Origin: a virus
Length of the DNA: 64,000 bases
Reading direction: 5' to 3' (one strand)
IMG/VR virus record: IMGVR_UViG_3300047476_002143
Span: 1 to 64,000 of that record
Shown: positions 1 to 64,000 of the stretch, piece by piece
How positions within the stretch are numbered: position 1 is the stretch's first letter
How the letters are laid out: the number at the start of each line of letters is the position of its first letter
Notes under the pieces: model-generated
Told to the model about the DNA's origin: nothing
The model's input: the letters and a program-made list of their open reading frames with translations, nothing else
Database searches by the model: none
Position numbers and translations under genes: made by a program

Positions 1-2
1 GT

Positions 3-62
3 GATGGTAAATGGCATTGGTGGAGTAAAGAACAGGTAGATAATTTTTTTGAGGAAATATAA
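3..62 (+). CDS. C-terminal tail of a gene cut by the window edge
   Basis: One frame is open from the first bases and encodes 19 residues, rich in Trp and ending in FFEEI, before a TAA stop. The rest lies outside the window. It converges on the next gene with only a few bases between them. Function cannot be told. Confidence 0.4.
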   Translation, partial: DGKWHWWSKEQVDNFFEEI

Positions 63-67
63 AAATC

Positions 68-688
68 TTAGGACACCCTTTTCAGTATCTTGTTGATAAT
101 CTCAATCAGAATTTGTCCTGAAACCACCACGACCCCAGAAGCTAATATTCTTTCGGTCATAATTTCCGAAGCCCCCCAAAAATCTTTTGTATTATAAGCA
201 ACGTTCATCAAATCCGTAATCAAAGGAAGTAAAAAAGCATATGAAATTGTTTCTTGGACGGAGCTCAAAGTGAGAGAAAGACTTTCTAAAAAACCGACAA
301 AGGATTTTTTCAATTTGTCTGACTTTTCTAAAACCGATTCAAAATATTCCGATAACCCATTTTCTTTAATTTTACTCAAGATGTTGGAAATGTTTTTCTT
401 TTGTCCGTAGAAATTAACAGCAGCTATACCCACCAAAATAAGAGCAGTTTGTTCCTCGTTTAAATCGAACGAACCCTCTCTCAAGTACATTTCCAATGGT
501 AACATAAAACCACCGATAGCGGTTCCCATAGTTAACAGAAATCTTACGTTCAAATTGAACTTTCTTTTTGATATCGTAACTATCTTATGAGTTAACGAAT
601 ACATCATTTTCATGTAGTTTGTTAACTTAGAGTCATTTGCCTCTTTGATAATAATCTTTAATTGTTGTTCTGTCAGAATATAATTCAT
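68..688 (-). CDS. Multi-pass membrane protein, unknown function
   Basis: Encodes about 206 residues with hydrophobic stretches near residues 49-66, 81-94, 148-164 and 190-206, so it is probably an integral membrane protein. I chose the ATG at 688, not the upstream ATG at 703, because the phage motif TATTTAT (minus strand, 694-700) ends five bases before it. The N-terminus begins MNYILTEQQ; the [LIV]xEQ signature recurs near the start of several other proteins here. No family recognised. Confidence 0.65.
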   Translation of the reverse strand: MNYILTEQQLKIIIKEANDSKLTNYMKMMYSLTHKIVTISKRKFNLNVRFLLTMGTAIGGFMLPLEMYLREGSFDLNEEQTALILVGIAAVNFYGQKKNISNILSKIKENGLSEYFESVLEKSDKLKKSFVGFLESLSLTLSSVQETISYAFLLPLITDLMNVAYNTKDFWGASEIMTERILASGVVVVSGQILIEIINKILKRVS

Positions 689-693
689 ACACA

Positions 694-719
694 ATAAATA
701 CATTGTTAAATATATTTAT
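694..719. promoter_or_regulatory. Divergent pair of TATTTAT phage promoter motifs
   Basis: TATTTAT occurs on the minus strand at 694-700, five bases before the ATG at 688, and on the plus strand at 713-719, four bases before the ATG at 724. The same spacing is seen at a dozen other start codons in the window. The promoter role is inferred from position; the T4 late box TATAAATA is comparable in composition. Confidence 0.6.
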
Positions 720-723
720 TTAT

Positions 724-1326
724 ATGTTGAACCCTGAATTAAAAATAGGTGACAGAATAGTCTGTTTTGCAATGGAAGACGAGGTCTCAGTACCTCCTGG
801 TACAAAAGGTACTGTTACGAAAGTACAAAGAGACCCTTTCGAAGAAGATGAAAAAATTATTAGTGTAAAGTGGGATAATGGAAGCACTTTATCGTTATTA
901 TCTAGTGTGGATAAATGGAAGTTTGTAAAACAAAAGATTCAAGAACAGCCCAGTAGAGAAGATGACCCTCATGCTCACTTTATGGGCACTAATAGGGAAT
1001 TAAGAAGAGCCTTTGATTTGAATTATTTTTTAGAATATTTTAAATTGTTACAGAAAAGCGGTATTACGAATATGTTTGGTTCTTCTCCTTTTGTTTATAT
1101 GGACGCAGAACATCTGGAAAGATATTATGGTGAAGATAGAGAAGAGGATGAAAATTTTCAAAACCTACTCGAAATTCAAGACGAAGCAAGGAGTAAATTT
1201 CTAAGCGGATTAGTTGAATTTGCTCAGTTGAAAAATATTGATTTGAATGATGATTCTAGAATCAACTCTTTGGCCAGAAAATTGGGAATAAGCTTGCTAC
1301 AATACTATATGATGTTTTACCGTTAA
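724..1326 (+). CDS. Phage protein with N-terminal SH3-like fold, unknown function
   Basis: Encodes 200 residues. The first 60 residues (GDRIVCF...VPPGTKGTV...VKWDNGSTLSL) have the pattern of a small beta-barrel of KOW/SH3 type, often used for nucleic acid or protein contacts. The rest is helical and acidic. The start at 724 is preferred over 703 because TATTTAT ends four bases upstream. It converges with thyA and overlaps its stop by four bases. Confidence 0.6.
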   Translation: MLNPELKIGDRIVCFAMEDEVSVPPGTKGTVTKVQRDPFEEDEKIISVKWDNGSTLSLLSSVDKWKFVKQKIQEQPSREDDPHAHFMGTNRELRRAFDLNYFLEYFKLLQKSGITNMFGSSPFVYMDAEHLERYYGEDREEDENFQNLLEIQDEARSKFLSGLVEFAQLKNIDLNDDSRINSLARKLGISLLQYYMMFYR

Positions 1327-2048
1327 TTACTAAGAGGTGCCTTAATCTTCGGGTGTGATTGATAGTTAATCAACTCAAAACAATCAGGTCTATAACTTAG
1401 TATTTTTTCACTAAATCCTTTTTCGCCCAAATTTTCCTTAACCGCTTCGTGCATATACCAATTTCTTTCAGTAATTTTTACTTTAGGTAACTCATATGGA
1501 GTTCTAGTAATCTGCTCTTTCGCTTGTTCGATATGATTTGAATAAAGATGTACGTCACCTAAGTTGCCAATTAATTCATCAGGAACCATATTCACTTCTC
1601 TTGCAATAATTTCTAACAACAAACCATAGGATGCTATGTTAAACGGCAGACCAAGTAATGTATCTACACTTCGTTGATTCCACATTAGAGAGATTGCTCG
1701 TGTTGGAATATTTTGTTTATCCATTTCAACAGATATTTCCCCAATACTATTCCAAGGTCCATCGGTGTCGTTAAGTAATTTAACTCTTTCTTCCCAACTC
1801 AACTCTCTAGTATAAACTTGAAATCCATAATGACAAGGTGGAAGAACTTGATGTGGTAAATCAGATGCGTTCCACGCTGATATAAGCAATCTGCGACTAT
1901 CAGGATTCTCTTTAAGTTGTTTAATCAACTCTGATATTTGGTCAATACCTTTGTTACCAAACTCGTTATTAAATTCTTTGTCTGTTTTTAATTTCCGTAG
2001 GAATTCTTCTTTTGAAAATGGAGTTCCGTCTTCGTGTGTATATTTCAT
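1323..2048 (-). CDS. thyA: Thymidylate synthase, C-terminal piece (split gene)
   Basis: Carries the catalytic half of thymidylate synthase, which methylates dUMP to dTMP with methylene-tetrahydrofolate. Visible signatures are PPCHYGFQ with the nucleophilic Cys, the dUMP-binding RSVDTLLGLPFNIASY, the DVHLYSNH motif and the C-terminal YQSHPKIKAPLS. The N-terminal half (folate and Arg-loop region) is a separate gene at 2800-3345, with an HNH gene between them. Its own ATG lies just after the HNH stop codon, suggesting coupled translation. The two halves may assemble into one enzyme. A segment at residues 10-33 resembles residues near the end of the other half. Confidence 0.9.
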   Translation of the reverse strand: MKYTHEDGTPFSKEEFLRKLKTDKEFNNEFGNKGIDQISELIKQLKENPDSRRLLISAWNASDLPHQVLPPCHYGFQVYTRELSWEERVKLLNDTDGPWNSIGEISVEMDKQNIPTRAISLMWNQRSVDTLLGLPFNIASYGLLLEIIAREVNMVPDELIGNLGDVHLYSNHIEQAKEQITRTPYELPKVKITERNWYMHEAVKENLGEKGFSEKILSYRPDCFELINYQSHPKIKAPLSN

Positions 2049-2052
2049 AACT

Positions 2053-2754
2053 TTAATTTATATAAAACCAATTTTTATATTTTTCCTTATGTTTTTGTGA
2101 ACGACCTCTACCTTGTAATATCCATCTAATAGAGAATTCATTCATATTAAGAAAATCCGCAGCCGCTTTCGCAGATTCAAACTCAACACCATCTATTGAA
2201 CATCTTTTGTTTGATGATGCGGGCATCTTCCTACCTTCATATTTTTTAATTTTATCGGTGTTCGCTTTGTTTGATATATTTGAACCATTAAACCTACCTT
2301 GTAACCATCCTTCTTCAATAATTTTAGGGTCATCAGGAAGTGCTCGTAAATTTCTACCATCAGGTTTATGATACCATTTAGTTCCTATTAAACTTTCTTT
2401 AATAGAATTTATTTGATTCTCAGATGGTTTGAATTTTTGCCATATCTCCAACATTTGTCGTTTAGCATATTCATAAACTCTTGAGGATGGTTTATACCTC
2501 GTTTGGTTATCTGAACTACGACACATTGACCAAAACGCATATCTTAAATCAGTATTATTTGGGTATATTTCGTGTAATAACCAATGAATTAAAAAATGCT
2601 CTCTAGCGGTTAATTCAACTAAATTATTTGGTTCATTGGTTCCGTTCATACATTTTGGTATAATGTGGTGTGTTTCAACATACCCTTCCAATTTCCTATT
2701 TTTTGCTCTGTTAATTATGCTGTCGTGTATTTTTTGATGATTCATATTTTCCAT
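2053..2754 (-). CDS. HNH homing endonuclease inserted in thyA
   Basis: Encodes 233 residues. The N-terminal HNH nuclease region reads VETHHIIPKCMNGTNEPNNLVELTAREHFLIHWLL, the pattern of phage HNH homing endonucleases. The C-terminal third (GVEFESAKAAADFLNMNEFSIRWILQGR) looks like the small DNA-binding repeat of NUMOD type. It sits exactly between the two halves of thymidylate synthase and has its own TATTTAT motif (minus strand, 2767-2773). About 45 bases separate it from the upstream half and none from the downstream half, too little for a group I intron core. Confidence 0.88.
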   Translation of the reverse strand: MENMNHQKIHDSIINRAKNRKLEGYVETHHIIPKCMNGTNEPNNLVELTAREHFLIHWLLHEIYPNNTDLRYAFWSMCRSSDNQTRYKPSSRVYEYAKRQMLEIWQKFKPSENQINSIKESLIGTKWYHKPDGRNLRALPDDPKIIEEGWLQGRFNGSNISNKANTDKIKKYEGRKMPASSNKRCSIDGVEFESAKAAADFLNMNEFSIRWILQGRGRSQKHKEKYKNWFYIN

Positions 2755-2799
2755 TGTTTACTATATATAAATATGGTAATAAATGGAAAAAGATTAACA

Positions 2800-3345
2800 T
2801 TATTGAACTTTTTTCAAATAATCTTCATACAACTCATCATCGGATTTACCATTCCAGTTACGCCAGCCGTGACCATAGATTGGTCCTAACTCACCCCACT
2901 TCTTAGCAAACTCATCATCGGTTTTGATTTTGTTGATGAACTCTTCTTGTGTTAAGCGTTCATAAATTGGATAACCACTAGAATAGTCTGTTTTTCTTTT
3001 CCATACCATAGAACTTCTTAATGGGTCTGAGTCACTGCCAATAACTTCTTCTAAAGGTGTTATCTTACAATAGTTCTTATAAGCATCGCCATCCCAAATG
3101 TGACAATCGTAATCCAAAAGAAATTTGATATTAGTATCACCTCTTAGGAACCATAACAACTCAGCCACCATAGTTTTCCATGCCATCTTCTTTGTAGTTA
3201 GTAATGGAAATCCCTCTTTCATATTGTGACGGATTTGCCAACCGAAGATTGATTTGGTTCCTGTACCTGTACGGTCTTTCTTATCTACACCAAAATGTAG
3301 GATATGTTCTAATAATTCTTTATATTGACGGTCTATGCTATTCAT
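2800..3345 (-). CDS. thyA: Thymidylate synthase, N-terminal piece (split gene)
   Basis: Encodes the first half of thymidylate synthase: the phosphate-binding DRTGTGTKSIFG, the FPLLTTKKM...ELLWFLRGDTN core and the ELGPIYGHGWRNW motif. The frame ends with LKKVQ and a TAA, far short of the active-site Cys, which is in the separate gene at 1323-2048. Both pieces look intact apart from the split, so they may act as a two-chain enzyme. The start ATG overlaps the stop of the upstream Smr-like gene by four bases. Confidence 0.9.
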   Translation of the reverse strand: MNSIDRQYKELLEHILHFGVDKKDRTGTGTKSIFGWQIRHNMKEGFPLLTTKKMAWKTMVAELLWFLRGDTNIKFLLDYDCHIWDGDAYKNYCKITPLEEVIGSDSDPLRSSMVWKRKTDYSSGYPIYERLTQEEFINKIKTDDEFAKKWGELGPIYGHGWRNWNGKSDDELYEDYLKKVQ

Positions 3346-3554
3346 GATAATACAATTATTTCACCTGAGTTATGTACAGGTATGTTATAAGTAAATTTAT
3401 TGAGTTTTAAAACATCCTCAACAAGATTTCGCATCATTTCAGACCTACCTACAATGATTCTTACAGGAAGTTTCTTAGAATTTAGAAAAACAAAATTTTC
3501 AACTTCTAATTGAACTTGATGATGAAAATATCCGTGTAGGTCTAATTCTTTCAT
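3342..3554 (-). CDS. Small Smr-domain protein
   Basis: A 70-residue protein starting with ELDLHGYFHHQVQLEVENFV and containing PVRIIVGRS, which match the start and core strand of the Smr domain (LDLHG motif). Smr domains bind or nick structured nucleic acids, and stand-alone phage copies are small like this one. It overlaps both neighbours by about four bases, so it is part of a translationally coupled operon that runs to thyA. Confidence 0.65.
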   Translation of the reverse strand: MKELDLHGYFHHQVQLEVENFVFLNSKKLPVRIIVGRSEMMRNLVEDVLKLNKFTYNIPVHNSGEIIVLS

Positions 3555-3844
3555 TCTGTTTCGTCTGAAATTATATTACCTAATTCTTCAGCAGCCTTCG
3601 GATTTCTTTCCTCCAATATTCTGAAGGCAATATGAAATCTGTTAGTTTCTATTTCACAAGGATATAATTCGGCATACAAAGAATCTTTTTGGTTTTCTAA
3701 GATTCTAATCTTATCTTTTAATTTATTAATTTCAAGTTCATACCTTTTATCAACTTTGTATCTTTCTGAGCCATTTTTAACTACAACCCAAATTGAAAAA
3801 AGTGTTAAGATTACAACTAAGAATCTTAAGGTTTTATCTGCCAT
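3551..3844 (-). CDS. Membrane-anchored coiled-coil protein
   Basis: A 97-residue protein with one N-terminal transmembrane helix (LRFLVVILTLFSIWVVV) followed by a charged helical stretch (ELEINKLKDKIRILENQKDSLYAEL) that looks like a coiled coil. The layout resembles small inner-membrane phage proteins, including inner spanins, but no spanin partner is visible next to it. Function unknown. Confidence 0.55.
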   Translation of the reverse strand: MADKTLRFLVVILTLFSIWVVVKNGSERYKVDKRYELEINKLKDKIRILENQKDSLYAELYPCEIETNRFHIAFRILEERNPKAAEELGNIISDETE

Positions 3845-3847
3845 AAA

Positions 3848-4621
3848 TTATTGTTTTTTTTTAAAAAAATTGTGAAACAAAGATAGTTCTTTTTTTTCAT
3901 TTCGTAAACCAAAATAACTAGTCTTTCTACCATTCCAATTTTTTCCCATTTCATTTATGGTTGAATTTTCAGAATCAAGATGAATTGCAATAATTTCAGG
4001 TATTAGTGCTCTATTTTTTCTTGACCATTTTTTTGCGAAAAGAACATCGGTTCTGTCTGCGGCTCCGTGTACTTCAGGATATTCATAAACTTTGGAAGTA
4101 CCAGGGTGCCACATTTGAAAAAACCCAATTGGTTCATAACCCTCGGCCATATATTCACCTATCCTAACACCCATCGGAAAAACAGTGGGGTGAATATAAA
4201 CCCATCCTGTGTGAGTTTGTCTTGGTAAGGAAATGAACTCCATCCAGGATTCAAAATTTGGACACATCATTCTATCTATACCATATAGATTTCTTTCATC
4301 TAGGGAAATTCTCTCTAATATACCCCTTGTTAAGGGAGGTAGGTAGATATCAGCATCTAAATGAATCACCCATCCTTTTTTTGAAAGTTTTTTCAATCCC
4401 GCATTAATCCCTTTGGCCTTATTGAATGGGTCTCCGTTTTTTGTAAATTCATCTGTGACAACGCACTCAACGTTGTAATACTCGCAAAGTTTCTGTGTTT
4501 GCTCATCTTCAGGTGATGTAACAACCACCAAATGATTGAACACCGTCTTATTATATGCTAAGGTATGAGACAAAAAATCACTGTAGTTTACGCAGACAAT
4601 AACTCCTTCTAAAAACATCAT
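3848..4621 (-). CDS. GT-A type glycosyltransferase
   Basis: Encodes 257 residues with the layout of a small family-2-like glycosyltransferase: an N-terminal Rossmann-like strand, FNKAKGINAGLKKL, then HLDADIYLPP, where DAD is the metal-binding DxD motif. The C-terminal half contains WHPGTSK and HGAADRTDVLFAKKW, as in enzymes that modify DNA, glycan or surface structures. The acceptor cannot be told. A second, unrelated glycosyltransferase lies at 32198. It is followed downstream by the coupled Smr/thyA operon. Confidence 0.75.
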   Translation of the reverse strand: MMFLEGVIVCVNYSDFLSHTLAYNKTVFNHLVVVTSPEDEQTQKLCEYYNVECVVTDEFTKNGDPFNKAKGINAGLKKLSKKGWVIHLDADIYLPPLTRGILERISLDERNLYGIDRMMCPNFESWMEFISLPRQTHTGWVYIHPTVFPMGVRIGEYMAEGYEPIGFFQMWHPGTSKVYEYPEVHGAADRTDVLFAKKWSRKNRALIPEIIAIHLDSENSTINEMGKNWNGRKTSYFGLRNEKKELSLFHNFFKKKQ

Positions 4622-4675
4622 ATATTGGTTTTACTATAAGTATGATACCTAAAATCTTCGAATATTAACTTATTG

Positions 4676-4924
4676 TCAATAAATTCCGGCTCTTTTCTCC
4701 CAATCTTCCATGTATAATGTTATGGCTTTATTCTGCCTGCAAGAATGTGCATGTTCGTGGAGTAACGATTGGAATGCATCCTTTAGTTGTGTAAATTCTC
4801 CTTCAGAAGATTTCCTACCTATTTCATACGATTCTTTCAATGCACTTAATATTGCATTTTCATCAAATAACGTTGTGTGGGTCTGATGTTTTTTTAAAAT
4901 CTTGTTAAAATCTGGTTTGTTCAT
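4676..4924 (-). CDS. Small phage protein, unknown function
   Basis: About 82 residues from the ATG at 4924, whose bases form an ATGA overlap with the stop of the RNA ligase gene, favouring this start over the ATG six codons upstream. It contains EIGRKSSEGEFTQLKDAFQSLLHEHAHSC. No family recognised. Expressed with the ligase by coupling. Confidence 0.6.
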   Translation of the reverse strand: MNKPDFNKILKKHQTHTTLFDENAILSALKESYEIGRKSSEGEFTQLKDAFQSLLHEHAHSCRQNKAITLYMEDWEKRAGIY

Positions 4925-6045
4925 ATTTCTTCTTTTTGCCAAAATGGTTTGGAAAATATAGGTTTATTAAGTTTCCAAATCAACTCGTCTGCTTTATTTC
5001 TTTTTCCGTCCCAAATAGCAAACATGATACCATGTAGCTTTGGGTCAACATACTTTTTCAGATGTTCTGCAAATTCTTTTTTTGTTGGTTCCGGGTCAAC
5101 ATCATTATATTTTCCATATCTGAAATAATCATGAGTTTTACCACAATATTCAGATACAGAAAAATGGCCATATCTTAATGCACTTACTTGAGATTTAACC
5201 CACTTATCGAATTCATCAGGTACGATATCCACCAACTCAAGAACGTCTTTACCATCCTTTAAATGTTCCCAAATATCATAAGTTGTTAATTGAGTTAGTA
5301 TTTTATGTAGTCTAACATACTCTTCTCCCTTAACTTTCATTCTGAACCCGCTTTGGAATTTGATAACAAATCCTTCTTGATTTTGTGAAATTTTGGACTT
5401 CAGTTCGGAATAATCCCGAATTCCATCATATTTTTTGACAATTTTGAACCCGAGATTTTCATATAGATTTTTAAATCTTATACCCTCTAAGTGGATGTTA
5501 TTATCATGAATTCTGAGTTCATAACCGTCTTTATTGTCGATTACTGCAAGTAGTATTAAATCTTCATAATCATATTCGCAGACAATTCTATTTTCAGGAT
5601 ATATAATTTCAAAAAGATATGTGAACCCCTTCAATAATCTATCATATCTATATTTTTTGAGAATTTGCATTCCCTTTATTGCTTGGTCAGATGAAAAAGA
5701 ACCTTTGGTTGCCAATATCCATTCATCATTATAGTTGAATAATATACCTAAAGAACCATCCATTTTTTCGAAGACCTCAAAAGGTTCATTCGGTATTTTA
5801 AATTGAGACTCATTTTTACCAACTAACTCTTCGTAGTTAAAAAACTTATCGAAGGATTTTGCAATAACAGTTCCTTCATTGTCTAATACCAACCCGCGTG
5901 TTTTTAATGTAATATCATCCCACTTACCTTCGTATTGTGTCTTACGAGAGTAATTGTATATGGATATAGGTAAAGATGGGTGGTCATTTTTGACCACCCA
6001 ACCCTCTTCGACATATTGGTTTAATATTTCAAGATTTAGTTTCAT
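4921..6045 (-). CDS. rnlA: T4 RnlA-like RNA ligase 1
   Basis: A 374-residue ATP-dependent RNA ligase that seals 5'-phosphate and 3'-hydroxyl ends. The nucleotidyl-transferase motifs are in order: EKMDGSLG with the adenylated Lys (about residue 92), RGLVLD just upstream, FEIIYPENRIV (motif IIIa-like), EGFVIKF (motif IV) and MKVKGEEYVRLH (motif V). Length matches T4 Rnl1. In T4 this enzyme repairs tRNA cut in the anticodon loop by host defence nucleases. A P-loop kinase at 7061 and a HAD phosphatase-like protein at 31113 could supply end-healing. It overlaps its neighbours by one to four bases. Confidence 0.9.
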   Translation of the reverse strand: MKLNLEILNQYVEEGWVVKNDHPSLPISIYNYSRKTQYEGKWDDITLKTRGLVLDNEGTVIAKSFDKFFNYEELVGKNESQFKIPNEPFEVFEKMDGSLGILFNYNDEWILATKGSFSSDQAIKGMQILKKYRYDRLLKGFTYLFEIIYPENRIVCEYDYEDLILLAVIDNKDGYELRIHDNNIHLEGIRFKNLYENLGFKIVKKYDGIRDYSELKSKISQNQEGFVIKFQSGFRMKVKGEEYVRLHKILTQLTTYDIWEHLKDGKDVLELVDIVPDEFDKWVKSQVSALRYGHFSVSEYCGKTHDYFRYGKYNDVDPEPTKKEFAEHLKKYVDPKLHGIMFAIWDGKRNKADELIWKLNKPIFSKPFWQKEEI

Positions 6046-6272
6046 TACGCAATTTCTGAATTAAGAACCTCACCAGGTTCAAATGAGTCTATAGTATATT
6101 TTTTGAAGTAATCATCAGTCCAAGTAAGAGATTCTTTGGTGAACCAATCCTTCTTTGGGTAGTCTGTTTTTTCCAAATATTTGTTTAAGTTATCTATGGC
6201 CTGTTTTTCGGATTCTGCCACAGTGAAAAATTGTTCACCGTAATTATTCGGATTAAAATAATATAGTTTCAT
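6045..6272 (-). CDS. Small phage protein, unknown function
   Basis: A 75-residue protein (MKLYYFNPNNYGEQFFTVAES) with a beta-rich start and no recognised domain. The short N-terminal pattern, in which a residue or field value is followed by EKQAIDNLNKYL, is common among small phage proteins. It shares one base with the RNA ligase start and overlaps the next gene by twenty bases. Confidence 0.55.
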   Translation of the reverse strand: MKLYYFNPNNYGEQFFTVAESEKQAIDNLNKYLEKTDYPKKDWFTKESLTWTDDYFKKYTIDSFEPGEVLNSEIA

Positions 6273-6606
6273 TTTTATATTTTTTTTTCTTTGAACTTTT
6301 GTTAACTACAAAGTTAACCACCATCGACCCGATAAACGCACCTGTGGTTGTGGATAATAGGTCACCAAAATTTCCAGACTTAGGAGAATTTTTGTGGTCA
6401 ATAATTTCTTTTATTAGTCCAGCAGATAACCCGGTCACAGTACCAACTATCAACCTCTCTTTGGAGGTTTTCCCAAAATAACTCGATGATAAAGACCCTA
6501 TAAAGTATCCACAAGAAAAATGAGATATTGAACTATTATCGAATAATTTTTGTGATTGAGAATTTAAAGATAAAAGTAAAAAACCAACTATAATTGGAAT
6601 CCTCAT
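6253..6606 (-). CDS. Exported small protein, YfiM/DUF2279-like pattern
   Basis: A 117-residue protein with an N-terminal signal sequence (MRIPIIVGFLLLSLNSQSQ) and two glycine/serine-rich hydrophobic segments. The pattern SHFSCGYFIGS...GKTSKERLIVGTVTGLSAGLIKEIIDH...GDLLSTTTGAFIG resembles small periplasmic or lipoprotein families such as YfiM. The exact role is unknown; these proteins are common in Bacteroidota and their phages. Confidence 0.6.
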   Translation of the reverse strand: MRIPIIVGFLLLSLNSQSQKLFDNSSISHFSCGYFIGSLSSSYFGKTSKERLIVGTVTGLSAGLIKEIIDHKNSPKSGNFGDLLSTTTGAFIGSMVVNFVVNKSSKKKKYKNETILF

Positions 6607-6607
6607 A

Positions 6608-6811
6608 CTATCGTTTAATTTCCATAACGGTATTTGCGATTGGAAGCCTGAGAACTGGATATCTTTTATCTTCCATCATGTCTGTTTGACGTACCTCATA
6701 AAATCCTTCCATAACCGCAACGGTTGGAACGTCTTCATAAGTCTTAGTGTTTCCGCCCTCAAAAGTTACCTCAGCGGTTTTGGTTGTTGTGTTAAAAATC
6801 AATGTTTGCAT
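6608..6811 (-). CDS. Small beta-rich phage protein
   Basis: A 67-residue protein beginning MQTLIFNTTTKTAEVTFEGG and continuing as alternating strands. No family recognised with confidence. It is packed two bases from the next gene in a run of small minus-strand genes of the early type. Confidence 0.55.
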   Translation of the reverse strand: MQTLIFNTTTKTAEVTFEGGNTKTYEDVPTVAVMEGFYEVRQTDMMEDKRYPVLRLPIANTVMEIKR

Positions 6812-6822
6812 ATTTGTTTGTT

Positions 6823-7059
6823 TTAAATTTCTTCATATCTAATTGTTGCATCACCTGCAACATGGTCAAAGCTCCTCCATCTTGTATATCCTATGTGTTT
6901 CGGAAGTAAGTGGTGTTCTCTATGAGAGCAGACTTCACATTCTCTAACCACAACTCTAACAAATTCACGACCATCAGGATGACCAGTGACTTTGTGTTTT
7001 TCTCTTTTGTATTTCCAAGAGTGTAATCCAATAATACAAAAAATTTTTCTAAATTTCAT
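6823..7059 (-). CDS. Small zinc-binding-like protein
   Basis: A 78-residue basic protein with FCIIGLHSW near the start and RECEVCSHREHHLLPKHIG in the middle. The two Cys residues with several His residues nearby could form a zinc site, as in small phage proteins with a C-x2-C element. Target unknown. It lies one base from the P-loop kinase gene. Confidence 0.55.
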   Translation of the reverse strand: MKFRKIFCIIGLHSWKYKREKHKVTGHPDGREFVRVVVRECEVCSHREHHLLPKHIGYTRWRSFDHVAGDATIRYEEI

Positions 7060-7060
7060 A

Positions 7061-7474
7061 CTAAAGTTTTATTTCGAACCTGTTTTTCATTATCTCTAAC
7101 TTGTCTTCAGGTACACCGTGTACATTTTTTCCACCGTGTCGATTTTCGACAATCAAAGATACAACTTTATATCCATATTTATCGGCTAAATCATAATAAT
7201 CTTTCATTTCCCACTCTTGAGTGAAGGTATTGGAAACAGCAATCTCAGGGTAATATTGTTGGTTCAGTTGATGGTCTTGCATTCTTATTTCAACCTCGTT
7301 TTTACACCAAGCATGTGCTTCCCTGATTTTTGAGCCATCAAAATTATAGTTTCCTTCTTTATCGTAGAAAAACTTATCCGCCTCACAAACGGCATATTCA
7401 TTCCAAATATTAGTTGCAAATGTAGATTTGCCTGAACCAGGAAGACCTCTTACCAAAAATAATATTCCACTCAT
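7061..7474 (-). CDS. P-loop kinase, polynucleotide kinase/N4BP2-like
   Basis: A 137-residue protein with an N-terminal Walker A motif GLPGSGKST (about residues 9-17), an Asp in CEADKFFYD and an internal EIAVSNTFTQEWEM. This is the pattern of the small AAA-type kinases related to the 5'-kinase part of polynucleotide kinases. With RNA ligase four genes downstream it may phosphorylate RNA 5' ends before sealing. The phosphatase part of T4 Pnkp is absent here. It overlaps the lipoprotein gene by four bases. Confidence 0.75.
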   Translation of the reverse strand: MSGILFLVRGLPGSGKSTFATNIWNEYAVCEADKFFYDKEGNYNFDGSKIREAHAWCKNEVEIRMQDHQLNQQYYPEIAVSNTFTQEWEMKDYYDLADKYGYKVVSLIVENRHGGKNVHGVPEDKLEIMKNRFEIKL

Positions 7475-7716
7475 TTGTAATAATTTTTAACTTTTTTTAT
7501 GTTAATATCTACAAGGATTCCGTCATTAGTTAAACGACCATAATGAAATGAGCTATCTTCTTTCACCATAACAACAACATCATAGCTCAATATCCTGCCG
7601 AATCCATTTCTATTATCTTCCAAAGTATCGACTATTACGTATTCATTAGAATTTAATACTGGCTCAACGCACCCTACAAATATAAGACAAACTACCCCAA
7701 ATAAAAATTTTTTCAT
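7471..7716 (-). CDS. Small lipoprotein
   Basis: An 81-residue protein with a lipoprotein signal: MKKF, a hydrophobic core, then a Cys after IFVG (lipobox position 16). The mature part is short and beta-rich. It is one of six phage lipoproteins in the window, most probably lipidated and placed in the cell envelope. Its job is unknown; superinfection exclusion or lysis are possible. Confidence 0.65.
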   Translation of the reverse strand: MKKFLFGVVCLIFVGCVEPVLNSNEYVIVDTLEDNRNGFGRILSYDVVVMVKEDSSFHYGRLTNDGILVDINIKKVKNYYK

Positions 7717-7717
7717 A

Positions 7718-8017
7718 TTAATATAAATCTTCTGAATATAATGTTTCTTTTAATTCTTTGGTTTGTCCTGCGTCAAAAGCAATTCTACCACCCTCTTTTC
7801 TGCCAACAAATCGATTTCTATTAGTTAAAAAACCTTGTTCTTTTTCAAAGATACCAAGTTTTTGTCTTTCAGAAACTAATCCTCCAATTTGTGGAAAAAT
7901 ACAACCATGCCTCCACCCACACAGAACCAATCCTGTGGTAATATTTTTTGGTTGAAGTCGGTATTCTTTGCCATCATCAAACCAAATTGCGGCACATAAA
8001 ATATATTCTTTTTCCAT
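7718..8017 (-). CDS. Conserved small phage protein
   Basis: About 99 residues starting MEKEYILCAAIWFDDGKEY and ending with FVGRKEGGRIAFDAGQTKEL. I recognise this as a widespread but uncharacterised phage family with conserved YILCAAI, GWRHGCIF and RKEGGRIAFDAGQ segments. The ATG at 8017 overlaps the stop of the upstream gene (TGATG), supporting this start over the GTG one codon earlier. Confidence 0.7.
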   Translation of the reverse strand: MEKEYILCAAIWFDDGKEYRLQPKNITTGLVLCGWRHGCIFPQIGGLVSERQKLGIFEKEQGFLTNRNRFVGRKEGGRIAFDAGQTKELKETLYSEDLY

Positions 8018-8211
8018 CACCAGCTTTCAATATCAGTTAAATCCAAAATATGTTTATTACCAAGTATCTCACCTTGAACGGTCACGACATCACCTATTCC
8101 GGTCGGATGAAAAGTATAGGTATAAGAACCATATTCTCCATAAATTTTATGAATTGCTTCTTGCCATTCTTTTAGCTTTACCATTTGTTTTTCAGAAAGT
8201 TCGAATTTCAT
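8017..8211 (-). CDS. Small phage protein, unknown function
   Basis: A 64-residue protein with an N-terminal helix (SEKQMVKLKEWQEAIHKIYG) followed by strands ending in ILDLTDIESW. The same layout occurs in small uncharacterised proteins of many phages. It is coupled to the next gene through a one-base stop/start overlap. Confidence 0.6.
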   Translation of the reverse strand: MKFELSEKQMVKLKEWQEAIHKIYGEYGSYTYTFHPTGIGDVVTVQGEILGNKHILDLTDIESW

Positions 8212-8219
8212 AAAAAATT

Positions 8220-8888
8220 TTATTGTGAGTTTAATAATCTTTCAACATGGTGGTCATTTGGCATTTCAGAAAGTTTTTCTCTATGTCTTAACATAGGTAC
8301 TACTTCTCTGTAAACATCGTATGGCCTGAGCTCTGGGTGACCATCCATACCAACATCCATTCTCTGACCTTTACCGAACCTCATGTGAGTTGGTAAGTGA
8401 CAGTGACCGTGTAGGTGCATTACACCCTTATTAAGACCATCCCAAGAACTTATGGGGTAGTGCATCAAACGGAACTTAAACTGTCCCATTTCGAGTGTAT
8501 TATAGTGAGAAACGGACTTGAATAACCCTTGACTACCTTGTCTGTTATTCTCTATGTGGTGGTCATGGTTTCCCAAAACCAAATGTATGTTCTTACACAC
8601 CAACCTATCCCAAAACTCACGTATTTGCTCGAAACCACCGAAAGACCAGTCACCAAGATGTATCAATATGTCATCTTGACCAACAACTTGATTTATGTTG
8701 TTGACCATTCTTGTATTCATTTTTTCTACGGTTGCAAAATCACGAGTTTGTGATATGGGGACTTCACCTGACTCTGTTCTCCATGCGGTTGTTCCACGAC
8801 ATATATTCTTATGTGAAAAGTGTGTGTCAGAAGTTATCCACACATTTACTTCGGGTACGTTTTTGGTATCTACTGGTATCTTTATCAT
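8220..8888 (-). CDS. Metallophosphoesterase
   Basis: A 222-residue calcineurin-like phosphoesterase. The metal-binding motifs are in order: SDTHFSHKNI (D-x-H), LIHLGDWSFGG (GD), VLGNHDHH (GNHD), MHYP and HLHGHCHLP (GHxH). Phage members hydrolyse phosphodiesters or phosphomonoesters of nucleotides or RNA; the substrate is not evident. A host-type TATCTTTG box sits four bases before the start codon, so its mRNA would be nearly leaderless. Confidence 0.9.
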   Translation of the reverse strand: MIKIPVDTKNVPEVNVWITSDTHFSHKNICRGTTAWRTESGEVPISQTRDFATVEKMNTRMVNNINQVVGQDDILIHLGDWSFGGFEQIREFWDRLVCKNIHLVLGNHDHHIENNRQGSQGLFKSVSHYNTLEMGQFKFRLMHYPISSWDGLNKGVMHLHGHCHLPTHMRFGKGQRMDVGMDGHPELRPYDVYREVVPMLRHREKLSEMPNDHHVERLLNSQ

Positions 8889-8892
8889 GACA

Positions 8893-8900
8893 CAAAGATA
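8893..8900 (-). promoter_or_regulatory. Host-type TAnnTTTG promoter box
   Basis: TATCTTTG on the minus strand, ending four bases before the metallophosphoesterase ATG. This is the Bacteroidota -7 consensus. It would start the large minus-strand operon that runs down towards thyA. Confidence 0.55.
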
Positions 8901-8902
8901 AT

Positions 8903-9160
8903 CTATTTAATTGTAACTGCAAAAACGGGATTTTGTTCTCCTGCGTGAAGACCCAAAATATTGTAGTCATAAAATTCTTCAGATTCCTCATAGGTCATAC
9001 CATCTCTCTTTTGCAAAATTTCTAGAATCTTATCTTTTGAATATAATATTCTCGGGGAGTTTCCAAACTCCTCCACAATTCCGATGATTGCGTCATCAAG
9101 ACCGTCCAAAATCACCGCACCTTCGCAGTATTCGCGTATATCGTATTCGTTGATTGTCAT
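8903..9160 (-). CDS. Conserved small phage protein
   Basis: About 85 residues from the ATG at 9160 (MTINEYDIREYCEG). It contains LDGLDDAIIGIVEEFG, ILYSKDKILEIL and RDGMTYEESEEFYDYNILG, a pattern I recognise from an uncharacterised family found in many phages. It lies upstream of the metallophosphoesterase, fourteen bases away. Function unknown. Confidence 0.7.
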   Translation of the reverse strand: MTINEYDIREYCEGAVILDGLDDAIIGIVEEFGNSPRILYSKDKILEILQKRDGMTYEESEEFYDYNILGLHAGEQNPVFAVTIK

Positions 9161-9296
9161 AAATAAAAAAACAAGTGAACCCAAAAATAAGATAAGTAAA
9201 TTACCAAGATACTACCAAGAAATTTGAATTTCACTTGTTCAATACAACATTAGTTGTTTTATTTCATTACGTCAATATTTATTTAAAAACATTTAT

Positions 9297-10211
9297 ATGA
9301 AACAATGGGCTTTAGGATTGATGTCTAACGATGAAAAAAGAAGCATCTTGGACCAACACAAAACACTATATAATGGTTATAAAACCATGCAACCAAAGGT
9401 ATCTAACGAGCAACCACTTTATACTCAAGATTTTGCTAACGATAAAGGCGGAGTTACTGTGAATAATAAAGGAAATGTTAAGGCTTATACTAATATCGGT
9501 ATCAATGAACAAGTTGAGAAAGAATCAATGTGTTCTGAGTGTGGTGGAATGATGTATGAAGGTGAATGTTCTGAGTGTGGATATAATGGTGGAGAAATGG
9601 GTGAAGAAATGCAACAAGTTAAAGACTTGGAAAACGTTGAAGACCTTAATTTATCCGATAAGTTTGATTACACTGAAGAAGAAATGTATGAAGATGATGC
9701 TCTTGATGCGGATGCTCTACAAAATGTGACAGGTCAAGATGCCCCACATGATGCTGATGATATGGCACCCGATGGTATGGACGATGATAGTGACAACGAT
9801 AGAGGTATGATGGCTGACAGTGAAATGGAAGAACAAGTTGGTGGTGGAACCGCTCCTTATCAAAATTTCGATTCAATCAAACCGGCATATAACTTTGTTT
9901 CAGGTGGTCCAGTAAAGGAAGATGAATTTGAAACAATGGAATCAGCTTGGGCTGACGACAAAGATGATATGGAAGACTTTGAAGATGATGAAGAAGTTTA
10001 TCCAATTTTCACAAAGGATGAATTTCTTGGAATGGGAAAAAAACTCGGTGATAAGGAATTGGACGAACCAGAAAGTTCTGAATGGGAAGAAATAACTCCA
10101 GATAGTGATGAAGATGACCTTTCACATTTAGACGAAGAGATTAGAGAATCAGTAACAAAACAGAAAAATAGAATTATGGAAATGATGAACCGAATGAAAG
10201 GTTACAATTAG
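9297..10211 (+). CDS. Acidic zinc-ribbon phage protein, probable structural or core protein
   Basis: A 304-residue, strongly acidic protein. It has a zinc ribbon (CSECGG...GECSECG, about residues 79-96) and long Asp/Glu-rich stretches, ending with a basic helix. The N-terminus (LMSNDEKRSILDQHKTLYNGY) matches the style of N-terminal segments in neighbouring putative virion proteins. A TATTTAT motif (9276-9282) precedes it and a strong hairpin follows it, so it is probably a monocistronic late gene. Function inferred only. Confidence 0.65.
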   Translation: MKQWALGLMSNDEKRSILDQHKTLYNGYKTMQPKVSNEQPLYTQDFANDKGGVTVNNKGNVKAYTNIGINEQVEKESMCSECGGMMYEGECSECGYNGGEMGEEMQQVKDLENVEDLNLSDKFDYTEEEMYEDDALDADALQNVTGQDAPHDADDMAPDGMDDDSDNDRGMMADSEMEEQVGGGTAPYQNFDSIKPAYNFVSGGPVKEDEFETMESAWADDKDDMEDFEDDEEVYPIFTKDEFLGMGKKLGDKELDEPESSEWEEITPDSDEDDLSHLDEEIRESVTKQKNRIMEMMNRMKGYN

Positions 10212-10246
10212 AAAAAATCCCCTCCGAAACGAGGGGATTTTTATTT
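10212..10246 (+). terminator. Rho-independent terminator
   Basis: A 9-bp stem AATCCCCTC/GAGGGGATT with a short loop, flanked by an A run and a T run, immediately after the stop of the 304-residue gene. Confidence 0.85.
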
Positions 10247-10304
10247 TATTTATATAAAAAATAGATTTTCAGTTTTTTTATGATATTTCTTTAATAAAAA
10301 AACA

Positions 10305-10607
10305 ATGGAAATTAAAGAAATTGTGGAATATTTTGTTAACACAGAAACAAATATTCTTGAGGTAAGTTTTAGAACAATTGATGATGGTGAAGATGAAGTT
10401 AGGGTTGACAATATAGATTATTCAGTAGTAAGTGAATACGGTTATGATTTGGAAACAGAGTCATTCGATTTTTTTGACGATGAGGACGATGATGATTCGT
10501 ATGATGATGAAGAGAAAATAGAGTTGGATGTCGATGATTTGGTTTCATTCTTAAATGAATACTATACATTAAACGAATCATCAATACCAAAGTCGGTACC
10601 ATATTAA
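10305..10607 (+). CDS. Small acidic phage protein
   Basis: A 100-residue protein whose C-terminal half is a run of Asp and Glu (DDEDDDDSYDDEEK) ending in LVSFLNEYYTLNES. No domain recognised. It lies between two genes that share N-terminal [LIV]xE-type signatures and may be a head-core or DNA-mimic protein. Confidence 0.6.
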   Translation: MEIKEIVEYFVNTETNILEVSFRTIDDGEDEVRVDNIDYSVVSEYGYDLETESFDFFDDEDDDDSYDDEEKIELDVDDLVSFLNEYYTLNESSIPKSVPY

Positions 10608-10630
10608 TCATTTGAAACTATTTATTGTTT

Positions 10631-10879
10631 ATGGAACTAGATGTAGATGTATTAATATCAATTTTCGAAAAGTATTCAGTATCAAGAAATAAATCTGAAT
10701 TGGATGAACAGGATGACGCAGCCCCTGCGGCACCTTCAGGTGGAGGAGGTTCTACGTCATCAGTACCAAAATGGTCTGACCTTTATACAATAAAGAGAGG
10801 TAAGGCAAATATGCTTGGTAAGGGTGGTGAAAAATGGCAGACTGGACTGACTAGGGGATTAGCTAATCAGGTTTGGTAG
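10631..10879 (+). CDS. Small phage protein with N-terminal LDEQ signature
   Basis: An 82-residue protein; the ATG at 10631 follows a TATTTAT motif (10619-10625) by five bases. The first 25 residues are helical and end in SELDEQ, followed by an Ala/Pro/Gly linker (DDAAPAAPSGGGG) and a short basic tail. That architecture fits a cleavable targeting segment followed by a mature peptide, but this is inference. Confidence 0.6.
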   Translation: MELDVDVLISIFEKYSVSRNKSELDEQDDAAPAAPSGGGGSTSSVPKWSDLYTIKRGKANMLGKGGEKWQTGLTRGLANQVW

Positions 10880-10885
10880 AAATCT

Positions 10886-11080
10886 CTACAAATCAAATTT
10901 TATTTCGAAATTTGTATCAATTTCCAACAAATTTAATTTTGAAATTTGTTCATCAATAAATCTATCTTCATCTGTGGTAGGATTGATTCCACTTGATAAA
11001 TTAGAAAGGATGGAGATGAATTTTATTTTGTTGTTTGTTTCGTTCATCATTTTTACTGAACCTAAAGTTATATTTTTCAT
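10886..11080 (-). CDS. Small phage protein, opposite strand
   Basis: About 64 residues starting MKNITLGSVKMMNETNNK. It contains RFIDEQISKLNLLEID and ends in FEIKFDL. It is the only minus-strand gene in this stretch and lies between two plus-strand genes. A CATCTTTG sequence just upstream may be its promoter. No family recognised; it may not be expressed. Confidence 0.45.
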   Translation of the reverse strand: MKNITLGSVKMMNETNNKIKFISILSNLSSGINPTTDEDRFIDEQISKLNLLEIDTNFEIKFDL

Positions 11081-11128
11081 CAAACAAAGATGAGAAAAAA
11101 AACGATAATGAACAAATATTTATTAATT

Positions 11129-11989
11129 ATGTACACAAATAATCTGTTACAGGAAGAAACAGAAAGAATCAAAAACTTAATTTCCGAACAAACTTTTTTG
11201 GGGGGACCCGCTATGGGGATAGTCTCACCTCGAAACACGTTGAAGACTTTTAATTGGATTAAAACCTGGGACAATAGAGATTGGTTAAATTTTGTTGAGA
11301 TGACTACTGGTATTTTAGGGTCAATACCTAGTCCCGCTTCTCCATTTTTATTAGGTATTTCTATAGGGGCAGGAATTGCAAATGCCAAACTTTATTATGA
11401 TGGTGGTGACCCATATACCGCCGGATTATACTTAGCGTTTAGCGTAATACCAGTAGCTTCTTTAATAAAACAATTAAAATTTTCAAAAACTTTTATGCGT
11501 TTAGGGAAAGATGGTAGTGTTAAACTTTTAGAAAAAATAAAATCAGGTACCGCAACAGCGTCCGAACAAAAAATGGCAAAAGATTTAGTTCGAGAAATAG
11601 GGCCAGTATCAAATGAATTAGGTAAAGAAGTTGTAAGACAAACAATATCAAAAATATTATCAGAATTACCCAAAAAAAGTCTTTCGTTTGTAATTAAATT
11701 ATGTCTAATGATGTATAATTTAGGTGTTTTTGGAATAAGGGCGGGAGTAACTATAGGAGGTACCTTTTTATCATATGATTTAATGTATAGGGCCTTAAAT
11801 TATAAAAATAAAAAAAATATGTCTTTGAGGGAAAAAAATGAAATGGCTAAGGTGTATAATTTTATTGTGAATAATGAAGATGAAATAAAAACATTAAGTA
11901 TAGACGATATTAAGAAAAATCAATCGTCCTTGCTTGAACATAGTAACTCCTTTATTTCAATAGATACAACACATGAAATAAAATTTTAA
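11129..11989 (+). CDS. Hydrophobic phage protein, probable virion-internal or membrane-active
   Basis: A 286-residue protein with hydrophobic glycine-rich segments near residues 50-75, 90-110 and 190-225. The ATG at 11129 is chosen over the one at 11090 because TATTTAT (11117-11123) ends five bases before it. The N-terminus reads NLLQEETERIKNLISEQ, with the LISE-Q signature that may mark prohead protease cleavage. It is nine bases from the next gene, which has the same type of N-terminus. Confidence 0.6.
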   Translation: MYTNNLLQEETERIKNLISEQTFLGGPAMGIVSPRNTLKTFNWIKTWDNRDWLNFVEMTTGILGSIPSPASPFLLGISIGAGIANAKLYYDGGDPYTAGLYLAFSVIPVASLIKQLKFSKTFMRLGKDGSVKLLEKIKSGTATASEQKMAKDLVREIGPVSNELGKEVVRQTISKILSELPKKSLSFVIKLCLMMYNLGVFGIRAGVTIGGTFLSYDLMYRALNYKNKKNMSLREKNEMAKVYNFIVNNEDEIKTLSIDDIKKNQSSLLEHSNSFISIDTTHEIKF

Positions 11990-11997
11990 GTAAAAAA

Positions 11998-13338
11998 ATG
12001 AAAAATAATCTAATACTAGAAATAGCAAGAACCAAGCAACTTATGGGTGTAATATCCGAACAAGCAGGGTTAATTTCAATTTCTGACGATATCGTAAAAG
12101 GTCTTAAGTCCTTAATAAAAAAACCCACGCCAGAATTATCTCAAGACATTGATTTACTTTCTCAAATTATGGCAAGAGGAAGTAGGCGTATAAATCAAAA
12201 TGATTTAGTTGTTCTATTAACCAGAATTATAAGAACCGATAAAAAAATTGCGGATTATTTAATACCAAAAATTATTCAAAATTTAGATGTTGGTAGTCAA
12301 AACTTTATTCAAAATTTTAAAGGGTCAATATCAAATTTCAAGTCTCGAGGGGGAAAGTATGAGGATGCAATTAGAGGTATAAATGCGAACCTCAATGCAA
12401 GAAATACGGCAACAGGAGTACCTGTTTTTAACACCCCAATACCTGAAATCAAAGAATATTTAAAGAAAGATTTTGAGAGATATGCTTGGGAACTATACAA
12501 TCCAATTAAAGCAAAGGTAAAGTCTAAAGCTACCGAAATCGGAAAAAATACTGGTAAAGGATTCAAAGCAGGATGGAATTCAAAATCAGGAGGATTCTTA
12601 ACCTTGAGAAGTGTTTTGAAAACGGTGTCCCCTGAAAAAGTGGAAAAACTCTTTCCAAACTATTTTAAAAAATTGACACCTGAAGAAAGAGAAATAATGT
12701 GGAAGTGGGTTAAATGGGGAGTTCCCGATGTGCCTTCATTGAAAAATTCTTGGAGTAAACTTGGAATTGGCGGATGGGTTGGTAATCTTTCAGCACAAAT
12801 ATTACACAAAACTCTTTGGTTAATGTTATTACTCACCGGATTTCAACTAATTAGAGATTATATTCAAGACTACCTCAAGGAGGGTGAAGAATATGCAGGA
12901 TGGAATGGGTTTGCAGCGTTAGCTCACAGAATAGTTAGGGCTTTTGACTTTCCTCATCTCGGAGTTACAAGTCCTATGATTTGGATAATAGGACTAATAT
13001 TTCAGCCTGTTTGGGCGGGAATGACAGGTTCTGATAAAAGCTTCAATCAACAATTTAAAGATTATTTAATCGGTGAGGACGAAAATAATATTCCAAAACC
13101 TCCAAAACGTCTAAAGGATTGGTTAGGTACAGTATCCAAGAATACAGATACTTTAATTGATAAAACAAAAAATCGTATAGATACATTAACTAAGGGTACT
13201 AATGTAAACACTGAGGATATTTTACCTGATTCAATAACAGTTCCAAAACCAATACAAGATACTACAGTAACGTCACCGAGAAATTCTGAGCAAGACCTGT
13301 ATGATTGGGATACGGATACCACAATAAATCAAAAATAA
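11998..13338 (+). CDS. Large phage protein with N-terminal VISEQ signature
   Basis: A 446-residue protein beginning LILEIARTKQLMGVISEQ, parallel to its upstream neighbour. The middle has a Trp-rich amphipathic stretch (TLWLMLLLTGFQLIRDYI) and a second hydrophobic segment (MIWIIGLIFQPVWAGM), so it may contact membranes. The C-terminal 80 residues are rich in Thr, Pro and Asp. Possibly an internal head protein ejected with DNA; no family recognised. Confidence 0.6.
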   Translation: MKNNLILEIARTKQLMGVISEQAGLISISDDIVKGLKSLIKKPTPELSQDIDLLSQIMARGSRRINQNDLVVLLTRIIRTDKKIADYLIPKIIQNLDVGSQNFIQNFKGSISNFKSRGGKYEDAIRGINANLNARNTATGVPVFNTPIPEIKEYLKKDFERYAWELYNPIKAKVKSKATEIGKNTGKGFKAGWNSKSGGFLTLRSVLKTVSPEKVEKLFPNYFKKLTPEEREIMWKWVKWGVPDVPSLKNSWSKLGIGGWVGNLSAQILHKTLWLMLLLTGFQLIRDYIQDYLKEGEEYAGWNGFAALAHRIVRAFDFPHLGVTSPMIWIIGLIFQPVWAGMTGSDKSFNQQFKDYLIGEDENNIPKPPKRLKDWLGTVSKNTDTLIDKTKNRIDTLTKGTNVNTEDILPDSITVPKPIQDTTVTSPRNSEQDLYDWDTDTTINQK

Positions 13339-13350
13339 TTTAATTATTAT

Positions 13351-15606
13351 ATGAACGAAAAAGAATTAAAAGAATTGTGGGATTTCATGAAAAGTAATGA
13401 CCCAAAATTTCCTGATTACCCTATTTTTAAAGGTAAAATGGATACACCGGAAAAAAGAAAACGTTTTTTTGATAGATATTATCTTTCCACATTATCCGAC
13501 GCTTTTTTAGAAGACGACTGGACTGCAGATGATTTTGAAAATACGTACGGACCTCAAAAACCAACACAATCAAAATTTACTGAAGTTAGGATAAAACCTG
13601 AAGAGGTTTGTAATGGTGGTAAAATAGTGTCTGAAGGAATGAAAGGTGATATTGTTTGGATGATTCAAAATCAGTTGAAGGTGACCCCTTTAACAAACAA
13701 TTTTGGTCCAAAAACAAAACAAGCCGTTGTTAATTTTCAAAATAAAAACAATTTAAAAGTTGATGGAAAAGTCGGTGCAAAAACGTGGGAATTATTATTC
13801 GAAGGAACTCAATATGCCTGTAAAAAAGAAGACCCGAAAAAAACAACAGATATGGGAACAAAAACAAATCAGAACATAAAGACAGAACCTACAAAAGATA
13901 CTCCGAAAGTTGGCCCACAAATCAAAAGAGTTAAATGGATTGGAGAACAAGTTGCGGTTAAGCAGGCAGACCCAAAAAAGTCCTTTTTGACAAAATCACT
14001 TAAGATAAAAGATAACCAAGGTTTATCATGTTTAGATAGACTTGCCAAAAAACATAAACTAAAAGAACATCCTGAATACGGAAATGCAATCTTGGAATTG
14101 GAAGATGGTAGACCTTCAGTGGTATATATTGGAATTAATCCTCAGAACAAACAGGAGGAAAACTTCTTTATTGCGTCAGACGGTACAAAACTTACCGGAA
14201 TTTTCCAAAGTGGAAACGAAATAGATATTGAGTGCTCAGGTCAAATATTAGATTTAGGTGTGTTTGGAAATTTGAGCGAAAGACAAAAACAATTTGTTCA
14301 ATACAATGTAACACCTCAATCAGGTTATAAAGTCGGTGTTAGTCCGGGTGAAGAAGAGTATTACGATAAATTTGATATTGTGAACACCTTCAAAGGAGCA
14401 TCTGATTATTTTGCACCAAATACTTATTTCGTTTATAAAAGAAAAGGTTATAAAGTAGAAGAAAGAGGTGAAGAATATTATAATCAGGTAGAAGCCCTAC
14501 TGAACAAAGTGGGATGGACATACAAAAAACCTGACGTTACCTCTCAGGCTTTTTCAACCAAAACAGACATAAGAACCCAATTTCCGAAATATACGGAGCT
14601 TTTTCCAAATGGATTGTATATCTATTTCACAGGAAATACTCGTTCAACAAAAGAAAGACAACTTGTAACTACTTTAATGTCTGATATTGAAGAAAGTGTT
14701 GATTCTCCGAATGGTAAAACTTGTAGAGATGCGGTAAATATTTTATACGATGCTAAACAAGGATATGATAAAAAAATAATTTATTTTTCAGGTGATACCG
14801 AACTAGAAACGGTTAGAGAGTATGTGAAAAGGTGTCAAGTAAAATTTGAAAAAAACTTTTTTAGATTTTTGGGTGGAGGAGCAAAAGAAAAGTATGAAGA
14901 ATTAAAATCAAAAAAACATGGCCCAACAGGGGTAATGAAATTCAATTTGTCTGAAAATTTGAATAGTGTAATCAAGAAAAAACTTTTAACTATCAAAGAA
15001 CAAAAAGATGATAATAAAATTACCAAAAACATTGTTGAAAGTAGACTTGGAATGATTGTTGAATCAATTAAAAAAAATAAAAATATTGATAAGATATCAT
15101 TAGATTTTATGTCAGAATTGAATCAGTTGAATGAACAAGGACTTGTGAATGAAGACTTTGGAGAAAACCTGAAAAACATATTCGGTTCGGATTTATCATC
15201 GATGCCGAAGACATTTTTCGAAAATATTTTTGACAAAATATTGACCAAAATAGATATGAACGATTCTTCTTTGAAGAAGTCATTGGTTTTGATGTCAGAA
15301 AAAAATCTCTTCGAGATTGTAAAGGCATTCAAAGATTGTGATTCAATGTCTAATTTAATTGCAAAAAATATTGTAGAAATATTACACAATAATATAAGTT
15401 CTGAGAAAAATTCGATGGGTAAAGGATTGAGTTCGATTAAAAGTTTAATAGGACAAGAAATCAGAAAAGACGAATTTGTTCAGAAGGTTAAAAACAATAT
15501 CCACAACTTAGTTTGTGAAGAATTTTCCAAACTAACGTCAAATGCCGAAAATTTACTTTCCAAAATCAAAGGAAGTACAACAAAAGACTTTTCAGGTAAT
15601 CTGTAA
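13351..15606 (+). CDS. Large protein with peptidoglycan-binding domain
   Basis: A 751-residue protein. Residues about 87-154 (KIVSEGMKGDIVWMIQNQL...GPKTKQAVVNFQNKNNLKVDGKVGAKTWELL) match the PG_binding_1 fold that anchors enzymes to peptidoglycan. The middle (about 180-500) is unrecognised and the C-terminal third is helical and charged. The whole looks like a virion-associated protein of tail or inner head. It is the last gene of the 9.3-15.6 kb cluster, separated from clpP by a bidirectional terminator. Confidence 0.65.
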   Translation: MNEKELKELWDFMKSNDPKFPDYPIFKGKMDTPEKRKRFFDRYYLSTLSDAFLEDDWTADDFENTYGPQKPTQSKFTEVRIKPEEVCNGGKIVSEGMKGDIVWMIQNQLKVTPLTNNFGPKTKQAVVNFQNKNNLKVDGKVGAKTWELLFEGTQYACKKEDPKKTTDMGTKTNQNIKTEPTKDTPKVGPQIKRVKWIGEQVAVKQADPKKSFLTKSLKIKDNQGLSCLDRLAKKHKLKEHPEYGNAILELEDGRPSVVYIGINPQNKQEENFFIASDGTKLTGIFQSGNEIDIECSGQILDLGVFGNLSERQKQFVQYNVTPQSGYKVGVSPGEEEYYDKFDIVNTFKGASDYFAPNTYFVYKRKGYKVEERGEEYYNQVEALLNKVGWTYKKPDVTSQAFSTKTDIRTQFPKYTELFPNGLYIYFTGNTRSTKERQLVTTLMSDIEESVDSPNGKTCRDAVNILYDAKQGYDKKIIYFSGDTELETVREYVKRCQVKFEKNFFRFLGGGAKEKYEELKSKKHGPTGVMKFNLSENLNSVIKKKLLTIKEQKDDNKITKNIVESRLGMIVESIKKNKNIDKISLDFMSELNQLNEQGLVNEDFGENLKNIFGSDLSSMPKTFFENIFDKILTKIDMNDSSLKKSLVLMSEKNLFEIVKAFKDCDSMSNLIAKNIVEILHNNISSEKNSMGKGLSSIKSLIGQEIRKDEFVQKVKNNIHNLVCEEFSKLTSNAENLLSKIKGSTTKDFSGNL

Positions 15607-15644
15607 GTATAAATTAGAAAACAAAAGGGGGTGTTCTAAAATCT

Positions 15645-15674
15645 AAAAAGAAGGGTTAACTACCCTTCTTTTTT
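15645..15674. terminator. Bidirectional terminator between converging genes
   Basis: A perfect stem AAAAAGAAGGGT/ACCCTTCTTTTT with a five-base loop. It serves the 751-residue gene on the plus strand and clpP on the minus strand and overlaps the end of clpP. Confidence 0.85.
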
Positions 15675-16336
15675 GTTTTAACTATTTCGTCGATTATACC
15701 ATAGTCAAGAGCCTCCTCGGCGCTTAACCACAAATCACGTTGAGCATCTTCCATAACTTGTTCACGAGATTTTCCACAAAAATCACCTAGTAAATCAAAC
15801 AATACGTTGTTTGTTTTTTCCCACTCTATCATTGATATTTTTGCGTCTTGGATGTTACCAACCGCTCCACCAGAGCTTTGATGTAACATGGTCTTGGAGA
15901 ATCTTAATGAACTCCTTTTACCTTTAGTTCCTGCTCCAAGAAGAACTGAACCCATAGATGCTGCCATACCTGTATTAACAGTACGGATATCACAAGAAAT
16001 ATAATGCATCACATCAACCATTGATAGACCTGATTTAACACTACCACCAGGAGAATCGATATGCATCGTGATGTCGGTTTTATCTGTGGAATCCAAGAAC
16101 ATAAGTTGAGCTTGAACAACAGTTGACATTCTATCGTCAACACCACCAGCAACCCACAAAAGTCGGTCTCTCATCAAACGAGAGAAGATATCCATTTGAG
16201 TTACCCTCATTTCTCTTTCCTCCAAAATATAAGGAGTCATTGAGTTTTCAATATGTTCACCGATATAATGTAAATCGAGTGAATTTTTTCCTAAATGTTT
16301 AGCATAATAACTTTTAAATTCGTTTCCCAAATTCAT
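15656..16336 (-). CDS. clpP: ClpP-type serine protease subunit
   Basis: A 226-residue ClpP. The catalytic triad is complete: Ser127 in GMAASMGS, His152 in TMLHQSSGG and Asp201 in QRDLWLSAEEALDYG. HIDSPGGSV forms the substrate-binding strand. I chose the ATG at 16336; the frame extends upstream only to a TTG. A TACCTTTG box upstream fits a host-type promoter. The window also encodes a ClpC-like unfoldase (45386) with a ClpP-docking IGF loop and a tmRNA (42597), so this subunit may form a phage ClpCP protease. It could instead combine with host Clp ATPases. Confidence 0.93.
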   Translation of the reverse strand: MNLGNEFKSYYAKHLGKNSLDLHYIGEHIENSMTPYILEEREMRVTQMDIFSRLMRDRLLWVAGGVDDRMSTVVQAQLMFLDSTDKTDITMHIDSPGGSVKSGLSMVDVMHYISCDIRTVNTGMAASMGSVLLGAGTKGKRSSLRFSKTMLHQSSGGAVGNIQDAKISMIEWEKTNNVLFDLLGDFCGKSREQVMEDAQRDLWLSAEEALDYGIIDEIVKTKKKGS

Positions 16337-16368
16337 AATCAAAATTTTATCAAAGGTAAAAAAAATAT

Positions 16369-16857
16369 TTAATTAAAAAAAGTTTTTTGAAAGTCGTCCC
16401 AAACATTTTGCAACACGTAGTTATCGTTCATAATTGTTGGAACAAACGGTTTGTGACTCATTTTCATTTTGGCCTCTTCAGGTGTTCTGTTAGCCTTTTT
16501 GAGGTTACACTTGAAACAAGACGTAACAAGGTTCTCCCAAGTATTGAGACCCCCCTTCGATTTTGGAATTACGTGGTCAAGAGTTAATGATTTTTTGGAA
16601 CCACAGTACACGCACTCATACCCGTCTCTTTTATATATTCTTGTTCTGTTTGCCCTATACGCTCTCTTGTGAAACTTAATATAATTCAATAGACGTATAA
16701 TAAGAGGTCTAACGAACTTTTTAACACCACTAACAAGTTCTTTGATGTCACACTTAATTATCTCGGCTTTACCCTTATAAACAAGGTTAAACCCCCTTTG
16801 TATTGAGGTTACATTAAGTGGACTATAGTCAAAATTTAATACAAGTACCTGTTCCAT
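16369..16857 (-). CDS. HNH endonuclease
   Basis: A 162-residue protein with a canonical HNH domain: RDGYECVYCGSKKSLTLDHVIPKSKGG followed by NLVTSCFKCNLKK, with two CxxC pairs for the structural zinc. The first 60 residues (LVLNFDYSPLNVTSIQRGFNLV) match the N-terminal extension typical of a family widespread in Bacteroidota and their phages. It could be a free-standing homing or packaging-related nuclease. A TATCTTTG box lies about 18 bases before the start. Confidence 0.88.
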   Translation of the reverse strand: MEQVLVLNFDYSPLNVTSIQRGFNLVYKGKAEIIKCDIKELVSGVKKFVRPLIIRLLNYIKFHKRAYRANRTRIYKRDGYECVYCGSKKSLTLDHVIPKSKGGLNTWENLVTSCFKCNLKKANRTPEEAKMKMSHKPFVPTIMNDNYVLQNVWDDFQKTFFN

Positions 16858-16874
16858 TATTGGAATTATTTTGG

Positions 16875-16882
16875 CAAAGATA
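16875..16882 (-). promoter_or_regulatory. Host-type TAnnTTTG promoter box
   Basis: TATCTTTG on the minus strand, 17 bases before the HNH gene start at 16857. Confidence 0.55.
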
Positions 16883-16895
16883 TGTTTATTTGTTG

Positions 16896-16927
16896 AATAA
16901 AAAAAGGGTCAGAAAATCCCGACCCTT
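16896..16927 (-). terminator. Terminator of the 30-residue minus-strand gene
   Basis: Stem AAGGGTC/GACCCTT with a T run on the minus strand only. It lies just after the tiny gene at 16940-17032. Confidence 0.7.
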
Positions 16928-16939
16928 ATATGTTAATTT

Positions 16940-17032
16940 TTAACAATAGTTTATGGTTCGGGACTTTCCACGTCTCGTTACAACCGAATTCTCATATTTA
17001 ATCATCTTGTCCAAAAGACTCAACTTTATCAT
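16940..17032 (-). CDS. Micro-gene, 30 residues
   Basis: A 30-codon frame (MIKLSLLDKMIKYENSVV, then a basic RRGKSR tail and a final Cys). It is too short to be convincing alone, but TATTTAT (minus strand, 17037-17043) ends exactly four bases before its ATG, as at many larger genes, and a terminator follows the stop. It is therefore probably transcribed as a unit. The peptide is basic and amphipathic; function unknown. Confidence 0.5.
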   Translation of the reverse strand: MIKLSLLDKMIKYENSVVTRRGKSRTINYC

Positions 17033-17036
17033 AACA

Positions 17037-17043
17037 ATAAATA
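17037..17043 (-). promoter_or_regulatory. TATTTAT phage promoter motif
   Basis: Minus-strand TATTTAT, four bases before the ATG of the 30-residue micro-gene. Confidence 0.5.
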
Positions 17044-17077
17044 TTAAGATGATTTTTGGAAGTTTAAATTAATTTTT

Positions 17078-17085
17078 TATCTTTG
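17078..17085 (+). promoter_or_regulatory. Host-type TAnnTTTG promoter of the tRNA array
   Basis: TATCTTTG ending ten bases before tRNA-Met, with a TTTGG sequence about 20 bases upstream that could serve as the -33 element. This is the Bacteroidota sigma-factor pattern. Confidence 0.65.
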
Positions 17086-17095
17086 TGAAACAATT

Positions 17096-17169
17096 GGACC
17101 CGTAGCTCAGACGGTTAGAGCAGGAAACTCATAATTTCAAGGTCGTTGGTTCGAATCCGACCGGGTCCA
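17096..17169 (+). tRNA. tRNA-Met (CAT)
   Basis: A complete cloverleaf: acceptor GGACCCG/CGGGTCC, anticodon loop CTCATAA and T-arm GTTGG-TTCGAAT-CCGAC. The CAT anticodon could also be an Ile tRNA if C34 is modified to lysidine. It heads the array behind a host-type promoter. Confidence 0.92.
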
Positions 17170-17185
17170 CATAAAAAATATAAAT

Positions 17186-17560
17186 ATGGAATACGGTTAC
17201 GGACCAGAAAAGCACATCATCGATGAAATAAAAAAATCGAGGGTTTTAATAGTAGTATCTTCATTAATATTGATTACGGTATTTGTTCTATTTTCAATTT
17301 GGGGTACATCAGAAATTATGGACTTGGACAAAAAGGAATTTCTTGTGGTTAACAAAAAGTTAAACAATATCACAACCGAAGTTGAATCTATTAGTTTGAA
17401 ACAAGACCAAATGCAACAATCAATAAGTAATATTGAAAGCAAGATGGATAGTTCAATAATCATCTCACAATCAACAAACTCCAAGGTTAGTTCTTTGAAT
17501 GGAAAAGTTGCAAGAGTTTCCGAAAATATGGACACAATTATTGTTTACATAAAAAAATAG
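17186..17560 (+). CDS. Membrane-anchored coiled-coil protein
   Basis: A 124-residue protein with one transmembrane helix (VLIVVSSLILITVFVLFSIW, about residues 20-39). A long heptad-like stretch with many Ser, Ile and Asn follows (KLNNITTEVESISLKQDQMQQSI and on). The same plan, a single membrane helix plus coiled coil, is used by the genes at 3551, 18682 and 27203. Function unknown; it sits directly after tRNA-Met. Confidence 0.6.
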   Translation: MEYGYGPEKHIIDEIKKSRVLIVVSSLILITVFVLFSIWGTSEIMDLDKKEFLVVNKKLNNITTEVESISLKQDQMQQSISNIESKMDSSIIISQSTNSKVSSLNGKVARVSENMDTIIVYIKK

Positions 17561-17564
17561 AATC

Positions 17565-17837
17565 ATGCCTTATATTGATATGGACATAGATGTTGAAGAC
17601 TTTTTATATGCTTGTAGTCGAAGAGACATCAAAGAGTTAATTCAATCTCTTGTTGAAAACGACCATTTACCTAAAGAAGTGTTGAATAAAAATGGTGATG
17701 TCAAAGAAGATTTAGTTAGGAGAGGAAGAGGTGAAGACGATTTCTCAGATAAACTTGAACAATTGAAAACAAAATACTATTCTTTAACACAGGAAGAAGA
17801 AGAGTTCTTTGATAGGGTTTTTAAGAAATATTTGTAA
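17565..17837 (+). CDS. Small helical phage protein
   Basis: A 90-residue acidic protein (DMDIDVEDFLYACSRRDIKELIQSLVENDHLP) that appears all-helical. This N-terminal pattern occurs in uncharacterised phage proteins. It starts five bases after the membrane protein gene and is probably co-transcribed with it. Confidence 0.6.
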   Translation: MPYIDMDIDVEDFLYACSRRDIKELIQSLVENDHLPKEVLNKNGDVKEDLVRRGRGEDDFSDKLEQLKTKYYSLTQEEEEFFDRVFKKYL

Positions 17838-17846
17838 GTAAGAGTA

Positions 17847-17853
17847 TATTTAT
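17847..17853 (+). promoter_or_regulatory. TATTTAT phage promoter motif
   Basis: TATTTAT four bases before the ATG of the 23-residue micro-gene at 17858. Confidence 0.5.
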
Positions 17854-17857
17854 AAAC

Positions 17858-17929
17858 ATGATGAACATCGACTTAAATAAGTTTAATCCGGCACCTGCGA
17901 ATGGTGATGGCAATCTTATGTCAAGTTGA
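17858..17929 (+). CDS. Micro-gene, 23 residues
   Basis: A 23-codon frame (MMNIDLNKFNPAPANGDG, then NLMSS). TATTTAT precedes the ATG by four bases, and an 11-bp terminator hairpin follows 21 bases after the stop, so the unit has its own apparent promoter and terminator. The peptide has no recognisable domain. It may be a real micro-protein or the marker of a short non-coding RNA. Confidence 0.45.
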   Translation: MMNIDLNKFNPAPANGDGNLMSS

Positions 17930-17950
17930 GTTCGGTAAAATATTATGTTT

Positions 17951-17986
17951 AAAAAACCCTGAACTCTTAAGTTTGGGGTTTTTTTA
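17951..17986 (+). terminator. Terminator after the 23-residue micro-gene
   Basis: An 11-bp stem (AACCCTGAACT/AGTTTGGGGTT, two G-T pairs) with a CTTA loop and seven T. It ends five bases before tRNA-Pro. Confidence 0.8.
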
Positions 17987-17990
17987 TGTT

Positions 17991-18065
17991 CGGGATGTAG
18001 TACAGTCCGGTTAGTATGCATGGTTTGGGACCATGAGGTCGCTGGTTCGAATCCAGCCATCCCGA
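17991..18065 (+). tRNA. tRNA-Pro (TGG)
   Basis: Acceptor CGGGATG/CATCCCG, anticodon stem CATGG/CCATG with loop TTTGGGA, T-arm GCTGG-TTCGAAT-CCAGC. All stems pair. Confidence 0.93.
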
Positions 18066-18071
18066 CGGAAT

Positions 18072-18143
18072 GTCTCCTTAGCTCAGTGGTAGAGCATCTC
18101 GCTGTTAACGAGAGGGTCCAAGGTTCGAAACCTTGAGGGGACG
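18072..18143 (+). tRNA. tRNA-Asn (GTT)
   Basis: Acceptor GTCTCCT/AGGGGAC, anticodon loop CTGTTAA, T-arm CAAGG-TTCGAAA-CCTTG. It starts six bases after tRNA-Pro. Confidence 0.93.
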
Positions 18144-18149
18144 CAGAAC

Positions 18150-18221
18150 GGTCTCATAGTTAATCGGCTATAATATCCCCCTGTCACGGGGATGTGGCGG
18201 GTTCGATTCCCGCTGAGACCG
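18150..18221 (+). tRNA. tRNA-Asp (GTC)
   Basis: Acceptor GGTCTCA/TGAGACC, anticodon stem TCCCC/GGGGA with loop CTGTCAC, T-arm GCGGG-TTCGATT-CCCGC. The D-arm is AT-rich but foldable. Confidence 0.9.
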
Positions 18222-18441
18222 CAACGAGTAAGAGATACTCAGAGTCTTTAATCCAAGACTTGAACAATGGATAGATGTTTAGTAGTATCAGTCGTAAATG
18301 ACTACTCATGGGAATAACGTCGATAAACCTATCTTCGCCCAGTAAAGGTTGACTGTTTTTATGAGGGATGCCTCACAGGTTTTGGAACAGAACAAAAAAC
18401 CGAAATAACTACTCACCCATAATCTCAAGGTGGGGAAACTT
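18222..18441 (+). ncRNA. Structured non-coding spacer between tRNAs (element A)
   Basis: About 220 bases without a gene. Perfect hairpins follow one another: GAGTA/TACTC, AGTCTT/AAGACT, GATAG/CTATC enclosing AGTAGT/ACTACT, TGAGG/CCTCA and GGTTTT/AAAACC. No T-loop is present, so it is not a tRNA. The dense pairing suggests one or two stable RNAs processed from the tRNA transcript. T4 also yields two stable RNAs of unknown function from its tRNA region. Confidence 0.45.
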
Positions 18442-18513
18442 GCAGGTATAGCACAAAGGTTAGTGCTCTAGTCTTCCAAACTAGAGATGCCGATTCGAGT
18501 TCGGCTACCTGCT
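18442..18513 (+). tRNA. tRNA-Gly (TCC)
   Basis: Acceptor GCAGGTA/TACCTGC, anticodon stem CTAGT/ACTAG with loop CTTCCAA, T-arm GCCGA-TTCGAGT-TCGGC. Confidence 0.93.
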
Positions 18514-18569
18514 CAGTGGGCCTTTGTGGAGGGCCGAAAGGAAAATAGGTTTTTTTCATCCACATTTAT

Positions 18570-18642
18570 GGGGTAGAAGCTCTAGTGGATGAGCACAAGA
18601 TTTGCATTCTTGAGGTTGTGGATTCGAGTTCCACCTATTCCA
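18570..18642 (+). tRNA. tRNA-Ala (TGC)
   Basis: Acceptor GGGGTAG/CTATTCC includes G3-U70, the alanine identity pair. Anticodon stem CAAGA/TCTTG with loop TTTGCAT, T-arm GTGGA-TTCGAGT-TCCAC. The 56 bases before it contain a TGTGGA/TCCACA helix. Confidence 0.92.
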
Positions 18643-18681
18643 CAAGTATTTATTACTAAATAAACTTGAAAAAAAAACAAA

Positions 18682-19605
18682 ATGAAAGTAAACTACAAAT
18701 TGTTATCAGTTGTGTTCGGAGGGTTTCTAGTAGTATCCTTAGCTTACATCGTATTCTTCACAAATAAATCTAACACAGTAATCAAAGAAAAGGAGATTCA
18801 ATATGTTGAGGTTGTAAATTCTAAGACTGAACTCGAAATGGAGCATCAGTCCACATTGAAAAAATTAGGTGATGCCGAACTCAGAATCGATACTTTATCT
18901 GGACTGAATCTCAGTTCTAGTAAAGAAATCATGTCTCTCAAAAAGAAAGTTAAGTCTATACTTTATAAGTCGAATTTGACTAAAGAAGAGTTAACAACTG
19001 CAAAAGGATTGATTGTAGAACTTAATACTAAAATAGAGGACAGGATAAAAGAAAATGAAATACTGAAGTCTAGTAATGTTAAATTGACTGAAGATAACAC
19101 CAATCTCCAAATGGAGAAAAATCAATTGGTAAAAGTATTAGACTCCACAAAAGTAGAAAAAGAAAATGCAGACAATGTTATTGATTTGGGAAGTACTTTG
19201 TCAATTTCTAATCTAACGGTTGAAGGATTCAATATCAAAGGTAAAAAAACGGATGTTGTTGAAAAAGTTCACAAGATGAAGTTTTCATTTGTTATAAACG
19301 AAAATAGAATTTCTTCAAATGGTGTAAAAACTGTTTATTTCATTCTTCTCAATCCTATTGGTAAGGAGGTTAAATTAGAAGGTAAATCAGGAATACTTAG
19401 TACCAAGAAAGATGGTGAAAAAATATATACATCAAGCTCATCTTTAGACTACACAACAGGTTTAATCAAAAAGGCTAACTTCGAGGTAGAACTTTCTAAA
19501 TTGTCTATGGATGGTATCTATAAAGTTCAAATATATGAGAATGGTTTCATGGTCGGTGAAAGCAAGGTTTTCTTTAAAAAGAAAAAATTACTCGGATTAT
19601 TTTAA
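18682..19605 (+). CDS. Membrane-anchored coiled-coil protein of Bacteroidota type
   Basis: A 307-residue protein with one transmembrane helix (about residues 8-27), a coiled-coil central part (about 35-165, with GLNLSSSKEIMSLKKKV) and a C-terminal domain of about 110 residues (MKFSFVINENRISSNGVKTVYF, then IYKVQIYENGFMVGESKVFF). I recognise this architecture from uncharacterised chromosomal proteins of Bacteroidota, so it may come from a host. TATTTAT lies 28 bases upstream. A terminator follows. Confidence 0.7.
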   Translation: MKVNYKLLSVVFGGFLVVSLAYIVFFTNKSNTVIKEKEIQYVEVVNSKTELEMEHQSTLKKLGDAELRIDTLSGLNLSSSKEIMSLKKKVKSILYKSNLTKEELTTAKGLIVELNTKIEDRIKENEILKSSNVKLTEDNTNLQMEKNQLVKVLDSTKVEKENADNVIDLGSTLSISNLTVEGFNIKGKKTDVVEKVHKMKFSFVINENRISSNGVKTVYFILLNPIGKEVKLEGKSGILSTKKDGEKIYTSSSSLDYTTGLIKKANFEVELSKLSMDGIYKVQIYENGFMVGESKVFFKKKKLLGLF

Positions 19606-19611
19606 AATCAT

Positions 19612-19642
19612 ATAAAAACCCTCCTCGTGAGGGTTTTTTTTA
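19612..19642 (+). terminator. Rho-independent terminator
   Basis: Stem AAACCCTC/GAGGGTTT with a CTCGT loop and a long T run. Confidence 0.85.
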
Positions 19643-19643
19643 T

Positions 19644-19651
19644 TATATTTG
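19644..19651 (+). promoter_or_regulatory. Host-type TAnnTTTG promoter box
   Basis: TATATTTG directly after a terminator and three bases before the ATG at 19655. Confidence 0.6.
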
Positions 19652-19654
19652 CGT

Positions 19655-20008
19655 ATGGCTCATCCAAACATTCACGCAAAATCCTCAGCAAAAAAATTTG
19701 GTGGTAAACCCGAAGATTATATCCATTTACACGAGTGGATGGACGAAACAAAGGCATGGTTTGGTGATTCACTTCACCGAATGTTTAGACATCATAGTGA
19801 GGGTATATTCGAAATGGAAAAAAGATTTGGCACAGAGTTCAAAAACTCAGATGGTAAAACCGTTTATACAAGGTATGTTGGAGAACAACATGTTAAAGAG
19901 GATTGTTTCAACTATATACCATCAGCCAAAGAATGGGTCGAAAATATATCCAAAAATCAAAGACCACAATGGATGTTAAGAACTGTTAAACTCGAGTTTG
20001 AAGACTAA
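19655..20008 (+). CDS. DUF6915-like conserved protein
   Basis: A 117-residue protein: MAHPNIHAKSSAKKFGGKPEDY, then HEWMDETKAWFGDSLHRMFRHHSEGIFEMEKRFG and YVGEQHVKEDC. The conserved His-rich segments match the DUF6915 family seen in bacteria and phages, perhaps a metal-binding fold. Function unknown. Start at the ATG after TATATTTG. Confidence 0.8.
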   Translation: MAHPNIHAKSSAKKFGGKPEDYIHLHEWMDETKAWFGDSLHRMFRHHSEGIFEMEKRFGTEFKNSDGKTVYTRYVGEQHVKEDCFNYIPSAKEWVENISKNQRPQWMLRTVKLEFED

Positions 20009-20025
20009 AAGTTATATTTATTGTT

Positions 20026-20745
20026 ATGGAAAATAATTTTATATCAGAAGAAGATGAAGTAGTATTACGTAAGGTCGCAAAATACCTTAAATCATATAAT
20101 ATGAGACAAGGAGTAATTCAAATAGAAAATGATTACTACCGTAATCCTGAAGATTTGATTCGTAATCTTTCTAACTTTAGTAACAATTGGAGTGTTGAAA
20201 TTCCTGATTTCTTTAGACCTTATTTATCTGAAATCATTGAAAAAAGTTTAAAAAACTTGGAAAGATTTGATATGGATAACATCAGCTATGACCACATAGA
20301 TTTAGAAATAAGTTCGGATAGTAATACTTTATGGATAACAAGATATTATGGTTATGAAGAACCTGGTGATTCTAATGGACTAACTTGGGGTGATGACACA
20401 GAGGATACCGAGTTAGTTACTCGACTTTTGAACGAAATAAAGGAGTCTGGCGCCGAACCAGATGACGATGGTATTTTGCAATTAGACTTTAATGGTTCAG
20501 GGGATAGCGGATACTTAGAGGGTCAATTTTCAATAGGAAGTGGTAGAGTTCCAGCACATATCGAAGACTGGTGTTACGAGGTGTTAGAAAATAATTTCGG
20601 AGGTTGGGAAATAAATGAGGGTTCACAGGGGTATTTTATATTCAATGTCAAAAACAGGGTTATAGAACTCGAGATTACCATGAATCAAATGGTAGAAGAA
20701 AGTGACGAAATCCTTTCAGTTAATTTTGGAAAACCCAAAGAATAA
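20026..20745 (+). CDS. Phage protein, unknown function
   Basis: A 239-residue acidic protein. The C-terminal half has LQLDFNGSGDSGYLEGQFS and VPAHIEDWCYEVLENNFGGWEINEGSQGYFIF, a pattern I have seen in uncharacterised phage proteins. TATTTAT (20015-20021) ends four bases before the start codon, one of the clearest examples of the motif. Confidence 0.65.
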   Translation: MENNFISEEDEVVLRKVAKYLKSYNMRQGVIQIENDYYRNPEDLIRNLSNFSNNWSVEIPDFFRPYLSEIIEKSLKNLERFDMDNISYDHIDLEISSDSNTLWITRYYGYEEPGDSNGLTWGDDTEDTELVTRLLNEIKESGAEPDDDGILQLDFNGSGDSGYLEGQFSIGSGRVPAHIEDWCYEVLENNFGGWEINEGSQGYFIFNVKNRVIELEITMNQMVEESDEILSVNFGKPKE

Positions 20746-20748
20746 TCG

Positions 20749-20756
20749 TATATTTG
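20749..20756 (+). promoter_or_regulatory. Host-type TAnnTTTG promoter box before tRNA-Leu
   Basis: TATATTTG nineteen bases before the intron-containing tRNA-Leu, directly after the stop of the preceding gene. Confidence 0.6.
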
Positions 20757-20810
20757 TATGGTTCTTTGAAATATTGCCCCTGTGGTGGAATAGGCAGACA
20801 CGCAGGACTT

Positions 20811-21558
20811 TAGGTAGACACTAAGTTTTTTTACTTCTTCTCTTCCGTTTTCAGTATTACTGAATATTTATAATAAAATAATATTATGAATAGAAAGTAT
20901 ACGAAAGAGGGTCTTCAGGAAATCGCAAATAAATGTTTTTCATTTAGACAAATGATTCTTGAACTTAATCTTAAAGAAACTGGAGGTAATTACGTAAATA
21001 TTCAAAAACGTTGTAAAGAATTTGAGGTCGACACAAATCATTTTTTTGGACCAGCATGGAATAAGTTAGGACATCCGTTGTTCAATAAAAAAAATGGAAC
21101 TCCGATTGAAAATTTTTTTATTAAAGGTGAGAAAAAAATTGCATCATCCAAAATAAAAAATAGAATTCTTAATAACAATTTAAGAGAATATAAGTGTGAA
21201 ATTTGTGGATTAACCGAATGGCTGGGACGAAGACTTGTAATTGAGTTACACCACATCAACGGAGACCCAACAGATAATAGATTACAAAATCTTCAAATGT
21301 TGTGCCCAAATTGTCATTCACAAACTCATAACTATTGTAAAAAAGAAGAATTAAGAAAGATTAATGTTTAATACAGAGTGCTTGAATGGAAACGTTCAAA
21401 GTAGAACCCCGTAAATTCGGTGAACCCTTTAACATGGGAATACCGAGCGAAGCCCGAAAGGGAACGTGTAGAGACTAGACACGGGGCACCTTTAACATGG
21501 TGAAGGTATAGTCCAGACCACAAACATTTATGATGGTAGTGAAAACTATAGTGGTAAG
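20811..21558 (+). other. Group I intron in tRNA-Leu (UAA)
   Basis: 748 bases. After the HNH gene the conserved core is readable in order: P-like AATTCGGTGAACC, Q-like AATACCGAGCGAAGCC, R-like GTGTAGAGACTAGACACGG and S-like AAGGTATAGTCC, the last two forming the P7 region. The last intron base is G (21558). The HNH gene occupies the 5' third. Self-splicing is inferred, not shown. Confidence 0.88.
20886..21371 (+). CDS. Intron-encoded HNH homing endonuclease
   Basis: A 161-residue protein with a C-terminal HNH zinc module: YKCEICGLTEW, VIELHHINGDPTDNRLQNLQMLCPNCHSQ. The N-terminal part (TKEGLQEIANKCFSFRQMILEL) is a helical DNA-binding-like segment. It is nested in the group I intron of tRNA-Leu and most likely spreads the intron into intron-less tRNA-Leu genes. 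It has its own TATTTAT motif (20865-20871). Confidence 0.9.
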   Translation: MNRKYTKEGLQEIANKCFSFRQMILELNLKETGGNYVNIQKRCKEFEVDTNHFFGPAWNKLGHPLFNKKNGTPIENFFIKGEKKIASSKIKNRILNNNLREYKCEICGLTEWLGRRLVIELHHINGDPTDNRLQNLQMLCPNCHSQTHNYCKKEELRKINV

Positions 21559-21620
21559 AAAATCCTGTTCGCAGAAAAAGCGAGTACGAGTTCGATTCTC
21601 GTTGGGGGCACATAAAAAAT

Positions 21621-21724
21621 ACACATCGCTCAGAAATGAGGACTGGACAGACGCTATGTATGAAGAAAACGACACACTACGATAAAGGTAGTGAAAAGAC
21701 AGTTTAACAGTACAGACGATGTGT
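21621..21724 (+). ncRNA. Structured RNA element B
   Basis: Fills the gap between the two tRNA-Leu genes. It is closed by a perfect 8-bp helix ACACATCG (21621-21628)/CGATGTGT (21717-21724). Inside are CTCA/TGAG and CACTAC/GTAGTG hairpins. No tRNA T-loop and no open frame. Confidence 0.5.
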
Positions 21725-21729
21725 TAATT

Positions 21730-21810
21730 GCCCCGATGGTGGAATGGTAGACACGGCAGTTTTAGGAACTGTTGTCGCAAGACATGTCGGTTCGAGTCCG
21801 ACTTGGGGTA
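21730..21810 (+). tRNA. tRNA-Leu (TAG)
   Basis: Acceptor GCCCCGA/TTGGGGT, anticodon loop TTTAGGA, a long variable arm and T-arm GTCGG-TTCGAGT-CCGAC. The next gene's ATG follows after one base. Confidence 0.92.
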
Positions 21811-21811
21811 C

Positions 21812-22156
21812 ATGAAAAAGTTAATTTTATTTTTTTTATTTTCTTTCTTTTTTCTGTCATGTGAGAAAGAAAGTTTTGATGTTGTATTCTTAAACGTAGG
21901 TTACTGTCGAATTCCTAACGGTGTGGAACTGAAATTTATTGTCGACGAAACATTATCGGTAAAGAAATATGTTATTGAATCGGCAAAAGACATGTCGAGA
22001 AATTATACCGAATTGGCTTCAATAGAAAGTAGAAAAACTCAAGGTCAACAACTGTATAGTTACAAATTGGGTATGAATCGTCCTCTCATATATAGAATCA
22101 AAGCGGTTCATACAAATAAAAAAATACAATTTTCAAAAGAGTTTTTACTTAATTAA
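21812..22156 (+). CDS. Small lipoprotein
   Basis: A 114-residue protein with a strongly hydrophobic signal and lipobox ending FFFLSC, followed by EKES. The acidic residue just after the Cys is typical of surface-exported Bacteroidota lipoproteins. The mature domain is beta-rich (FIVDETLSVKKYVIESAKD), perhaps fibronectin-III-like. The ATG lies one base after tRNA-Leu, so the gene is probably expressed from the tRNA transcript. Confidence 0.7.
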   Translation: MKKLILFFLFSFFFLSCEKESFDVVFLNVGYCRIPNGVELKFIVDETLSVKKYVIESAKDMSRNYTELASIESRKTQGQQLYSYKLGMNRPLIYRIKAVHTNKKIQFSKEFLLN

Positions 22157-22165
22157 TAGTTTTTA

Positions 22166-22173
22166 TATATTTG
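22166..22173 (+). promoter_or_regulatory. Host-type TAnnTTTG promoter box
   Basis: TATATTTG ten bases after the lipoprotein stop. It starts a short transcript that ends at the hairpin 22311-22347. Confidence 0.55.
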
Positions 22174-22192
22174 TTAGATAATTATATAGTAC

Positions 22193-22288
22193 ATGAACAA
22201 CACATCAAAACATATCGTCATTAGTAAACAACAGTTTAGTTGTTGGTATTGTCATATGCTTACCTGTAGTTCATCATTAGTTAGTTAA
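22193..22288 (+). CDS. Possible micro-gene (31 residues) or short RNA
   Basis: A 31-codon frame with a C-W-Y-C-H cluster (QQFSCWYCHML) lies between a TATATTTG promoter and a terminator. Without the promoter and terminator it would not be noticed. It may equally be a small RNA of about 165 bases with an accidental frame. Confidence 0.3.
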   Translation: MNNTSKHIVISKQQFSCWYCHMLTCSSSLVS

Positions 22289-22310
22289 GTTCCTGAAGAC
22301 TTATATACAC

Positions 22311-22347
22311 GACCCCGAACTACAGAAATGTATTCGGGGTTTTTTAT
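22311..22347 (+). terminator. Rho-independent terminator
   Basis: Stem CCCCGAA/TTCGGGG followed by six T. Confidence 0.75.
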
Positions 22348-22385
22348 TTTTGGTTCTTTGACATATTGGTTGTAAATTTGTAAAA

Positions 22386-22466
22386 CAAAACACGGGTGGC
22401 TCCCTTAATAGTTAAGGCTGACCTTAAGCATCTACCGAAAGGTATACAGGGGGCGAAAGTGTTTTG
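22386..22466 (+). ncRNA. Structured RNA element C
   Basis: 81 bases, closed by an 8-bp helix CAAAACAC/GTGTTTTG. Internal helices are GCTCCC/GGGGGC, CCTTAA/TTAAGG and TACC-GAAA-GGTA. It ends six bases before tRNA-Gln. Not a tRNA. Confidence 0.5.
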
Positions 22467-22472
22467 ATTGAT

Positions 22473-22543
22473 AGTCCTTTGGTGTAGCGGTAACACAGAA
22501 GTATTTGGAGCTTCTTTCCTTGGTTCGAATCCAAGAGGGACTA
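22473..22543 (+). tRNA. tRNA-Gln (TTG)
   Basis: Acceptor AGTCCTT/AGGGACT, anticodon stem GAAGT/GCTTC with loop ATTTGGA, T-arm CTTGG-TTCGAAT-CCAAG. Confidence 0.9.
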
Positions 22544-22544
22544 C

Positions 22545-22669
22545 AAAGATATACACTGAAAAGTGTTGTTAGCAATTCGGAATAGTACGGAACGAGTAAT
22601 AATTCTACAAACTCCTTCTGAGCGAAATCCTTAGGTTGTAGAGGCAGTGGAGCAACACCACATATCTTT
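22545..22669 (+). ncRNA. Structured RNA element D
   Basis: 125 bases between tRNA-Gln and the next tRNA-like gene. Closed by AAAGATAT/ATATCTTT, then GTGTTG/CAACAC, then TCTACAA/TTGTAGA enclosing CTC/GAG and CCT/AGG hairpins. No open frame. Confidence 0.5.
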
Positions 22670-22677
22670 TCAAAAAT

Positions 22678-22765
22678 AGTCAGGTGATGAAATGGTATTA
22701 AGGTGGAGGTATGACGCAGTAATGTAGTCCCAAAACAGTTACAGGTTCGAATCCTGTCCTGACTT
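22678..22765 (+). tRNA. tRNA-like gene, anticodon unresolved
   Basis: Acceptor AGTCAGG/CCTGACT and T-arm ACAGG-TTCGAAT-CCTGT are perfect, followed by TCA. The 5' half starts like a D-arm (GATGAAATGGTA) but no standard 5-bp/7-base anticodon arm is found; the best helix leaves a nine-base loop AGTCCCAAA. 88 bases long. It may be a tRNA with an unusual loop, a degenerate copy, or a tRNA mimic. Confidence 0.5.
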
Positions 22766-22771
22766 CAATAT

Positions 22772-22846
22772 TGTCTCGTAGCTCAGTTGGTTGAGAGCGT
22801 TTGCCTGATACGCAAGAGGTCGTCGGTTCGAGTCCGACCGAGACAA
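22772..22846 (+). tRNA. tRNA-Ile (GAT)
   Basis: Acceptor TGTCTCG/CGAGACA, anticodon stem TTTGC/GCAAG with loop CTGATAC, T-arm GTCGG-TTCGAGT-CCGAC. Confidence 0.92.
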
Positions 22847-22862
22847 CTCAAAATAACAACAA

Positions 22863-23216
22863 ATGAAAATACCTTCAATTAAAATTGCCGAATGGAAATT
22901 TTTCGGAAGACGTACTGTTGGCCTTACAATATTCCCATTCATTTTTATCAGGGAATCATATGCGGATAAAATAAATGACGAAAAATTGAGTCAAATTATA
23001 AATCATGAGTCAATTCATATTATACAACAAAAAGAGTTACTCGTCATTATTTTTTACTTGTGGTATTTTTTGGAGTTTTCTATAAGATATCTGAAAACAT
23101 TTAATTTTGACAAAGCTTACTACTCAATTTCCTTTGAAAAGGAGGCTTATGAAAATGAAAAAAATTCGGAATACATAAAAAATAGAAAACTTTGGAGTTT
23201 TTTAAAATATCTTTAA
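22863..23216 (+). CDS. Small HExxH membrane-associated protein
   Basis: A 117-residue protein with NHESIHIIQQKELL, an HExxH zinc-metallopeptidase-type motif. A hydrophobic stretch (LVIIFYLWYFLEFSIRYL) and YYSISFEKEAYENEKN follow. I recognise this as a short protein family common in Flavobacteriia chromosomes. Proteolytic activity is inferred from the motif only. It lies between tRNA-Ile and tRNA-Phe and was probably acquired from a host. Confidence 0.7.
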   Translation: MKIPSIKIAEWKFFGRRTVGLTIFPFIFIRESYADKINDEKLSQIINHESIHIIQQKELLVIIFYLWYFLEFSIRYLKTFNFDKAYYSISFEKEAYENEKNSEYIKNRKLWSFLKYL

Positions 23217-23223
23217 TTTGAAG

Positions 23224-23296
23224 GGTGACGTAGCTCAGTTGGTAGAGCACTTGCCTGAAGAGCAAGGTGTCGTCAGTTCGATTCTGACCGTTACCA
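23224..23296 (+). tRNA. tRNA-Phe (GAA)
   Basis: Acceptor GGTGACG/CGTTACC, anticodon stem CTTGC/GCAAG with loop CTGAAGA, T-arm GTCAG-TTCGATT-CTGAC. Confidence 0.93.
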
Positions 23297-23301
23297 CAGG
23301 A

Positions 23302-23404
23302 TGTTAAGTAGTGGATATGTAAGCGGGCTCAAGCTCGGTAAGTCGAAATGGGTTATGATTCTCTTTACGAGACCACATTGTGGGTTCGAGCCCCACCTTA
23401 ACAA
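23302..23404 (+). tRNA. tRNA-like gene, 103 bases, anticodon unresolved
   Basis: Acceptor TGTTAAG/CTTAACA and T-arm GTGGG-TTCGAGC-CCCAC are perfect. Between them lie about 30 bases more than a normal tRNA has, folding as a bulged helix CTCGGTAAG/CTTTACGAG rather than a normal D- and anticodon arm. A TAC (Val) anticodon is possible but its stem does not pair well. No other Val tRNA was found in the window. Confidence 0.45.
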
Positions 23405-23409
23405 CAAAC

Positions 23410-23512
23410 AGTCGGACGGTGATTCGTTCTAAAGTAAGCCGTCTCCAAGCTTTTGGTAAAAGAGATGAACGCCTAATTCGAAAACTACTAAGTTCGAATC
23501 CTGTCCCGACTT
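23410..23512 (+). tRNA. Degenerate tRNA-like gene, 103 bases
   Basis: Acceptor AGTCGG/CCGACT pairs over six positions. The T-loop TTCGAAT is intact but its stem (CTAAG/CCTGT) is poor. The interior folds into GACGG/CCGTC and CCAA/TTGG hairpins. It resembles the tRNA-like gene at 22678 at both ends. Probably a decayed tRNA or a tRNA mimic. Confidence 0.35.
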
Positions 23513-23528
23513 ATAAAAAAGATTTTTT

Positions 23529-23678
23529 ATGAAAGAAGAAATAGTTTGTCCTCATTGTGGAGAAAAAGAAAACTTTCACTTCAATTACGACTACGCACAA
23601 ACACACATGCCGATTATAAATGTATTGTGTAATGAATGTGGTGAATATTTTGAAATGAAAGAACAACCGACCTCTTAG
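23529..23678 (+). CDS. 49-residue zinc-ribbon protein overlapping tRNA-Lys
   Basis: A small protein with two C-x2-C pairs (VCPHCGEKEN and LCNECGEYFE), a classic zinc ribbon. The last ten bases, including the TAG stop, are the first ten bases of tRNA-Lys, so the stop is formed by positions 8-10 of the tRNA. Such ribbons occur in small phage transcription or nucleic-acid binding proteins. Role unknown. Confidence 0.7.
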   Translation: MKEEIVCPHCGEKENFHFNYDYAQTHMPIINVLCNECGEYFEMKEQPTS

Positions 23679-23742
23679 CTCAGTTGGTTAGAGCACTTCA
23701 CTTTTAATGAAGGAGTCCCGCGTTCGAGTCGCGGAGGGGTCA
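23669..23742 (+). tRNA. tRNA-Lys (TTT)
   Basis: Acceptor GACCTCT/AGGGGTC, anticodon stem CTTCA/TGAAG with loop CTTTTAA, T-arm CCGCG-TTCGAGT-CGCGG. Its 5' end overlaps the zinc-ribbon gene. Confidence 0.93.
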
Positions 23743-23812
23743 CAAAAAAATTTAAGAAGAAATTTGTTCTTCATAAGAAAAATGATTATGTTTTTCTTAA
23801 AATAAATTTTTT

Positions 23813-24226
23813 ATGAAAAAGGTAATCGTTCTTCTCATCTCATCAGTTCTTCTCTTTTCTTGTACTAAAGAAAACAAAACAATCCAATCCAAAAAAAGTA
23901 ATGTCCTATTGAACGACTCTTTAATTTCTTCGAAAAATAAACAAACCATAAATGGTACAACTTTGGTTGCAGAATTTAATCCAAAAACAGGTCAGATTTT
24001 AATCGTTGAAGAAAAAAATACATCTCTCGACCTGATGGTTAGGTACCAATCGTATAAGGGAAATAATTTAGTACTGAATAGTAATATTAATTATGGTAAT
24101 TATATTTCTCCTTTTGTAGTACTTGGGTACCCATCTATTCCTAGAGGAATGAAATATATGGTCAAAATCCAAGTCAAAACTATTTCAGGTGATTTTCAGT
24201 TTATTTTTCAGGGAAATAAGAAATAA
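23813..24226 (+). CDS. Small lipoprotein
   Basis: A 137-residue protein with signal sequence and lipobox LLFSC followed by TKENK. The mature part is beta-rich (VRYQSYKGNNLVLNSNINYG) and about 120 residues long. Probably attached to the envelope. No family recognised. A hairpin AAGAAAAA/TTTTTCTT lies in the 70 bases before it. Confidence 0.65.
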   Translation: MKKVIVLLISSVLLFSCTKENKTIQSKKSNVLLNDSLISSKNKQTINGTTLVAEFNPKTGQILIVEEKNTSLDLMVRYQSYKGNNLVLNSNINYGNYISPFVVLGYPSIPRGMKYMVKIQVKTISGDFQFIFQGNKK

Positions 24227-24251
24227 TCCCTTATTTTTGTAAAACAAATTA

Positions 24252-24284
24252 AAACCATGATATTTTATCATGGTTTTTTATTAA
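24252..24284 (+). terminator. Rho-independent terminator
   Basis: Stem AAACCATGATA/TATCATGGTTT with a short AT loop and T run. Confidence 0.85.
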
Positions 24285-24293
24285 ATTACGTAT

Positions 24294-24896
24294 ATGATAG
24301 ACAATTTGGAGTTGATTAAACCATTATTAAATTTTGAAGACCAAGAAGATTTTTATATGTTATACATCTTCAAAAGAAAAAAAGACCAACCTGAAGATGA
24401 AAGGGATAATCACCAATCGGTTAGGACAATTAAGAGTTATTGCGTTAGCAATCTTGAATACCTTGATAAAAGATACGATGAGATTAAACAATTGTGTGAA
24501 ATTTTCAAAGCCAGAGCGTATATTCATGTTCAAAAACAAAACCACCGAGATGTTTCTTTGAGTATGATGGTGGAATTGGCCCAAAAAATACAATTTGGTG
24601 TTCATTACCAACAATATCTTTTTGATTCAGTCGTGGGTCAGTTGAAAACTCATGAAAAAAGATGGATTGTGGATTTGGATACTACTGATGAGAATGAAGT
24701 TGTAAGAATGACTAAGGTTATAAATGTCACAAGACCTGAAGGTGATAAAATTGAGGCGATTATCCCAACGAAGAATGGTTATCATTTTATTACAAAGAGA
24801 TTTGATGTTGAGATGTTTAGAAATGTTTATCCACATATTGATATACAAAAGAAAAATCCAACTTTGTTATATCTACCAAAATCCTTATCTTTGTAA
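24294..24896 (+). CDS. Conserved phage protein with primase-like (AEP) pattern
   Basis: A 200-residue protein recognised as a widespread uncharacterised phage family: NLELIKPLLNFEDQEDFYMLYIFKRKKD, WIVDLDTTDENEV and AIIPTKNGYHFITKRFD...PHIDIQKKNPTLLY. WIVDLDT with a D-x-D pair and the later GYHFIT and hydrophobic-D segments resemble the small-subunit (AEP/PrimPol) primase fold, so a nucleotidyl-transfer role is possible. That reading is tentative. Confidence 0.7.
   Translation: MIDNLELIKPLLNFEDQEDFYMLYIFKRKKDQPEDERDNHQSVRTIKSYCVSNLEYLDKRYDEIKQLCEIFKARAYIHVQKQNHRDVSLSMMVELAQKIQFGVHYQQYLFDSVVGQLKTHEKRWIVDLDTTDENEVVRMTKVINVTRPEGDKIEAIIPTKNGYHFITKRFDVEMFRNVYPHIDIQKKNPTLLYLPKSLSL
24886..24893 (+). 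promoter_or_regulatory. Host-type TAnnTTTG promoter box
   Basis: TATCTTTG inside the last codons of the preceding gene, four bases before the ATG at 24898. Confidence 0.55.
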
Positions 24897-24897
24897 T

Positions 24898-25071
24898 ATG
24901 AAGGTGATGATTAAGAAAGATAGTACTGACATATGTCCATACCTTTACGAAGGTTCAGTACTACAAAACGTCAGAGAAACTAAGAAAAATTATATTGGTA
25001 TTTTTTCTTCGTTTGCTGGTTCTTATGAAGTCAAAGTTCCAAAAACAAGAGCAAAAAAACTTGAAAAATGA
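24898..25071 (+). CDS. Small phage protein, unknown function
   Basis: A 57-residue basic protein (MKVMIKKDSTDICPYLYEGS, ending in PKTRAKKLEK). Its ATG follows a TATCTTTG box and its stop overlaps the next start as ATGA. No domain recognised. Confidence 0.55.
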   Translation: MKVMIKKDSTDICPYLYEGSVLQNVRETKKNYIGIFSSFAGSYEVKVPKTRAKKLEK

Positions 25072-25301
25072 AAGCAATACTTGAATTCAATTTACCCGAT
25101 GACCAACAAGACTTTCAACTCGCATCGAATGCTATGAAATTTTGGTCTGTTTTGTACGAATTGGACCAAGACCTCAGAACAAAAACTAAATATGCATCTG
25201 ACGACTTACCACAAGACAAATATGATGCATATGAGGAAGTTAGAGATATGTTGCATGAACTTATGAGAAATGAAAATATAAGTCTGGATATGGTCTCATA
25301 G
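25068..25301 (+). CDS. Conserved small phage protein
   Basis: A 77-residue protein beginning MKAILEFNLPDDQQDF and containing SNAMKFWSVLYELDQDLRTKTKY. This pattern is common in phages of many hosts but uncharacterised. It is translationally coupled to the preceding gene. Confidence 0.75.
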   Translation: MKAILEFNLPDDQQDFQLASNAMKFWSVLYELDQDLRTKTKYASDDLPQDKYDAYEEVRDMLHELMRNENISLDMVS

Positions 25302-25309
25302 GTTTATAT

Positions 25310-25383
25310 GGTGGACGTAGCTCAGTTGGTAGAGCACTAGTTTGTGGCACTAGTTGTCGTGGGTTCGACTCCCATCGTTCACA
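25310..25383 (+). tRNA. tRNA-His (GTG)
   Basis: Acceptor GTGGACG/CGTTCAC with an extra 5' G (position -1) as expected for histidine. Anticodon stem CTAGT/ACTAG with loop TTGTGGC, T-arm GTGGG-TTCGACT-CCCAT. Confidence 0.92.
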
Positions 25384-25390
25384 CAATAAT

Positions 25391-25464
25391 GGTCAGATAC
25401 CCAAGTGGCTTAAGGGGAGGCTCTGCAAAAGCTTTATACGTCGGTTCGAATCCGACTCTGACCT
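25391..25464 (+). tRNA. tRNA-Cys (GCA)
   Basis: Acceptor GGTCAGA/TCTGACC, anticodon stem AGGCT/AGCTT with loop CTGCAAA, T-arm GTCGG-TTCGAAT-CCGAC, discriminator U. Confidence 0.92.
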
Positions 25465-25478
25465 CAAAAAAATTTATC

Positions 25479-25748
25479 ATGGAAGTATCGATGGATGGAT
25501 TGAGAAAACGTTTGATTGGTGACTATAACTCACTTACAAAAAAGTTGAATAGGAATATCAAAGACAAATCTCATGACCCTCAAATTATAATCGACCCTGA
25601 TTATATTAGTAGGGAAATGGATGGTATCAGAAGTGCAATCATCACTTTGGCTTTCAGTTATATTGATGGCGTTGAAGGATTCGGAGTATTACCTGAGGAT
25701 TTAGAGTTTGAAGTTTTTAATCCCGAAGATGATGAAGATGAAGAATAA
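25479..25748 (+). CDS. Conserved small phage protein
   Basis: An 89-residue protein beginning MEVSMDGLRKRLIGDYNSLTKKLN, a pattern I recognise from uncharacterised proteins of many phages. It has an acidic tail (FNPEDDEDEE). The next gene overlaps its end in another frame. Confidence 0.72.
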   Translation: MEVSMDGLRKRLIGDYNSLTKKLNRNIKDKSHDPQIIIDPDYISREMDGIRSAIITLAFSYIDGVEGFGVLPEDLEFEVFNPEDDEDEE

Positions 25749-26043
25749 GTTGTATATTTGCAATGATAGTTTTGGTAGTAGAATAAACGCTGGTGATATT
25801 GTGGAATTGTGTATGGAGTGGGAAATGTCATCAACATGGACATCAAAAGTATATTGGAATGTGTTAGATGGTGCATTTGTAGATGCTCACCCAGGGCGTG
25901 TGAAGTTGGGTTTGGCATTTCACAGAAACTTGAGAGAGTTTATAGATAGAGAACCAATGAAAATTGAGAATGAGGATGGTGAGATTGAAGTTCTTAAAAC
26001 ATATTGTAAGAAAGTTAAAAATAAAAAAATACGTGTGTGGTGA
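25738..26043 (+). CDS. Phage protein whose 3' end overlaps tRNA-Trp
   Basis: About 101 residues from the ATG at 25738 (MKNKLYICNDSFGSRINAGD). Earlier in-frame ATGs are possible. It contains VELCMEWEMSSTWTSKVYWNVLDGAFVDAHPG. No family recognised. The last codons and TGA stop (26031-26043) are also the first thirteen bases of tRNA-Trp. Confidence 0.65.
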   Translation: MKNKLYICNDSFGSRINAGDIVELCMEWEMSSTWTSKVYWNVLDGAFVDAHPGRVKLGLAFHRNLREFIDREPMKIENEDGEIEVLKTYCKKVKNKKIRVW

Positions 26044-26101
26044 AACGGTATCATGAATCTCTCCAAAAGATTTGTTTCTCGTTCGAATCGAGACACACGT
26101 G
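26031..26101 (+). tRNA. tRNA-Trp (CCA)
   Basis: Acceptor ACGTGTG/CACACGT, D-stem GTGA/TCAT, anticodon stem AATCT/AGATT with loop CTCCAAA, T-arm TCTCG-TTCGAAT-CGAGA, discriminator G. Confidence 0.92.
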
Positions 26102-26102
26102 C

Positions 26103-26316
26103 ACATACATCACAATCAGTCAAGCCACATTTAGCTGTCAGTGTATGTAAGATGAGAGAAGGAGGTGGCTGGGACATTCTCTCATAAAATTTATAGGTTG
26201 ATTGGGGAAGGGACTATATTAAAACCTGGTGATGGGTGGGTTTATAGTTCGGAGTTGGAATCATCATAGTAATGCCAATCGTAAAAGGAGTTGTCCACGC
26301 GACCATCTTCTCCTTT
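26103..26316 (+). ncRNA. Structured RNA region H (four hairpins, possible kissing loops)
   Basis: About 215 bases without a gene. Hairpins: ACATACA/TGTATGT (26103-26148), ATGAGAGAA/TTCTCTCAT (26152-26185), ACTAT/ATAGT with AAACC/GGTTT (about 26213-26248) and AAAGGAG/CTCCTTT (26284-26316). The loops of the first two contain AGCCAC (26123-26128) and GTGGCT (26165-26170), which are complementary. Confidence 0.5.
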
Positions 26317-26318
26317 CC

Positions 26319-26326
26319 TATATTTG
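26319..26326 (+). promoter_or_regulatory. Host-type TAnnTTTG box abutting tRNA-Tyr
   Basis: TATATTTG whose last G is the first base of tRNA-Tyr. As a promoter it would start inside the tRNA, so it may be fortuitous. Confidence 0.25.
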
Positions 26327-26407
26327 GGAGTATCGCCTAGCGGCAATGGCAGAAGACTGTAAATCTTCCCTCTTTTGAGTTCGTTGGTTCGAGTCCAGCT
26401 ACTCCCA
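26326..26407 (+). tRNA. tRNA-Tyr (GTA)
   Basis: Acceptor GGGAGTA/TACTCCC, anticodon stem GAAGA/TCTTC with loop CTGTAAA, a long variable arm and T-arm GTTGG-TTCGAGT-CCAGC. Confidence 0.93.
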
Positions 26408-26422
26408 CAACTATTTATTTTT

Positions 26423-26539
26423 ATGAGAAAAAAATTTAACAAATTCAAAGTCAAAATTGTTGAATGTTATCGATTCTTACAATTTATCGAAAGTAAAAGA
26501 CTCGAACTCATGGAAAGAGCAACGTGGGGAAAATTCTGA
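26423..26539 (+). CDS. Micro-gene, 38 residues
   Basis: A basic 38-residue peptide (MRKKFNKFKVKIVECYRFLQ, then FIESKRLELMERATWGKF). TATTTAT (26412-26418) ends four bases before the ATG, the same spacing as at much larger genes. Six bases after its stop the lipoprotein gene begins. Function unknown; likely a helical, membrane- or nucleic-acid-binding peptide. Confidence 0.55.
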   Translation: MRKKFNKFKVKIVECYRFLQFIESKRLELMERATWGKF

Positions 26540-26545
26540 AATATT

Positions 26546-26764
26546 ATGAGAAAAAAACAGAACCTATTTAAATTACTACTATTTTTTTCTTTGTACAATT
26601 TGTTATCTTGTAATATAACTAATACCAAATTTTTAGGTTCTAGTAATCTATTTAGAGAAATTACTTTCGATGGATGCGAATACTATCAAATCGAATATGG
26701 TATTGGTGAAGACAGTGTATTTAGATTAATACATAAAGAAAATTGTAAAAATCATAGTAGATGA
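26546..26764 (+). CDS. Small lipoprotein
   Basis: A 72-residue protein with MRKK, a hydrophobic core and lipobox YNLLSC, then NITN. The short mature part has two Cys residues that could form a disulphide (FDGCEYYQIEYG and HKENCKNH). It is transcribed after the 38-residue micro-gene. Confidence 0.65.
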   Translation: MRKKQNLFKLLLFFSLYNLLSCNITNTKFLGSSNLFREITFDGCEYYQIEYGIGEDSVFRLIHKENCKNHSR

Positions 26765-26798
26765 ATGAAATCCGGCAATACAAATAAGTTCATAATAT

Positions 26799-26870
26799 GA
26801 CCTTGTAGTATAACGGATAGTATGTCTCACTTCGAATGAGCGGGTTTAGGTTCGACTCCTAATGAGGTCA
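26799..26870 (+). tRNA. tRNA-Arg (TCG)
   Basis: Acceptor GACCTTG/TGAGGTC, anticodon stem TCTCA/TGAGC with loop CTTCGAA, T-arm TTAGG-TTCGACT-CCTAA. The CCA end is encoded (26871-26873), unlike most tRNAs here. Confidence 0.9.
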
Positions 26871-26943
26871 CCAAAGTTTTTTCAAATCAAAATATGATAT
26901 TTGACTCAGAATTTTTTTTAGTTTATAATTATAAATGTAATTA

Positions 26944-27014
26944 GGGTGGTTCGTTTAGCGGTAAGACAATTGACTCCGACTCAGTAAAGGTAGGTTCGAT
27001 TCCTACACCATCCA
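26944..27014 (+). tRNA. tRNA-Arg (CCG)
   Basis: Acceptor GGGTGGT/ACCATCC, anticodon stem ATTGA/TCAGT with loop CTCCGAC, T-arm GTAGG-TTCGATT-CCTAC. Confidence 0.88.
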
Positions 27015-27202
27015 CAGAACTTATTGTTCGTAAAATGAAAACGTTTCTGATACTTCGTATTATGTTTTTGTAATATGACGTATATTCTTCCTTTGATGGG
27101 GGGGATACACTCTCGCTAGAGTCATTGTCGCTATGGTGGTGGCTCAGAATCACGAGTCGGAGTAACCGTATTAGAAATAATTTTATAATTAAAACCAGTT
27201 TT
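27015..27202 (+). ncRNA. Non-coding stretch with small hairpins
   Basis: About 190 bases without a convincing gene after tRNA-Arg. Hairpins GAAC/GTTC and CTCT-CGCT-AGAG and a G7 run are visible, but no closing helix as in elements B-G and no tRNA T-loop. It may be part of the leader of the next gene. Confidence 0.3.
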
Positions 27203-27502
27203 ATGTTATTACAAGTTGTTAAAATGTCAGATGAAGTGACGGTAAGCTCACTTCCACACCCAATTTCGATGTTTTTCTTAGGTATTTTTGCTATCACCAT
27301 CATTTTCATGTGGCTCGAAGTTAATCGTTCATCTAAACGTAAGGACAAAATATGTTCTGATGTTGAAGATTTGAAAAAAGAGTACTCTCAATTTAAATCA
27401 GAAATAAATCATAAATTTTCTGAACTCTCAAAGAAAATAGATTCGAGAGTTGATAAGGCTGTCGTCAGTTTAAAGAAACAAAGTAAACTAATCAATGAAT
27501 AA
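27203..27502 (+). CDS. Membrane-anchored coiled-coil protein
   Basis: About 99 residues (or 92 if the ATG at 27224 is used). One transmembrane helix (MFFLGIFAITIIFMWLEV) is followed by a coiled coil (DVEDLKKEYSQFKSEINHKFSEL, then SKKIDSRVDKAVVSL). The plan is the same as the gene at 17186. Function unknown. A bidirectional terminator follows. Confidence 0.6.
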   Translation: MLLQVVKMSDEVTVSSLPHPISMFFLGIFAITIIFMWLEVNRSSKRKDKICSDVEDLKKEYSQFKSEINHKFSELSKKIDSRVDKAVVSLKKQSKLINE

Positions 27503-27528
27503 AAAAACGCAGAGAAATCTGCGTTTTT
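27501..27528. terminator. Bidirectional terminator
   Basis: Perfect 8-bp stem AACGCAGA-GAAA-TCTGCGTT with A run before and T run after. It lies between converging genes. Confidence 0.85.
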
Positions 27529-27548
27529 ATCAATTTGTTCTAAAAAGA

Positions 27549-27713
27549 TTATTTCTTTTTTTCAACTATTGACCACACAGTACCGAGAAGTCCTAAAACT
27601 CCACCAAGTACTTCTTGAACCATTGCATCGTCAACTATTCCTTTAACTACAAGGATACCACCAGCGAAAGTGATTACGTGCCTAATAATACCAAAAACTT
27701 GTTCTTTAGTCAT
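27549..27713 (-). CDS. Putative holin (Pam3 gp28-like)
   Basis: A 54-residue protein (MTKEQVFGIIRHVITFAGG, then ILVVKGIVDDAMVQEVLGG and LLGTVWSIVEKKK). Two short hydrophobic glycine-rich segments with RH before the first and WS plus Lys residues at the end match the small Pam3 gp28-type holin family. Holins open the inner membrane for lysis. The M23 endopeptidase gene 0.9 kb away could be the matching lysis enzyme. Confidence 0.6.
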   Translation of the reverse strand: MTKEQVFGIIRHVITFAGGILVVKGIVDDAMVQEVLGGVLGLLGTVWSIVEKKK

Positions 27714-27770
27714 AAATTTTCTTTTTTTGTAAGGTTTATTTATAATTATAAATATCAATCAACTTTTTTT

Positions 27771-28151
27771 ATGATAGACAGTTGTGTCAGTTTACTAAAG
27801 GATGTCATCGACTTGGTCGTGAAAAACAAACAAATGCAAAAAGAAACTAAATTCAGGGTTGCAATACTTTTGGAAGAAATATCAAAAATATTAGAGGATA
27901 CCGCAATAAAATTATCAAATAATGAGTATCCACATTTCAATTGTACATTGATGGAAAAAATGTCAGACCATCTTAATTTTTATTTGACAGATTTTATCCC
28001 TGAAAAACAATTAAACGAATTACACGACTCTTTAAAAAAAGCATCTCAAGTCGAAAAACAGTTCGCTGTTAGAGATGAACCATCAACAATTCCATCAATC
28101 TATGAGGCCGCAGCTAATTTCAAATTATTTTCTCTTTTACTTAAAGTTTAG
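27771..28151 (+). CDS. Helical phage protein, unknown function
   Basis: A 126-residue protein from the ATG at 27771 (MIDSCVSLLKDVIDLVVKNK), predicted all-helical (KFRVAILLEEISKILEDTAIKL). No family recognised. A TATTTAT copy lies 27 bases upstream, between this gene and the divergent putative holin. Confidence 0.6.
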   Translation: MIDSCVSLLKDVIDLVVKNKQMQKETKFRVAILLEEISKILEDTAIKLSNNEYPHFNCTLMEKMSDHLNFYLTDFIPEKQLNELHDSLKKASQVEKQFAVRDEPSTIPSIYEAAANFKLFSLLLKV

Positions 28152-28159
28152 TATCTTTG
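28152..28159 (+). promoter_or_regulatory. Host-type TAnnTTTG promoter box before tRNA-Ser
   Basis: TATCTTTG ending six bases before tRNA-Ser. Confidence 0.6.
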
Positions 28160-28165
28160 TATTAT

Positions 28166-28250
28166 GGAGGGTTGCCTGAGTGGTTAAAGGAGCGGTTTGC
28201 TAAACCGTGGTCGGGTAACTGACCCGTTGGTTCGAATCCAACACTCTCCG
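28166..28250 (+). tRNA. tRNA-Ser (GCT)
   Basis: Acceptor GGAGGGT/ACTCTCC, anticodon stem GCGGT/ACCGT with loop TTGCTAA, long variable arm (TCGGGTAACTGACCCG region) and T-arm GTTGG-TTCGAAT-CCAAC. Confidence 0.93.
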
Positions 28251-28345
28251 CAAAAAAATCATTCTAACATTTGATTTAATAGGTAATAATGACTATATTT
28301 ATATTCTACTAACAAAAAAAAAGTATAAACAAACAAAAAACAATT

Positions 28346-28549
28346 ATGAAAAAAGTATTAGCAATTCTTTCAATCGCAGCATTGGCATCTTGTAATGGTA
28401 ATGGAGCAACTAACATTTCTGATTCAACTAACGTTGACTCTGTTGTAGTAGTTGACACTGTTGTCGTACCTGATACTGTACTCGAGGCCGAACCAATTTT
28501 GGATACCGTATCTTTGGGTTCAAAATCTGAAAGAGAAAATCTGAAATAG
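28346..28549 (+). CDS. Small low-complexity lipoprotein
   Basis: A 67-residue protein with signal MKKVLAILSIAALASC, then a Val/Asp/Thr-rich repeat-like tail (DSVVVVDTVVVPDTVLE). The tail has little globular character and may span or coat the periplasmic side. TATTTAT lies 43 bases upstream. A terminator follows. Confidence 0.6.
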   Translation: MKKVLAILSIAALASCNGNGATNISDSTNVDSVVVVDTVVVPDTVLEAEPILDTVSLGSKSERENLK

Positions 28550-28573
28550 TTATTCAGGAATTAAGAAAAAATT

Positions 28574-28600
28574 AAACCCACCTAAATGGTGGGTTTTTTT
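28574..28600. terminator. Terminator between converging genes
   Basis: Stem AAACCCACC/GGTGGGTTT with a five-base loop and T run; also usable by the M23 gene on the minus strand. Confidence 0.85.
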
Positions 28601-29945
28601 ATCCAGGTAACATAAATTTAACAACATCTCCGATGTATTCTCCTATTTTACTTCCGGACGGATTATATCTCCCTGAACCTCCAGTATTCGTATCTGTTGT
28701 TGCAGATTTAACACCTGAAAGGACTGAAGATAATAGTGAGTAAAGTGCAACTCCGCCAGCGGCTATTGCTGCCATAATCGCACCTATACTTAATTTATTT
28801 AATATTTTTTTCTTTTCTTCCTCAGTCATATTACTCAAGTCAAGTTTTTTCTTAACATCATCTAGAATCTTTTCTGCCCTTTGACGCATTTTAGATTCTG
28901 TATCATTTGTATTCCCGTCATCACCTTCTCTTTCATCTGGTGTTGGTTCGGTATATGATGGAGGAGGAACTGCGGAAACAACTTGACCGCCTAAATAATT
29001 TTCTGGGTCTGCCAACTTATTGTTTTTATATAATGTGTAATGTAGATGGGGTCCATCTGTTCGTCCCGGCATTGGGTCATTAGGTCCTCCACCCGTAAGA
29101 CCTATCACATCACCTTGTTTGACGGTTTGTCCTGGTGAAACAAGGAATTTTTTTACATGACAAAATCCTGTTCTAAAATTACCGGCATGACTTATTCTTA
29201 TCCTTCCGCCACAAGGCCAAAAGTCGTCAGTCGTCAAAACAACTCCTGATAAAGGAGCAATTATTTCAGTACCAGAGTTTGCACGTAAGTCAATTCCTAT
29301 GTGTTGTTTTCCCCTTCTTCTTCCCATTTTCGAAGTAACTTCTAAATCACCCCTCAAAGGTGGTCCAAAACTTTGAGTTTCTTCTTGCCCTCCTCTTTGT
29401 TCTTTAAGTCCTTCACTTGGTGACACCATTTGATTTGCTAAATAATCGCCGGTAATACTACCTGATGGATTATATCTTCCTGAATATTTGGTATTCAATT
29501 CACCTTTACCTGAAATAATATTTTGAATAGGAGTCTTTTTGGAACAAACATATACATAAGACCCTCTAGCAACACTACCTAACTTGTCACCAATATCTAC
29601 AGATTGATTTTTAACAACAGATATTGAACTTAAATTGCCAACATACACTTGATTCTTATCACTTGTTTCTAAATAAAGATAGTTGTTACCTGTATTGGAT
29701 AATTTGCCGGTTGCAATCACTTTAGCTTTGATAGGTGAACTAACATCCCCCCCGTTTTTTAGTATGTATTTGATTCCTTTAGTCCAACCACTCGGTGGTG
29801 CAACACCCGAGTCTGAACTATCAACCACAACATCTTCGTCACCAAATATACTTGTAACTTTTGTTTTTTCTTGTTCTCTGATAATTTGTTTATTAGAGAG
29901 AATTGAGTCATATATTTTATATATTTCAGATATTTCTTTACTCAT
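28599..29945 (-). CDS. M23 zinc endopeptidase, probable virion or lysis enzyme
   Basis: A 448-residue protein. The central domain (about residues 210-320) is a LytM/M23 peptidase: GKQHIGIDLRA (HxxxD zinc ligands), WPCGGRIRISHAG and DGPHLHYTLY (HxH). It cuts peptidoglycan cross-bridges. An SGRYNPSGS motif occurs twice, about residues 155 and 430. A hydrophobic segment near the C-terminus (IGAIMAAIAAGGVALYSLL) could cross a membrane. The N-terminus carries an IIREQ signature, and TATTTAT ends five bases before the ATG. Confidence 0.88.
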   Translation of the reverse strand: MSKEISEIYKIYDSILSNKQIIREQEKTKVTSIFGDEDVVVDSSDSGVAPPSGWTKGIKYILKNGGDVSSPIKAKVIATGKLSNTGNNYLYLETSDKNQVYVGNLSSISVVKNQSVDIGDKLGSVARGSYVYVCSKKTPIQNIISGKGELNTKYSGRYNPSGSITGDYLANQMVSPSEGLKEQRGGQEETQSFGPPLRGDLEVTSKMGRRRGKQHIGIDLRANSGTEIIAPLSGVVLTTDDFWPCGGRIRISHAGNFRTGFCHVKKFLVSPGQTVKQGDVIGLTGGGPNDPMPGRTDGPHLHYTLYKNNKLADPENYLGGQVVSAVPPPSYTEPTPDEREGDDGNTNDTESKMRQRAEKILDDVKKKLDLSNMTEEEKKKILNKLSIGAIMAAIAAGGVALYSLLSSVLSGVKSATTDTNTGGSGRYNPSGSKIGEYIGDVVKFMLPG

Positions 29946-29950
29946 ACTTG

Positions 29951-29957
29951 ATAAATA
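29951..29957 (-). promoter_or_regulatory. TATTTAT phage promoter motif
   Basis: Minus-strand TATTTAT five bases before the M23 peptidase start at 29945. Confidence 0.55.
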
Positions 29958-29981
29958 CCTTACTCTAACTAAAAATTGATT

Positions 29982-30506
29982 CTATTCTTCGGAAAGAAAA
30001 TATACGATTCCTTTAGACCAATAATCTCCAAAGTCTAATTCCGAATTTTTGTATTTGATTGATGTAACCAGTTCCATACCCTCTATGTCAGAAAAATGCA
30101 ATTCTAACTTATTAATATCAAAAGATGTATCTTCCACTATTGTGTAAAAAAAAGTTCCTTTGATGTGGTCATTTACGTACAACTTATTTTTTTGGTAAAC
30201 TTCCTTGTATGACGTTGATTCAGATATTAATTCATTGAAAGTAAGATTTTCAACTTCATCTGAAAATACGACTTCTTCTGCTTCATTAAATACTGTAATC
30301 ATAGAATGCTCAGGGTATGCACCAATATAAACCTCATCACTACCAACTAAGGAAAAGTTATCATCTATTTCCAAAATGTCAGAAATATCCTCAAATATGC
30401 AACTTCCTAAATCCAAATGTTCGAGTTTCTCTTTTTGTTCTTCCGTGATATTATGGACATTGATTTCAGCACCTCTACCATGAAGCGAAATTGTGAACTT
30501 TGGCAT
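29982..30506 (-). CDS. Phage protein, unknown function
   Basis: A 174-residue acidic, beta-rich protein beginning MPKFTISLHGRGAEINVHNI and containing YIGAYPEHSMITVFNEAEEVVFSD. No family recognised. It lies downstream of the Thr tRNA and two structured RNA elements on the same strand. Confidence 0.55.
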   Translation of the reverse strand: MPKFTISLHGRGAEINVHNITEEQKEKLEHLDLGSCIFEDISDILEIDDNFSLVGSDEVYIGAYPEHSMITVFNEAEEVVFSDEVENLTFNELISESTSYKEVYQKNKLYVNDHIKGTFFYTIVEDTSFDINKLELHFSDIEGMELVTSIKYKNSELDFGDYWSKGIVYFLSEE

Positions 30507-30538
30507 ATATTATGATTTAAATGAAAAATAATAAAAAA

Positions 30539-30618
30539 AGTGGTCAGGGACAAGTGGGAATAACCCTTGGAGTCGACTTCCTTTCACTGCTGCAGACAGT
30601 TACACTTGTATGACCACT
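30539..30618 (-). ncRNA. Structured RNA element E
   Basis: 80 bases closed by AGTGGTCA/TGACCACT and a second helix ACAAGTG/CACTTGT, enclosing three small hairpins (CTG/CAG, GGA/TCC, GGG/CCC). On the minus strand it is followed by a run of seven T, so it may double as the terminator of the tRNA-Thr transcript. Confidence 0.5.
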
Positions 30619-30621
30619 ACA

Positions 30622-30728
30622 CGTTAGAAACAGATAATATCACCATGTTCCCAGTCTTCTTGGGATTCTTGTGGTTTCGGGTCAAGTTCTACCTTGGTGT
30701 ACAAAATCACTGACATATCAAACTAACG
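30622..30728 (-). ncRNA. Structured RNA element F
   Basis: 107 bases closed by CGTTAG/CTAACG, with CACCA/TGGTG and CCCA/TGGG helices inside. It lies between tRNA-Thr and element E, three bases from the latter. No open frame. Confidence 0.45.
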
Positions 30729-30737
30729 GATTTTATG

Positions 30738-30810
30738 AGCCTCCTGCCGGAATCGAACCAGCGACAAATTGATTACAAATCAATTGCTCTACCTGCTGAG
30801 CTAAGGAGGC
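30738..30810 (-). tRNA. tRNA-Thr (TGT)
   Basis: Acceptor GCCTCCT/AGGAGGC, anticodon stem TTGAT/ATCAA with loop TTGTAAT region reading TGT, T-arm GCTGG-TTCGATT-CCGGC. Confidence 0.92.
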
Positions 30811-30816
30811 TTTTTA

Positions 30817-31014
30817 TTAAGTATCTTGAAAATTTAATTTATTCATTTCCTCGATACTTGTAAGACCATTTTTCCAATCTTTCCACTTATCGAAATCTTG
30901 CAGGTCTTGTAATGTTTTTTCGTGAACTAAAACGAAACCCTCAGGTACAACTCCTACAAATCTACGAACATTTCCCTCCCTTTCCAATACTTTTTCAATA
31001 TTTATTTTTTCCAT
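30817..31014 (-). CDS. Small phage protein, unknown function
   Basis: A 65-residue protein (MEKINIEKVLEREGNVRRFV, ending NKLNFQDT) with a middle strand-helix pattern (VVPEGFVLVHEKTLQDLQDF). No family recognised. A TATCTTTG box lies about 85 bases upstream. tRNA-Thr follows six bases after the stop and is probably on the same transcript. Confidence 0.55.
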   Translation of the reverse strand: MEKINIEKVLEREGNVRRFVGVVPEGFVLVHEKTLQDLQDFDKWKDWKNGLTSIEEMNKLNFQDT

Positions 31015-31112
31015 CTTTTTTATTTATATAGTTAGCGGTACTGTATGCAAAAAATAGTATTACAAAAACAATAATTGATAAACTTAGTAAACCAGCACAA
31101 AGATACAATATT

Positions 31113-31652
31113 TTATTTAGTAATGTCATCGTTCAAAAATTTAATTATTTTTTCTTTGATGCCACTTTGTTTGATACCCTCATTACTTTTTGGAGTACGA
31201 ACAAAATTTTTGAGTCCCCATAAATAATTTCCACTTATAGGACCATAACGCTCAGACAGGTCCATATCATCAACCGCCACCCAATTTGTAACCTCGGGAT
31301 GTTCCTTTAGATACTCTAAAATTTCCAAACTTCTTGTTTCCTCTAAATCCGTATTTCTATTAAAAAAATGACTTGTATTAGGTAATGACATTGTTGTATA
31401 TGCAATCGGTGATTTTAGTATACCCCTTAATTTGTATAGTTCTTGCATCTGTTCCAAAGTTCCATGGTATTTCCAATCAGATGATATTATGATATCACAA
31501 TCTGTGACTTCAATAATTTCATTTAAAACTTTGATTGCCTTCTGATTGAACCTATCGAATATACTGTCCAAACCTTCTTTGTTTTTGAAACGGGAACCCC
31601 ACTCTGTCGACAAACAGATAACACCGTCGTGGTCTAAAAATAATGATTTCAT
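31113..31652 (-). CDS. HAD-family phosphatase-like protein (RNA-repair HAD type)
   Basis: A 179-residue protein with HAD motifs: LFLDHDGVICLS (nucleophile region DxDG), DIIISSDWK (motif II Ser) and VAVDDMDL (motif IV acidic pair). The SSDWK and DDMD patterns match the HAD_SAK-type domain associated with RNA repair. It might remove 3' phosphates so that RnlA can seal. A role in nucleotide metabolism is also possible. Confidence 0.75.
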   Translation of the reverse strand: MKSLFLDHDGVICLSTEWGSRFKNKEGLDSIFDRFNQKAIKVLNEIIEVTDCDIIISSDWKYHGTLEQMQELYKLRGILKSPIAYTTMSLPNTSHFFNRNTDLEETRSLEILEYLKEHPEVTNWVAVDDMDLSERYGPISGNYLWGLKNFVRTPKSNEGIKQSGIKEKIIKFLNDDITK

Positions 31653-31880
31653 TTAAAATGTTTTTCTCGGTTCAAATAATTTAATAGTACTCAGCTTAAC
31701 ATTCTTAACCGGCATTCTATCAATTGTAATCTGTAAATTCCAAGTTGGGAAGATAGGATTATAATCCAAATACTGACAAGTTCCCACAAATCTTTCTCCT
31801 TTTTCATCGGTAAATTGTATTTTTTTACCCATGAATTCTTCCTGATACGCCTCAATAACTTCTCGTGGTATTTTGTTCAT
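31653..31880 (-). CDS. Small phage protein, unknown function
   Basis: About 75 residues from the ATG at 31880 (MNKIPREVIEAYQEEFMGKK). The second half is beta-rich (FVGTCQYLDYNPIFPTWNLQITIDRMP). It ends one base before the HAD gene start and is probably in its operon. Confidence 0.6.
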   Translation of the reverse strand: MNKIPREVIEAYQEEFMGKKIQFTDEKGERFVGTCQYLDYNPIFPTWNLQITIDRMPVKNVKLSTIKLFEPRKTF

Positions 31881-31957
31881 TTTACAAAAATAAGTATTTA
31901 TTATTAAAAGAACAAAAGTCTTTACGGACATTAACTTTAAATCCACAAAGATGGAAG

Positions 31958-32182
31958 ATGGAGAAAAACAGGTTTACGTGGCAAAGGACGTTTCAGGACA
32001 ACCTGTCACAGATATTTCTAACACTGGCACTATTCTTCAACCCATTTGGGTTCGACGTGGTTCAATACTCTCTGATATTATGGACAGGAAGTTTATGGAG
32101 AGCCAACCTCGTTATGTACTTTATTGCGGGATTCTTTTTTGGTCTTTATTTTTACTTTCGAAGGTTATCTAAAAAACCTTAA
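31958..32182 (+). CDS. Small two-helix membrane protein
   Basis: A 74-residue protein (MEKNRFTWQRTFQDNLSQIF) with two hydrophobic segments (LTLALFFNPFGFDVVQYSLIL and YFIAGFFFGLYFYF). FNPFGFD is a motif I associate with a small phage and bacterial membrane family. A second frame from 31951 covers the same bases but has no such pattern. Function unknown. Confidence 0.6.
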   Translation: MEKNRFTWQRTFQDNLSQIFLTLALFFNPFGFDVVQYSLILWTGSLWRANLVMYFIAGFFFGLYFYFRRLSKKP

Positions 32183-32197
32183 TTTTTTTTATAAAAT

Positions 32198-32809
32198 ATG
32201 ACAATACATTTTATTTGGGTTGGGGATAATAAAATACCTGATGTTTTTAGGGATAACATCTCAAAAGTTAAATCGGATAATTCTGAAGATAACATAATGG
32301 AGTGGGGGGACGAGTCGTTAGTTCCTATTTTAAAATCATATGACATGTATGATTTATATCAAAAATCTACAATTTTTCATAAATTACAAATTGCAAGGTA
32401 TACAGTGTTAGACTTTTATGGTGGATTATATACAGATTATGATGTGTATTGGAAATTACCGATTTCCCATTCAATTTTGGATAAATTAGATAAAGATTTA
32501 ATCTTTATAAAAAGAAATTCACTTTTTTTCTATAAAAAGGAAACTGTAATTCGTCTATCCTTGTTAGATGATTATGTTATATATGCTAAGCCAAGTATCA
32601 CTAATAATTTTTTAAAATATAGTCTCAATAGGGCATCAGAAAACAATAGACTTAAACAAGATGAAACAGAACCATTTAGTGTGTATTCATTAACGGAATG
32701 GATATATGATTCGCAATATGAAGTTGGGTATTTTTCTCATCATGAGATTTATAGTAATATAGAGTCAACAATTGCATATCACGACAATAAAAAAACTTGG
32801 CAATTCTAA
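32198..32809 (+). CDS. DXD-type glycosyltransferase (sugar-binding region type)
   Basis: A 203-residue protein: IHFIWVGDNKIPD at the start, and KLQIARYTVLDFYGGLYTDYDVYW, the GGxYxDxD donor and metal site of OCH1/capsular-type glycosyltransferases. The length is short for the family but the core is complete. It may modify phage or cell-surface glycans. It converges with the 502-residue gene and overlaps its end by four bases. Confidence 0.78.
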   Translation: MTIHFIWVGDNKIPDVFRDNISKVKSDNSEDNIMEWGDESLVPILKSYDMYDLYQKSTIFHKLQIARYTVLDFYGGLYTDYDVYWKLPISHSILDKLDKDLIFIKRNSLFFYKKETVIRLSLLDDYVIYAKPSITNNFLKYSLNRASENNRLKQDETEPFSVYSLTEWIYDSQYEVGYFSHHEIYSNIESTIAYHDNKKTWQF

Positions 32810-34314
32810 AGTGCCTTAAGGTTTCCTTCCTTGAATGCGTCGAAATTAGGTCCTTTTACAAGTAAAAATTTGTTTCCTTCTTTTTTGTATCCTAAGATAC
32901 CTGAAAGTCTTGCTGAAGCAAAAAATGAAGAAAATTCACCTCTCCAATTTACAGATGGTAAAAAATCGTTCTTACCCTTGAACGAATAATATGTTTTTCC
33001 GTTTTCTACTTTTTTATCGAGTTTACCTATGTCAGTTAAAAAGTCAAGTTTGGTTCCGACTTTACCTGCGTCTAACCAATCGGTCAATTTTTTAATATAT
33101 CCTTTGTCAGCCCTTTTGAATGTGTATCCATAATGAAATCTATCAGGTCTCCAAAATTTTTTGTCACCAGCAACTAATTTTTGTAAAACAGGATTTTGTC
33201 CAACATGTGTTCTTATTTTGTCGGCAATACTTCTAGCGAAGAAAGAATGAGTCTCACTAGCATCTTCTTTTATCGGATATGTATTGTAAAATTGCTCAGT
33301 TTCTAAACCTAAATCTCTAAAATATTCAGGTGGTGGGTCGAAGTTCACCCCGTTAAATTCCACAACTGCACGATAGATGTCACCATCACCTGGTTTATAT
33401 TGTACCGTTATAAATAGATAGTATTTATCAACTAAAAAATTATCATAACCATCTGACCAGTCTATCTGAACAGTTCCCTCATAATGACCTTTCATATCAG
33501 GTATTGAATCAAATCCTTCAACAACTATGAAAATGTCTTTACCTGACTCTAAGTAGTTAGGTAACGAAGAAATGGTTTTTTTGTTTGTATTGAACGCATC
33601 TCGAAGTATTGATTCCCTATCGAACTTACTTACATAAGTTGAGTAATCTTTATCGATAGCTTCCATCATTTCAGGGAACGCATAATTTAAAACTTCGATT
33701 TCCCTTCCATTCATATTATAATCAGAGGAATCCCAATAGGTTTTTCGTCCAGAATTATTGAAATGAATTGCTATTTTAGAATAATTTGAACCTGAACTTT
33801 TTTTCTTATTGATTATATAGTATAGTTTTTGTTGACCAGTAGTGTATGTGTCAAATCTATTATCTGCCTTTGCAGCAGTACACCATTTTGTATTTGAACC
33901 ATACTTACAAGAAGCTTGTCGGGTTTTTGGAACAACTACAACAAATGTATCATCTTCATAAATTTTATCTACTTGTCCTTCTAATTCTTTTTCTTTTTCT
34001 TTTTGTACGAAAGAACTCACCGCCTTTTGTAAATCAGAGAAACTTTTATATTGACTGATGTCTTTTTTTTCGAGCTGACTTTGATATTTGTCAAATAATT
34101 TTAGTTCGTCAATTATTGTTTCTACCCACCACGCAACATCATCTCTTTTAGGGTCAATAACTCTCAAAACAAAATCAGTATATTTGTGATTGAAATCGAC
34201 AAGGTCAGAGATATTTAAAATCCAATCTAATGTTTCTTCATTAAACTTGTCGGAATATTTTTTCTTTAAATCTTCCTTTCTACCTTCTCTCAATAAAATT
34301 GACATAAATTTCAT
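32806..34314 (-). CDS. Large phage protein with KWCTA domain, unknown function
   Basis: A 502-residue protein. Residues about 118-200 carry IYEDDTFVVVVPKTRQASCKYG, then SNTKWCTAA and KLYYIINKK, a domain I have seen in uncharacterised proteins of large phages. The gene at 43064 has a diverged copy. The N-terminal 100 residues are helical, the C-terminal 200 beta-rich. The N-terminus has ILLREG. TATTTAT ends five bases before the start. The invariant Cys and Trp could be catalytic but this is guesswork. Confidence 0.65.
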   Translation of the reverse strand: MKFMSILLREGRKEDLKKKYSDKFNEETLDWILNISDLVDFNHKYTDFVLRVIDPKRDDVAWWVETIIDELKLFDKYQSQLEKKDISQYKSFSDLQKAVSSFVQKEKEKELEGQVDKIYEDDTFVVVVPKTRQASCKYGSNTKWCTAAKADNRFDTYTTGQQKLYYIINKKKSSGSNYSKIAIHFNNSGRKTYWDSSDYNMNGREIEVLNYAFPEMMEAIDKDYSTYVSKFDRESILRDAFNTNKKTISSLPNYLESGKDIFIVVEGFDSIPDMKGHYEGTVQIDWSDGYDNFLVDKYYLFITVQYKPGDGDIYRAVVEFNGVNFDPPPEYFRDLGLETEQFYNTYPIKEDASETHSFFARSIADKIRTHVGQNPVLQKLVAGDKKFWRPDRFHYGYTFKRADKGYIKKLTDWLDAGKVGTKLDFLTDIGKLDKKVENGKTYYSFKGKNDFLPSVNWRGEFSSFFASARLSGILGYKKEGNKFLLVKGPNFDAFKEGNLKAL

Positions 34315-34319
34315 ACCTA

Positions 34320-34326
34320 ATAAATA
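34320..34326 (-). promoter_or_regulatory. TATTTAT phage promoter motif
   Basis: Minus-strand TATTTAT five bases before the start of the 502-residue gene. Confidence 0.55.
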
Positions 34327-34330
34327 TACA

Positions 34331-34358
34331 AAAGGGAGAATATAAATTCTCCCTTTTT
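34331..34358 (-). terminator. Terminator after tRNA-Arg
   Basis: Stem AAAGGGAGAAT/ATTCTCCCTTT between tRNA-Arg(TCT) and the next minus-strand gene. Confidence 0.75.
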
Positions 34359-34376
34359 GAGTTTCCGAAGCTCCTG

Positions 34377-34448
34377 TAGTCCCACGTGGAATCGAACCAC
34401 GATAGTCTGCTTAGAAGGCAGAAATTTTATCCATTAAATTATGGGACC
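34377..34448 (-). tRNA. tRNA-Arg (TCT)
   Basis: Acceptor GGTCCCA/TGGGACT (G1-U72 wobble), anticodon stem TCTGC/GCAGA with loop CTTCTAA, T-arm CGTGG-TTCGATT-CCACG. The D-arm is AT-rich. Confidence 0.9.
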
Positions 34449-34450
34449 AT

Positions 34451-34798
34451 TTATTTCATAAATAACTGAACCAAAAGTATACAAATTCCAAGTATTAAAC
34501 AAATAATAGTTTTAGTTGTGAATTGTTCGTTAAAAAGAAGAACTGAAAATGTTGAAAACACCATAATTCCAATCGCAAACCCCATAAGTCTACTCGGCCA
34601 AATCTCACCATTAAACCCCTCAACTAAATAGTTAACCGATTTAATATATATCCAATTAACAGGTATACTGGAGAGTAAAATTATCCATAGGTATTTCTCA
34701 TACCAATTATATTTTATTGCCCCCTGTAACTGAAAAAATGAGCAAATTTGCCCAATTAAACCCAATATCAATCCCAACCCCAATTTGGTTAAATTCAT
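34451..34798 (-). CDS. Small four-helix membrane protein (EamA/SMR-like half)
   Basis: A 115-residue protein (MNLTKLGLGLILGLIGQICS) with four predicted membrane helices. It contains YNWYEKYLWIILLSSIPVNW and SVNYLVEGFNGEIWPSRLMGF. I recognise this family from Flavobacteria and marine phages; it resembles half of an EamA/drug-metabolite transporter. The ATG at 34798 is supported by a TATTTAT motif three bases upstream. Confidence 0.7.
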   Translation of the reverse strand: MNLTKLGLGLILGLIGQICSFFQLQGAIKYNWYEKYLWIILLSSIPVNWIYIKSVNYLVEGFNGEIWPSRLMGFAIGIMVFSTFSVLLFNEQFTTKTIICLILGICILLVQLFMK

Positions 34799-34824
34799 GA
34801 AATAAATATAATAATTTTTTTCCA

Positions 34825-34852
34825 ATAAAAAACCCCTCACGATAGAGGGGTT
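34825..34852 (-). terminator. Rho-independent terminator
   Basis: Stem AACCCCTC/GAGGGGTT with T run on the minus strand, after the DoxX-like gene. Confidence 0.8.
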
Positions 34853-34867
34853 CTGGTGGACACTTTT

Positions 34868-35209
34868 TTAACAATAGGCCCTGAGCAAATATCCGACAAG
34901 TGCCCCAAACCATACTGCGATTGGGAACTCTTTTTTGTTACCTCCCATTAGAGATAAGTGAGCAACAACCGCTCCACCCATGAAGGTAGAAATAAGCACA
35001 AGACCAATGACTGAAGTCATAGGTACCAAAAGTAGGACCGAACCTAACATTTCACCCAAACCTGTTTGGAGTCTATAATTTTCTAAATTCATGAATTTAA
35101 AGTTTCCTTTAGATTCTTCGGTTCCTCTAATTTTATCAAAGGCGTTTTTTGCCAAGAATAATGAGGTTGCTACTGAAAGAACCCATCCGATAATACATAA
35201 TACTGTCAT
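34868..35209 (-). CDS. DoxX-like membrane protein
   Basis: A 113-residue protein with four hydrophobic helices and DoxX-type features: FLAKNAFDKI near helix 1, GLGEMLGSVLLLVPMTSVIG in helices 2-3 and HLSLMGGNKKEFPIAVWFGALVG. DoxX-like proteins are small inner-membrane proteins of unclear, often redox-linked, function. It is separated by terminators from both neighbours and is the first gene of the host-like envelope cassette. Confidence 0.75.
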   Translation of the reverse strand: MTVLCIIGWVLSVATSLFLAKNAFDKIRGTEESKGNFKFMNLENYRLQTGLGEMLGSVLLLVPMTSVIGLVLISTFMGGAVVAHLSLMGGNKKEFPIAVWFGALVGYLLRAYC

Positions 35210-35237
35210 AATTAATTTTTTTAAAACTTAATAAATT

Positions 35238-35254
35238 TATTTGACAATGTCAAA
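35238..35254. promoter_or_regulatory. Perfect palindrome upstream of the DoxX-like gene
   Basis: ATTTGAC-AAT-GTCAAAT, a 7-bp inverted repeat 29 bases before the DoxX-like start. It is the right size for an operator or a hairpin; no regulator is known. Confidence 0.4.
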
Positions 35255-35255
35255 T

Positions 35256-35284
35256 AAAAAACCCCCACCGAAGTGAGGGTTTTG
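35256..35284 (-). terminator. Terminator of the lipoprotein/TonB operon
   Basis: Minus-strand CCCTCAC-TTCG-GTGGGGG followed by T6, just after the lipoprotein stop. Confidence 0.85.
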
Positions 35285-35286
35285 AG

Positions 35287-36486
35287 TTAGTTTCCTTTTG
35301 TTGGGAACCTCGTCCATTTGGAAGACCAAAGTGGTGTTGCAAGTTCAGGTATTACTGAAGTAATTTCTGAATTGCCTTTTGATAGTGATAATGTTTTTAA
35401 TTGGTCGTTTGTTAATATAAGTGTTGCTTTACTGATAAAATTAAGTGAAGGATTAAAAGTTCCAACTGAATTATTTTCAAATACTGAAACCCCATCTTTA
35501 ACAAACTGTGCAGTTTCATTACTTTCCAAACTCAATCCACCTTTCATCCAACCCCAAATCACACTGTTCTTCATTGTGAATTGTGTTGCTCTTCTGAATC
35601 TCAAACCTAAGTTATGATTAGGAAGTGATGTGGCATCGTTTGGACCAACCAAAGTCATATTAAGAAGTTTTGGGTGAGTGAAAGGTTGTGCGAGTGAGCC
35701 AACGCCATCGTTATCGCACTCTACCCCATTACCAGCATCACCATTATCTACAAATTGTGGGTCTCTTTTTGCAACACCATTTGTTATTGTTCCTGTGTAA
35801 CCGAAGTCAAAATCAAAATCATCATCTGCAGTTGCAAATGCGTAAAGATATTTTGGAGATACTGTTCCACCGAAGAACTCAAAAGCATCATCGTTAGCGT
35901 AAATTGTTTGAACGTATTCTATTACTGTTCCACTACCAACACCTCCAAGAGTTAATGCATTGATTTCTGAATTTGGAAGTGCTGCAATACCTGCGTATTC
36001 AATTCTGACATACTTCAGAATACCACTATTGTCAGCATCATTAGTTCCGCCGAATGGTCTACCAATACCACCTTCGATTGTTGGTTCAGAACTTCTGTTT
36101 GTTTTTGCTCTTCCCAAAATTACAATTCCACCCCAATCGCCAGGAGACCTCTCGCCAGCGTTTTTACCTGAGGTGAAAATAATTGGTTTTTCAGGAGTTC
36201 CTTCTGCAATTATTTGAGCTCCTCTTTCAATGCAAAGTGCTCCTTTTTCTGCAACATCGGAAATAATTGTTGTTCCTGGTTGAATGATTAGTTTTGCACC
36301 ATCTGTAACATATACATACCCTTTGAGAGTCCATACTTTGTCAGATGTCAAAGTTGTTGTTTGATTAATGTTTCCTGTTAAAGTAGTTTGTGAAGGAACA
36401 TTAATTGGTGGAGTTCCTCCCCCTAATTCTTTTTCGCAACTTAACAAAAGTGTTGAGAATAAAACTGCCGTTAATAATTTTTTCAT
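35287..36486 (-). CDS. Beta-helix surface lipoprotein
   Basis: A 399-residue protein with lipoprotein signal (LLTAVLFSTLLLSC) followed by EKE. The mature part is a right-handed beta-helix: GYVYVTDGAKLIIQPGTTII, GDWGGIVILGRA, GILKYVRIEYAG and VIEYVQTIYANDDAFEFFGGTVS. I recognise this family, often misnamed multidrug transporter, as the usual neighbour of TonB-dependent receptors in Bacteroidota. It overlaps the receptor gene by four bases (ATGA), so the two are co-translated. Its presence in a phage is unexpected. Confidence 0.88.
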   Translation of the reverse strand: MKKLLTAVLFSTLLLSCEKELGGGTPPINVPSQTTLTGNINQTTTLTSDKVWTLKGYVYVTDGAKLIIQPGTTIISDVAEKGALCIERGAQIIAEGTPEKPIIFTSGKNAGERSPGDWGGIVILGRAKTNRSSEPTIEGGIGRPFGGTNDADNSGILKYVRIEYAGIAALPNSEINALTLGGVGSGTVIEYVQTIYANDDAFEFFGGTVSPKYLYAFATADDDFDFDFGYTGTITNGVAKRDPQFVDNGDAGNGVECDNDGVGSLAQPFTHPKLLNMTLVGPNDATSLPNHNLGLRFRRATQFTMKNSVIWGWMKGGLSLESNETAQFVKDGVSVFENNSVGTFNPSLNFISKATLILTNDQLKTLSLSKGNSEITSVIPELATPLWSSKWTRFPTKGN

Positions 36487-38735
36487 AAGTTTAGATTTAA
36501 TGAAACTGAGAGAGTTTGTTCGTTATTGATTTTTATTAACTCTCTGTTGTTTATTTTTTGATAGTATACTGTTGGTTGAGCGATTAGGTCACCAATAGCG
36601 AGTTTAAGTTCACCATTTTTTATTTTTCTTAGGTAAACGATGTCCATTACGTCTCTTGAGTTTTCAAATATATCTGCATATCCTTGAAATCCTACCGCAG
36701 AAATTCTATCACCCACTCTGTTGTATGAAATATTGAATGTGTTTTTTCCTTTGTGGAAATTCAATCCACCATTAACCACATAGTTTGATTGTCCTTGTAA
36801 TTGTCTTTCCACTCCATTAACTTTAACGTGAGAGTTTGAAACTGTTGAATTTGTATAAACATCCAACCAGGAACAAATTTGTTTTCTAAGTTCAAATTCA
36901 ATACCGTAAACACTTGCTCTGTCAGGATTTGTGAAAGTCAAAAGTAAGTTTGATGGTACTGAACCATCTGCAACTATTTGTTCTATTGGTCTTACGAAGT
37001 TCTTACCGAATAAAGCAACTGATATATTTTCCCCTGATTTCGGATAGTACTCCCACTTCAGGTCTAAATTATAGATGTCTGTCTTTTCTAAATTTGTATT
37101 ACCTAAAAGTTGAGCATTTCTTACAAAATCGTAATAAGCGAAGTTTGCAACTTCTCTGAACTCAGGTCTTGAAAGTGTTTTGGAAAATGAAGTTCTGAAT
37201 TTTGTTTTGTCTAAATTATAGGAAAGATTAATGGATGGTAAGAAGTCCAAATATTCTCTATTTACCTGAACCTTTTGTCCACTGAAATCTGATGTCTCAA
37301 CATTGAATAAATTATATTCAGTTCTAATCCCACCGTTTATCTTAAGTTTTCCAAGTGTCTTATCATATTGAACATAACCGGAGCCCAAATCAAAATCTGC
37401 ACCATATCTGTCAGTATTGTTTGTAATTTCATTTAATATATCATCGGCATCGTATCTGAAGATTCTTGCTTTGAAATTTCTTAATTTTTTCAGATATGAT
37501 ACTCCAATCTTGAAATCATTTATCTCCTTGTTTAATGAACCATTGAATGAATTCTCGTCCATTACAGACCAAAACCTGTATGTGTCTCTCCAAGCAGTTG
37601 TATAGTCTGTATTCGTTCCTAATGACTTTGTAATTGGGTTTACTCTATAGTCAGGTTGGTCTCTTAACATCAAGTTCCAACCAACATTAAAATCTAAAGT
37701 TTTTATCTTACCATCAAATTGTGAATTTACAATTGTCTTAACAATATTATTAGAGGAATTACTTCTGACATCTTGTACGTTGTCATAGTTCTCACCATTT
37801 CTTGTCAGGTAAGAATTTTCAATTTGGTGATTGAATAAAGTTTTCCAAGAATATTTGTTTTGGCCCAAATAAGTTAGGTTCATTAACCCATTAACTAAAA
37901 ATACTTTAGTAAATGATGTATCTTTATACTTGTAAGCTAATTCAGTAGATGATTGATAATCTTGTCTGTCAATAAAATTCAGAGAAAATGAATTTCTTGC
38001 ATTTGCCGACATTAACAAATTCCATTTATCTTTTTTGTAACCGAAAGACAAATTACAATTCAAGTTTGGAAATGAATTTGTTGTTTTAGAGTTAGGAGAG
38101 CCTATTAGTTTGGTGAAAGCCCTTCTATCACCATTAGATGCAACTCTAAAGTCGTATGTGGACGGAAAGTTGGTGGGGAACTGAATATATTCCACCGAGT
38201 TGAATTTTTGGAATGTAGAAACGGTCCCGTACCCCGAACCCATTCCTATTGTAAAAAAATTTTTTGATACATCTTTAGTGTTTACCTGAATTATGCCACC
38301 CCCAAAATCACCAGGAAGTGATGCAATTGCAGATTTGGAAACAATAATATTATCTATCAGATTGGATGGGATAATATCGAAAGAAAATGCTCTTCTATCA
38401 GGTTCTGTTGAAGGTAGAAGAGTTTTATTTAGTATTGCTGAATTATACCTGTCTGATAATCCTCTAACTAAAACAAACTTATCGTTTTGAATTGTTACAC
38501 CATTAACTCTTTTGAGGGCATCTCCGACAGTTCTATCAGGAGTTTTTTTGATAAATTCTACTGAAAGTCCATCGGAAACGACTGAACTATTCCTTACAAT
38601 ATTGATTACTGCAATGTTGGTTTCTTTCTTCGTTGTACTTTTAACTTTAACTTCATCTAACTTTTGATTGAACAATGTGTCTTGGGAAAAACTGAATATT
38701 GGTAATACCAATAATAAAAATAAATTTTTAATCAT
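36483..38735 (-). CDS. TonB-dependent outer-membrane receptor
   Basis: A 750-residue protein with a signal peptide (MIKNLFLLLVLPIFSFSQ), a TonB-box-like LDEVKVKS, a plug domain (RTVGDALKRVNGVTIQ, VLVRGLSDRYNSAILN, LPGDFGGGIIQVNTKD) and a 22-strand-type barrel ending in LSVSLNLNL. It is full length with no frameshift. Such receptors import substrates such as siderophores or phosphate compounds using host TonB. It is coupled to the beta-helix lipoprotein downstream. In a phage it may change host uptake or block superinfection. Confidence 0.9.
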   Translation of the reverse strand: MIKNLFLLLVLPIFSFSQDTLFNQKLDEVKVKSTTKKETNIAVINIVRNSSVVSDGLSVEFIKKTPDRTVGDALKRVNGVTIQNDKFVLVRGLSDRYNSAILNKTLLPSTEPDRRAFSFDIIPSNLIDNIIVSKSAIASLPGDFGGGIIQVNTKDVSKNFFTIGMGSGYGTVSTFQKFNSVEYIQFPTNFPSTYDFRVASNGDRRAFTKLIGSPNSKTTNSFPNLNCNLSFGYKKDKWNLLMSANARNSFSLNFIDRQDYQSSTELAYKYKDTSFTKVFLVNGLMNLTYLGQNKYSWKTLFNHQIENSYLTRNGENYDNVQDVRSNSSNNIVKTIVNSQFDGKIKTLDFNVGWNLMLRDQPDYRVNPITKSLGTNTDYTTAWRDTYRFWSVMDENSFNGSLNKEINDFKIGVSYLKKLRNFKARIFRYDADDILNEITNNTDRYGADFDLGSGYVQYDKTLGKLKINGGIRTEYNLFNVETSDFSGQKVQVNREYLDFLPSINLSYNLDKTKFRTSFSKTLSRPEFREVANFAYYDFVRNAQLLGNTNLEKTDIYNLDLKWEYYPKSGENISVALFGKNFVRPIEQIVADGSVPSNLLLTFTNPDRASVYGIEFELRKQICSWLDVYTNSTVSNSHVKVNGVERQLQGQSNYVVNGGLNFHKGKNTFNISYNRVGDRISAVGFQGYADIFENSRDVMDIVYLRKIKNGELKLAIGDLIAQPTVYYQKINNRELIKINNEQTLSVSLNLNL

Positions 38736-38809
38736 AATTTTTGGTTGACACCAATAATTAGAAAATTAAGGTTAAATGACCCCATTTTTTGTGTTAATTT
38801 TGGGCTAAC

Positions 38810-38838
38810 AAAAAACCCCCTCACAAATGTAAGGGGGT
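38810..38838 (-). terminator. Terminator after the Oar-like gene
   Basis: Stem ACCCCCT/AGGGGGT with T run on the minus strand, in the 125-base gap between the two outer-membrane genes. Confidence 0.8.
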
Positions 38839-38860
38839 CTGAGAATAAACTTGATAAATT

Positions 38861-41800
38861 TTATTTACCAAAAATATATCTAATACCTAACTGAGCTGAC
38901 CATACGTCAAATACAGAAGAATTAAACTGATACGTGTCTCTCACTAAGAAAGTACCTGTAGCATCTCTTTGAGTTGCCAATCTGAAAGTTGGAACGTTGT
39001 TCACGTCTTTACTAACAAAGTTTAACAACTGAGGAGCGGTTGCTCTTTGAGAAACACCCCACTCATTATTCAACATATTTGTAAAGTTAAGAATATCAAA
39101 ACGAATTTGGAAAGCGTTTCTTTGTCCTTTGATTTTCACGAATACATCTTGTGCTACTGATAAATCTAATCTGTGTAAATAAGGAAGAACACTTGCATTT
39201 CTTTCTGCGTATGTACCTCTTCTTTTTGATAGATATGGGTCTTGACTAATGAATTTATCAAAAGCTGCTTGTTGTTGTGCTTCAGTGTAAGTAACTGCAC
39301 TTGCACCTGAACCTACTGTCAAAGGTGCGAATTTAACATCAGAACCTTTCATAGGAACAAAAATCAAATCATTGTTTGTTACTCTATCACCGTTCAAGTC
39401 ACCAGCCGCAACATATGAATATGGATTAGATTGTTGACCAACATAACCTAAAGTTATTGTTGTTGTTCCACCATACTTTTTACCATAATCAATTCTGTAA
39501 CCCAACAAACCAACCATACGGTTTCTAACCAAGAAATCTGAGTTAGTTAAAACTAAACTGTTATTACCCATAACAGAAACTGCTGACTGCCAAGAACCGC
39601 TCGCGATTGAACCTGCACTCATGAAATCTTTAGAATCTGATGTTGTCCATGCGAATGAACCCCAAAGACCTTTAGACACAGGTTTTTCAAGTTTCAAGGT
39701 AAGTGACTGATGGTAAGCCCCATTTTTGTTTGTAAGAACTGCCGCCATAGACACGTTGTCGTTTACCCTAACACCAGCATCGTTGCCGGCATAAATCATA
39801 CGTTGGTCAACACCACCCAATCTTGAACTGTGATTTTCAAGGTTTGCATTATAGTAATGAACTGCGTTGATTGTTCTGTTATACAAGTATTCTGCACTTG
39901 CTATCAAACCTAACCAAGGAAGTTTTTGGTCAACCGCAAAGTTTGTTTTCCAAACCTGTGGAAACTTATAATCTCTGTCGGTCAAAGCCAAATCGAATGT
40001 TGAAGGAAGTGTTGGTGTTGATGGAGTGAAGTATTGTGCCGGATTTGTAGTAAATCCATAACCAGATGCGGCAGCACCTGATACATCAATAAATCCTGTC
40101 AACACACCGTTGTTTCCGATTTGATTAGATAAAAACACATACGGAGGACGACCAGTGAATACACCGCTACCACCACGAATTTGTGTTTTCTTATTGCCAG
40201 CAACATCATAGTTGAAACCAAAACGCGGTTCTACCAAGAACTGTGTTTTTGGCATCAACCCTGTGTTGAATTTTCTACCACCACCGAATGTCATTGCAGT
40301 GATTTTCGGATTTTCAAGTGCGGTATTACCAAATGCAATAATGTTTGCTCTCAAACCAAAAACTAATTTAAGGTCTTTGGTTGCATTGAACTCATCTTGA
40401 CCATAAACATCTAATCTTGTGGTTTTAAGAACCTGCATTGGTTCAATTCCGCCAGGAAGAGCTGAATATCTCATTTGAAATCTTGCCGGTGCAGTGACAG
40501 ATGGTTTTCCACCATTAGCAATACTTTCATTCGCGGCTTTATAGAAATCAGCCAAAGAATTGAAAATATAAACACCGTTAGCTGCGGGATAGAAATTGTT
40601 ATTAGATTGATACGATTGGAAATTAACACCACCAACCAAAGTATGCTTTCCTGCATATTTTGTAACGTTATTTGTTACGTTGAAAGTTGAGTAATTCAAC
40701 TTATTACTTGGAGTGAATGGGTCAAAACCAACAGAAGTATAAGTTGCCGCTCCTTCTCTAATATCAATAGTTGGGAACAACGGACTTAAGTATGCTCTAT
40801 CTTCAATTTGTTTGTCATAAGAAACAATCAAATTATTATAGAGTGTGTTGTTGAACTTTGAATTCAATTCCAATACTGCAGAGCGGGTATTATCTTGAAT
40901 GATGTAACCACTGTTCTGAAAAGACATTGCATTGAACTGAGTTGTTCTATTACCAGCACCTGCTGACTGAGAGTTTGAAATGTTAATTTCAGCTTCTGAG
41001 TTGTGGTGAACGTAACGAGCAGTCAACTTGTGTTTTTCGTTAATGTTCCAGTCTGCTCTTACGAGAAACTTCTTCGATGAGTTTTGGTTAGAATAACCTT
41101 CCCAAGGACCGGTTACATAGTTGAATTTTTCTTTCATAAAATCAGAAAGTGCTTTCATATCAGAATATTTAACACGACTGATTTGTGAACCTGTAAGAGG
41201 TGAACCATCAGAAATCCAAGTTGTACCTGGTTCGGTTTTTGTAATCTGTTCGTAGTTACCAAACAAGAACAATTTGTTCTTGATTATTGGCATACCCAAA
41301 CGGAAACCAAGAACCTCTTCATCAAATTTTGATGCGGTTACTTTCGTTCCTCTTGCGTTGTTACCAACATAACGAGAACTATTATCTCTCTGAGTTCTAT
41401 AAACAGAACCTTCGATATCATTAGAACCCGAACGAGTTACTGCATTGATACCTGCACCGTTAAAACCACTTTGACGAATGTCAAATGGAGCAACGTTGAC
41501 TTGAAGTTGGTCAATTGCATCCAATGAAATTGCGGAAGCACCAGTTCTACCACCTGCTTGAGCTGAAGAACCTAAACCGAAGTTGTTGTTGAACTGAGAA
41601 CCGTCAATAGTAAAGTTATTCAAACGAGAGTCTTGCGCTCCGAATGATGAACCATTACCAAATGGGTTGTACTTTGTAATTCCATCGATTGTTCTTGCTC
41701 CTGTGATAGGAATAGTGGTCAACTCTCTACGAGTAAATTGTTGAGCGGCACCTGTCCTGTCTTTGGAGAAAAGATTGCTACGATTACCGATTACGGTCAC

Positions 41801-42148
41801 ACCATCCATGGTTTTGTTGTCTAACTCAAGAACTACGTCAACATCACTTGTAACACCAAGTTGAGTGTTGATGTCGTTAACTTCTTTCATCTTGTATCCA
41901 ACAAAAGATACGTGAATGACATAAGGACCACCGGGACGTACAGCAGGAATAGTGTAAACACCATTTTTGTTCGTTTGTGAACGGTACTCCGAACCTGTTG
42001 GTTGGTGAACAGCGTGAACAGAAGCTCCTGCAAGAACCTCTCCTTTTTCATTTTTTACGACGCCAGCCAGGGTAGAAGTTGTAATCTGCCCGAAAGACGT
42101 GAGTGTCACGATAAAGGATAAAAGTGACATCAAGATTGCTTTTTTCAT
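38861..42148 (-). CDS. Oar-like TonB-dependent outer-membrane protein
   Basis: A 1095-residue protein: signal peptide (MKKAILMSLLSFIVTLTSFG), carboxypeptidase-regulatory-like domain (about residues 25-110: LAGVVKNEKGEVLAGASVHA), plug-like region (ELTTIPITGARTIDGITKYN, DAIDQLQVNVAPFDIRQSGF) and a large barrel ending in IRYIFGK with the C-terminal aromatic pattern. These Oar-type proteins are abundant in Bacteroidota outer membranes. The ATG at 42148 starts the signal peptide. The gene is intact and looks codon-biased like the capsid gene (many AAC, TTC, ATC codons), suggesting high expression. Confidence 0.9.
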   Translation of the reverse strand: MKKAILMSLLSFIVTLTSFGQITTSTLAGVVKNEKGEVLAGASVHAVHQPTGSEYRSQTNKNGVYTIPAVRPGGPYVIHVSFVGYKMKEVNDINTQLGVTSDVDVVLELDNKTMDGVTVIGNRSNLFSKDRTGAAQQFTRRELTTIPITGARTIDGITKYNPFGNGSSFGAQDSRLNNFTIDGSQFNNNFGLGSSAQAGGRTGASAISLDAIDQLQVNVAPFDIRQSGFNGAGINAVTRSGSNDIEGSVYRTQRDNSSRYVGNNARGTKVTASKFDEEVLGFRLGMPIIKNKLFLFGNYEQITKTEPGTTWISDGSPLTGSQISRVKYSDMKALSDFMKEKFNYVTGPWEGYSNQNSSKKFLVRADWNINEKHKLTARYVHHNSEAEINISNSQSAGAGNRTTQFNAMSFQNSGYIIQDNTRSAVLELNSKFNNTLYNNLIVSYDKQIEDRAYLSPLFPTIDIREGAATYTSVGFDPFTPSNKLNYSTFNVTNNVTKYAGKHTLVGGVNFQSYQSNNNFYPAANGVYIFNSLADFYKAANESIANGGKPSVTAPARFQMRYSALPGGIEPMQVLKTTRLDVYGQDEFNATKDLKLVFGLRANIIAFGNTALENPKITAMTFGGGRKFNTGLMPKTQFLVEPRFGFNYDVAGNKKTQIRGGSGVFTGRPPYVFLSNQIGNNGVLTGFIDVSGAAASGYGFTTNPAQYFTPSTPTLPSTFDLALTDRDYKFPQVWKTNFAVDQKLPWLGLIASAEYLYNRTINAVHYYNANLENHSSRLGGVDQRMIYAGNDAGVRVNDNVSMAAVLTNKNGAYHQSLTLKLEKPVSKGLWGSFAWTTSDSKDFMSAGSIASGSWQSAVSVMGNNSLVLTNSDFLVRNRMVGLLGYRIDYGKKYGGTTTITLGYVGQQSNPYSYVAAGDLNGDRVTNNDLIFVPMKGSDVKFAPLTVGSGASAVTYTEAQQQAAFDKFISQDPYLSKRRGTYAERNASVLPYLHRLDLSVAQDVFVKIKGQRNAFQIRFDILNFTNMLNNEWGVSQRATAPQLLNFVSKDVNNVPTFRLATQRDATGTFLVRDTYQFNSSVFDVWSAQLGIRYIFGK

Positions 42149-42172
42149 GTTTGTTTTGTTTATTTGTTTATA

Positions 42173-42248
42173 ATAAAAAACCCCGAGACTATGCGTCAAG
42201 GGGTTTAAGTATCCGAAGCTCCAAGGTTTTTGAGGTCGTACAGTTCAT
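42173..42248 (-). promoter_or_regulatory. Possible leader-peptide attenuator upstream of the Oar-like gene
   Basis: On the minus strand a 19-codon frame (MNCTTSKTLELRILKPLDA, 42248-42189) with an AGGAG sequence before it ends inside a GGGG/CCCC hairpin. A T run follows (42177-42206). Only about 24 bases separate the hairpin from the Oar start, so the promoter must lie upstream and the hairpin could attenuate. Confidence 0.35.
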
Positions 42249-42331
42249 AAAGGAATTCTCCTAATTTTAAGTATTGTAGTTTTTGTGAACAATTAAAAAT
42301 ATAATATTAAAAAATCATTAAGTCAAATAAG

Positions 42332-42403
42332 TAGCCTCGCACAGAGTCGAACTGAAATCTCTACCGTGAAAGGGTAGCGTCCTAACCATTAGACGACGAG
42401 GCC
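42332..42403 (-). tRNA. tRNA-Glu (TTC)
   Basis: Acceptor GGCCTCG/CGAGGCT, anticodon stem CTACC/GGTAG with loop CTTTCAC. The T-loop TTCGACT has one stem mismatch. Confidence 0.88.
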
Positions 42404-42414
42404 AAAAAAAAATA

Positions 42415-42595
42415 AACAGGTTTATCGTACCCGATTGTACATCATTACCGATTTTAACATCGGCGGTCACATTTCGTCATTTGGTAGCTACTCCCGACTT
42501 GTAGTGACTCTACCCTCACCGCTCTAATATCATGAACTCAAGACGGCTCTTTGGGACTAATATACCGTGGGGTTGCACCACAGTCATCACCTGTT
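42415..42595 (-). ncRNA. Structured RNA element G between tmRNA and tRNA-Glu
   Basis: 181 bases closed by AACAGG (42415-42420)/CCTGTT (42590-42595). Nested inside are CGAT/ATCG, GCGGT/ACCGC enclosing GGTAG/CTACC, and GTGG/CCAC. It starts two bases after the tmRNA CCA end and stops twelve bases before tRNA-Glu. Confidence 0.5.
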
Positions 42596-42596
42596 T

Positions 42597-42991
42597 TGGT
42601 GGAGATGGACGGATTCGAACCGTCGTCTTGTTTGCGATAACTATAAATGACTACACGTTTAGTACAACATTGGTTCTCAATGTTACGAAATATCAGGTTT
42701 GATGTTTGTGAGAAACCCACCTGTAAACAACTTGGTCTCAGAGTTATTTTAAGGGAGCTCTGACCTGTGACCCCCATATCGGACTTCTGTTCCTAGGTAC
42801 ACGTCCTAATCGACCCGAAACGTTGTTCTCTACGATTACGCAGCAACAACAACAGCTTCTCTAGTCAAGCCAAGAGTAGCCATTTTAGCAAAAGTATTGC
42901 CATTTGTTTTTTAAATCAGTTTTGAAGGAGTTAATTCAGCTCCTACGTGCCACTTATACCTATACACACCAATCGATACCATGTCATCCCC
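42597..42991 (-). ncRNA. ssrA: tmRNA (transfer-messenger RNA)
   Basis: Minus strand, about 395 bases. The 5' end GGGGATGACATGGTATCGAT and 3' end GACGG-TTCGAAT-CCGTC-CATCTCC-ACCA form the tRNA-like domain with a 7-bp acceptor (one G-U) and encoded CCA. The tag frame (42901-42836) starts at a GGC resume codon as GNTFAKMATLG, ends EAVVVAA and stops at TAA, giving a 22-residue tag with the added Ala. It rescues stalled ribosomes and tags the nascent chain for proteolysis. The tag differs from the usual Bacteroidota GENNYALAA type. A TATCTTTG promoter lies 19 bases upstream. Confidence 0.9.
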
Positions 42992-43010
42992 ATAATTTCA
43001 AAGAACATTA

Positions 43011-43018
43011 CAAAGATA
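43011..43018 (-). promoter_or_regulatory. Host-type TAnnTTTG promoter of the tmRNA
   Basis: Minus-strand TATCTTTG, 19 bases before the mature 5' end of the tmRNA, leaving a short leader for RNase P. Confidence 0.65.
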
Positions 43019-43050
43019 CGAATAGATAAATACATAAACAAATTTAAAAG

Positions 43051-43057
43051 TATTTAT
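43051..43057 (+). promoter_or_regulatory. TATTTAT phage promoter motif
   Basis: TATTTAT six bases before the ATG at 43064. Confidence 0.55.
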
Positions 43058-43063
43058 TTCATT

Positions 43064-44446
43064 ATGGATGAAGAACAAGTTCAAGACTCTAAACACCATG
43101 TCGAAAAAGTTTTTGAAGACGATAATACTCTAATTGTTATCCCTTTAACTAACGAAGCCAACGGATATTATGGAGGAAAAGGTCCATGGTATGAGGAAGG
43201 TTATTATGGTAATAGAGACTTCGAAAAAAGGGTAGAGAACGGTGGTAGGATATATCATATTATAAATAAAAAGACAAATGAAAAAGATAGTTTTTATAAA
43301 GACCAATATGGTCAATTATTTTATAATGAGATTACAAAACTCAAAAAAGATGATATCGACGAATTAATAAAATTCGTGCCAACTGCAAAAAAAGTTATAA
43401 TTGATATTACAGGTAGTGACATCTTTAAAAAACTAAAACAGTTTGCAAAAGGTAAAATAGATAAAAACACTTTGATACATTCGGATGAGTTAATCTACGA
43501 TTTGAAACAAAATAATTCGAGTCTTGGAGACTCAACTATCTTATTAAGATTTGACGAGGACGAAGAATTATTCAAAATATTGGATTTAAGTGATGATGAT
43601 ATTTGGTTTCTTAATGTCATAAACAGTAGAGACTATGAATTTCAGGATGGTGACAAAATGTGGGACGATAATAAAGAAGGGTATGGGATTTTTCAGTTCT
43701 TTAATGATGAAAATTTTGAAAAGTTAAAACAAATATCACACATTGTATTTCCTGGTAGAGAATTCCAAAAAAACGATGAAAAGTTTCTTGGAGAATTATA
43801 TATGAAACTAGAAGAGCATTTCGATAGACAACTCAACAATATGGATTATGAGTATATGGACGAATACAACAGTGTAACCTCTGAAAAGGCAAGGACGGAG
43901 GTTAATGAAGAAATTACTAACTTCTTGAATGATAAAGGGTTCGATATGATTAGAAGGTTCGACACACTTACAATAAGTGTTGTTGATTTAATTTATCTTT
44001 TTTCAATTAATGGAAGAAAATCAGATACATTGGAAGAGTTTTTAGAAATTGCATTAAAACCCTCCGGAAAACAGTCTGTGGGAGGTTGGGGTGATAATTA
44101 TTATGAATTCGAAGGGAGGGTAGATTTTGAAAAACTAAACGAAAAATTTAGTTGGGAGTTGGACAAAATTTTGGATTCTTTAGCAGAAAATGATAAATCC
44201 AAAGAATATTTTGAACTTCATGAAAGAATTTCATCGAAATATAGACTTGGTGTATGGCACAAAACCCCTAAAGACAAAAATATACTTTTCATCATAAGAA
44301 AAATTGACCCAGACACCTTGACAATTAAGGTAGACTTAAGAAAGTCGGAAGGTAATAATTGGGACAAAACACACCATTTCTCCGAAGAGAACTTCAATAA
44401 GTTTTTATATCAACCAGAATTGTTTAGTATTTTTGATGAGAAATAG
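43064..44446 (+). CDS. Large phage protein related to the 502-residue protein
   Basis: A 460-residue acidic protein from the ATG at 43064; the longer frame from 42947 would run into tmRNA and ignore the TATTTAT motif. The N-terminal VFEDDNTLIVIPLTNEANGYYG and RIYHIINKK region parallels the KWCTA domain of the gene at 32806, but the Cys and KWCTA residues are lost. The rest is helical and charged. Function unknown. Confidence 0.65.
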   Translation: MDEEQVQDSKHHVEKVFEDDNTLIVIPLTNEANGYYGGKGPWYEEGYYGNRDFEKRVENGGRIYHIINKKTNEKDSFYKDQYGQLFYNEITKLKKDDIDELIKFVPTAKKVIIDITGSDIFKKLKQFAKGKIDKNTLIHSDELIYDLKQNNSSLGDSTILLRFDEDEELFKILDLSDDDIWFLNVINSRDYEFQDGDKMWDDNKEGYGIFQFFNDENFEKLKQISHIVFPGREFQKNDEKFLGELYMKLEEHFDRQLNNMDYEYMDEYNSVTSEKARTEVNEEITNFLNDKGFDMIRRFDTLTISVVDLIYLFSINGRKSDTLEEFLEIALKPSGKQSVGGWGDNYYEFEGRVDFEKLNEKFSWELDKILDSLAENDKSKEYFELHERISSKYRLGVWHKTPKDKNILFIIRKIDPDTLTIKVDLRKSEGNNWDKTHHFSEENFNKFLYQPELFSIFDEK

Positions 44447-44458
44447 AAAATTTTTTCC

Positions 44459-44466
44459 TATCTTTG
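44459..44466 (+). promoter_or_regulatory. Host-type TAnnTTTG promoter box
   Basis: TATCTTTG 16 bases before the peptidase ATG at 44483. Confidence 0.6.
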
Positions 44467-44482
44467 TGGAAATAATTTTACA

Positions 44483-45322
44483 ATGTCTGATTTAAATTTT
44501 CTAAAACAAGTTCTAAGCGTACCCACCGTTACTTATAATGAAAAATTAATGGTGGAATTTATTTCAACTTGGTTGGAAAAAAACAATATCGAGTACTTCG
44601 TTGATACAAATAATAATGTTTATGCAACAAAGCATGACGGTAGTGAGTTACCACAAGATTTTTATTTTCCTTGCGTAATTTCTCATACGGACACAGTCCA
44701 CTCAATTGATTCCATAAATGTAATAGAAGGAAAACTTCCAAATGCACAAGGCGACATCAAAGATGTGCTTCTTGCTGTCAATAATCAGGGTAAAGCAACG
44801 GGAATTGGTGGGGATGATAAATGTGGTGTTTTTGCTTGTCTCACATTATTAAAAGAACTTCCATTTCTTAAAGCGGCTTTCTTTGTTTCTGAAGAAACAG
44901 GTTGTCACGGTTCAAAAAAATCAGATGATAAATTTTTCTCCAATGTTGGATATGCAATCCAATTCGACGCACCTGAAAATTGGATGATAACTGAAAAGTG
45001 TTTCGGCGCAAGTTTATTTGACAGGGATAGTGAATTTTTTACAAAAGTTGATGAGGTTTTAACTGAAAATATGGTAAATGAGGATATGGATTATATGAGA
45101 CATCCTTATACTGATGTTTGGGCTCTCCGAAATAAATACAATTTTTCCTGTATCAATTTTTCTATTGGGTATTACAACTACCATACCCGAAATGAATATG
45201 TTATTCCTGAAGATGTGTTCAATGGTATTAAAATAGGACGTGAAATGATTTCAAGTTTAGGATACAAACTACATTATAAAGAGAAAAAAGACACATCTAA
45301 AGGATACATGCTTTGGGATTAA
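44483..45322 (+). CDS. M20/M42-type zinc aminopeptidase (PepT-like)
   Basis: A 279-residue metallopeptidase. Zinc and catalytic residues are readable: SHTDTV (His, Asp), GIGGDDKCGVF (bridging Asp), FFVSEETGCHGS (Glu-Glu) and GYYNYHTRNEYV (His). It is shorter than typical PepT because the dimerisation insert is small. It would trim short peptides to amino acids, a natural last step after ClpCP. It lies between tmRNA and clpC with its own host-type promoter and terminator. Confidence 0.85.
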   Translation: MSDLNFLKQVLSVPTVTYNEKLMVEFISTWLEKNNIEYFVDTNNNVYATKHDGSELPQDFYFPCVISHTDTVHSIDSINVIEGKLPNAQGDIKDVLLAVNNQGKATGIGGDDKCGVFACLTLLKELPFLKAAFFVSEETGCHGSKKSDDKFFSNVGYAIQFDAPENWMITEKCFGASLFDRDSEFFTKVDEVLTENMVNEDMDYMRHPYTDVWALRNKYNFSCINFSIGYYNYHTRNEYVIPEDVFNGIKIGREMISSLGYKLHYKEKKDTSKGYMLWD

Positions 45323-45348
45323 AAAAAGGGAGTTTTTCTCCTTTTTTT
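45321..45348 (+). terminator. Terminator after the peptidase gene
   Basis: Stem AAAAAAAGGGAG/CTCCTTTTTTT with a five-T loop. Confidence 0.8.
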
Positions 45349-45354
45349 TATGCA

Positions 45355-45384
45355 CAAAAAAAAGGGGTCACTGACCCCTTTTTT
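45355..45384 (-). terminator. Terminator after clpC
   Basis: Perfect stem AAAAGGGGTC-ACT-GACCCCTTTT, immediately after the clpC stop on the minus strand. Confidence 0.85.
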
Positions 45385-45385
45385 C

Positions 45386-47398
45386 TTATCTACCTTTTTT
45401 TACTACTTTGACTTCCTCATTCTCCACGAGTATGTTATAAGACTTACCCTCAATCATTCTACCTGTAAGAACTTCTTCAGACAGAAAGTCTTCCACTTTA
45501 TCTTGAATTGCTCTTTTCATAGGTCTTGCCCCATAAGTTGCATCATACCCAATTCTGGAGATATAATCAACAAGAGATTCATCATACGTGATTTTGTATT
45601 TCATATCTACCAGACGAGTAATTAACTTATTAAGTTCAAGTCTTGTGATTTTTTTGATGTCTTCTTCAGACAAGGTGTTAAACATGATTGTATCATCAAT
45701 CCTATTCAAAAATTCAGGAGAAAAGAAGTTTTTCATTTCTTTCATCAACATTTGTTTTTTGGCTTCTTCATTAGAGTATGAGTTAGAACCAAATCCAATT
45801 CCCGCACCAAACTCTTGGAACTTTTTAACACCAAGATTTGATGTTAGGATGATTAGAGTGTTTTTGAAGTTAATTTTTCTACCCAAGCTATCGGTAACAA
45901 AACCATCATCCATGATTTGGAGAAGAACTGAGAAAATATCTTTATGTGCTTTCTCCACCTCATCAAACAAGACCACAGAATATGGTTTATTTTTCACTTT
46001 TTCAGTGAGCTGACCACCCTCATCGTACCCAACATAACCGGGAGGAGCTCCGACCAATTTCGAAATTGTATGTTTCTCTTGATATTCACTCATGTCAACC
46101 CTAATCAAAGATTCTTCACTGCCGAACATTTCTTTAGCCAAAGTTTTTGCCAAGTGAGTTTTACCAACACCAGTCGAACCCAAGAAAATGAATGAACCGA
46201 TTGGACGATTTGGGTCCTTGATACCTAATCTGTTTCTCTTGATTGATTTGACAATTTTCGTAACTGCCGCATCCTGACCAATGATTTTACCAATCATTTC
46301 TTTGTCAAGATTAATAAGTGCCTTTGTATCATCGACACTCATTTTATTGACTGGTATTTTAGTCATATTTGAAACAACATCATAGACATCTTCGAGAGAG
46401 ATTATTTGTTTGTCTTTTTGTAGCTCGTCTTCAAACTTTTTCTTTTCTTGCTCCAATTTGTTGATGAGTTTTTTTTCTCTATCTCTAAGTTCTGCGGCCT
46501 GTTCGTAGTTTTGTTTTTTAACGACCTCCATCTTCATGAGTCTCAACTCAGATGCCTTCTTTTTTAACTCTTCGATTGCTTCAGGGACTTTGAGTTCAGT
46601 TTGCATACGTGCACCGACCTCATCCATAATATCAAGAGCTTTATCTGGAAACTCTCTGTCGGTAATGTATCTGTCGGCCAACTTGACACAAGCGGTTACC
46701 ACTTCATCGTTGTAAGTTACTTTATGGAAAGTTTCGTACTTGTCCCTAACATTTTTAAGGATTTCAATTGTTTCAACGATACTTGAAGGTTCTACCGTCA
46801 CTTTTTGGAATCTACGTTCGAGTGCTCCGTCTTTTTCAAAAGATTTGCGATATTCATCCAAAGTTGTTGCTCCAATGCATTGTAGTTCTCCACGAGCAAG
46901 TGCTGGTTTGAAAATGTTTGAACCGTCCATAGAGCCAGCAGCATTACCTGAACCCACGAGTGTGTGAATTTCATCTATAAAAACAATGATGTTCGGATTT
47001 GCGGCCAACTCTTCCATAATAACTTTCATACGTTCTTCGAATTGACCACGGTATTTTGTACCGGCAACAACTGAAGTTAAGTCGAGAGCAACGATTCGTT
47101 TATCAACAAGATTACGTGGGCAGTCACCATTATTTATTTTAATTGCTAACCCTTCAACAATTGCAGTTTTACCACATCCAGGTTCTCCAATGATAATTGG
47201 ATTATTTTTCTTTCTACGAGACAGGATTTGAGCAATACGAATAATCTCTCGCTCTCTACCAACAACAGGGTCAAGTTTCCCCATTTCAGCCAACTTAATC
47301 AAGTCCCTACTGAAATTATCCAACACTGGTGTTGAACTATCATTCTGTTTTTGTTTCTTACTAGTCTTCATGTCGTCGTCATCCATTAGTTCGTTCAT
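45386..47398 (-). CDS. clpC: ClpC-like AAA+ unfoldase lacking the N-domain
   Basis: A 670-residue double-ring Clp ATPase. D1 has GEPGCGKT (Walker A) and FIDEIHTL (Walker B). The middle has a UVR-type segment ([15 protein letters not shown]), as in ClpC. D2 has [13 protein letters not shown] and LFDEVEKAH, plus an IGF tripeptide (GAGIGFGSN) where ClpP-docking loops lie, then [10 protein letters not shown]. The repeat-containing N-domain that binds adaptors is missing: D1 begins within about 30 residues of the ATG at 47398. It probably feeds ClpP (15656) and perhaps tmRNA-tagged proteins. Confidence 0.93.
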
Positions 47399-47572
47399 AA
47401 TTTCTAATTTTGATTTATGTTTATTCAGATACAAATATCTATCAATTTTCGGACACTAACAAACAAATTGTCAAATTTGCAGAAAGAAATATTTTTATAT
47501 GACTATGTGTCAGTTAAGTTATGTTTTTAACGACAATATGTCATACCAGTCGTGTTGGCATTTTGTTTGACC

Positions 47573-47579
47573 TATTTAT
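47573..47579 (+). promoter_or_regulatory. TATTTAT phage promoter motif (distant)
   Basis: TATTTAT 38 bases before the Hsp20 start; more distant than at most genes. Confidence 0.3.
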
Positions 47580-47617
47580 CAAAAATAAATAAATTTTAAT
47601 AAAAATTAAAAACTAAG

Positions 47618-48028
47618 ATGGGAAATTATCACAATTTGGACAGAATTTTTGACCAATTTTTTAACGACAATGGGACAGGTATGTACAAGACATACAAATT
47701 GATTTCAGCAAATCAAAATCAAAGTATTGATGATTATGAAATAAACATTGTGAAGGATGGGGCTTATATCCATTTTGAAGTTCCTGGATTCAATAAAAAT
47801 AATTTGGATGTCTTAATTGAAGGGTCCGAGCTTGTAATCGAGGGTTCACGTAAGTATAAAATGAATGGCGAAGAAAAACAAAAAGAAATTAATCGCAGAG
47901 TCGAGCTCAATAATCTGTATGACCCAACCACTGTTGAAGCAACAGTCGAGGACGGACTATTAACAGTTTACATTCCAAGTTTCAAAAAAGAAACACAGAA
48001 AAGAAAAAATAGAATAAACCTCATGTAA
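47618..48028 (+). CDS. Small heat-shock protein (Hsp20/alpha-crystallin)
   Basis: A 136-residue Hsp20. The alpha-crystallin domain is clear: HFEVPGFNKNNLDVLIEGSELVIEGSRK, then VEATVEDGLLTVYIPSF. The N-terminus is short (NLDRIFDQFFND). It holds unfolding proteins in a soluble state for refolding or degradation. It is divergent from clpC and followed by a terminator. Hsp20 genes are known from cyanophages and other T4-like phages. Confidence 0.9.
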   Translation: MGNYHNLDRIFDQFFNDNGTGMYKTYKLISANQNQSIDDYEINIVKDGAYIHFEVPGFNKNNLDVLIEGSELVIEGSRKYKMNGEEKQKEINRRVELNNLYDPTTVEATVEDGLLTVYIPSFKKETQKRKNRINLM

Positions 48029-48031
48029 AAG

Positions 48032-48058
48032 AAAAACCCTCCAATCGGAGGGTTTTTT
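48032..48058 (+). terminator. Rho-independent terminator
   Basis: Stem AACCCTCC/GGAGGGTT with a short loop and T6; also at the end of the converging minus-strand gene. Confidence 0.85.
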
Positions 48059-48608
48059 ATAAATCCAAACATTTTATTTTTCCATCCTTACCATACCCGA
48101 AATTATATTTATGGGCATCGACAAATGTATCTTTATTTTTTATTTTCATAATAGCCTTTTCACACTTCTTTATAACGGTTAGAAAATTTATAAAAAAGTC
48201 ATAATCTTTTTTATTATGATTTAATAATTTTTTACCAATATCTACAAAAATCGAGGCATCAGAACCTTCAGTTATGTATAAATCTGAAAATGATTCCCCT
48301 CTATCAACATCCAAAACACCAATATCTTCTAATGATAATTCCAAGCTGTCCCAATCGTTTTCAAATTTTTTTGTATCTAATTTCTCTAATTCAACATAAT
48401 AAATGTTTTCATCTTGCATCTTACCAGCCCTGAAGACTTTAGGAAATATCTCTGGTTCGGATTTGAATACCTCATACCACTCGTCAACTGTGTCTTTGTG
48501 TCCCACTTTGAATAAAACATTTGGATTACTTTTTGATGCAAAAATTTGATGTTCCATTCCTCTGTTGAAAACTTCTTTTTCTTTAGTACCTAATTCTTGT
48601 ATTTCCAT
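48057..48608 (-). CDS. Kinase-fold-like phage protein, unknown function
   Basis: A 183-residue protein from the ATG at 48608 (MEIQELGTKEKEVFNRG). The pattern VLFKVGH (possible Lys strand), YYVELEKLD (hinge-like) and FVDAHKYNFGYGKDGKIKCLDL (D-x-H-x2-N...LD) resembles a reduced protein-kinase fold, as in some uncharacterised phage proteins. Activity is uncertain. It diverges from the next gene, sharing the promoter region. Confidence 0.6.
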   Translation of the reverse strand: MEIQELGTKEKEVFNRGMEHQIFASKSNPNVLFKVGHKDTVDEWYEVFKSEPEIFPKVFRAGKMQDENIYYVELEKLDTKKFENDWDSLELSLEDIGVLDVDRGESFSDLYITEGSDASIFVDIGKKLLNHNKKDYDFFINFLTVIKKCEKAIMKIKNKDTFVDAHKYNFGYGKDGKIKCLDL

Positions 48609-48614
48609 ATTTAT
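48608..48614 (+). promoter_or_regulatory. TATTTAT phage promoter motif
   Basis: TATTTAT four bases before the plus-strand ATG at 48619; it also touches the divergent minus-strand start. Confidence 0.55.
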
Positions 48615-48618
48615 AATT

Positions 48619-48951
48619 ATGGAGATGTGGCAGAAATACATAGAAAAAACAGAAGGTCTTAAACCTCTTTTAGAATCATATCTTAAATTGAGACGTTTAT
48701 TCCAATCGTATGATTGGAGTGAGTCTGATTTGTCAAATCCGCCATTTTATAGTAGAGAATTGATGGAATTAAGAGATGAATTTGGTTACAAAATGGCAAA
48801 GTTGAATAAGGAAATGGATGATTTGGGAATTGATTGGAAACGAGAGGAATTTATTAGTTACCTTCAACCATTTCTTACTAAGATTGATGAATTAACACCT
48901 TTAAAATATGGCAGTAACGAGAGAAGAAATCAAAGGGACGAAGATAATTAA
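48619..48951 (+). CDS. Helical phage protein, unknown function
   Basis: A 110-residue protein (MEMWQKYIEKTEGLKPLLES) from the ATG that follows TATTTAT by four bases. Mostly helical, with SNPPFYSRELMELRDEFGYK. No family recognised. Its end overlaps the KTSC gene in another frame by 44 bases. Confidence 0.6.
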   Translation: MEMWQKYIEKTEGLKPLLESYLKLRRLFQSYDWSESDLSNPPFYSRELMELRDEFGYKMAKLNKEMDDLGIDWKREEFISYLQPFLTKIDELTPLKYGSNERRNQRDEDN

Positions 48952-49150
48952 TGAAATTAAGTCGTCCAATTTAAAAAGAACAGAATACGATACCGAAACA
49001 AAAAAATTAGTGGTTGAATTCATTAATAATCTTAAATATGAATACGATGAAGTACCACATCAAATTTATACTAAATTTAGAAATGCAGATTCTCAGGGTA
49101 AATTTTTTACGATGGAGATAGCAAAAAAGTTTAAATACAAAAAACTATAA
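48908..49150 (+). CDS. KTSC-domain protein
   Basis: An 80-residue protein with the KTSC pattern: SSNLKRTEYDTETKKLVVEFINN, LKYEYDEVPHQIYTKFRNADS and GKFFTMEIAKKFKY. The KTSC domain is a small fold of unknown function common in phages and near DNA-processing genes. It overlaps its upstream neighbour in a different frame. Confidence 0.8.
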   Translation: MAVTREEIKGTKIINEIKSSNLKRTEYDTETKKLVVEFINNLKYEYDEVPHQIYTKFRNADSQGKFFTMEIAKKFKYKKL

Positions 49151-49158
49151 TTTTTTGG

Positions 49159-49165
49159 TATTTAT
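49159..49165 (+). promoter_or_regulatory. TATTTAT phage promoter motif
   Basis: TATTTAT five bases before the nucleotidyltransferase ATG. Confidence 0.55.
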
Positions 49166-49170
49166 ATGTC

Positions 49171-49896
49171 ATGGGAGAATTTACAAAGATATTAAAAAGT
49201 TTTTCGTTACAAGACACATTAAACCCTAAGATTTGGGAAAACCATGACGATGTAGAAAATTCAAAAATGAAATCAAAGGTACGAGATGCCTTGATGAAGA
49301 TTGCAGAAAAATTTATAGATTATTTGGGTGATGACGTATTTGTCGAAGATATAACCCTCACAGGCTCATTGGCTAACTTCAACTGGTCTGAATATTCAGA
49401 TTTCGATTTACATATATTAGTTGATTTTCAACAGTATGAGAAAGAGTCAAAACTTTATCAACAGCTGTTCGACGCAAAAAAATACATTTTTAATGAAAAC
49501 CATAACATTAAAATTTATGGTTATGATGTTGAACTATATGCTCAAGATGTTGAAGAAGAACATACTAGCACAGGTTTGTATTCGGTAATGAACGATGAGT
49601 GGTTACAAAAACCTGAAAAAGAGTCTCCTGATATTAATAAAAAACTTTTAGTTCAAAAAATAGACTCTTGGGTAGAAAAAATTGAAAAGGGAATTGGAGA
49701 AGGTAAAGATTTAGAAAAACTTAAGACGAAGATAAAAGAGTATAGAAAATCAGGTTTAGAGAAAGAAGGTGAACTATCTTATGAAAATTTAGTTTTCAAA
49801 TTTTTGAGGAGGTCTGGACATATAGGTAAATTGTTTGATGCAATTAATCAAGAAACCGACAAAGAACTTTCGATAGAGAGACAAATGACAGATTAA
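49171..49896 (+). CDS. Nucleotidyltransferase-fold protein
   Basis: A 241-residue protein with the core of the Pol-beta-type nucleotidyltransferase fold: LTGSLANFNWSEYSDFDLHILVDF, that is GS followed by DxD metal ligands. A third acidic strand (YDVELYAQD) comes later. The C-terminal part is helical. Substrate unknown; nucleotide transfer to RNA, protein or small molecules is possible. TATTTAT lies five bases before the start. Confidence 0.8.
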   Translation: MGEFTKILKSFSLQDTLNPKIWENHDDVENSKMKSKVRDALMKIAEKFIDYLGDDVFVEDITLTGSLANFNWSEYSDFDLHILVDFQQYEKESKLYQQLFDAKKYIFNENHNIKIYGYDVELYAQDVEEEHTSTGLYSVMNDEWLQKPEKESPDINKKLLVQKIDSWVEKIEKGIGEGKDLEKLKTKIKEYRKSGLEKEGELSYENLVFKFLRRSGHIGKLFDAINQETDKELSIERQMTD

Positions 49897-49996
49897 CTCT
49901 GTTTAATATAAATGTTGTAACAGGTAATAATCCTTTGGTATTATTGTGTTTAATACTGAAGAATTGTTAACCTTCGTATATTTATTAAGAAAAATT

Positions 49997-50182
49997 ATGT
50001 CAAATACTAATGTAAACGTACAATATGAGTACACCGATGGAATGCTCGGTTCATTCAGCGGAGGTACGTGGGATGCTTCTTTAGGTAATGCACCACATCC
50101 TGTTGCCTTCGTAGGTACAGGTGACACTGTTACTGATTTAAGCGCAATTACGTTAGGCGGATTTGGTGGACTAAACAACTAA
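49997..50182 (+). CDS. Small glycine-rich phage protein
   Basis: A 61-residue protein (MSNTNVNVQYEYTDGMLGSF) that continues SGGTWDASLGNAPHPVAF and ends GGFGGLNN. No domain recognised. It has a TATTTAT motif eleven bases upstream, and the head-module genes follow. It may be a small structural protein. Confidence 0.55.
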   Translation: MSNTNVNVQYEYTDGMLGSFSGGTWDASLGNAPHPVAFVGTGDTVTDLSAITLGGFGGLNN

Positions 50183-50198
50183 ATAAAAATATTAAAAA

Positions 50199-51431
50199 AT
50201 GGGAGATTTAAAACCAATAGGCAGTGAAAAATTAACAGGACAGGAAAAACTCAATAGAATCATGGAGATTGCCAGATATAAAGAGGTTCCTGCGTTAAAT
50301 GTTAATGAGACAAGCACTAAAGAATTTTCTATAAACTTATCAGATGGTATAGATTACCAAATAGTGAAAGAAAAACAAGGATATATTATTAAAAAAACTA
50401 TATCTGAATCTCAAACAGATTATATCGAACCGATGAAAAATAGAAAATATTTTCCATCTTACTCTCAAGCTTTGAAAAAACTAAATTTGATGGCGAAAGA
50501 ATTAAATCGTGTCAATGAAAACGAGGAAGGTGTGAGTTTGTTTGGTGAACAAAGAAAGTTCGTTTTAAAGACTCCCAAACCTGTTGAGCCAGAAATGGCA
50601 TCACCAGCACCTCCTGTTGAGCCACCTGCAGTCCCTGAACCAGAGTTACCACCTTCTCCAGATTCGGAAGCTCCTATGCCAGATATGACATTGGGTTCTG
50701 ATGATATGGGTGGTGAAGGAATGGATATGGCACCTGAGGCAGATGTAATGGGTGATGAATCAATGGGTTCTCCTTCAGGTGAAGAAGTTACTTTTAAAAT
50801 GATTCAAAAATTGACAGGTAAGCTTACACAAAAAATCAGAGAATATGAAAGTGATAAAGGTCTTACATCAGAAAACATAAAATATGTGATTAATATGGTT
50901 TTATCTTCTTTAGATTTGACAAACCTATCAGAAGAAGATAAAGAAGACGTTCTTTCTAAGTTTGAATCTGATGAAGATATGGACATGGGAGATGAAGGTA
51001 TGGGTTCAGAAACACCTGAAGATGATATAACAAGTGATACTGAAGTTGAAGATATTCAAGCTGATATGGATGTTCCTGTAGAATCTGAAATGGGAGAATC
51101 TGACTACGGTGTCGGAGCAATTATGGATAGTATATTTGGAGAATCTAAAGTTGACAAAGTTATTTCAAAATATTTTGAAATAAGTGATTCAGAGAAGAAG
51201 CTTCAAGAACAAAAGAAATTGGTTGACAAGGAAATGAAACAGAAACAATTTGTGAAACAAATTAACTCTATTAAGAATTTATCTGAGTCAATTGAACAAG
51301 AACTTTCATCAAAAAAGTTCTTGGAAGAGAATAAAGATTTTACTTTAATCGGTAAAACAAACAAAAAAAACTTAGTGTTTGAGAACAAAAAGGGTCAAAT
51401 AAAAATAACACCTGAAGGTCTCGTAATATGA
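50199..51431 (+). CDS. Acidic Pro-rich structural protein, unknown function
   Basis: A 410-residue protein. The N-terminal 130 residues look folded, followed by a Pro/Glu-rich linker (PVEPEMASPAPPVEPPAVPE), Met/Asp/Gly-rich stretches, and a helical C-terminal third. Highly acidic like scaffold or head-core proteins. It starts the continuous run of genes leading to the terminase and overlaps the next gene by four bases. Confidence 0.6.
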   Translation: MGDLKPIGSEKLTGQEKLNRIMEIARYKEVPALNVNETSTKEFSINLSDGIDYQIVKEKQGYIIKKTISESQTDYIEPMKNRKYFPSYSQALKKLNLMAKELNRVNENEEGVSLFGEQRKFVLKTPKPVEPEMASPAPPVEPPAVPEPELPPSPDSEAPMPDMTLGSDDMGGEGMDMAPEADVMGDESMGSPSGEEVTFKMIQKLTGKLTQKIREYESDKGLTSENIKYVINMVLSSLDLTNLSEEDKEDVLSKFESDEDMDMGDEGMGSETPEDDITSDTEVEDIQADMDVPVESEMGESDYGVGAIMDSIFGESKVDKVISKYFEISDSEKKLQEQKKLVDKEMKQKQFVKQINSIKNLSESIEQELSSKKFLEENKDFTLIGKTNKKNLVFENKKGQIKITPEGLVI

Positions 51432-51823
51432 GTTATTTGATATATGTAAACGGATTAGGACCAAACTATAAAGGAGATAATATATATGAATTTATATTTT
51501 CAGATTCTTTAGATGTTTGGGGTGAATCTTGGGAAAAAAAACCAAGTAATTCTTATCCTTCTCCGCCAGAAATAAAATATATTAAAAAAGTAGGAGTTCT
51601 GAAAAACACTGATATTAAGTTAGAGTTGATTCAGAACTCCGATTTTTTTTGTATGAGTGACGCAATGGACGATATCATTGCTTTAGCTTGGGAGGATGAC
51701 GAATATAAGAATACCAAAAGGTTGGTATTCAGATTTGGTGAAGAAGAAAGTGAAATTAAAAATAAATTGTATGAGAACGATTTAATTCTCGAATTCGAAA
51801 AAAAAGTTGTATATGAAAACTAA
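51428..51823 (+). CDS. Conserved phage protein, unknown function
   Basis: A 131-residue protein (MSYLIYVNGLGPNYKGDNIY) with ESWEKKPSNSYPSPPEIKYIKKVGVL and MSDAMDDIIALAWED. I recognise the pattern from head-gene regions of Bacteroidota phages, without known function. It is coupled to both neighbours by overlaps. Confidence 0.68.
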   Translation: MSYLIYVNGLGPNYKGDNIYEFIFSDSLDVWGESWEKKPSNSYPSPPEIKYIKKVGVLKNTDIKLELIQNSDFFCMSDAMDDIIALAWEDDEYKNTKRLVFRFGEEESEIKNKLYENDLILEFEKKVVYEN

Positions 51824-52505
51824 TAAAAAGGCTTTAGAACTTGTAGAAAGTGGTTTGAAATCTAATGTGGTAAGTAAGTTATCAGAATCACAAATAGAAC
51901 AACTACACTCCAAAATATTCAGTGAGCAGACTGGTGTTAGAACAGAAGTTAAACCAACCCAAGTCACTACAATTTCACCAGATGCATTACAAAAAGGAGT
52001 TAATGTTAATGGAAAAAATATGAAAAAAGATTCTTCAGGTAATGTTGTTGTAACTACGACAAATGAGGAAATGTCAGAAGAAAAAAATAAGGATGATAAA
52101 AATAATCCATGGGCTATTTGCCACAAACAGCTAGGACCGAAGAAAAATGCAAAGTTCGAGAGTTGTGTTAGACAAGTAAAAAAATCTTTGAAGGAAGGTA
52201 AGAATCCTTTATCTTTGTTTATAGAAAACAAAATTATGGAAATAGTTGAAACTCATTTACCTCCAAAAATAACAAAGAAAGATTTGGTAAAATATTTGTC
52301 CGAGGCTGAACCAGCAACCGCACCTACTAAAGACCCTAAAACAAAACCAGGAACGAAGGAACCACCATCTCCGGTGAAAACACCACAGCATCCAGGAAAA
52401 AACCCCAACCCTAAGGTAAACCCAGCACCTAAGGCAAACAAAATAGACCCAGAAGAAGCAAAAGAAAAAATAATCGATACTATAATGAAAATGTTAAGAA
52501 AATGA
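51813..52505 (+). CDS. Phage protein with WAIC motif
   Basis: A 230-residue protein (MKTNKKALELVESGLKSNVV). It contains KIFSEQTG near residue 35, NNPWAICHKQLGPKKNAKFESCVRQVKKSL (a Cys-Cys helical hairpin common in phage and virus proteins) and a Pro/Lys-rich linker. Role unknown; perhaps a structural or head-associated protein. The ATG at 51813 overlaps the preceding gene. Confidence 0.6.
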   Translation: MKTNKKALELVESGLKSNVVSKLSESQIEQLHSKIFSEQTGVRTEVKPTQVTTISPDALQKGVNVNGKNMKKDSSGNVVVTTTNEEMSEEKNKDDKNNPWAICHKQLGPKKNAKFESCVRQVKKSLKEGKNPLSLFIENKIMEIVETHLPPKITKKDLVKYLSEAEPATAPTKDPKTKPGTKEPPSPVKTPQHPGKNPNPKVNPAPKANKIDPEEAKEKIIDTIMKMLRK

Positions 52506-53797
52506 AAAAAATAAAAGAACAAATAGATTATGGTGGAAGAAGAGAAAGAATGGACCCGAATCTTGAAAGAAAACTAAGGTCTGGTGAAGATATCTACTCT
52601 TCTAATCCTGCAATGAGAAAAGGTTCTGAAGATGTGCAAAGGCTCGTTTCCCAAAGATTTGGTGACGTTGTTGACGCTCTGAAACAAGTTACCGGTATTG
52701 AAGATTTGTCTCCGAATCACGTTAAGCAAATGTTAATGGGTGAAATGATGAATGCCACTTATGGTGTAATGAGACTTGAGAGTAGACATAAAGAAGAATT
52801 GAAAGACCTCGCAAAAAAAGTAAGTTTCGATGAAACTGAATTTGATGAGTCTTGGGTCAATCTTGAAATGTATTTGAACGAAACTCCAATTGACGTTTCT
52901 AATTTCAGATATCAACCAGAAGAAGAGGATGAAGAAGAAGAAGAAGATAAAAAAGAACAATTGAAATTTCAATCATTTGATATCGAGGATTTAACTCCTC
53001 AAGAAGAATTGGAATTAGAGAAACATAAAAGAAACATAATCAATGCTCTCATACAAGGAGCGGCAAAGAAAGGGCATTACGTTTTTAGGAAACCAGAGGT
53101 GAGAGAAGAATTAGACTCAATCGACCCTCAATTATATCCACTCTATAACAAAATAATGGCAATCAATGATTTTTTCTATTTTACAATGGAACAAATGATT
53201 GAAATGATGAGTCAGACAGGACAAGGTGTTGCAGGTAAAGTTGAGTTAGATGGGGGTGATGAAGAGGAAGGTGGAGAAGGAGAAGATACCCCTGATACCA
53301 CAATCAAAGCGTATGGTATGATTTTTCCAATCCTTTGTCATGAAATCATCAAAGGTATAAAGGAAGTCAATGCAAGACATGGACTCCCTCAGGATACCGA
53401 AATGGCACAAAAAGTAATGGGTCAAACCGATTTACTGTCGAATGAACCAATGCAATTAAGAGTAGGTCCTGGAGTACAAGAAAAACTAAGAATGGCAATG
53501 CCTGATGAGATTTTCAAACCTGAAAACAAAGGTCTTATAAATTGGTTTGAAATAGAATTATTCAAAATAGAGCCAACAGAATTTTTAGGAATTATGGCCG
53601 ATGTAATTGACAAGGATGAAAGAAAAAATAAAAGAGCAACTGCTAGATTCGAAGAAATTATGAAAGAAGCTCAAAGACTTAAAGAGGAATATGAGGAATA
53701 CAAAAAACAGCAAGGTAGTTCTTCAGAATCTGACGATTTAAGTGATGATGACCTCGATGATTTCCTATCTAGCATGGGCATTTCAAGAGGAGATTAA
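52502..53797 (+). CDS. Phage protein upstream of the terminase, unknown function
   Basis: A 431-residue acidic helical protein (MKKIKEQIDYGGRRERMDPN). The middle has EEDEEEEEDKKEQ and EIIKGIKEVNARHGLPQDTEMAQ. The position just before terL suggests a packaging or structural role; the size is too large for a usual T4 gp16-like small terminase. No family recognised. Confidence 0.6.
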   Translation: MKKIKEQIDYGGRRERMDPNLERKLRSGEDIYSSNPAMRKGSEDVQRLVSQRFGDVVDALKQVTGIEDLSPNHVKQMLMGEMMNATYGVMRLESRHKEELKDLAKKVSFDETEFDESWVNLEMYLNETPIDVSNFRYQPEEEDEEEEEDKKEQLKFQSFDIEDLTPQEELELEKHKRNIINALIQGAAKKGHYVFRKPEVREELDSIDPQLYPLYNKIMAINDFFYFTMEQMIEMMSQTGQGVAGKVELDGGDEEEGGEGEDTPDTTIKAYGMIFPILCHEIIKGIKEVNARHGLPQDTEMAQKVMGQTDLLSNEPMQLRVGPGVQEKLRMAMPDEIFKPENKGLINWFEIELFKIEPTEFLGIMADVIDKDERKNKRATARFEEIMKEAQRLKEEYEEYKKQQGSSSESDDLSDDDLDDFLSSMGISRGD

Positions 53798-53799
53798 TT

Positions 53800-55554
53800 T
53801 TGACAAAAGAACAATTAATAATAGAAGTTACGAAGTGCATGAGAAATACTCCATATGCACTTCGTACTTATTTACAGACATATGATAATACGGTATCAAA
53901 ATACGTACCGTTAGATTTATTTCCAGACCAAGTCAGTCTTATCGAGGACTACGAAAAGTATAACGAAAATATTGCCTTAAAGTATAGACAAGCAGGTGTT
54001 TCTACAGTAACTGCGGCATGGGCGTCAAAAAAATTAGTTTTCGCGAAAAAACAGAAACCAGAAAAAATTCTAATCATTGCCAACAAATTGGATACATCAG
54101 TTGAAATGGCAAACAAGATTAGAAGTTTCACTGAACAATGGCCGGCTTGGGTAGGTGTCGGATTTTCACAAGAAAAGAATTCGCAAAGACATTTCAAATT
54201 AACTAACGATTGTGAAGTCAAAGCCGTTGCAACATCAAAAGACGCTTTGAGGGGTTATACACCTACAATTCTTATTTTCGATGAGGCAGCGTTCATTGAT
54301 GCGGACGGTGACTTCTGGTCTGCATGTATGGCATCCCTTTCTACAGGAGGTAAAGTTATTGTGGTATCTACCCCCAATGGTTATGACCCAATCTATTATG
54401 AAATTTATGACCAAGCTTTAAGAAATATGAACGATTTCAAAATATCAGAGATGTTTTGGTATCGTGACCCAAGATATACAAAGGATTTGTATATGGTAAA
54501 AACAAATGATTTGGTTCATTTTTTATTGAATAGAGAGGAGTATGCTGCTGATGTTGTCGTTGATTTATCAGTAGATAACGCATACGAAAGAGACCACTCA
54601 ATAGTCACAGAGTACATCAAACAAGGATATAAACCTTGTTCTGCTTGGTTTGAGGGAATGGTTAAAAAACTCAAGTATGACAGAAGAAAAGTAGCTCAGG
54701 AGTTGGAATGTAACTTTCTAGGTTCAGGAGATAACGTATTTGAATCTGAAATTCTACAAAACGTATCTCAAAATACTTTACAGGAACCCGGAGCAAAACT
54801 TATGGGTGGAGCTCTATGGATATGGAAAGAACCTGTCCTTGGTCACAAATACGTTATGGGAGTAGATGTCTCGAGAGGAGACTCAGAGGATTTTTCCTGT
54901 ATTGAAATAATAGACTTTAATGAGAATGAACAAGTGTTGGAATATGTTGCAAAGGTACCTCCTGACGTTGTTGCTGAAATTGCCTATAAGTGGGGAACAA
55001 TGTATGATGCCTTCTGTGTTGTGGATTTGACGGGGGGAATGGGTGTTGCAACCGCAAGAAAACTACAGGAGCTAAATTACAAAAATTTATATATTGACAC
55101 TGTTGAAAACAACAATAAGTGGAAATGGGACCCGAAGATTAATGAAAAAATTCCTGGTATAAATTTCAATAGTAAACGTGTTCAAATTATTGCATCATTT
55201 GAAGAAGCAGTTAGACATGGATTTAAAGTAAGGTCTCAAAGGTTGTATAACGAAATGAATACATTTGTGTATATCAATGGAAGACCTGACCACCAAAAAG
55301 GACATCATGATGATTGTATTATGGGAATATCCATGGCAACATATGTTGCGGAAAAATCTTTCCAACAACTGACAAAAAATTTAAATCACACAAAGGCAAT
55401 GATTGATTCATGGGCGGTTTCTGTAAATGAAAATAAAAATTCATCACAATTTTTCAATCCTATGATACCACAGACTGCAGAAAAAAAACAATACTTCCCT
55501 AATCAAGGACCGAGTAGAAGTGATTATGAAAAATATAAATGGTTGTTCTATTAG
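53800..55554 (+). CDS. terL: Terminase large subunit (T4 gp17-like)
   Basis: A 584-residue packaging motor. The ATPase domain has a deviant Walker A (IALKYRQAGVSTVTAAWAS, without the usual G-K-S/T), Walker B ILIFDEAAFIDADG and the coupling motif VSTPNGYDPIYYEIY. The nuclease domain has GVDVSRGDSEDFSCIEI, VVDLTGGMG and HHDDCIMGISMA, giving the three Asp. It cuts and pumps DNA through the portal. The start appears to be TTG at 53800, with AGGAG about eight bases before it; no nearer ATG precedes the conserved region. Confidence 0.95.
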   Translation: MTKEQLIIEVTKCMRNTPYALRTYLQTYDNTVSKYVPLDLFPDQVSLIEDYEKYNENIALKYRQAGVSTVTAAWASKKLVFAKKQKPEKILIIANKLDTSVEMANKIRSFTEQWPAWVGVGFSQEKNSQRHFKLTNDCEVKAVATSKDALRGYTPTILIFDEAAFIDADGDFWSACMASLSTGGKVIVVSTPNGYDPIYYEIYDQALRNMNDFKISEMFWYRDPRYTKDLYMVKTNDLVHFLLNREEYAADVVVDLSVDNAYERDHSIVTEYIKQGYKPCSAWFEGMVKKLKYDRRKVAQELECNFLGSGDNVFESEILQNVSQNTLQEPGAKLMGGALWIWKEPVLGHKYVMGVDVSRGDSEDFSCIEIIDFNENEQVLEYVAKVPPDVVAEIAYKWGTMYDAFCVVDLTGGMGVATARKLQELNYKNLYIDTVENNNKWKWDPKINEKIPGINFNSKRVQIIASFEEAVRHGFKVRSQRLYNEMNTFVYINGRPDHQKGHHDDCIMGISMATYVAEKSFQQLTKNLNHTKAMIDSWAVSVNENKNSSQFFNPMIPQTAEKKQYFPNQGPSRSDYEKYKWLFY

Positions 55555-55561
55555 ACATAAC

Positions 55562-55568
55562 TATTTAT
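55562..55568 (+). promoter_or_regulatory. TATTTAT phage promoter motif
   Basis: TATTTAT 29 bases before the portal gene start. Confidence 0.4.
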
Positions 55569-55597
55569 ATTATCAAGGAAAAAAGTAAAATTAAAAA

Positions 55598-57430
55598 ATG
55601 GCGGATAACAATTTAACAGTTTGGCAACGATTAGGACAAGCATTCGGACCTAACTCACTTTTGGGTCAGGATTATCCTACGTTCAAATTTGATAAAAAAG
55701 AGTTATTAAGAACTCAAGATAGGGCAACATACGAAAGAGAAAAACTACAGGCACAACAAACATATTACATTGCAAATCAATGGGCTAAGATTGAAAATAA
55801 CCTTTACTCCCAAGCCATATATTACGAACCGTCAAGATTATCTGCAACATACGATTATGAATCGATGGAGTATACTCCAGAAATATCGGCAGCATTAGAC
55901 ATATATGCGGAAGAATCCACAACAGTTAATGAAGATGGGTTTATGCTCCAAATTTATTCGGAATCAAAAAGAATCAAAGCGGTATTAGCCGATTTATTCA
56001 ATAACACATTGGACATCAATACAAACTTACCAATGTGGACAAGAAACACATGTAAGTATGGAGATAACTTTGTTTATTTGAAACTTGACCCTGAAAAAGG
56101 TATTGTCGGTTGTCAACAATTACCAAACATAGAAATTGAAAGACATGAAATCGGAATGATGGAAAAAACTCCTGTGGTTCCGGGCAAAACAGAAGCAAAA
56201 AGGCAGTTGACCTTCGAGTGGAAAACAAAACAAATGACATTCCAAACATGGGAAATCTCTCATTTCAGACTTCTCGGGGATGACAGAAAACTACCGTATG
56301 GTACTTCAATGTTAGAAAAAGCAAGAAGAACGTGGAAACAACTATTGCTATCTGAAGATGCTATGATGATTTATAGAACGTCAAGAGCACCTGAAAGAAG
56401 AGTATTTAAAGTTTTTGTTGGGAATATGAATGATGATGACGTTGAGGCATATGTAAACAGGGTTGCGGATAAATTTAAGAGACAACAAGTTATAGACTCT
56501 AAGACAGGAAATGTTGATATGAGATTCAACCAAATGGCGGTTGACCAAGATTATTTTATTCCTGTGAGGGACCCATCAACTCCATCACCAATAGAAACCT
56601 TGCCAGGTGCAACAAACCTTTCTGAAATAGCCGACATCGAGTATATTCAGAAAAAATTATTGACAGCACTTAGAGTTCCAAAAGCGTTTTTAGGATTCGA
56701 GGAAGTGGTGGGTGATGGTAAAAATCTCTCATTGCAAGACATACGTTTTGCGAGAACTATTAATAGAATTCAAAAAAGTATGATTCAAGAACTTAACAAA
56801 GTTGCAATCATACATTTATTTTTATTAGGTTTTGAAGATGAAATAGATAACTTCACACTAGGACTGACAAATCCATCCACACAAGCAGATTTACTCAAAA
56901 TAGATGTTTGGAAGGAGAAAGTCTTACTATATAAAGACTTGGTAATGGACCCTGGAAACGGTATTGCCGCCACCTCTTCTACCTGGGCTAAAAAACATAT
57001 ATTCAATTTCTCGGATGATGAAATTAGAACTGACTTACTACAACAAAGATTGGAAAGAGCCATAGGTGAAGAATTGAAACAAACACCAACAGTAATTAGC
57101 AAAACAGGTTTATTCGACAATATAGATAAGCTTTATGGTCAGGCAAGTGGTGGTACAGTTACTTCATCTAACGAAACACCTATGAGTGGTGGTTTAGAAC
57201 CTCTAAGCCCTGATTTTGGTGCTGAAGGGGGTGAAGAGCCTACGCCTCCGCCGCCACCTCCACCTGGAGGTGAAGGAGAAGCATCTGTAACTCCAGAATC
57301 AAAAATTGAAAGATTAAATATTTTGGTTGAAAATAATGTATTAGAAGGTCAAAGTTTCATAAACTTGAGTCAAGGGAGAGATTCTTTGGGAGAAATTGAC
57401 AAAGAACTTGATAAGTTATTAAATCTCTAA
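55598..57430 (+). CDS. Portal protein (T4 gp20-like)
   Basis: A 610-residue portal vertex protein: YYEPSRLSATYDYESMEYTPEISAALDIYAEEST near residue 75, RAPERRVFKVFVGNM, RQQVIDSKTGNVDMRFNQMAVDQDYFIPVR and RVPKAFLGFEE, as in T4 gp20. It forms the dodecameric DNA channel with the terminase. The C-terminal tail has a Pro-rich stretch (EPTPPPPPPPGGEGE). It is preceded by terL and followed by unknown and protease genes, the T4 order. Confidence 0.93.
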   Translation: MADNNLTVWQRLGQAFGPNSLLGQDYPTFKFDKKELLRTQDRATYEREKLQAQQTYYIANQWAKIENNLYSQAIYYEPSRLSATYDYESMEYTPEISAALDIYAEESTTVNEDGFMLQIYSESKRIKAVLADLFNNTLDINTNLPMWTRNTCKYGDNFVYLKLDPEKGIVGCQQLPNIEIERHEIGMMEKTPVVPGKTEAKRQLTFEWKTKQMTFQTWEISHFRLLGDDRKLPYGTSMLEKARRTWKQLLLSEDAMMIYRTSRAPERRVFKVFVGNMNDDDVEAYVNRVADKFKRQQVIDSKTGNVDMRFNQMAVDQDYFIPVRDPSTPSPIETLPGATNLSEIADIEYIQKKLLTALRVPKAFLGFEEVVGDGKNLSLQDIRFARTINRIQKSMIQELNKVAIIHLFLLGFEDEIDNFTLGLTNPSTQADLLKIDVWKEKVLLYKDLVMDPGNGIAATSSTWAKKHIFNFSDDEIRTDLLQQRLERAIGEELKQTPTVISKTGLFDNIDKLYGQASGGTVTSSNETPMSGGLEPLSPDFGAEGGEEPTPPPPPPPGGEGEASVTPESKIERLNILVENNVLEGQSFINLSQGRDSLGEIDKELDKLLNL

Positions 57431-57460
57431 TATTTATATTCAAATTAAATAAAATTTTAT

Positions 57461-58165
57461 ATGACATTCGGTTTAATAAAGTCCATAATAGAAGAGAATC
57501 TCTTAGAGTCTTACAAAGATGAAAAATCATTCAAAAGAGCAATGAATGAGTTCAAACAAAATATTTTGAACAATAAAGATATTTCCAAAGTTTATGCTTT
57601 GTATGATGAACTTTCTAAACCACAAGGTCTGTCTGTAGACGATGCAAAAGACTACTTGTCTGAGGGAATTTCGGTAATTCAAAAGTTACTCGAAAAAATT
57701 AAGCTTCCAAAAGTTATTGGTGAGTCTAAGGTTATTAACAAATATAAACTTATTGATGACTTAGTTTACCTAAATAATGTTTCTAACTTATTCGAAAGAG
57801 TGGAAATAAAAAAACAAATTATTAAAAATTTACAAGGAAAATCAAAAATTTCTGAAGGTCACATCAATCTACCGATAAGTAGCATGGTTAAAATTGCAAA
57901 TCAAACTATTAATAGTTATATCGATGGGTTAGATGAAGAATCAAAGAAAGAATTCTTTGAAATTATTAAAGAAGATAATTCTACCTTAGAAAGTAAATTT
58001 GTATCACTAAAGGAAATGGCGCTTGCAAAATTAGTACCTTTAGCAGAACTACAAAATGACAATGATACTAAAAATAAAATCGAAGAGACAATTAAAAAAA
58101 TAGAAGAAGATACATTTAGTCAACTTAACTTTTTGAAGTTGAAAAAACTACATCAGTCTCTCTAA
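57461..58165 (+). CDS. Helical head-region protein, unknown function
   Basis: A 234-residue, almost entirely helical protein (MTFGLIKSIIEENLLESYKD). It lies between portal and prohead protease, where T4 carries small head-core genes (gp67, gp68). That positional analogy is the only clue. TATTTAT precedes it by 23 bases. It converges with the bS21 gene. Confidence 0.6.
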   Translation: MTFGLIKSIIEENLLESYKDEKSFKRAMNEFKQNILNNKDISKVYALYDELSKPQGLSVDDAKDYLSEGISVIQKLLEKIKLPKVIGESKVINKYKLIDDLVYLNNVSNLFERVEIKKQIIKNLQGKSKISEGHINLPISSMVKIANQTINSYIDGLDEESKKEFFEIIKEDNSTLESKFVSLKEMALAKLVPLAELQNDNDTKNKIEETIKKIEEDTFSQLNFLKLKKLHQSL

Positions 58166-58347
58166 GAATTTTTAATTTTTTGTGTATAAACCGCTTTTAA
58201 AATCTGTTTTCTTTTGATTACAGATTTTTTTGTATACTCCTTTTTGTCATGCAATTTTTGTTGTTGCTTGGTTTTTATAACCTTAGACTTGAGTACTTTG
58301 AGGGCTCTTTCGATACTATCTTTTCCTTTTATTTCAACAATTAACAT
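58162..58347 (-). CDS. rpsU: Ribosomal protein bS21
   Basis: A 61-residue basic protein: MLIVEIKGKDSIERALKVLK, then KKEYTKKSVIKRKQILKAVYTQK. It matches bS21 of the small ribosomal subunit in length, in DSIERALK and in K(K/P)SVIKRKQ. bS21 sits near the 16S 3' end and affects start-site choice. It is the only minus-strand gene in the head module and has no obvious Shine-Dalgarno sequence. A GATATTTG sequence upstream may be a host-type promoter. Ribosomal bS21 has been reported from other phages. Confidence 0.9.
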   Translation of the reverse strand: MLIVEIKGKDSIERALKVLKSKVIKTKQQQKLHDKKEYTKKSVIKRKQILKAVYTQKIKNS

Positions 58348-58465
58348 ATATTACAAATATCGCGAATTATACAAAACTTTGACTAACAGTTTATAATGTG
58401 TTATGTTTATAAAAAAAATAAACTAAGTAATATGAAACTGAATGAAAAAAGGGAAAAGTGTGAAA

Positions 58466-58870
58466 ATGAACTTGTCATCATCTTTTAAATCTATGTATGG
58501 TACGGTAGATTCTAAAAATTTGAAATCATTATATATAAACATACAATCTTGGGTTTTACCAAAAACAGAATTAGATAATTGGAACAGAGTTGTTTGTAAC
58601 CTAAGTAGAGAACTAAAACACACAGTATTTGATTCCATAGATACTTCAGTTTTTGTAAAGAACACAATCGTCGATTTGGACCTGAGAACTAGTGGAATTT
58701 GTTCAGGAAAAAAATCATTTTTTAATTTAGAAATCAATCTTTTTTTAGAGAAACAAGTAGATTTCAAATCATCAGAATTAAAGGATTCAATCAAAAAAAT
58801 TGTCAGAAACATCCAAAAAACAAACATAATTAACAACGACTATTTCGAATTTTCTATAACTAAAAAGTAA
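58466..58870 (+). CDS. Conserved head-region protein, unknown function
   Basis: A 134-residue protein from the ATG at 58466 (MNLSSSFKSMYGTVDSKNLK). It contains INIQSWVLPKTELDNWNRVV and IVDLDLRTSGICSGKKSFFNLE, a pattern I recognise from head-gene clusters of T4-like phages of Bacteroidota. Function unknown. Confidence 0.72.
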   Translation: MNLSSSFKSMYGTVDSKNLKSLYINIQSWVLPKTELDNWNRVVCNLSRELKHTVFDSIDTSVFVKNTIVDLDLRTSGICSGKKSFFNLEINLFLEKQVDFKSSELKDSIKKIVRNIQKTNIINNDYFEFSITKK

Positions 58871-58918
58871 AAATCATAAACTATTCTTTAATTGAAATAT
58901 TTATTTAAAAAAAAGTTA

Positions 58919-59641
58919 ATGGAAAAAAAATTAAGAATCCTCGAAGCCCACGAAGTAGGACATGGAATATTGATAGAAATGGATGCTGGATTTGTTTCTC
59001 CTGTTTCAGGTGAAAATCTAAAATTTATAAAAGAAGGTAAACAATTTGATTATAGAAACCCTTTCGAATTTTATGCGGTTCTACAAAAATACGACACACC
59101 AAATAGAAATGGTAGAACCTATTCTGAAAAGATTTTAAAGAGAGAATCAGAAAAATATAAGACATTAATCGAAAAGGGATTGGCTACTTCAGAATTAAAT
59201 CACCCTGAGTCATCTCTGATTGATTTAGACAGGGTATCTCACGCAATAACTGATATATGGTGGGATAAAAATATCTTGATGGGAAAACTAAAATTATTAA
59301 CTTCCCCAGGTTTTCATGAAAGAGGTATTGTGACGACAAAGGGAGATATTGCCGCAAATCTATTGAGACAAGGGGTTACTTTGGGTATATCATCAAGGGG
59401 TGTTGGTTCTCTGAAAAAGGTTGGAGACAGAAACGAAGTACAAGATGATTTTGAATTGATTTGTTTCGACTTAGTTTCTTCACCTTCTACACCTGGGGCA
59501 TATCTTTTTGACGATGTTAGTGAAAGAGAAAAATATGACGAGAACTTGGATGAAGAAAGAAAGATTAGAATGGGTACGGAACCAAAACTTAACCAGTCTA
59601 TTGATTTAATGAAAAAATTAACCGATTATTTGTCAAAATAA
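58919..59641 (+). CDS. Prohead protease (T4 gp21-like)
   Basis: A 240-residue serine protease of the T4 gp21 family. The catalytic His95 is in SELNHPES and the Ser in LGISSRGVGS (about residue 158); an acidic partner lies in DFELICFDLVS. YDTPNRNGRTYSEKIL is the conserved N-terminal strand. It matures the prohead by cutting scaffold and internal proteins after (L/I)xE in T4. The ATG at 58919 follows TATTTAT by 14 bases. Several proteins in this window carry [LIV]xE-Q near their N-termini and could be substrates. Confidence 0.92.
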   Translation: MEKKLRILEAHEVGHGILIEMDAGFVSPVSGENLKFIKEGKQFDYRNPFEFYAVLQKYDTPNRNGRTYSEKILKRESEKYKTLIEKGLATSELNHPESSLIDLDRVSHAITDIWWDKNILMGKLKLLTSPGFHERGIVTTKGDIAANLLRQGVTLGISSRGVGSLKKVGDRNEVQDDFELICFDLVSSPSTPGAYLFDDVSEREKYDENLDEERKIRMGTEPKLNQSIDLMKKLTDYLSK

Positions 59642-59646
59642 TCAGT

Positions 59647-59859
59647 ATGGATGAGAAATATTTTGTTGCGAAAGTAACATATGATTTACCTGATGATAAT
59701 ACAGGTAAAGTAAAAAAAATTAGAGAAGAAAAACTTGTTAAAGGTTATTCTGTAACAGATGTTGAAGCAAAAGTTACAAAAAAATATGAAAGTTTTTCTT
59801 ATGATTGGAGAATAACTTCAGTTTCAGAAAGTAAAATTGATGAAGTTATCGAAGATTAA
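59647..59859 (+). CDS. Small conserved head-region protein
   Basis: A 70-residue protein (MDEKYFVAKVTYDLPDDNTG) ending DYDWRI-like strand ITSVSESKIDEVIED. Similar small proteins follow the prohead protease in related phages. Function unknown. A strong terminator follows. Confidence 0.65.
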   Translation: MDEKYFVAKVTYDLPDDNTGKVKKIREEKLVKGYSVTDVEAKVTKKYESFSYDWRITSVSESKIDEVIED

Positions 59860-59865
59860 AAATTT

Positions 59866-59894
59866 AAAAGTGGTCAATTTCGACCACTTTTTTT
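59866..59894 (+). terminator. Rho-independent terminator
   Basis: Stem AAAAGTGGTC/GACCACTTTT with a six-base loop and T run. Confidence 0.88.
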
Positions 59895-59959
59895 ATGCCC
59901 TGTAATTAATAATTTATTGAAAATAACCATTTAATACAAACTTTTTTAAACAATGGAAC

Positions 59960-59966
59960 TATTTAT
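59960..59966 (+). promoter_or_regulatory. TATTTAT phage promoter motif
   Basis: TATTTAT 20 bases before the scaffold start at 59987. Confidence 0.45.
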
Positions 59967-59986
59967 TGTTTAAAATAGGAAAAACT

Positions 59987-61462
59987 ATGCAAGAAAATAA
60001 GAATCTTGTTGAAGAGGCACTCATTCAAATGAAAAATGTTGAAGAAGCTATTGCCGAAAATGCAAAAGGAATACTTGCTTCTACTATGAAGGAAGAAATC
60101 AGCCAATTAGTAAAAGAATCTCTTTCTGAACAAGAAGAGTTGGATTTAGACGCAGATGTTGACATGGCATCGGCAGATGACGATGATGATACAGATGTAT
60201 CTATTGACGCTGATATGACTTCTGACGACGACTCAGATGAAATGGAGGTAGATATGGATATGGATGTTGATTCTGATAATCCAATCGATTTATCTGATGC
60301 ATCCGACGAGTTTATTTTGAAAGTATTTAAGTCTATGGGTGAAGATGACGGCATCATCGTAAAAAAAGACGGTGACGACATTCATTTAACTGACAACAAT
60401 ACTGACTCAGAATATCTTGTTAAAAACTTAGGTGAATCTGAAGAAGAAAATTATGAAAATATGGAATACAACGAACAAGAAGACGAAGATGTTCAAGACG
60501 TAATAGACGCTATTTTCTCAGACAGTTCTGACGTTTCTGATGATTCAGGTTCGGACGAAGTTATGGATGACGAAGATGAAGTTGTTTATGAAATTGAATT
60601 TACTGAAGACGATGATTCTGACGATGAAATCGAAGAGTCTGAAGAAATGGACGAATCTGATGATATGGATGAGTCTGAAGAAATGGACGAATCTGATGAT
60701 ATGGATGAGTCTGAAGAAATGGACGAAGAAAATTGGCAGATGGACGAATCTTATAGTCATAAGAAGTCAAAAAAAGTAGAAACAAAAGAAAGTAAAATGT
60801 CCGTTAAACCTAAAGGTGTTGGAATGGGTAAAGCTAAATTCTCTTATAAGAAATCATCAGGTGGTTTCAGTGAGGACAAAAAAGAAGGTCCTAAAACTAT
60901 GGGAACTGGCAAAGCTAAATTCGAATACAAGAAAGGTGAAAACATGGAAGGGGATAACAAAATTGTTAAGAAATCTGAAACAAAAGAAGCTGCTAGAACT
61001 TTAGGATTCGGTCCTAAAAAAGGAGCTTTGAGAAAAGGTATCACAAACAATAGAAATATGATGGAGTCCCTAGAAACAGAAGTTAGTTCTTTGAGAGAAA
61101 AGAATGAAGAGTACAGAAAGGCATTGAATGTATTTAGAGAAAAACTCAACGAAGTTGCAATTTTTAACTCTAATCTAGCATATGCTACAAGACTTTTCAC
61201 TGAACACTCAACAACTAAAAAAGAAAAAATAAACATTCTTAGAAGATTCGACGATGTTGATTCACTTAAAGAGTCTAAAGGACTTTATAAAGTTATCAAA
61301 GAAGAATTGACTAAGACTGAAACAAAATCAATAAATGAATCTGTTGGTAACAAATTGACAAAATCTGTACAATCAGGTTCATCAACTACTTTAATCGAAA
61401 GTAAAACATATGAAAATCCTCAATTCATGAGAATTAAGGACTTGATTACTAAGATTAGGTAA
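59987..61462 (+). CDS. Acidic prohead core/scaffold protein (gp22 position)
   Basis: A 491-residue protein in the gp22 scaffold position before the capsid gene. Residues 45-90 and 150-260 are almost all Asp, Glu, Ser and Met, with a 12-residue tandem repeat (ESEEMDESDDMD). The C-terminal half is basic then coiled coil (SLREKNEEYRKALNVFREKLNEV). Near the N-terminus ESLSEQEEL carries an [LIV]xEQ site. The ATG at 59987 is preferred over the TTG at 59966. Confidence 0.8.
   Translation: MQENKNLVEEALIQMKNVEEAIAENAKGILASTMKEEISQLVKESLSEQEELDLDADVDMASADDDDDTDVSIDADMTSDDDSDEMEVDMDMDVDSDNPIDLSDASDEFILKVFKSMGEDDGIIVKKDGDDIHLTDNNTDSEYLVKNLGESEEENYENMEYNEQEDEDVQDVIDAIFSDSSDVSDDSGSDEVMDDEDEVVYEIEFTEDDDSDDEIEESEEMDESDDMDESEEMDESDDMDESEEMDEENWQMDESYSHKKSKKVETKESKMSVKPKGVGMGKAKFSYKKSSGGFSEDKKEGPKTMGTGKAKFEYKKGENMEGDNKIVKKSETKEAARTLGFGPKKGALRKGITNNRNMMESLETEVSSLREKNEEYRKALNVFREKLNEVAIFNSNLAYATRLFTEHSTTKKEKINILRRFDDVDSLKESKGLYKVIKEELTKTETKSINESVGNKLTKSVQSGSSTTLIESKTYENPQFMRIKDLITKIR
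60635..60727 (+). repeat. 36-bp tandem repeat inside the scaffold gene
   Basis: Two full copies (60635-60670, 60671-60706) and a partial third of a 36-base unit encoding ESEEMDESDDMD. The copies are identical at the DNA level, so the repeat arose recently or is kept by slippage. Confidence 0.9.
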
Positions 61463-61499
61463 AAAAATAAATAAACAAGAAAAAAATAAAATTCACAAA

Positions 61500-63305
61500 A
61501 TGGGAGCTTTATTAGAATCAGGTCTTGTTGGTAACATCGGTCTTAAGCACCTTAAAGTTATCAAAGAAGACACAATCAGCAAATGGGATGGCCTAGGTTT
61601 CTTAGAGGGACTTAAAGGTCACATGAAAGAGAACGTGGCTCAACTTTATGAGAACCAAGCGTCTCACTTAATTAACGAAGCATCAACTACAGCAGACTCA
61701 GGTGCTTTCGAAACAGTTGTATTTCCAATTATCAGAAGAGTATTCTCTAAGTTATTGGCTAACGACATCGTATCTGTACAAGCAATGAACTTACCTATTG
61801 GTAAATTGTTCTATTTCGTACCTCAAATTCAGAATTACCAAAATGCTGCAAATCAGCACTACGCACCTTACGGAGCACCGAACGGTCCTTCTGACCCTAA
61901 CTCAGGTTACGATTGGAACCAAGGAAGGGACCTTTATGATAGATTTTATGAAGGTAATGAACCAGCATTAGACCCTCCAGGTCTTTTTGATTATTCTAAA
62001 GGTCAGTTTTCTGCTATCACAGGTGATGCAGTAACTGCGGTTTGGAATAGTTCAACACTCAACCTTACTCCTTCTGGTTATACAGCAGGTGATGGTCCTG
62101 ACGCAGGTGCTTATAGAAAGGTATTGATTGTTATGTCAGGTTTCGCTCAAGTAGCGGCTGGTAAGTTAATCGGTCCAGATGGTAACCCAATCGACAACGA
62201 ATCTTTCTTGTCTGATTTGACTATCTACGGTTCTTCTGCAAACGCTTACACATCAGGTAACACATCTAACCCTTATCTTTTCAGAGTTGTAACTCAAAGA
62301 TATGGTAAAGGTATCGTTCAGTATGGTAACAATAACGTTGAAGCTATATTCCCAGATTCGAAAACAGGTGGTGGATACTATGACAACATCTGTGACGTTA
62401 ATGGACTTATCTATTTAGAGGTTGACCTTCAAGTACCATGTACTGTAGGACAAAATTCTCTTGATGGTTATTCTGGTTCAACTTTCGAATCTACAGCGGG
62501 AATCAACAACGCGTTTGTACCTGTTTACAGAATCTACAAGAATCTTGAATTCGAAGACAGAATTGGTGAGGTTTCTTTCGACCTTCAGTCTGTAACAGTT
62601 TCTGTAACTGAAAGAAAATTAAGAGCACAATGGTCACCAGAAATGGCACAAGACGTTGCAGCTTTCCACAACATCGACGCTGAAGCTGAATTGACAGCTT
62701 TATTGTCTGAGCAAGTTGCTGCTGAAATCGATAGAGAAATCTTGAGAGACCTTAGAAAAGGTGCAGCTTGGAACTTGAGATGGGACTACAACGGTTGGAA
62801 GAGATTAGGAAACCAAGCGGTTCCTTATACTCAGAAAGACTGGAACCAAACTCTTATCACTGCAATCAACCAAATTTCAGCTCAAATCCATAAGTCTACT
62901 CTTAGAGGTGGCGCTAACTGGATTGTTGTATCTTCTGAAATCAGTGCAATCTTTGATGACTTGGAGTATTTCCACGTTTCAAACGCAGCTCCTGAACAAG
63001 ACCAATACAACATGGGTATCGAAAGAATCGGTACACTTGCAGGTAGATATCAAGTTTACAGAGACCCTTACTTCCCAGCTAACCAAGTTCTTCTTGGTCA
63101 CAAAGGAACGTCTCTTCTTGACACTGGTTACATTTACGCACCATATGTACCTTTACAACTTACTCCAACAATGTACAATCCATTCAACTTCACACCTATC
63201 AAGGGTATCATGACAAGATACGCTAAGAAAATGGTTAACAACCGTTTCTATGGTAGAATCACAGTTGATGGTGTAAGAACATTCGATTTGAGAGAGTTGA
63301 GATAA
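61500..63305 (+). CDS. Major capsid protein (T4 gp23-like)
   Basis: A 601-residue protein in the T4 gp23 position. Recognisable segments are DTISKWDGLGFLEGLKG at the start and ADSGAFETVVFPIIRRVFSKLLANDIVSVQ. Later come DLQSVTVSVTERKLRAQWSPEMAQD, EAELTALLSEQVAAEIDREIL and VYRDPYFPANQVLLGHKG. It is long for the family because of an insertion near residues 180-330. Codon choice is visibly biased (AAC, TTC, ATC), as expected for the most abundant virion protein. A strong terminator follows. Confidence 0.95.
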   Translation: MGALLESGLVGNIGLKHLKVIKEDTISKWDGLGFLEGLKGHMKENVAQLYENQASHLINEASTTADSGAFETVVFPIIRRVFSKLLANDIVSVQAMNLPIGKLFYFVPQIQNYQNAANQHYAPYGAPNGPSDPNSGYDWNQGRDLYDRFYEGNEPALDPPGLFDYSKGQFSAITGDAVTAVWNSSTLNLTPSGYTAGDGPDAGAYRKVLIVMSGFAQVAAGKLIGPDGNPIDNESFLSDLTIYGSSANAYTSGNTSNPYLFRVVTQRYGKGIVQYGNNNVEAIFPDSKTGGGYYDNICDVNGLIYLEVDLQVPCTVGQNSLDGYSGSTFESTAGINNAFVPVYRIYKNLEFEDRIGEVSFDLQSVTVSVTERKLRAQWSPEMAQDVAAFHNIDAEAELTALLSEQVAAEIDREILRDLRKGAAWNLRWDYNGWKRLGNQAVPYTQKDWNQTLITAINQISAQIHKSTLRGGANWIVVSSEISAIFDDLEYFHVSNAAPEQDQYNMGIERIGTLAGRYQVYRDPYFPANQVLLGHKGTSLLDTGYIYAPYVPLQLTPTMYNPFNFTPIKGIMTRYAKKMVNNRFYGRITVDGVRTFDLRELR

Positions 63306-63325
63306 TATGGTCTGAACCAAAATAT

Positions 63326-63353
63326 AAAGGGTCCCTTTTGGGACCCTTTTTTA
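63326..63353 (+). terminator. Terminator after the capsid gene
   Basis: Perfect stem AAAGGGTCCC-TTTT-GGGACCCTTT with T6. Confidence 0.9.
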
Positions 63354-63363
63354 TTGTTCTAAA

Positions 63364-63370
63364 TATTTAT
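63364..63370 (+). promoter_or_regulatory. TATTTAT phage promoter motif
   Basis: TATTTAT ten bases before the ATG at 63381. Confidence 0.5.
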
Positions 63371-63380
63371 AATAAAAAAT

Positions 63381-64000
63381 ATGATTACTCAATCTTGGAA
63401 TATTAATGAGGAAGAAAAAAATCGTATACTACGATTACATGAAAACGCAACTAAAAATCATTATCTAACAGAACAATTTCAAACAAAAAATGTAGTTGAT
63501 TTCGGAAGTGTATTTCCTAGTGGAGAATATGAGTTGGGCTCTAAATTTTCCAATGAGGTGAATGATAAGGTTCAGGATATAGTAAGATTTATAAAAGGAA
63601 AAAATTTGAAGAGTGTTACAATTGAAATTGAGTCTGGTGAATCCAGAGTAACAAATCAGGCACCATTCACAACACCTGGCTCTTTAGCCGAAGCAAGGGC
63701 AAATTCTCTAAAATCTTATTTACAATCTGTTTTACCTAAACTGATAAACTTCAAACCGAATATAATTGTAAAACAACCAATAATTGGAAGTACTCCTTAC
63801 AAAATAGGTGACAATAAAGATGACCCAAGTTATACCAAAGAACAATTTGTAAGAGCAAATATTATATCTAATGCAGATACAGACATCGAACAAAGTTCTT
63901 CTGTCATGGAACCAATATACCTAAATAAAAGAATCGTTGCATTAATTAATACGAAGTCTAGAGATTCTAAATCAATTGCTTCCACAGGCAATATAGATAT
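63381..64000 (+). CDS. Virion-type protein with OmpA-like region, cut by window end
   Basis: An open frame of 206 residues running off the window. The N-terminus reads INEEEKNRILRLHENATKNH followed by YLTEQ, the clearest example of the [LIV]xEQ N-terminal segment. Further on SVTIEIESGESRVTNQ and LAEARANSLKSYLQSVLP look like the peptidoglycan-binding OmpA C-terminal fold (xxRAxxVxxYL). It may be an internal head or tail protein. The C-terminus is unknown. Confidence 0.7.
   Translation, partial: MITQSWNINEEEKNRILRLHENATKNHYLTEQFQTKNVVDFGSVFPSGEYELGSKFSNEVNDKVQDIVRFIKGKNLKSVTIEIESGESRVTNQAPFTTPGSLAEARANSLKSYLQSVLPKLINFKPNIIVKQPIIGSTPYKIGDNKDDPSYTKEQFVRANIISNADTDIEQSSSVMEPIYLNKRIVALINTKSRDSKSIASTGNID

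What the first reader, a model, noticed from the sequence alone, without database searches (positions are those of the whole stretch)
42597..48028. Phage-borne ribosome-rescue and proteolysis pathway: tmRNA, ClpC-like unfoldase, ClpP, peptidase, Hsp20
Within 5.4 kb lie a complete tmRNA, an M20-type peptidase, a ClpC-like ATPase and Hsp20. ClpP is at 15656-16336 in the same genome. The ClpC keeps both Walker A/B pairs and an IGF loop of the kind that docks ClpP, but lacks the adaptor-binding N-domain. ClpP has an intact Ser-His-Asp triad. Together they could tag, hold, unfold, cut and recycle proteins from stalled ribosomes during phage takeover. Single parts are known in phages; I know of no described phage system with all of them.
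Basis: partly seen in the sequence, partly recalled or inferred. Interest (0 to 1): 0.87.

Follow-up and report, generated by a model that had tools for sequence, protein, structure and literature searches.

The report
Phage-encoded tmRNA and ClpC-ClpP protease
A widespread, uncultured group of freshwater phages of Bacteroidota carries, as part of its stable gene set, its own ribosome-rescue RNA with a phage-specific tag about twice as long as the host's, and its own trimmed-down ClpC-ClpP protease; the parts are real and constrained, but nothing here shows that they form one matched pathway.

Summary
All five named parts are present at or within a few bases of the stated coordinates. The window is an IMG/VR fragment of a T4-like Bacteroidota phage. 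Among 80 related ClpC loci, every one that runs far enough keeps the tmRNA beside clpC; the two apparent losses are tmRNAs split by a group I intron. An orthologous ClpP is found in 14 contigs, including every one that runs more than about 21 kb past the tmRNA. Hsp20 is optional (17 of 40 records). The tmRNA has an intact acceptor stem (210/210 pairs, G3-U70 in 30/30), its own Bacteroidota-type promoter, and a 21-22 aa tag, against 9 aa in hosts. ClpC is one phage clade without the N-domain, with an [IV]GF loop in all and dN/dS 0.046. The ClpP triad is intact, but its docking pocket consistently carries His where hosts have Tyr or Phe. ClpP is not the head protease. Against a matched pathway: tag type does not follow ClpC once phage relatedness is removed, the genes lie on alternating strands, and no SmpB is encoded. 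A Sinorhizobium jumbo phage with tmRNA, six Clp ORFs and Hsp20 is already published. New variant of a known kind; interest 0.6.

The parts
42597..42991 (-). tmRNA (ssrA), one-piece; alanine-type acceptor with G3-U70, encoded CCA
   Evidence: ARAGORN; RF00023 94 bits; acceptor stem 7/7, and 210/210 pairs over 30 family members
42836..42901 (-). tag reading frame, GNTFAKMATLGLTREAVVVAA stop (21 aa)
   Evidence: ARAGORN positions 91-156; the frame is open at 21-22 codons in all 30 family members aligned, with GL invariant
42998..43006 (-). GTTCTTTGA element (boxA-like) just upstream of the tmRNA
   Evidence: present in 40 of 43 distinct upstream regions, 0.23 expected by shuffling; a similar GTTCTTTAA lies in one of two host 16S leaders
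43011..43041 (-). Bacteroidota-type promoter TTG-N20-TATCTTTG of the tmRNA
   Evidence: present in 30 of 43 distinct upstream regions, 0.66 expected
43064..44446 (+). 460-aa ORF of unknown function, head-to-head with the tmRNA, fast-evolving
   Evidence: homologs at the same place, 22-69% identity; dN/dS 0.52; model pLDDT 87 with no PDB match
44483..45322 (+). M20/PepT-type metallopeptidase, catalytic domain only (279 aa)
   Evidence: phrog_4191 3e-32; H68, D70, D111, D112, E137, E138, D162, H234 invariant in 38; Foldseek peptidase T 1.3e-12
45386..47398 (-). ClpC-type double-ring unfoldase without N-domain (670 aa), IGF loop
   Evidence: Pfam, phrog_4871 1e-236, closest solved structure S. 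aureus ClpC 5.9e-221 over its residues 129-801; loop [IV]GF in all full-length phage relatives
47618..48028 (+). Hsp20 small heat-shock protein; optional member
   Evidence: PF00011 5e-13; 17 of 40 records, next to clpC where it was mapped
15656..16336 (-). ClpP peptidase (226 aa), triad intact, docking-pocket position Y62 is His
   Evidence: PF00574 5.6e-55; S97/H122/D171 equivalents conserved; 80-89% identical orthologs in 14 contigs

Best explanation
The phage brings two functional modules that are core genes of its lineage. (1) A tmRNA, transcribed from a host-type promoter, charged with alanine by the host enzyme (G3-U70) and delivered by host SmpB, frees ribosomes stalled on broken mRNA during infection and appends a phage-specific 21-22 aa tag in place of the host's 9 aa tag. 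(2) An N-domain-less ClpC docked by its IGF loop on the phage's own ClpP makes an adaptor-independent protease that, by its domain anatomy, feeds on unfolded or tail-exposed proteins through its pore loops; a PepT-like peptidase could finish the peptides. ClpCP probably takes tag-bearing products among other substrates, but tag and ClpC are not a co-evolved lock and key, and host ClpXP may share the work. Shown here: presence, intact motifs, co-inheritance, strong purifying selection on ClpC and ClpP, promoter. Inferred: charging, SmpB use, ClpC-ClpP docking, reading of the tag, timing.
For: tmRNA in every informative relative, including two intron-split copies that keep the tag; acceptor stem 210/210 with compensatory changes and G3-U70 30/30; own promoter 30/43. 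ClpP 80-89% identical in every contig that runs more than about 21 kb past the tmRNA site. ClpC dN/dS 0.046, like terminase (0.050); ClpP 0.093; peptidase 0.095. IGF/VGF loop in all full-length phage ClpC. Phage ClpC is one clade (SH-aLRT 99) separate from host ClpC. A separate head maturation protease exists (58892-59641, phrog_207, 1.8e-42), so ClpP is free for ClpC.
Against: No SmpB in the family. Genes sit on alternating strands, so not one operon. Tag type swaps between phages with about 95% identical ClpC, and partial Mantel tag-ClpC given TerL is -0.04. Pocket residues that dock the IGF loop in E. coli are changed in phage ClpP (Y60T, Y62H, L48M, L189V), so docking could be weak or altered. 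ClpP was not seen in the more distant ClpC subgroup (contigs end early). No expression or biochemical data.
Confidence: 0.55

Rival explanations
1. Two independent modules: the tmRNA only keeps ribosomes cycling and its tagged products go to host ClpXP, while phage ClpCP is a host-takeover or regulatory protease with its own substrates.
For: No tag-ClpC coevolution. Huge phages LR745206 and LR756502 have ClpC and two ClpPs but no RF00023 tmRNA, so ClpCP is useful without a tmRNA. Many tags still end in AA or VA, like host tags.
Against: Perfect co-inheritance within the lineage, with clpC and tmRNA always 2-5 kb apart. Several tags end in TI, KA, EA or VS, which canonical ClpX reading of LAA ends would not favour (general knowledge).
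Confidence: 0.33
2. One reading: tag, Hsp20 holding, ClpC unfolding, ClpP cutting, M20 recycling, all dedicated to products of stalled ribosomes.
For: All parts present, four of five core; peptidase has the PepT fold.
Against: Hsp20 missing in 23 of 40 records; no tag-ClpC coupling; alternating strands; ClpP far from clpC.
Confidence: 0.1
3. The tmRNA is a decoy or a captured attachment-site relic that titrates SmpB, like the tRNA-like-only RNA of mycobacteriophage DS6A.
For: A DS6A-type RNA inhibits host tmRNA (PMC4131195).
Against: Full-length, conserved tag frame, promoter, compensatory acceptor changes, an intron placed so that splicing restores the T-loop.
Confidence: 0.05
4. ClpP is the prohead protease and ClpC an assembly chaperone.
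For: Several PHROG head maturation protease families match ClpP.
Against: A gp21-like head maturation protease lies directly upstream of scaffold and capsid genes; ClpP lies more than 40 kb away on the other strand and is closest to cellular ClpP.
Confidence: 0.02

Closest known systems
Bacterial tmRNA-SmpB trans-translation (Bacteroidota one-piece ssrA)
   Same: One-piece tmRNA with alanine-type tRNA-like domain; some relatives carry a group I intron in the T-loop, as known for Bacteroidia (PMC11915505)
   Different: Tag of 21-22 aa instead of GETNYAMAA or GENNYALAA (9 aa), variable C-terminus, own promoter with boxA-like element, no SmpB gene in the phage
ClpC-ClpP of Bacteroidota and Bacillota
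   Same: Two AAA rings, UVR/M-domain, pore loops, [IV]GF loop; ClpP triad
   Different: N-domain absent; separate phage clade at about 57% identity to host ClpC; ClpP pocket Y62 replaced by His in all 14
Sinorhizobium phage AP-J-162 (PMC11242549)
   Same: tmRNA, many tRNAs, six Clp ORFs and Hsp20 in one jumbo phage
   Different: Unrelated host; genes not described as a block; no PepT-like peptidase mentioned in the passages read
Huge phages LR745206, LR756502, LR756508 (Al-Shayeb 2020 set)
   Same: N-domain-less ClpC; two ClpPs in the first two; SmpB in the first two, tmRNA in the third
   Different: ClpC of the first two branches inside host ClpC (independent capture); no record has the whole set
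Methylophage Melnitz tmRNA (PMC9004378)
   Same: Phage tmRNA with its own control; tag-and-recycle role proposed
   Different: Two-piece, glutamine riboswitch, alphaproteobacterial type

Membership tests
tmRNA (RF00023) | tRNA-like domain with G3-U70 acceptor and T-arm | tested here: met
   30/30 G3-U70, 210/210 acceptor pairs; Rfam 94 bits
tmRNA (RF00023) | in-frame tag with resume codon and stop | tested here: met
   open 21-22 codon frame in 30 of 30, 27 distinct tags counting ARAGORN's in L015
tmRNA (RF00023) | alanylation, SmpB binding and tagging in vivo | not testable with these tools
   no SmpB encoded in the family; host SmpB assumed
ClpC (class 1 Hsp100) | two AAA rings with Walker A/B | tested here: met
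ClpC (class 1 Hsp100) | ClpP-docking [LIV]GF loop, absent from ClpB | tested here: met
   GIGF or GVGF in all full-length phage ClpC
ClpC (class 1 Hsp100) | Clp_N adaptor-binding domain | tested here: not met
   670 aa against 843-878 aa in hosts; no Clp_N hit. A ClpC-derived variant, not a full ClpC
ClpP (S14) | Ser-His-Asp triad | tested here: met
   all 14 phage ClpPs plus the window
ClpP (S14) | hydrophobic docking cleft for the loop | tested here: inconclusive
   Y62H, Y60T, L48M, L189V, but hosts also lack E. coli Y60, M92 and F112
M20/PepT peptidase | metal ligands and catalytic fold | tested here: met
   invariant H68, D70, D111, D112, E137, E138, D162, H234; peptidase T top fold match
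M20/PepT peptidase | lid/dimerisation domain | tested here: inconclusive
   279 aa against about 410 aa in PepT; domain not examined directly
Hsp20 | alpha-crystallin domain | tested here: met
   PF00011 5e-13
Integrated tag-to-degradation pathway | co-inheritance of tmRNA, ClpC, ClpP | tested here: met
Integrated tag-to-degradation pathway | tag matched to ClpC | tested here: not met
   partial Mantel -0.04 given TerL; small, noisy test
Integrated tag-to-degradation pathway | ClpCP degrades tagged protein | not testable with these tools
   needs purified proteins

The most novel reading that the evidence does not exclude
The long phage tag is an orthogonal degron: it hides the host-type short tag inside a longer peptide that host ClpXP reads poorly, and the N-domain-free phage ClpC with its His-pocket ClpP is a self-contained, adaptor-independent protease reading it, so the phage controls the fate of every stalled polypeptide in the cell.
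Probability: 0.17. Interest if true: 0.82.

Novelty: new variant of a known kind. Interest (0 to 1): 0.6.

Why it matters
It turns scattered reports of phage tmRNA and phage Clp genes into a stable, vertically kept gene set in a widespread uncultured lineage, with two concrete, testable oddities: a tag about twice the host's length, and a ClpC-ClpP pair stripped of its adaptor domain and altered at the docking pocket. Simple in vitro work could tell whether phages write and read their own degradation signal.

Tried and rejected
A nucleotide search of the phage tmRNA in the phage collection found nothing. The apparent tmRNA loss in the two closest relatives was rejected: a group I intron splits the gene. 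The head-protease reading of ClpP was rejected. Recent host capture of ClpC was rejected by the tree and of the tmRNA by the lack of sequence similarity outside the 3' end. Fold search of the 460-aa ORF gave no match. ARAGORN gave wrong or no tags in several relatives, corrected by alignment. A literature search for boxA with this motif, and two for phage-encoded TonB receptors, found nothing useful.

Full report
WHAT IS THERE. The window is nearly all of a 64,454-base virus record: AT-rich, with T4-type terminase, portal, head maturation protease and major capsid genes and 21 tRNA genes plus a tmRNA. The five named parts are real and correctly placed. A sixth gene, a 460-aa ORF at 43064-44446, lies between tmRNA and peptidase and was overlooked. 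Order and strand: tmRNA (-), ORF460 (+), peptidase (+), clpC (-), hsp20 (+), and clpP (-) about 26 kb from the tmRNA.

RELATIVES. No close isolate exists in the phage collection: the best terminase match is about 29% identical, and the tmRNA has no nucleotide match. IMG/VR holds at least 598 terminase relatives and 115 ClpC relatives. In 80 ClpC loci the block TerL, NT241, orf80, (hsp20), clpC, peptidase, ORF460, tmRNA recurs. The tag frame is found in 59 of the 80 by pattern plus L015 by ARAGORN; the other 20 end before, or too near, the tmRNA site, judged from locus length and gene positions. A tally of 37 IMG/VR contigs gave 29 tmRNAs over the Rfam cut-off. Two of the eight misses (G001, G002) are the closest relatives of the window and carry a tmRNA split by a group I intron (below); the other six end too near.

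CLPP CO-OCCURRENCE. An 80-89% identical ClpP was found in 14 of the 37 contigs. Comparing coordinates, every contig that extends more than about 21 kb beyond the tmRNA site on that side has it, and the contigs without it end sooner; contigs of the more distant subgroup (ClpC 58-64%) are uninformative. Hsp20 is in 17 of 40 records. SmpB is absent from all 18 family records searched, including a 321-kb one, but present in two huge phages.

THE tmRNA. Over 30 family members the 7-bp acceptor stem pairs in 210 of 210 cells, with up to four pair types at one position, and G3-U70, the alanine identity pair (general knowledge), is in 30 of 30. The tag frame is open at 21 or 22 codons in all 30, while the other two frames carry stops in the five members checked. 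The tags share G-x-[TV]-[FLI]-x-[KN]-[ML]-x-x-[ILV]-G-L and end in VVAA, VTVA, VVKA, VVTI and the like. Median dN/dS over tag codons is about 0.6, so constraint is on pattern and length rather than on exact residues. In the Rfam alignment the tag runs through the helix-5 region and beyond. Bacteroidota hosts have 9-aa tags: GENNYALAA, GNTSFAVAA, and (G)ETNYAMAA in Sediminibacterium (where ARAGORN starts the latter one codon late). Upstream, a Bacteroidota-type promoter TTG-N18-23-TAnnTTTG (consensus from general knowledge) is present in 30 of 43 distinct regions, 0.66 expected; a GTTCTTTGA element sits just before the gene in 40 of 43, 0.23 expected (simple base shuffles). It resembles GTTCTTTAA in a Sphingobacterium 16S leader, not in the Flavobacterium one, so 'boxA' is a lead only.

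THE INTRON. In L009/L010 the tmRNA looked lost. The 5' part aligns up to the T-arm; then comes a group I intron (RF00028, 72.5 bits), about 197 nt by the U/omega-G rule, followed by TCGATTCCCGCCACCTCCAC, which rebuilds the T-arm and acceptor. The tag there is GKTFAKMAALGLTREAVVVAA. T-loop group I introns in tmRNA are known, some from Bacteroidia (PMC11915505).

THE PROTEASE. The phage ClpC keeps both ATPase rings, the UVR/M-domain region, KYRG and GYVG pore loops, and a G[IV]GF loop in all full-length phage sequences; it lacks the N-domain (about 670 aa against 843-878 aa in hosts). Phage ClpCs form one clade (SH-aLRT 99) apart from host ClpC; ClpCs of LR745206 and LR756502 fall inside host ClpC and also lack the N-domain, so N-domain-free phage ClpC arose at least twice, if the quick tree holds. 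ClpC dN/dS is 0.046, terminase 0.050, ClpP 0.093, peptidase 0.095, ORF460 0.52 (NG86, dS near saturation). ClpP has the full triad, but the equivalent of E. coli Tyr62 is His in all 14 phage ClpPs, the window and one huge-phage ClpP, while hosts have Tyr or Phe (E. coli sequence and pocket positions from memory). This may mark a partner-specific pocket or weaker docking. The peptidase has the peptidase T fold and invariant metal-ligand positions.

IS IT ONE PATHWAY? For: perfect co-inheritance of tmRNA, ClpC and peptidase, and of ClpP where testable. Against: the tag does not track ClpC once terminase relatedness is removed (partial Mantel -0.04 on 24 phages; short tags make this noisy), and tags swap between phages whose ClpCs are about 95% identical. 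Strands alternate. Hsp20 is optional. Huge phages keep ClpCP without a recognised tmRNA. I therefore favour two co-inherited modules that overlap in use, with the tag-reading step unproven.

PRIOR WORK. Phage tmRNAs are well known: ten phages listed in 2014 (PMC4131195) and 402 of 18,146 genomes in 2021 (PMC9004378). [quoted passage not shown] Huge phages with tmRNA and SmpB are in PMC7162821. AP-J-162 has tmRNA, six Clp ORFs and Hsp20 (PMC11242549). ClpP, ClpA, ClpX and Hsp20 in jumbo phages are in PMC7824862. What I did not find described is the lineage-wide set, the 21-22 aa tag family, and the N-domain-free ClpC with a His-pocket ClpP; the library searched is open-access only.

LIMITS. Contigs are fragments. 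Loci were chosen by ClpC or terminase similarity, and the ClpC set cannot tell how often relatives lack clpC; of the seven terminase-chosen contigs tested (G031-G037), six carry it and G033 ends early. The host is inferred only from a receptor gene (67-69% to Sediminibacterium).

Noticed in passing
window 38861-42199 (-), 36483-38735 (-), 35287-36486 (-): Two TonB-dependent-receptor-like outer-membrane proteins and an associated lipoprotein-like ORF in a phage, beside the tmRNA; 71-97% identical copies sit at the same place in other phage contigs (L012, L014, L015, L023, L061 and more), and the larger is 67-69% identical to Sediminibacterium. Possibly superinfection exclusion or nutrient uptake; no description found.
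   Followed up: partly
L010:14392-14982 and L009 equivalent: Phage tmRNA interrupted in the T-loop by a group I intron (about 197 nt), with a convergent ORF 14995-15543 that reads like an HNH endonuclease but has no Pfam match.
   Followed up: yes
window 43064-44446 (+): Fast-evolving 460-aa protein (dN/dS 0.52) between peptidase and tmRNA in the main clade; confident model (pLDDT 87) without any PDB match.
   Followed up: partly
tmRNA alignment of 30 phages: The pseudoknot region comes in a few distinct sequence modules that are swapped between otherwise related tmRNAs.
   Followed up: no
LR756508.1 (L390:1305-1416): A second, 112-nt tmRNA-like hit (58 bits) that looks tRNA-like-domain-only, beside a full tmRNA elsewhere in the same huge phage; compare the DS6A inhibitor RNA.
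   Followed up: no
L005:5616-6021, L006:2064-2470: GOLLD RNA lies within about 2-6 kb of clpC in huge phages LR745206 and LR756502.
   Followed up: no
LR745206.1:332958-333383, LR756502.1:367597-368013: SmpB genes in two huge phages where RF00023 finds no full tmRNA above cut-off.
   Followed up: partly
window 1323-3345 (-): Thymidylate synthase split in two at profile position about 147-148, with a 233-aa HNH-like ORF between the halves; looks like an intron or homing-endonuclease invasion, as in T4 td, but no group I intron was called by Rfam.
   Followed up: no
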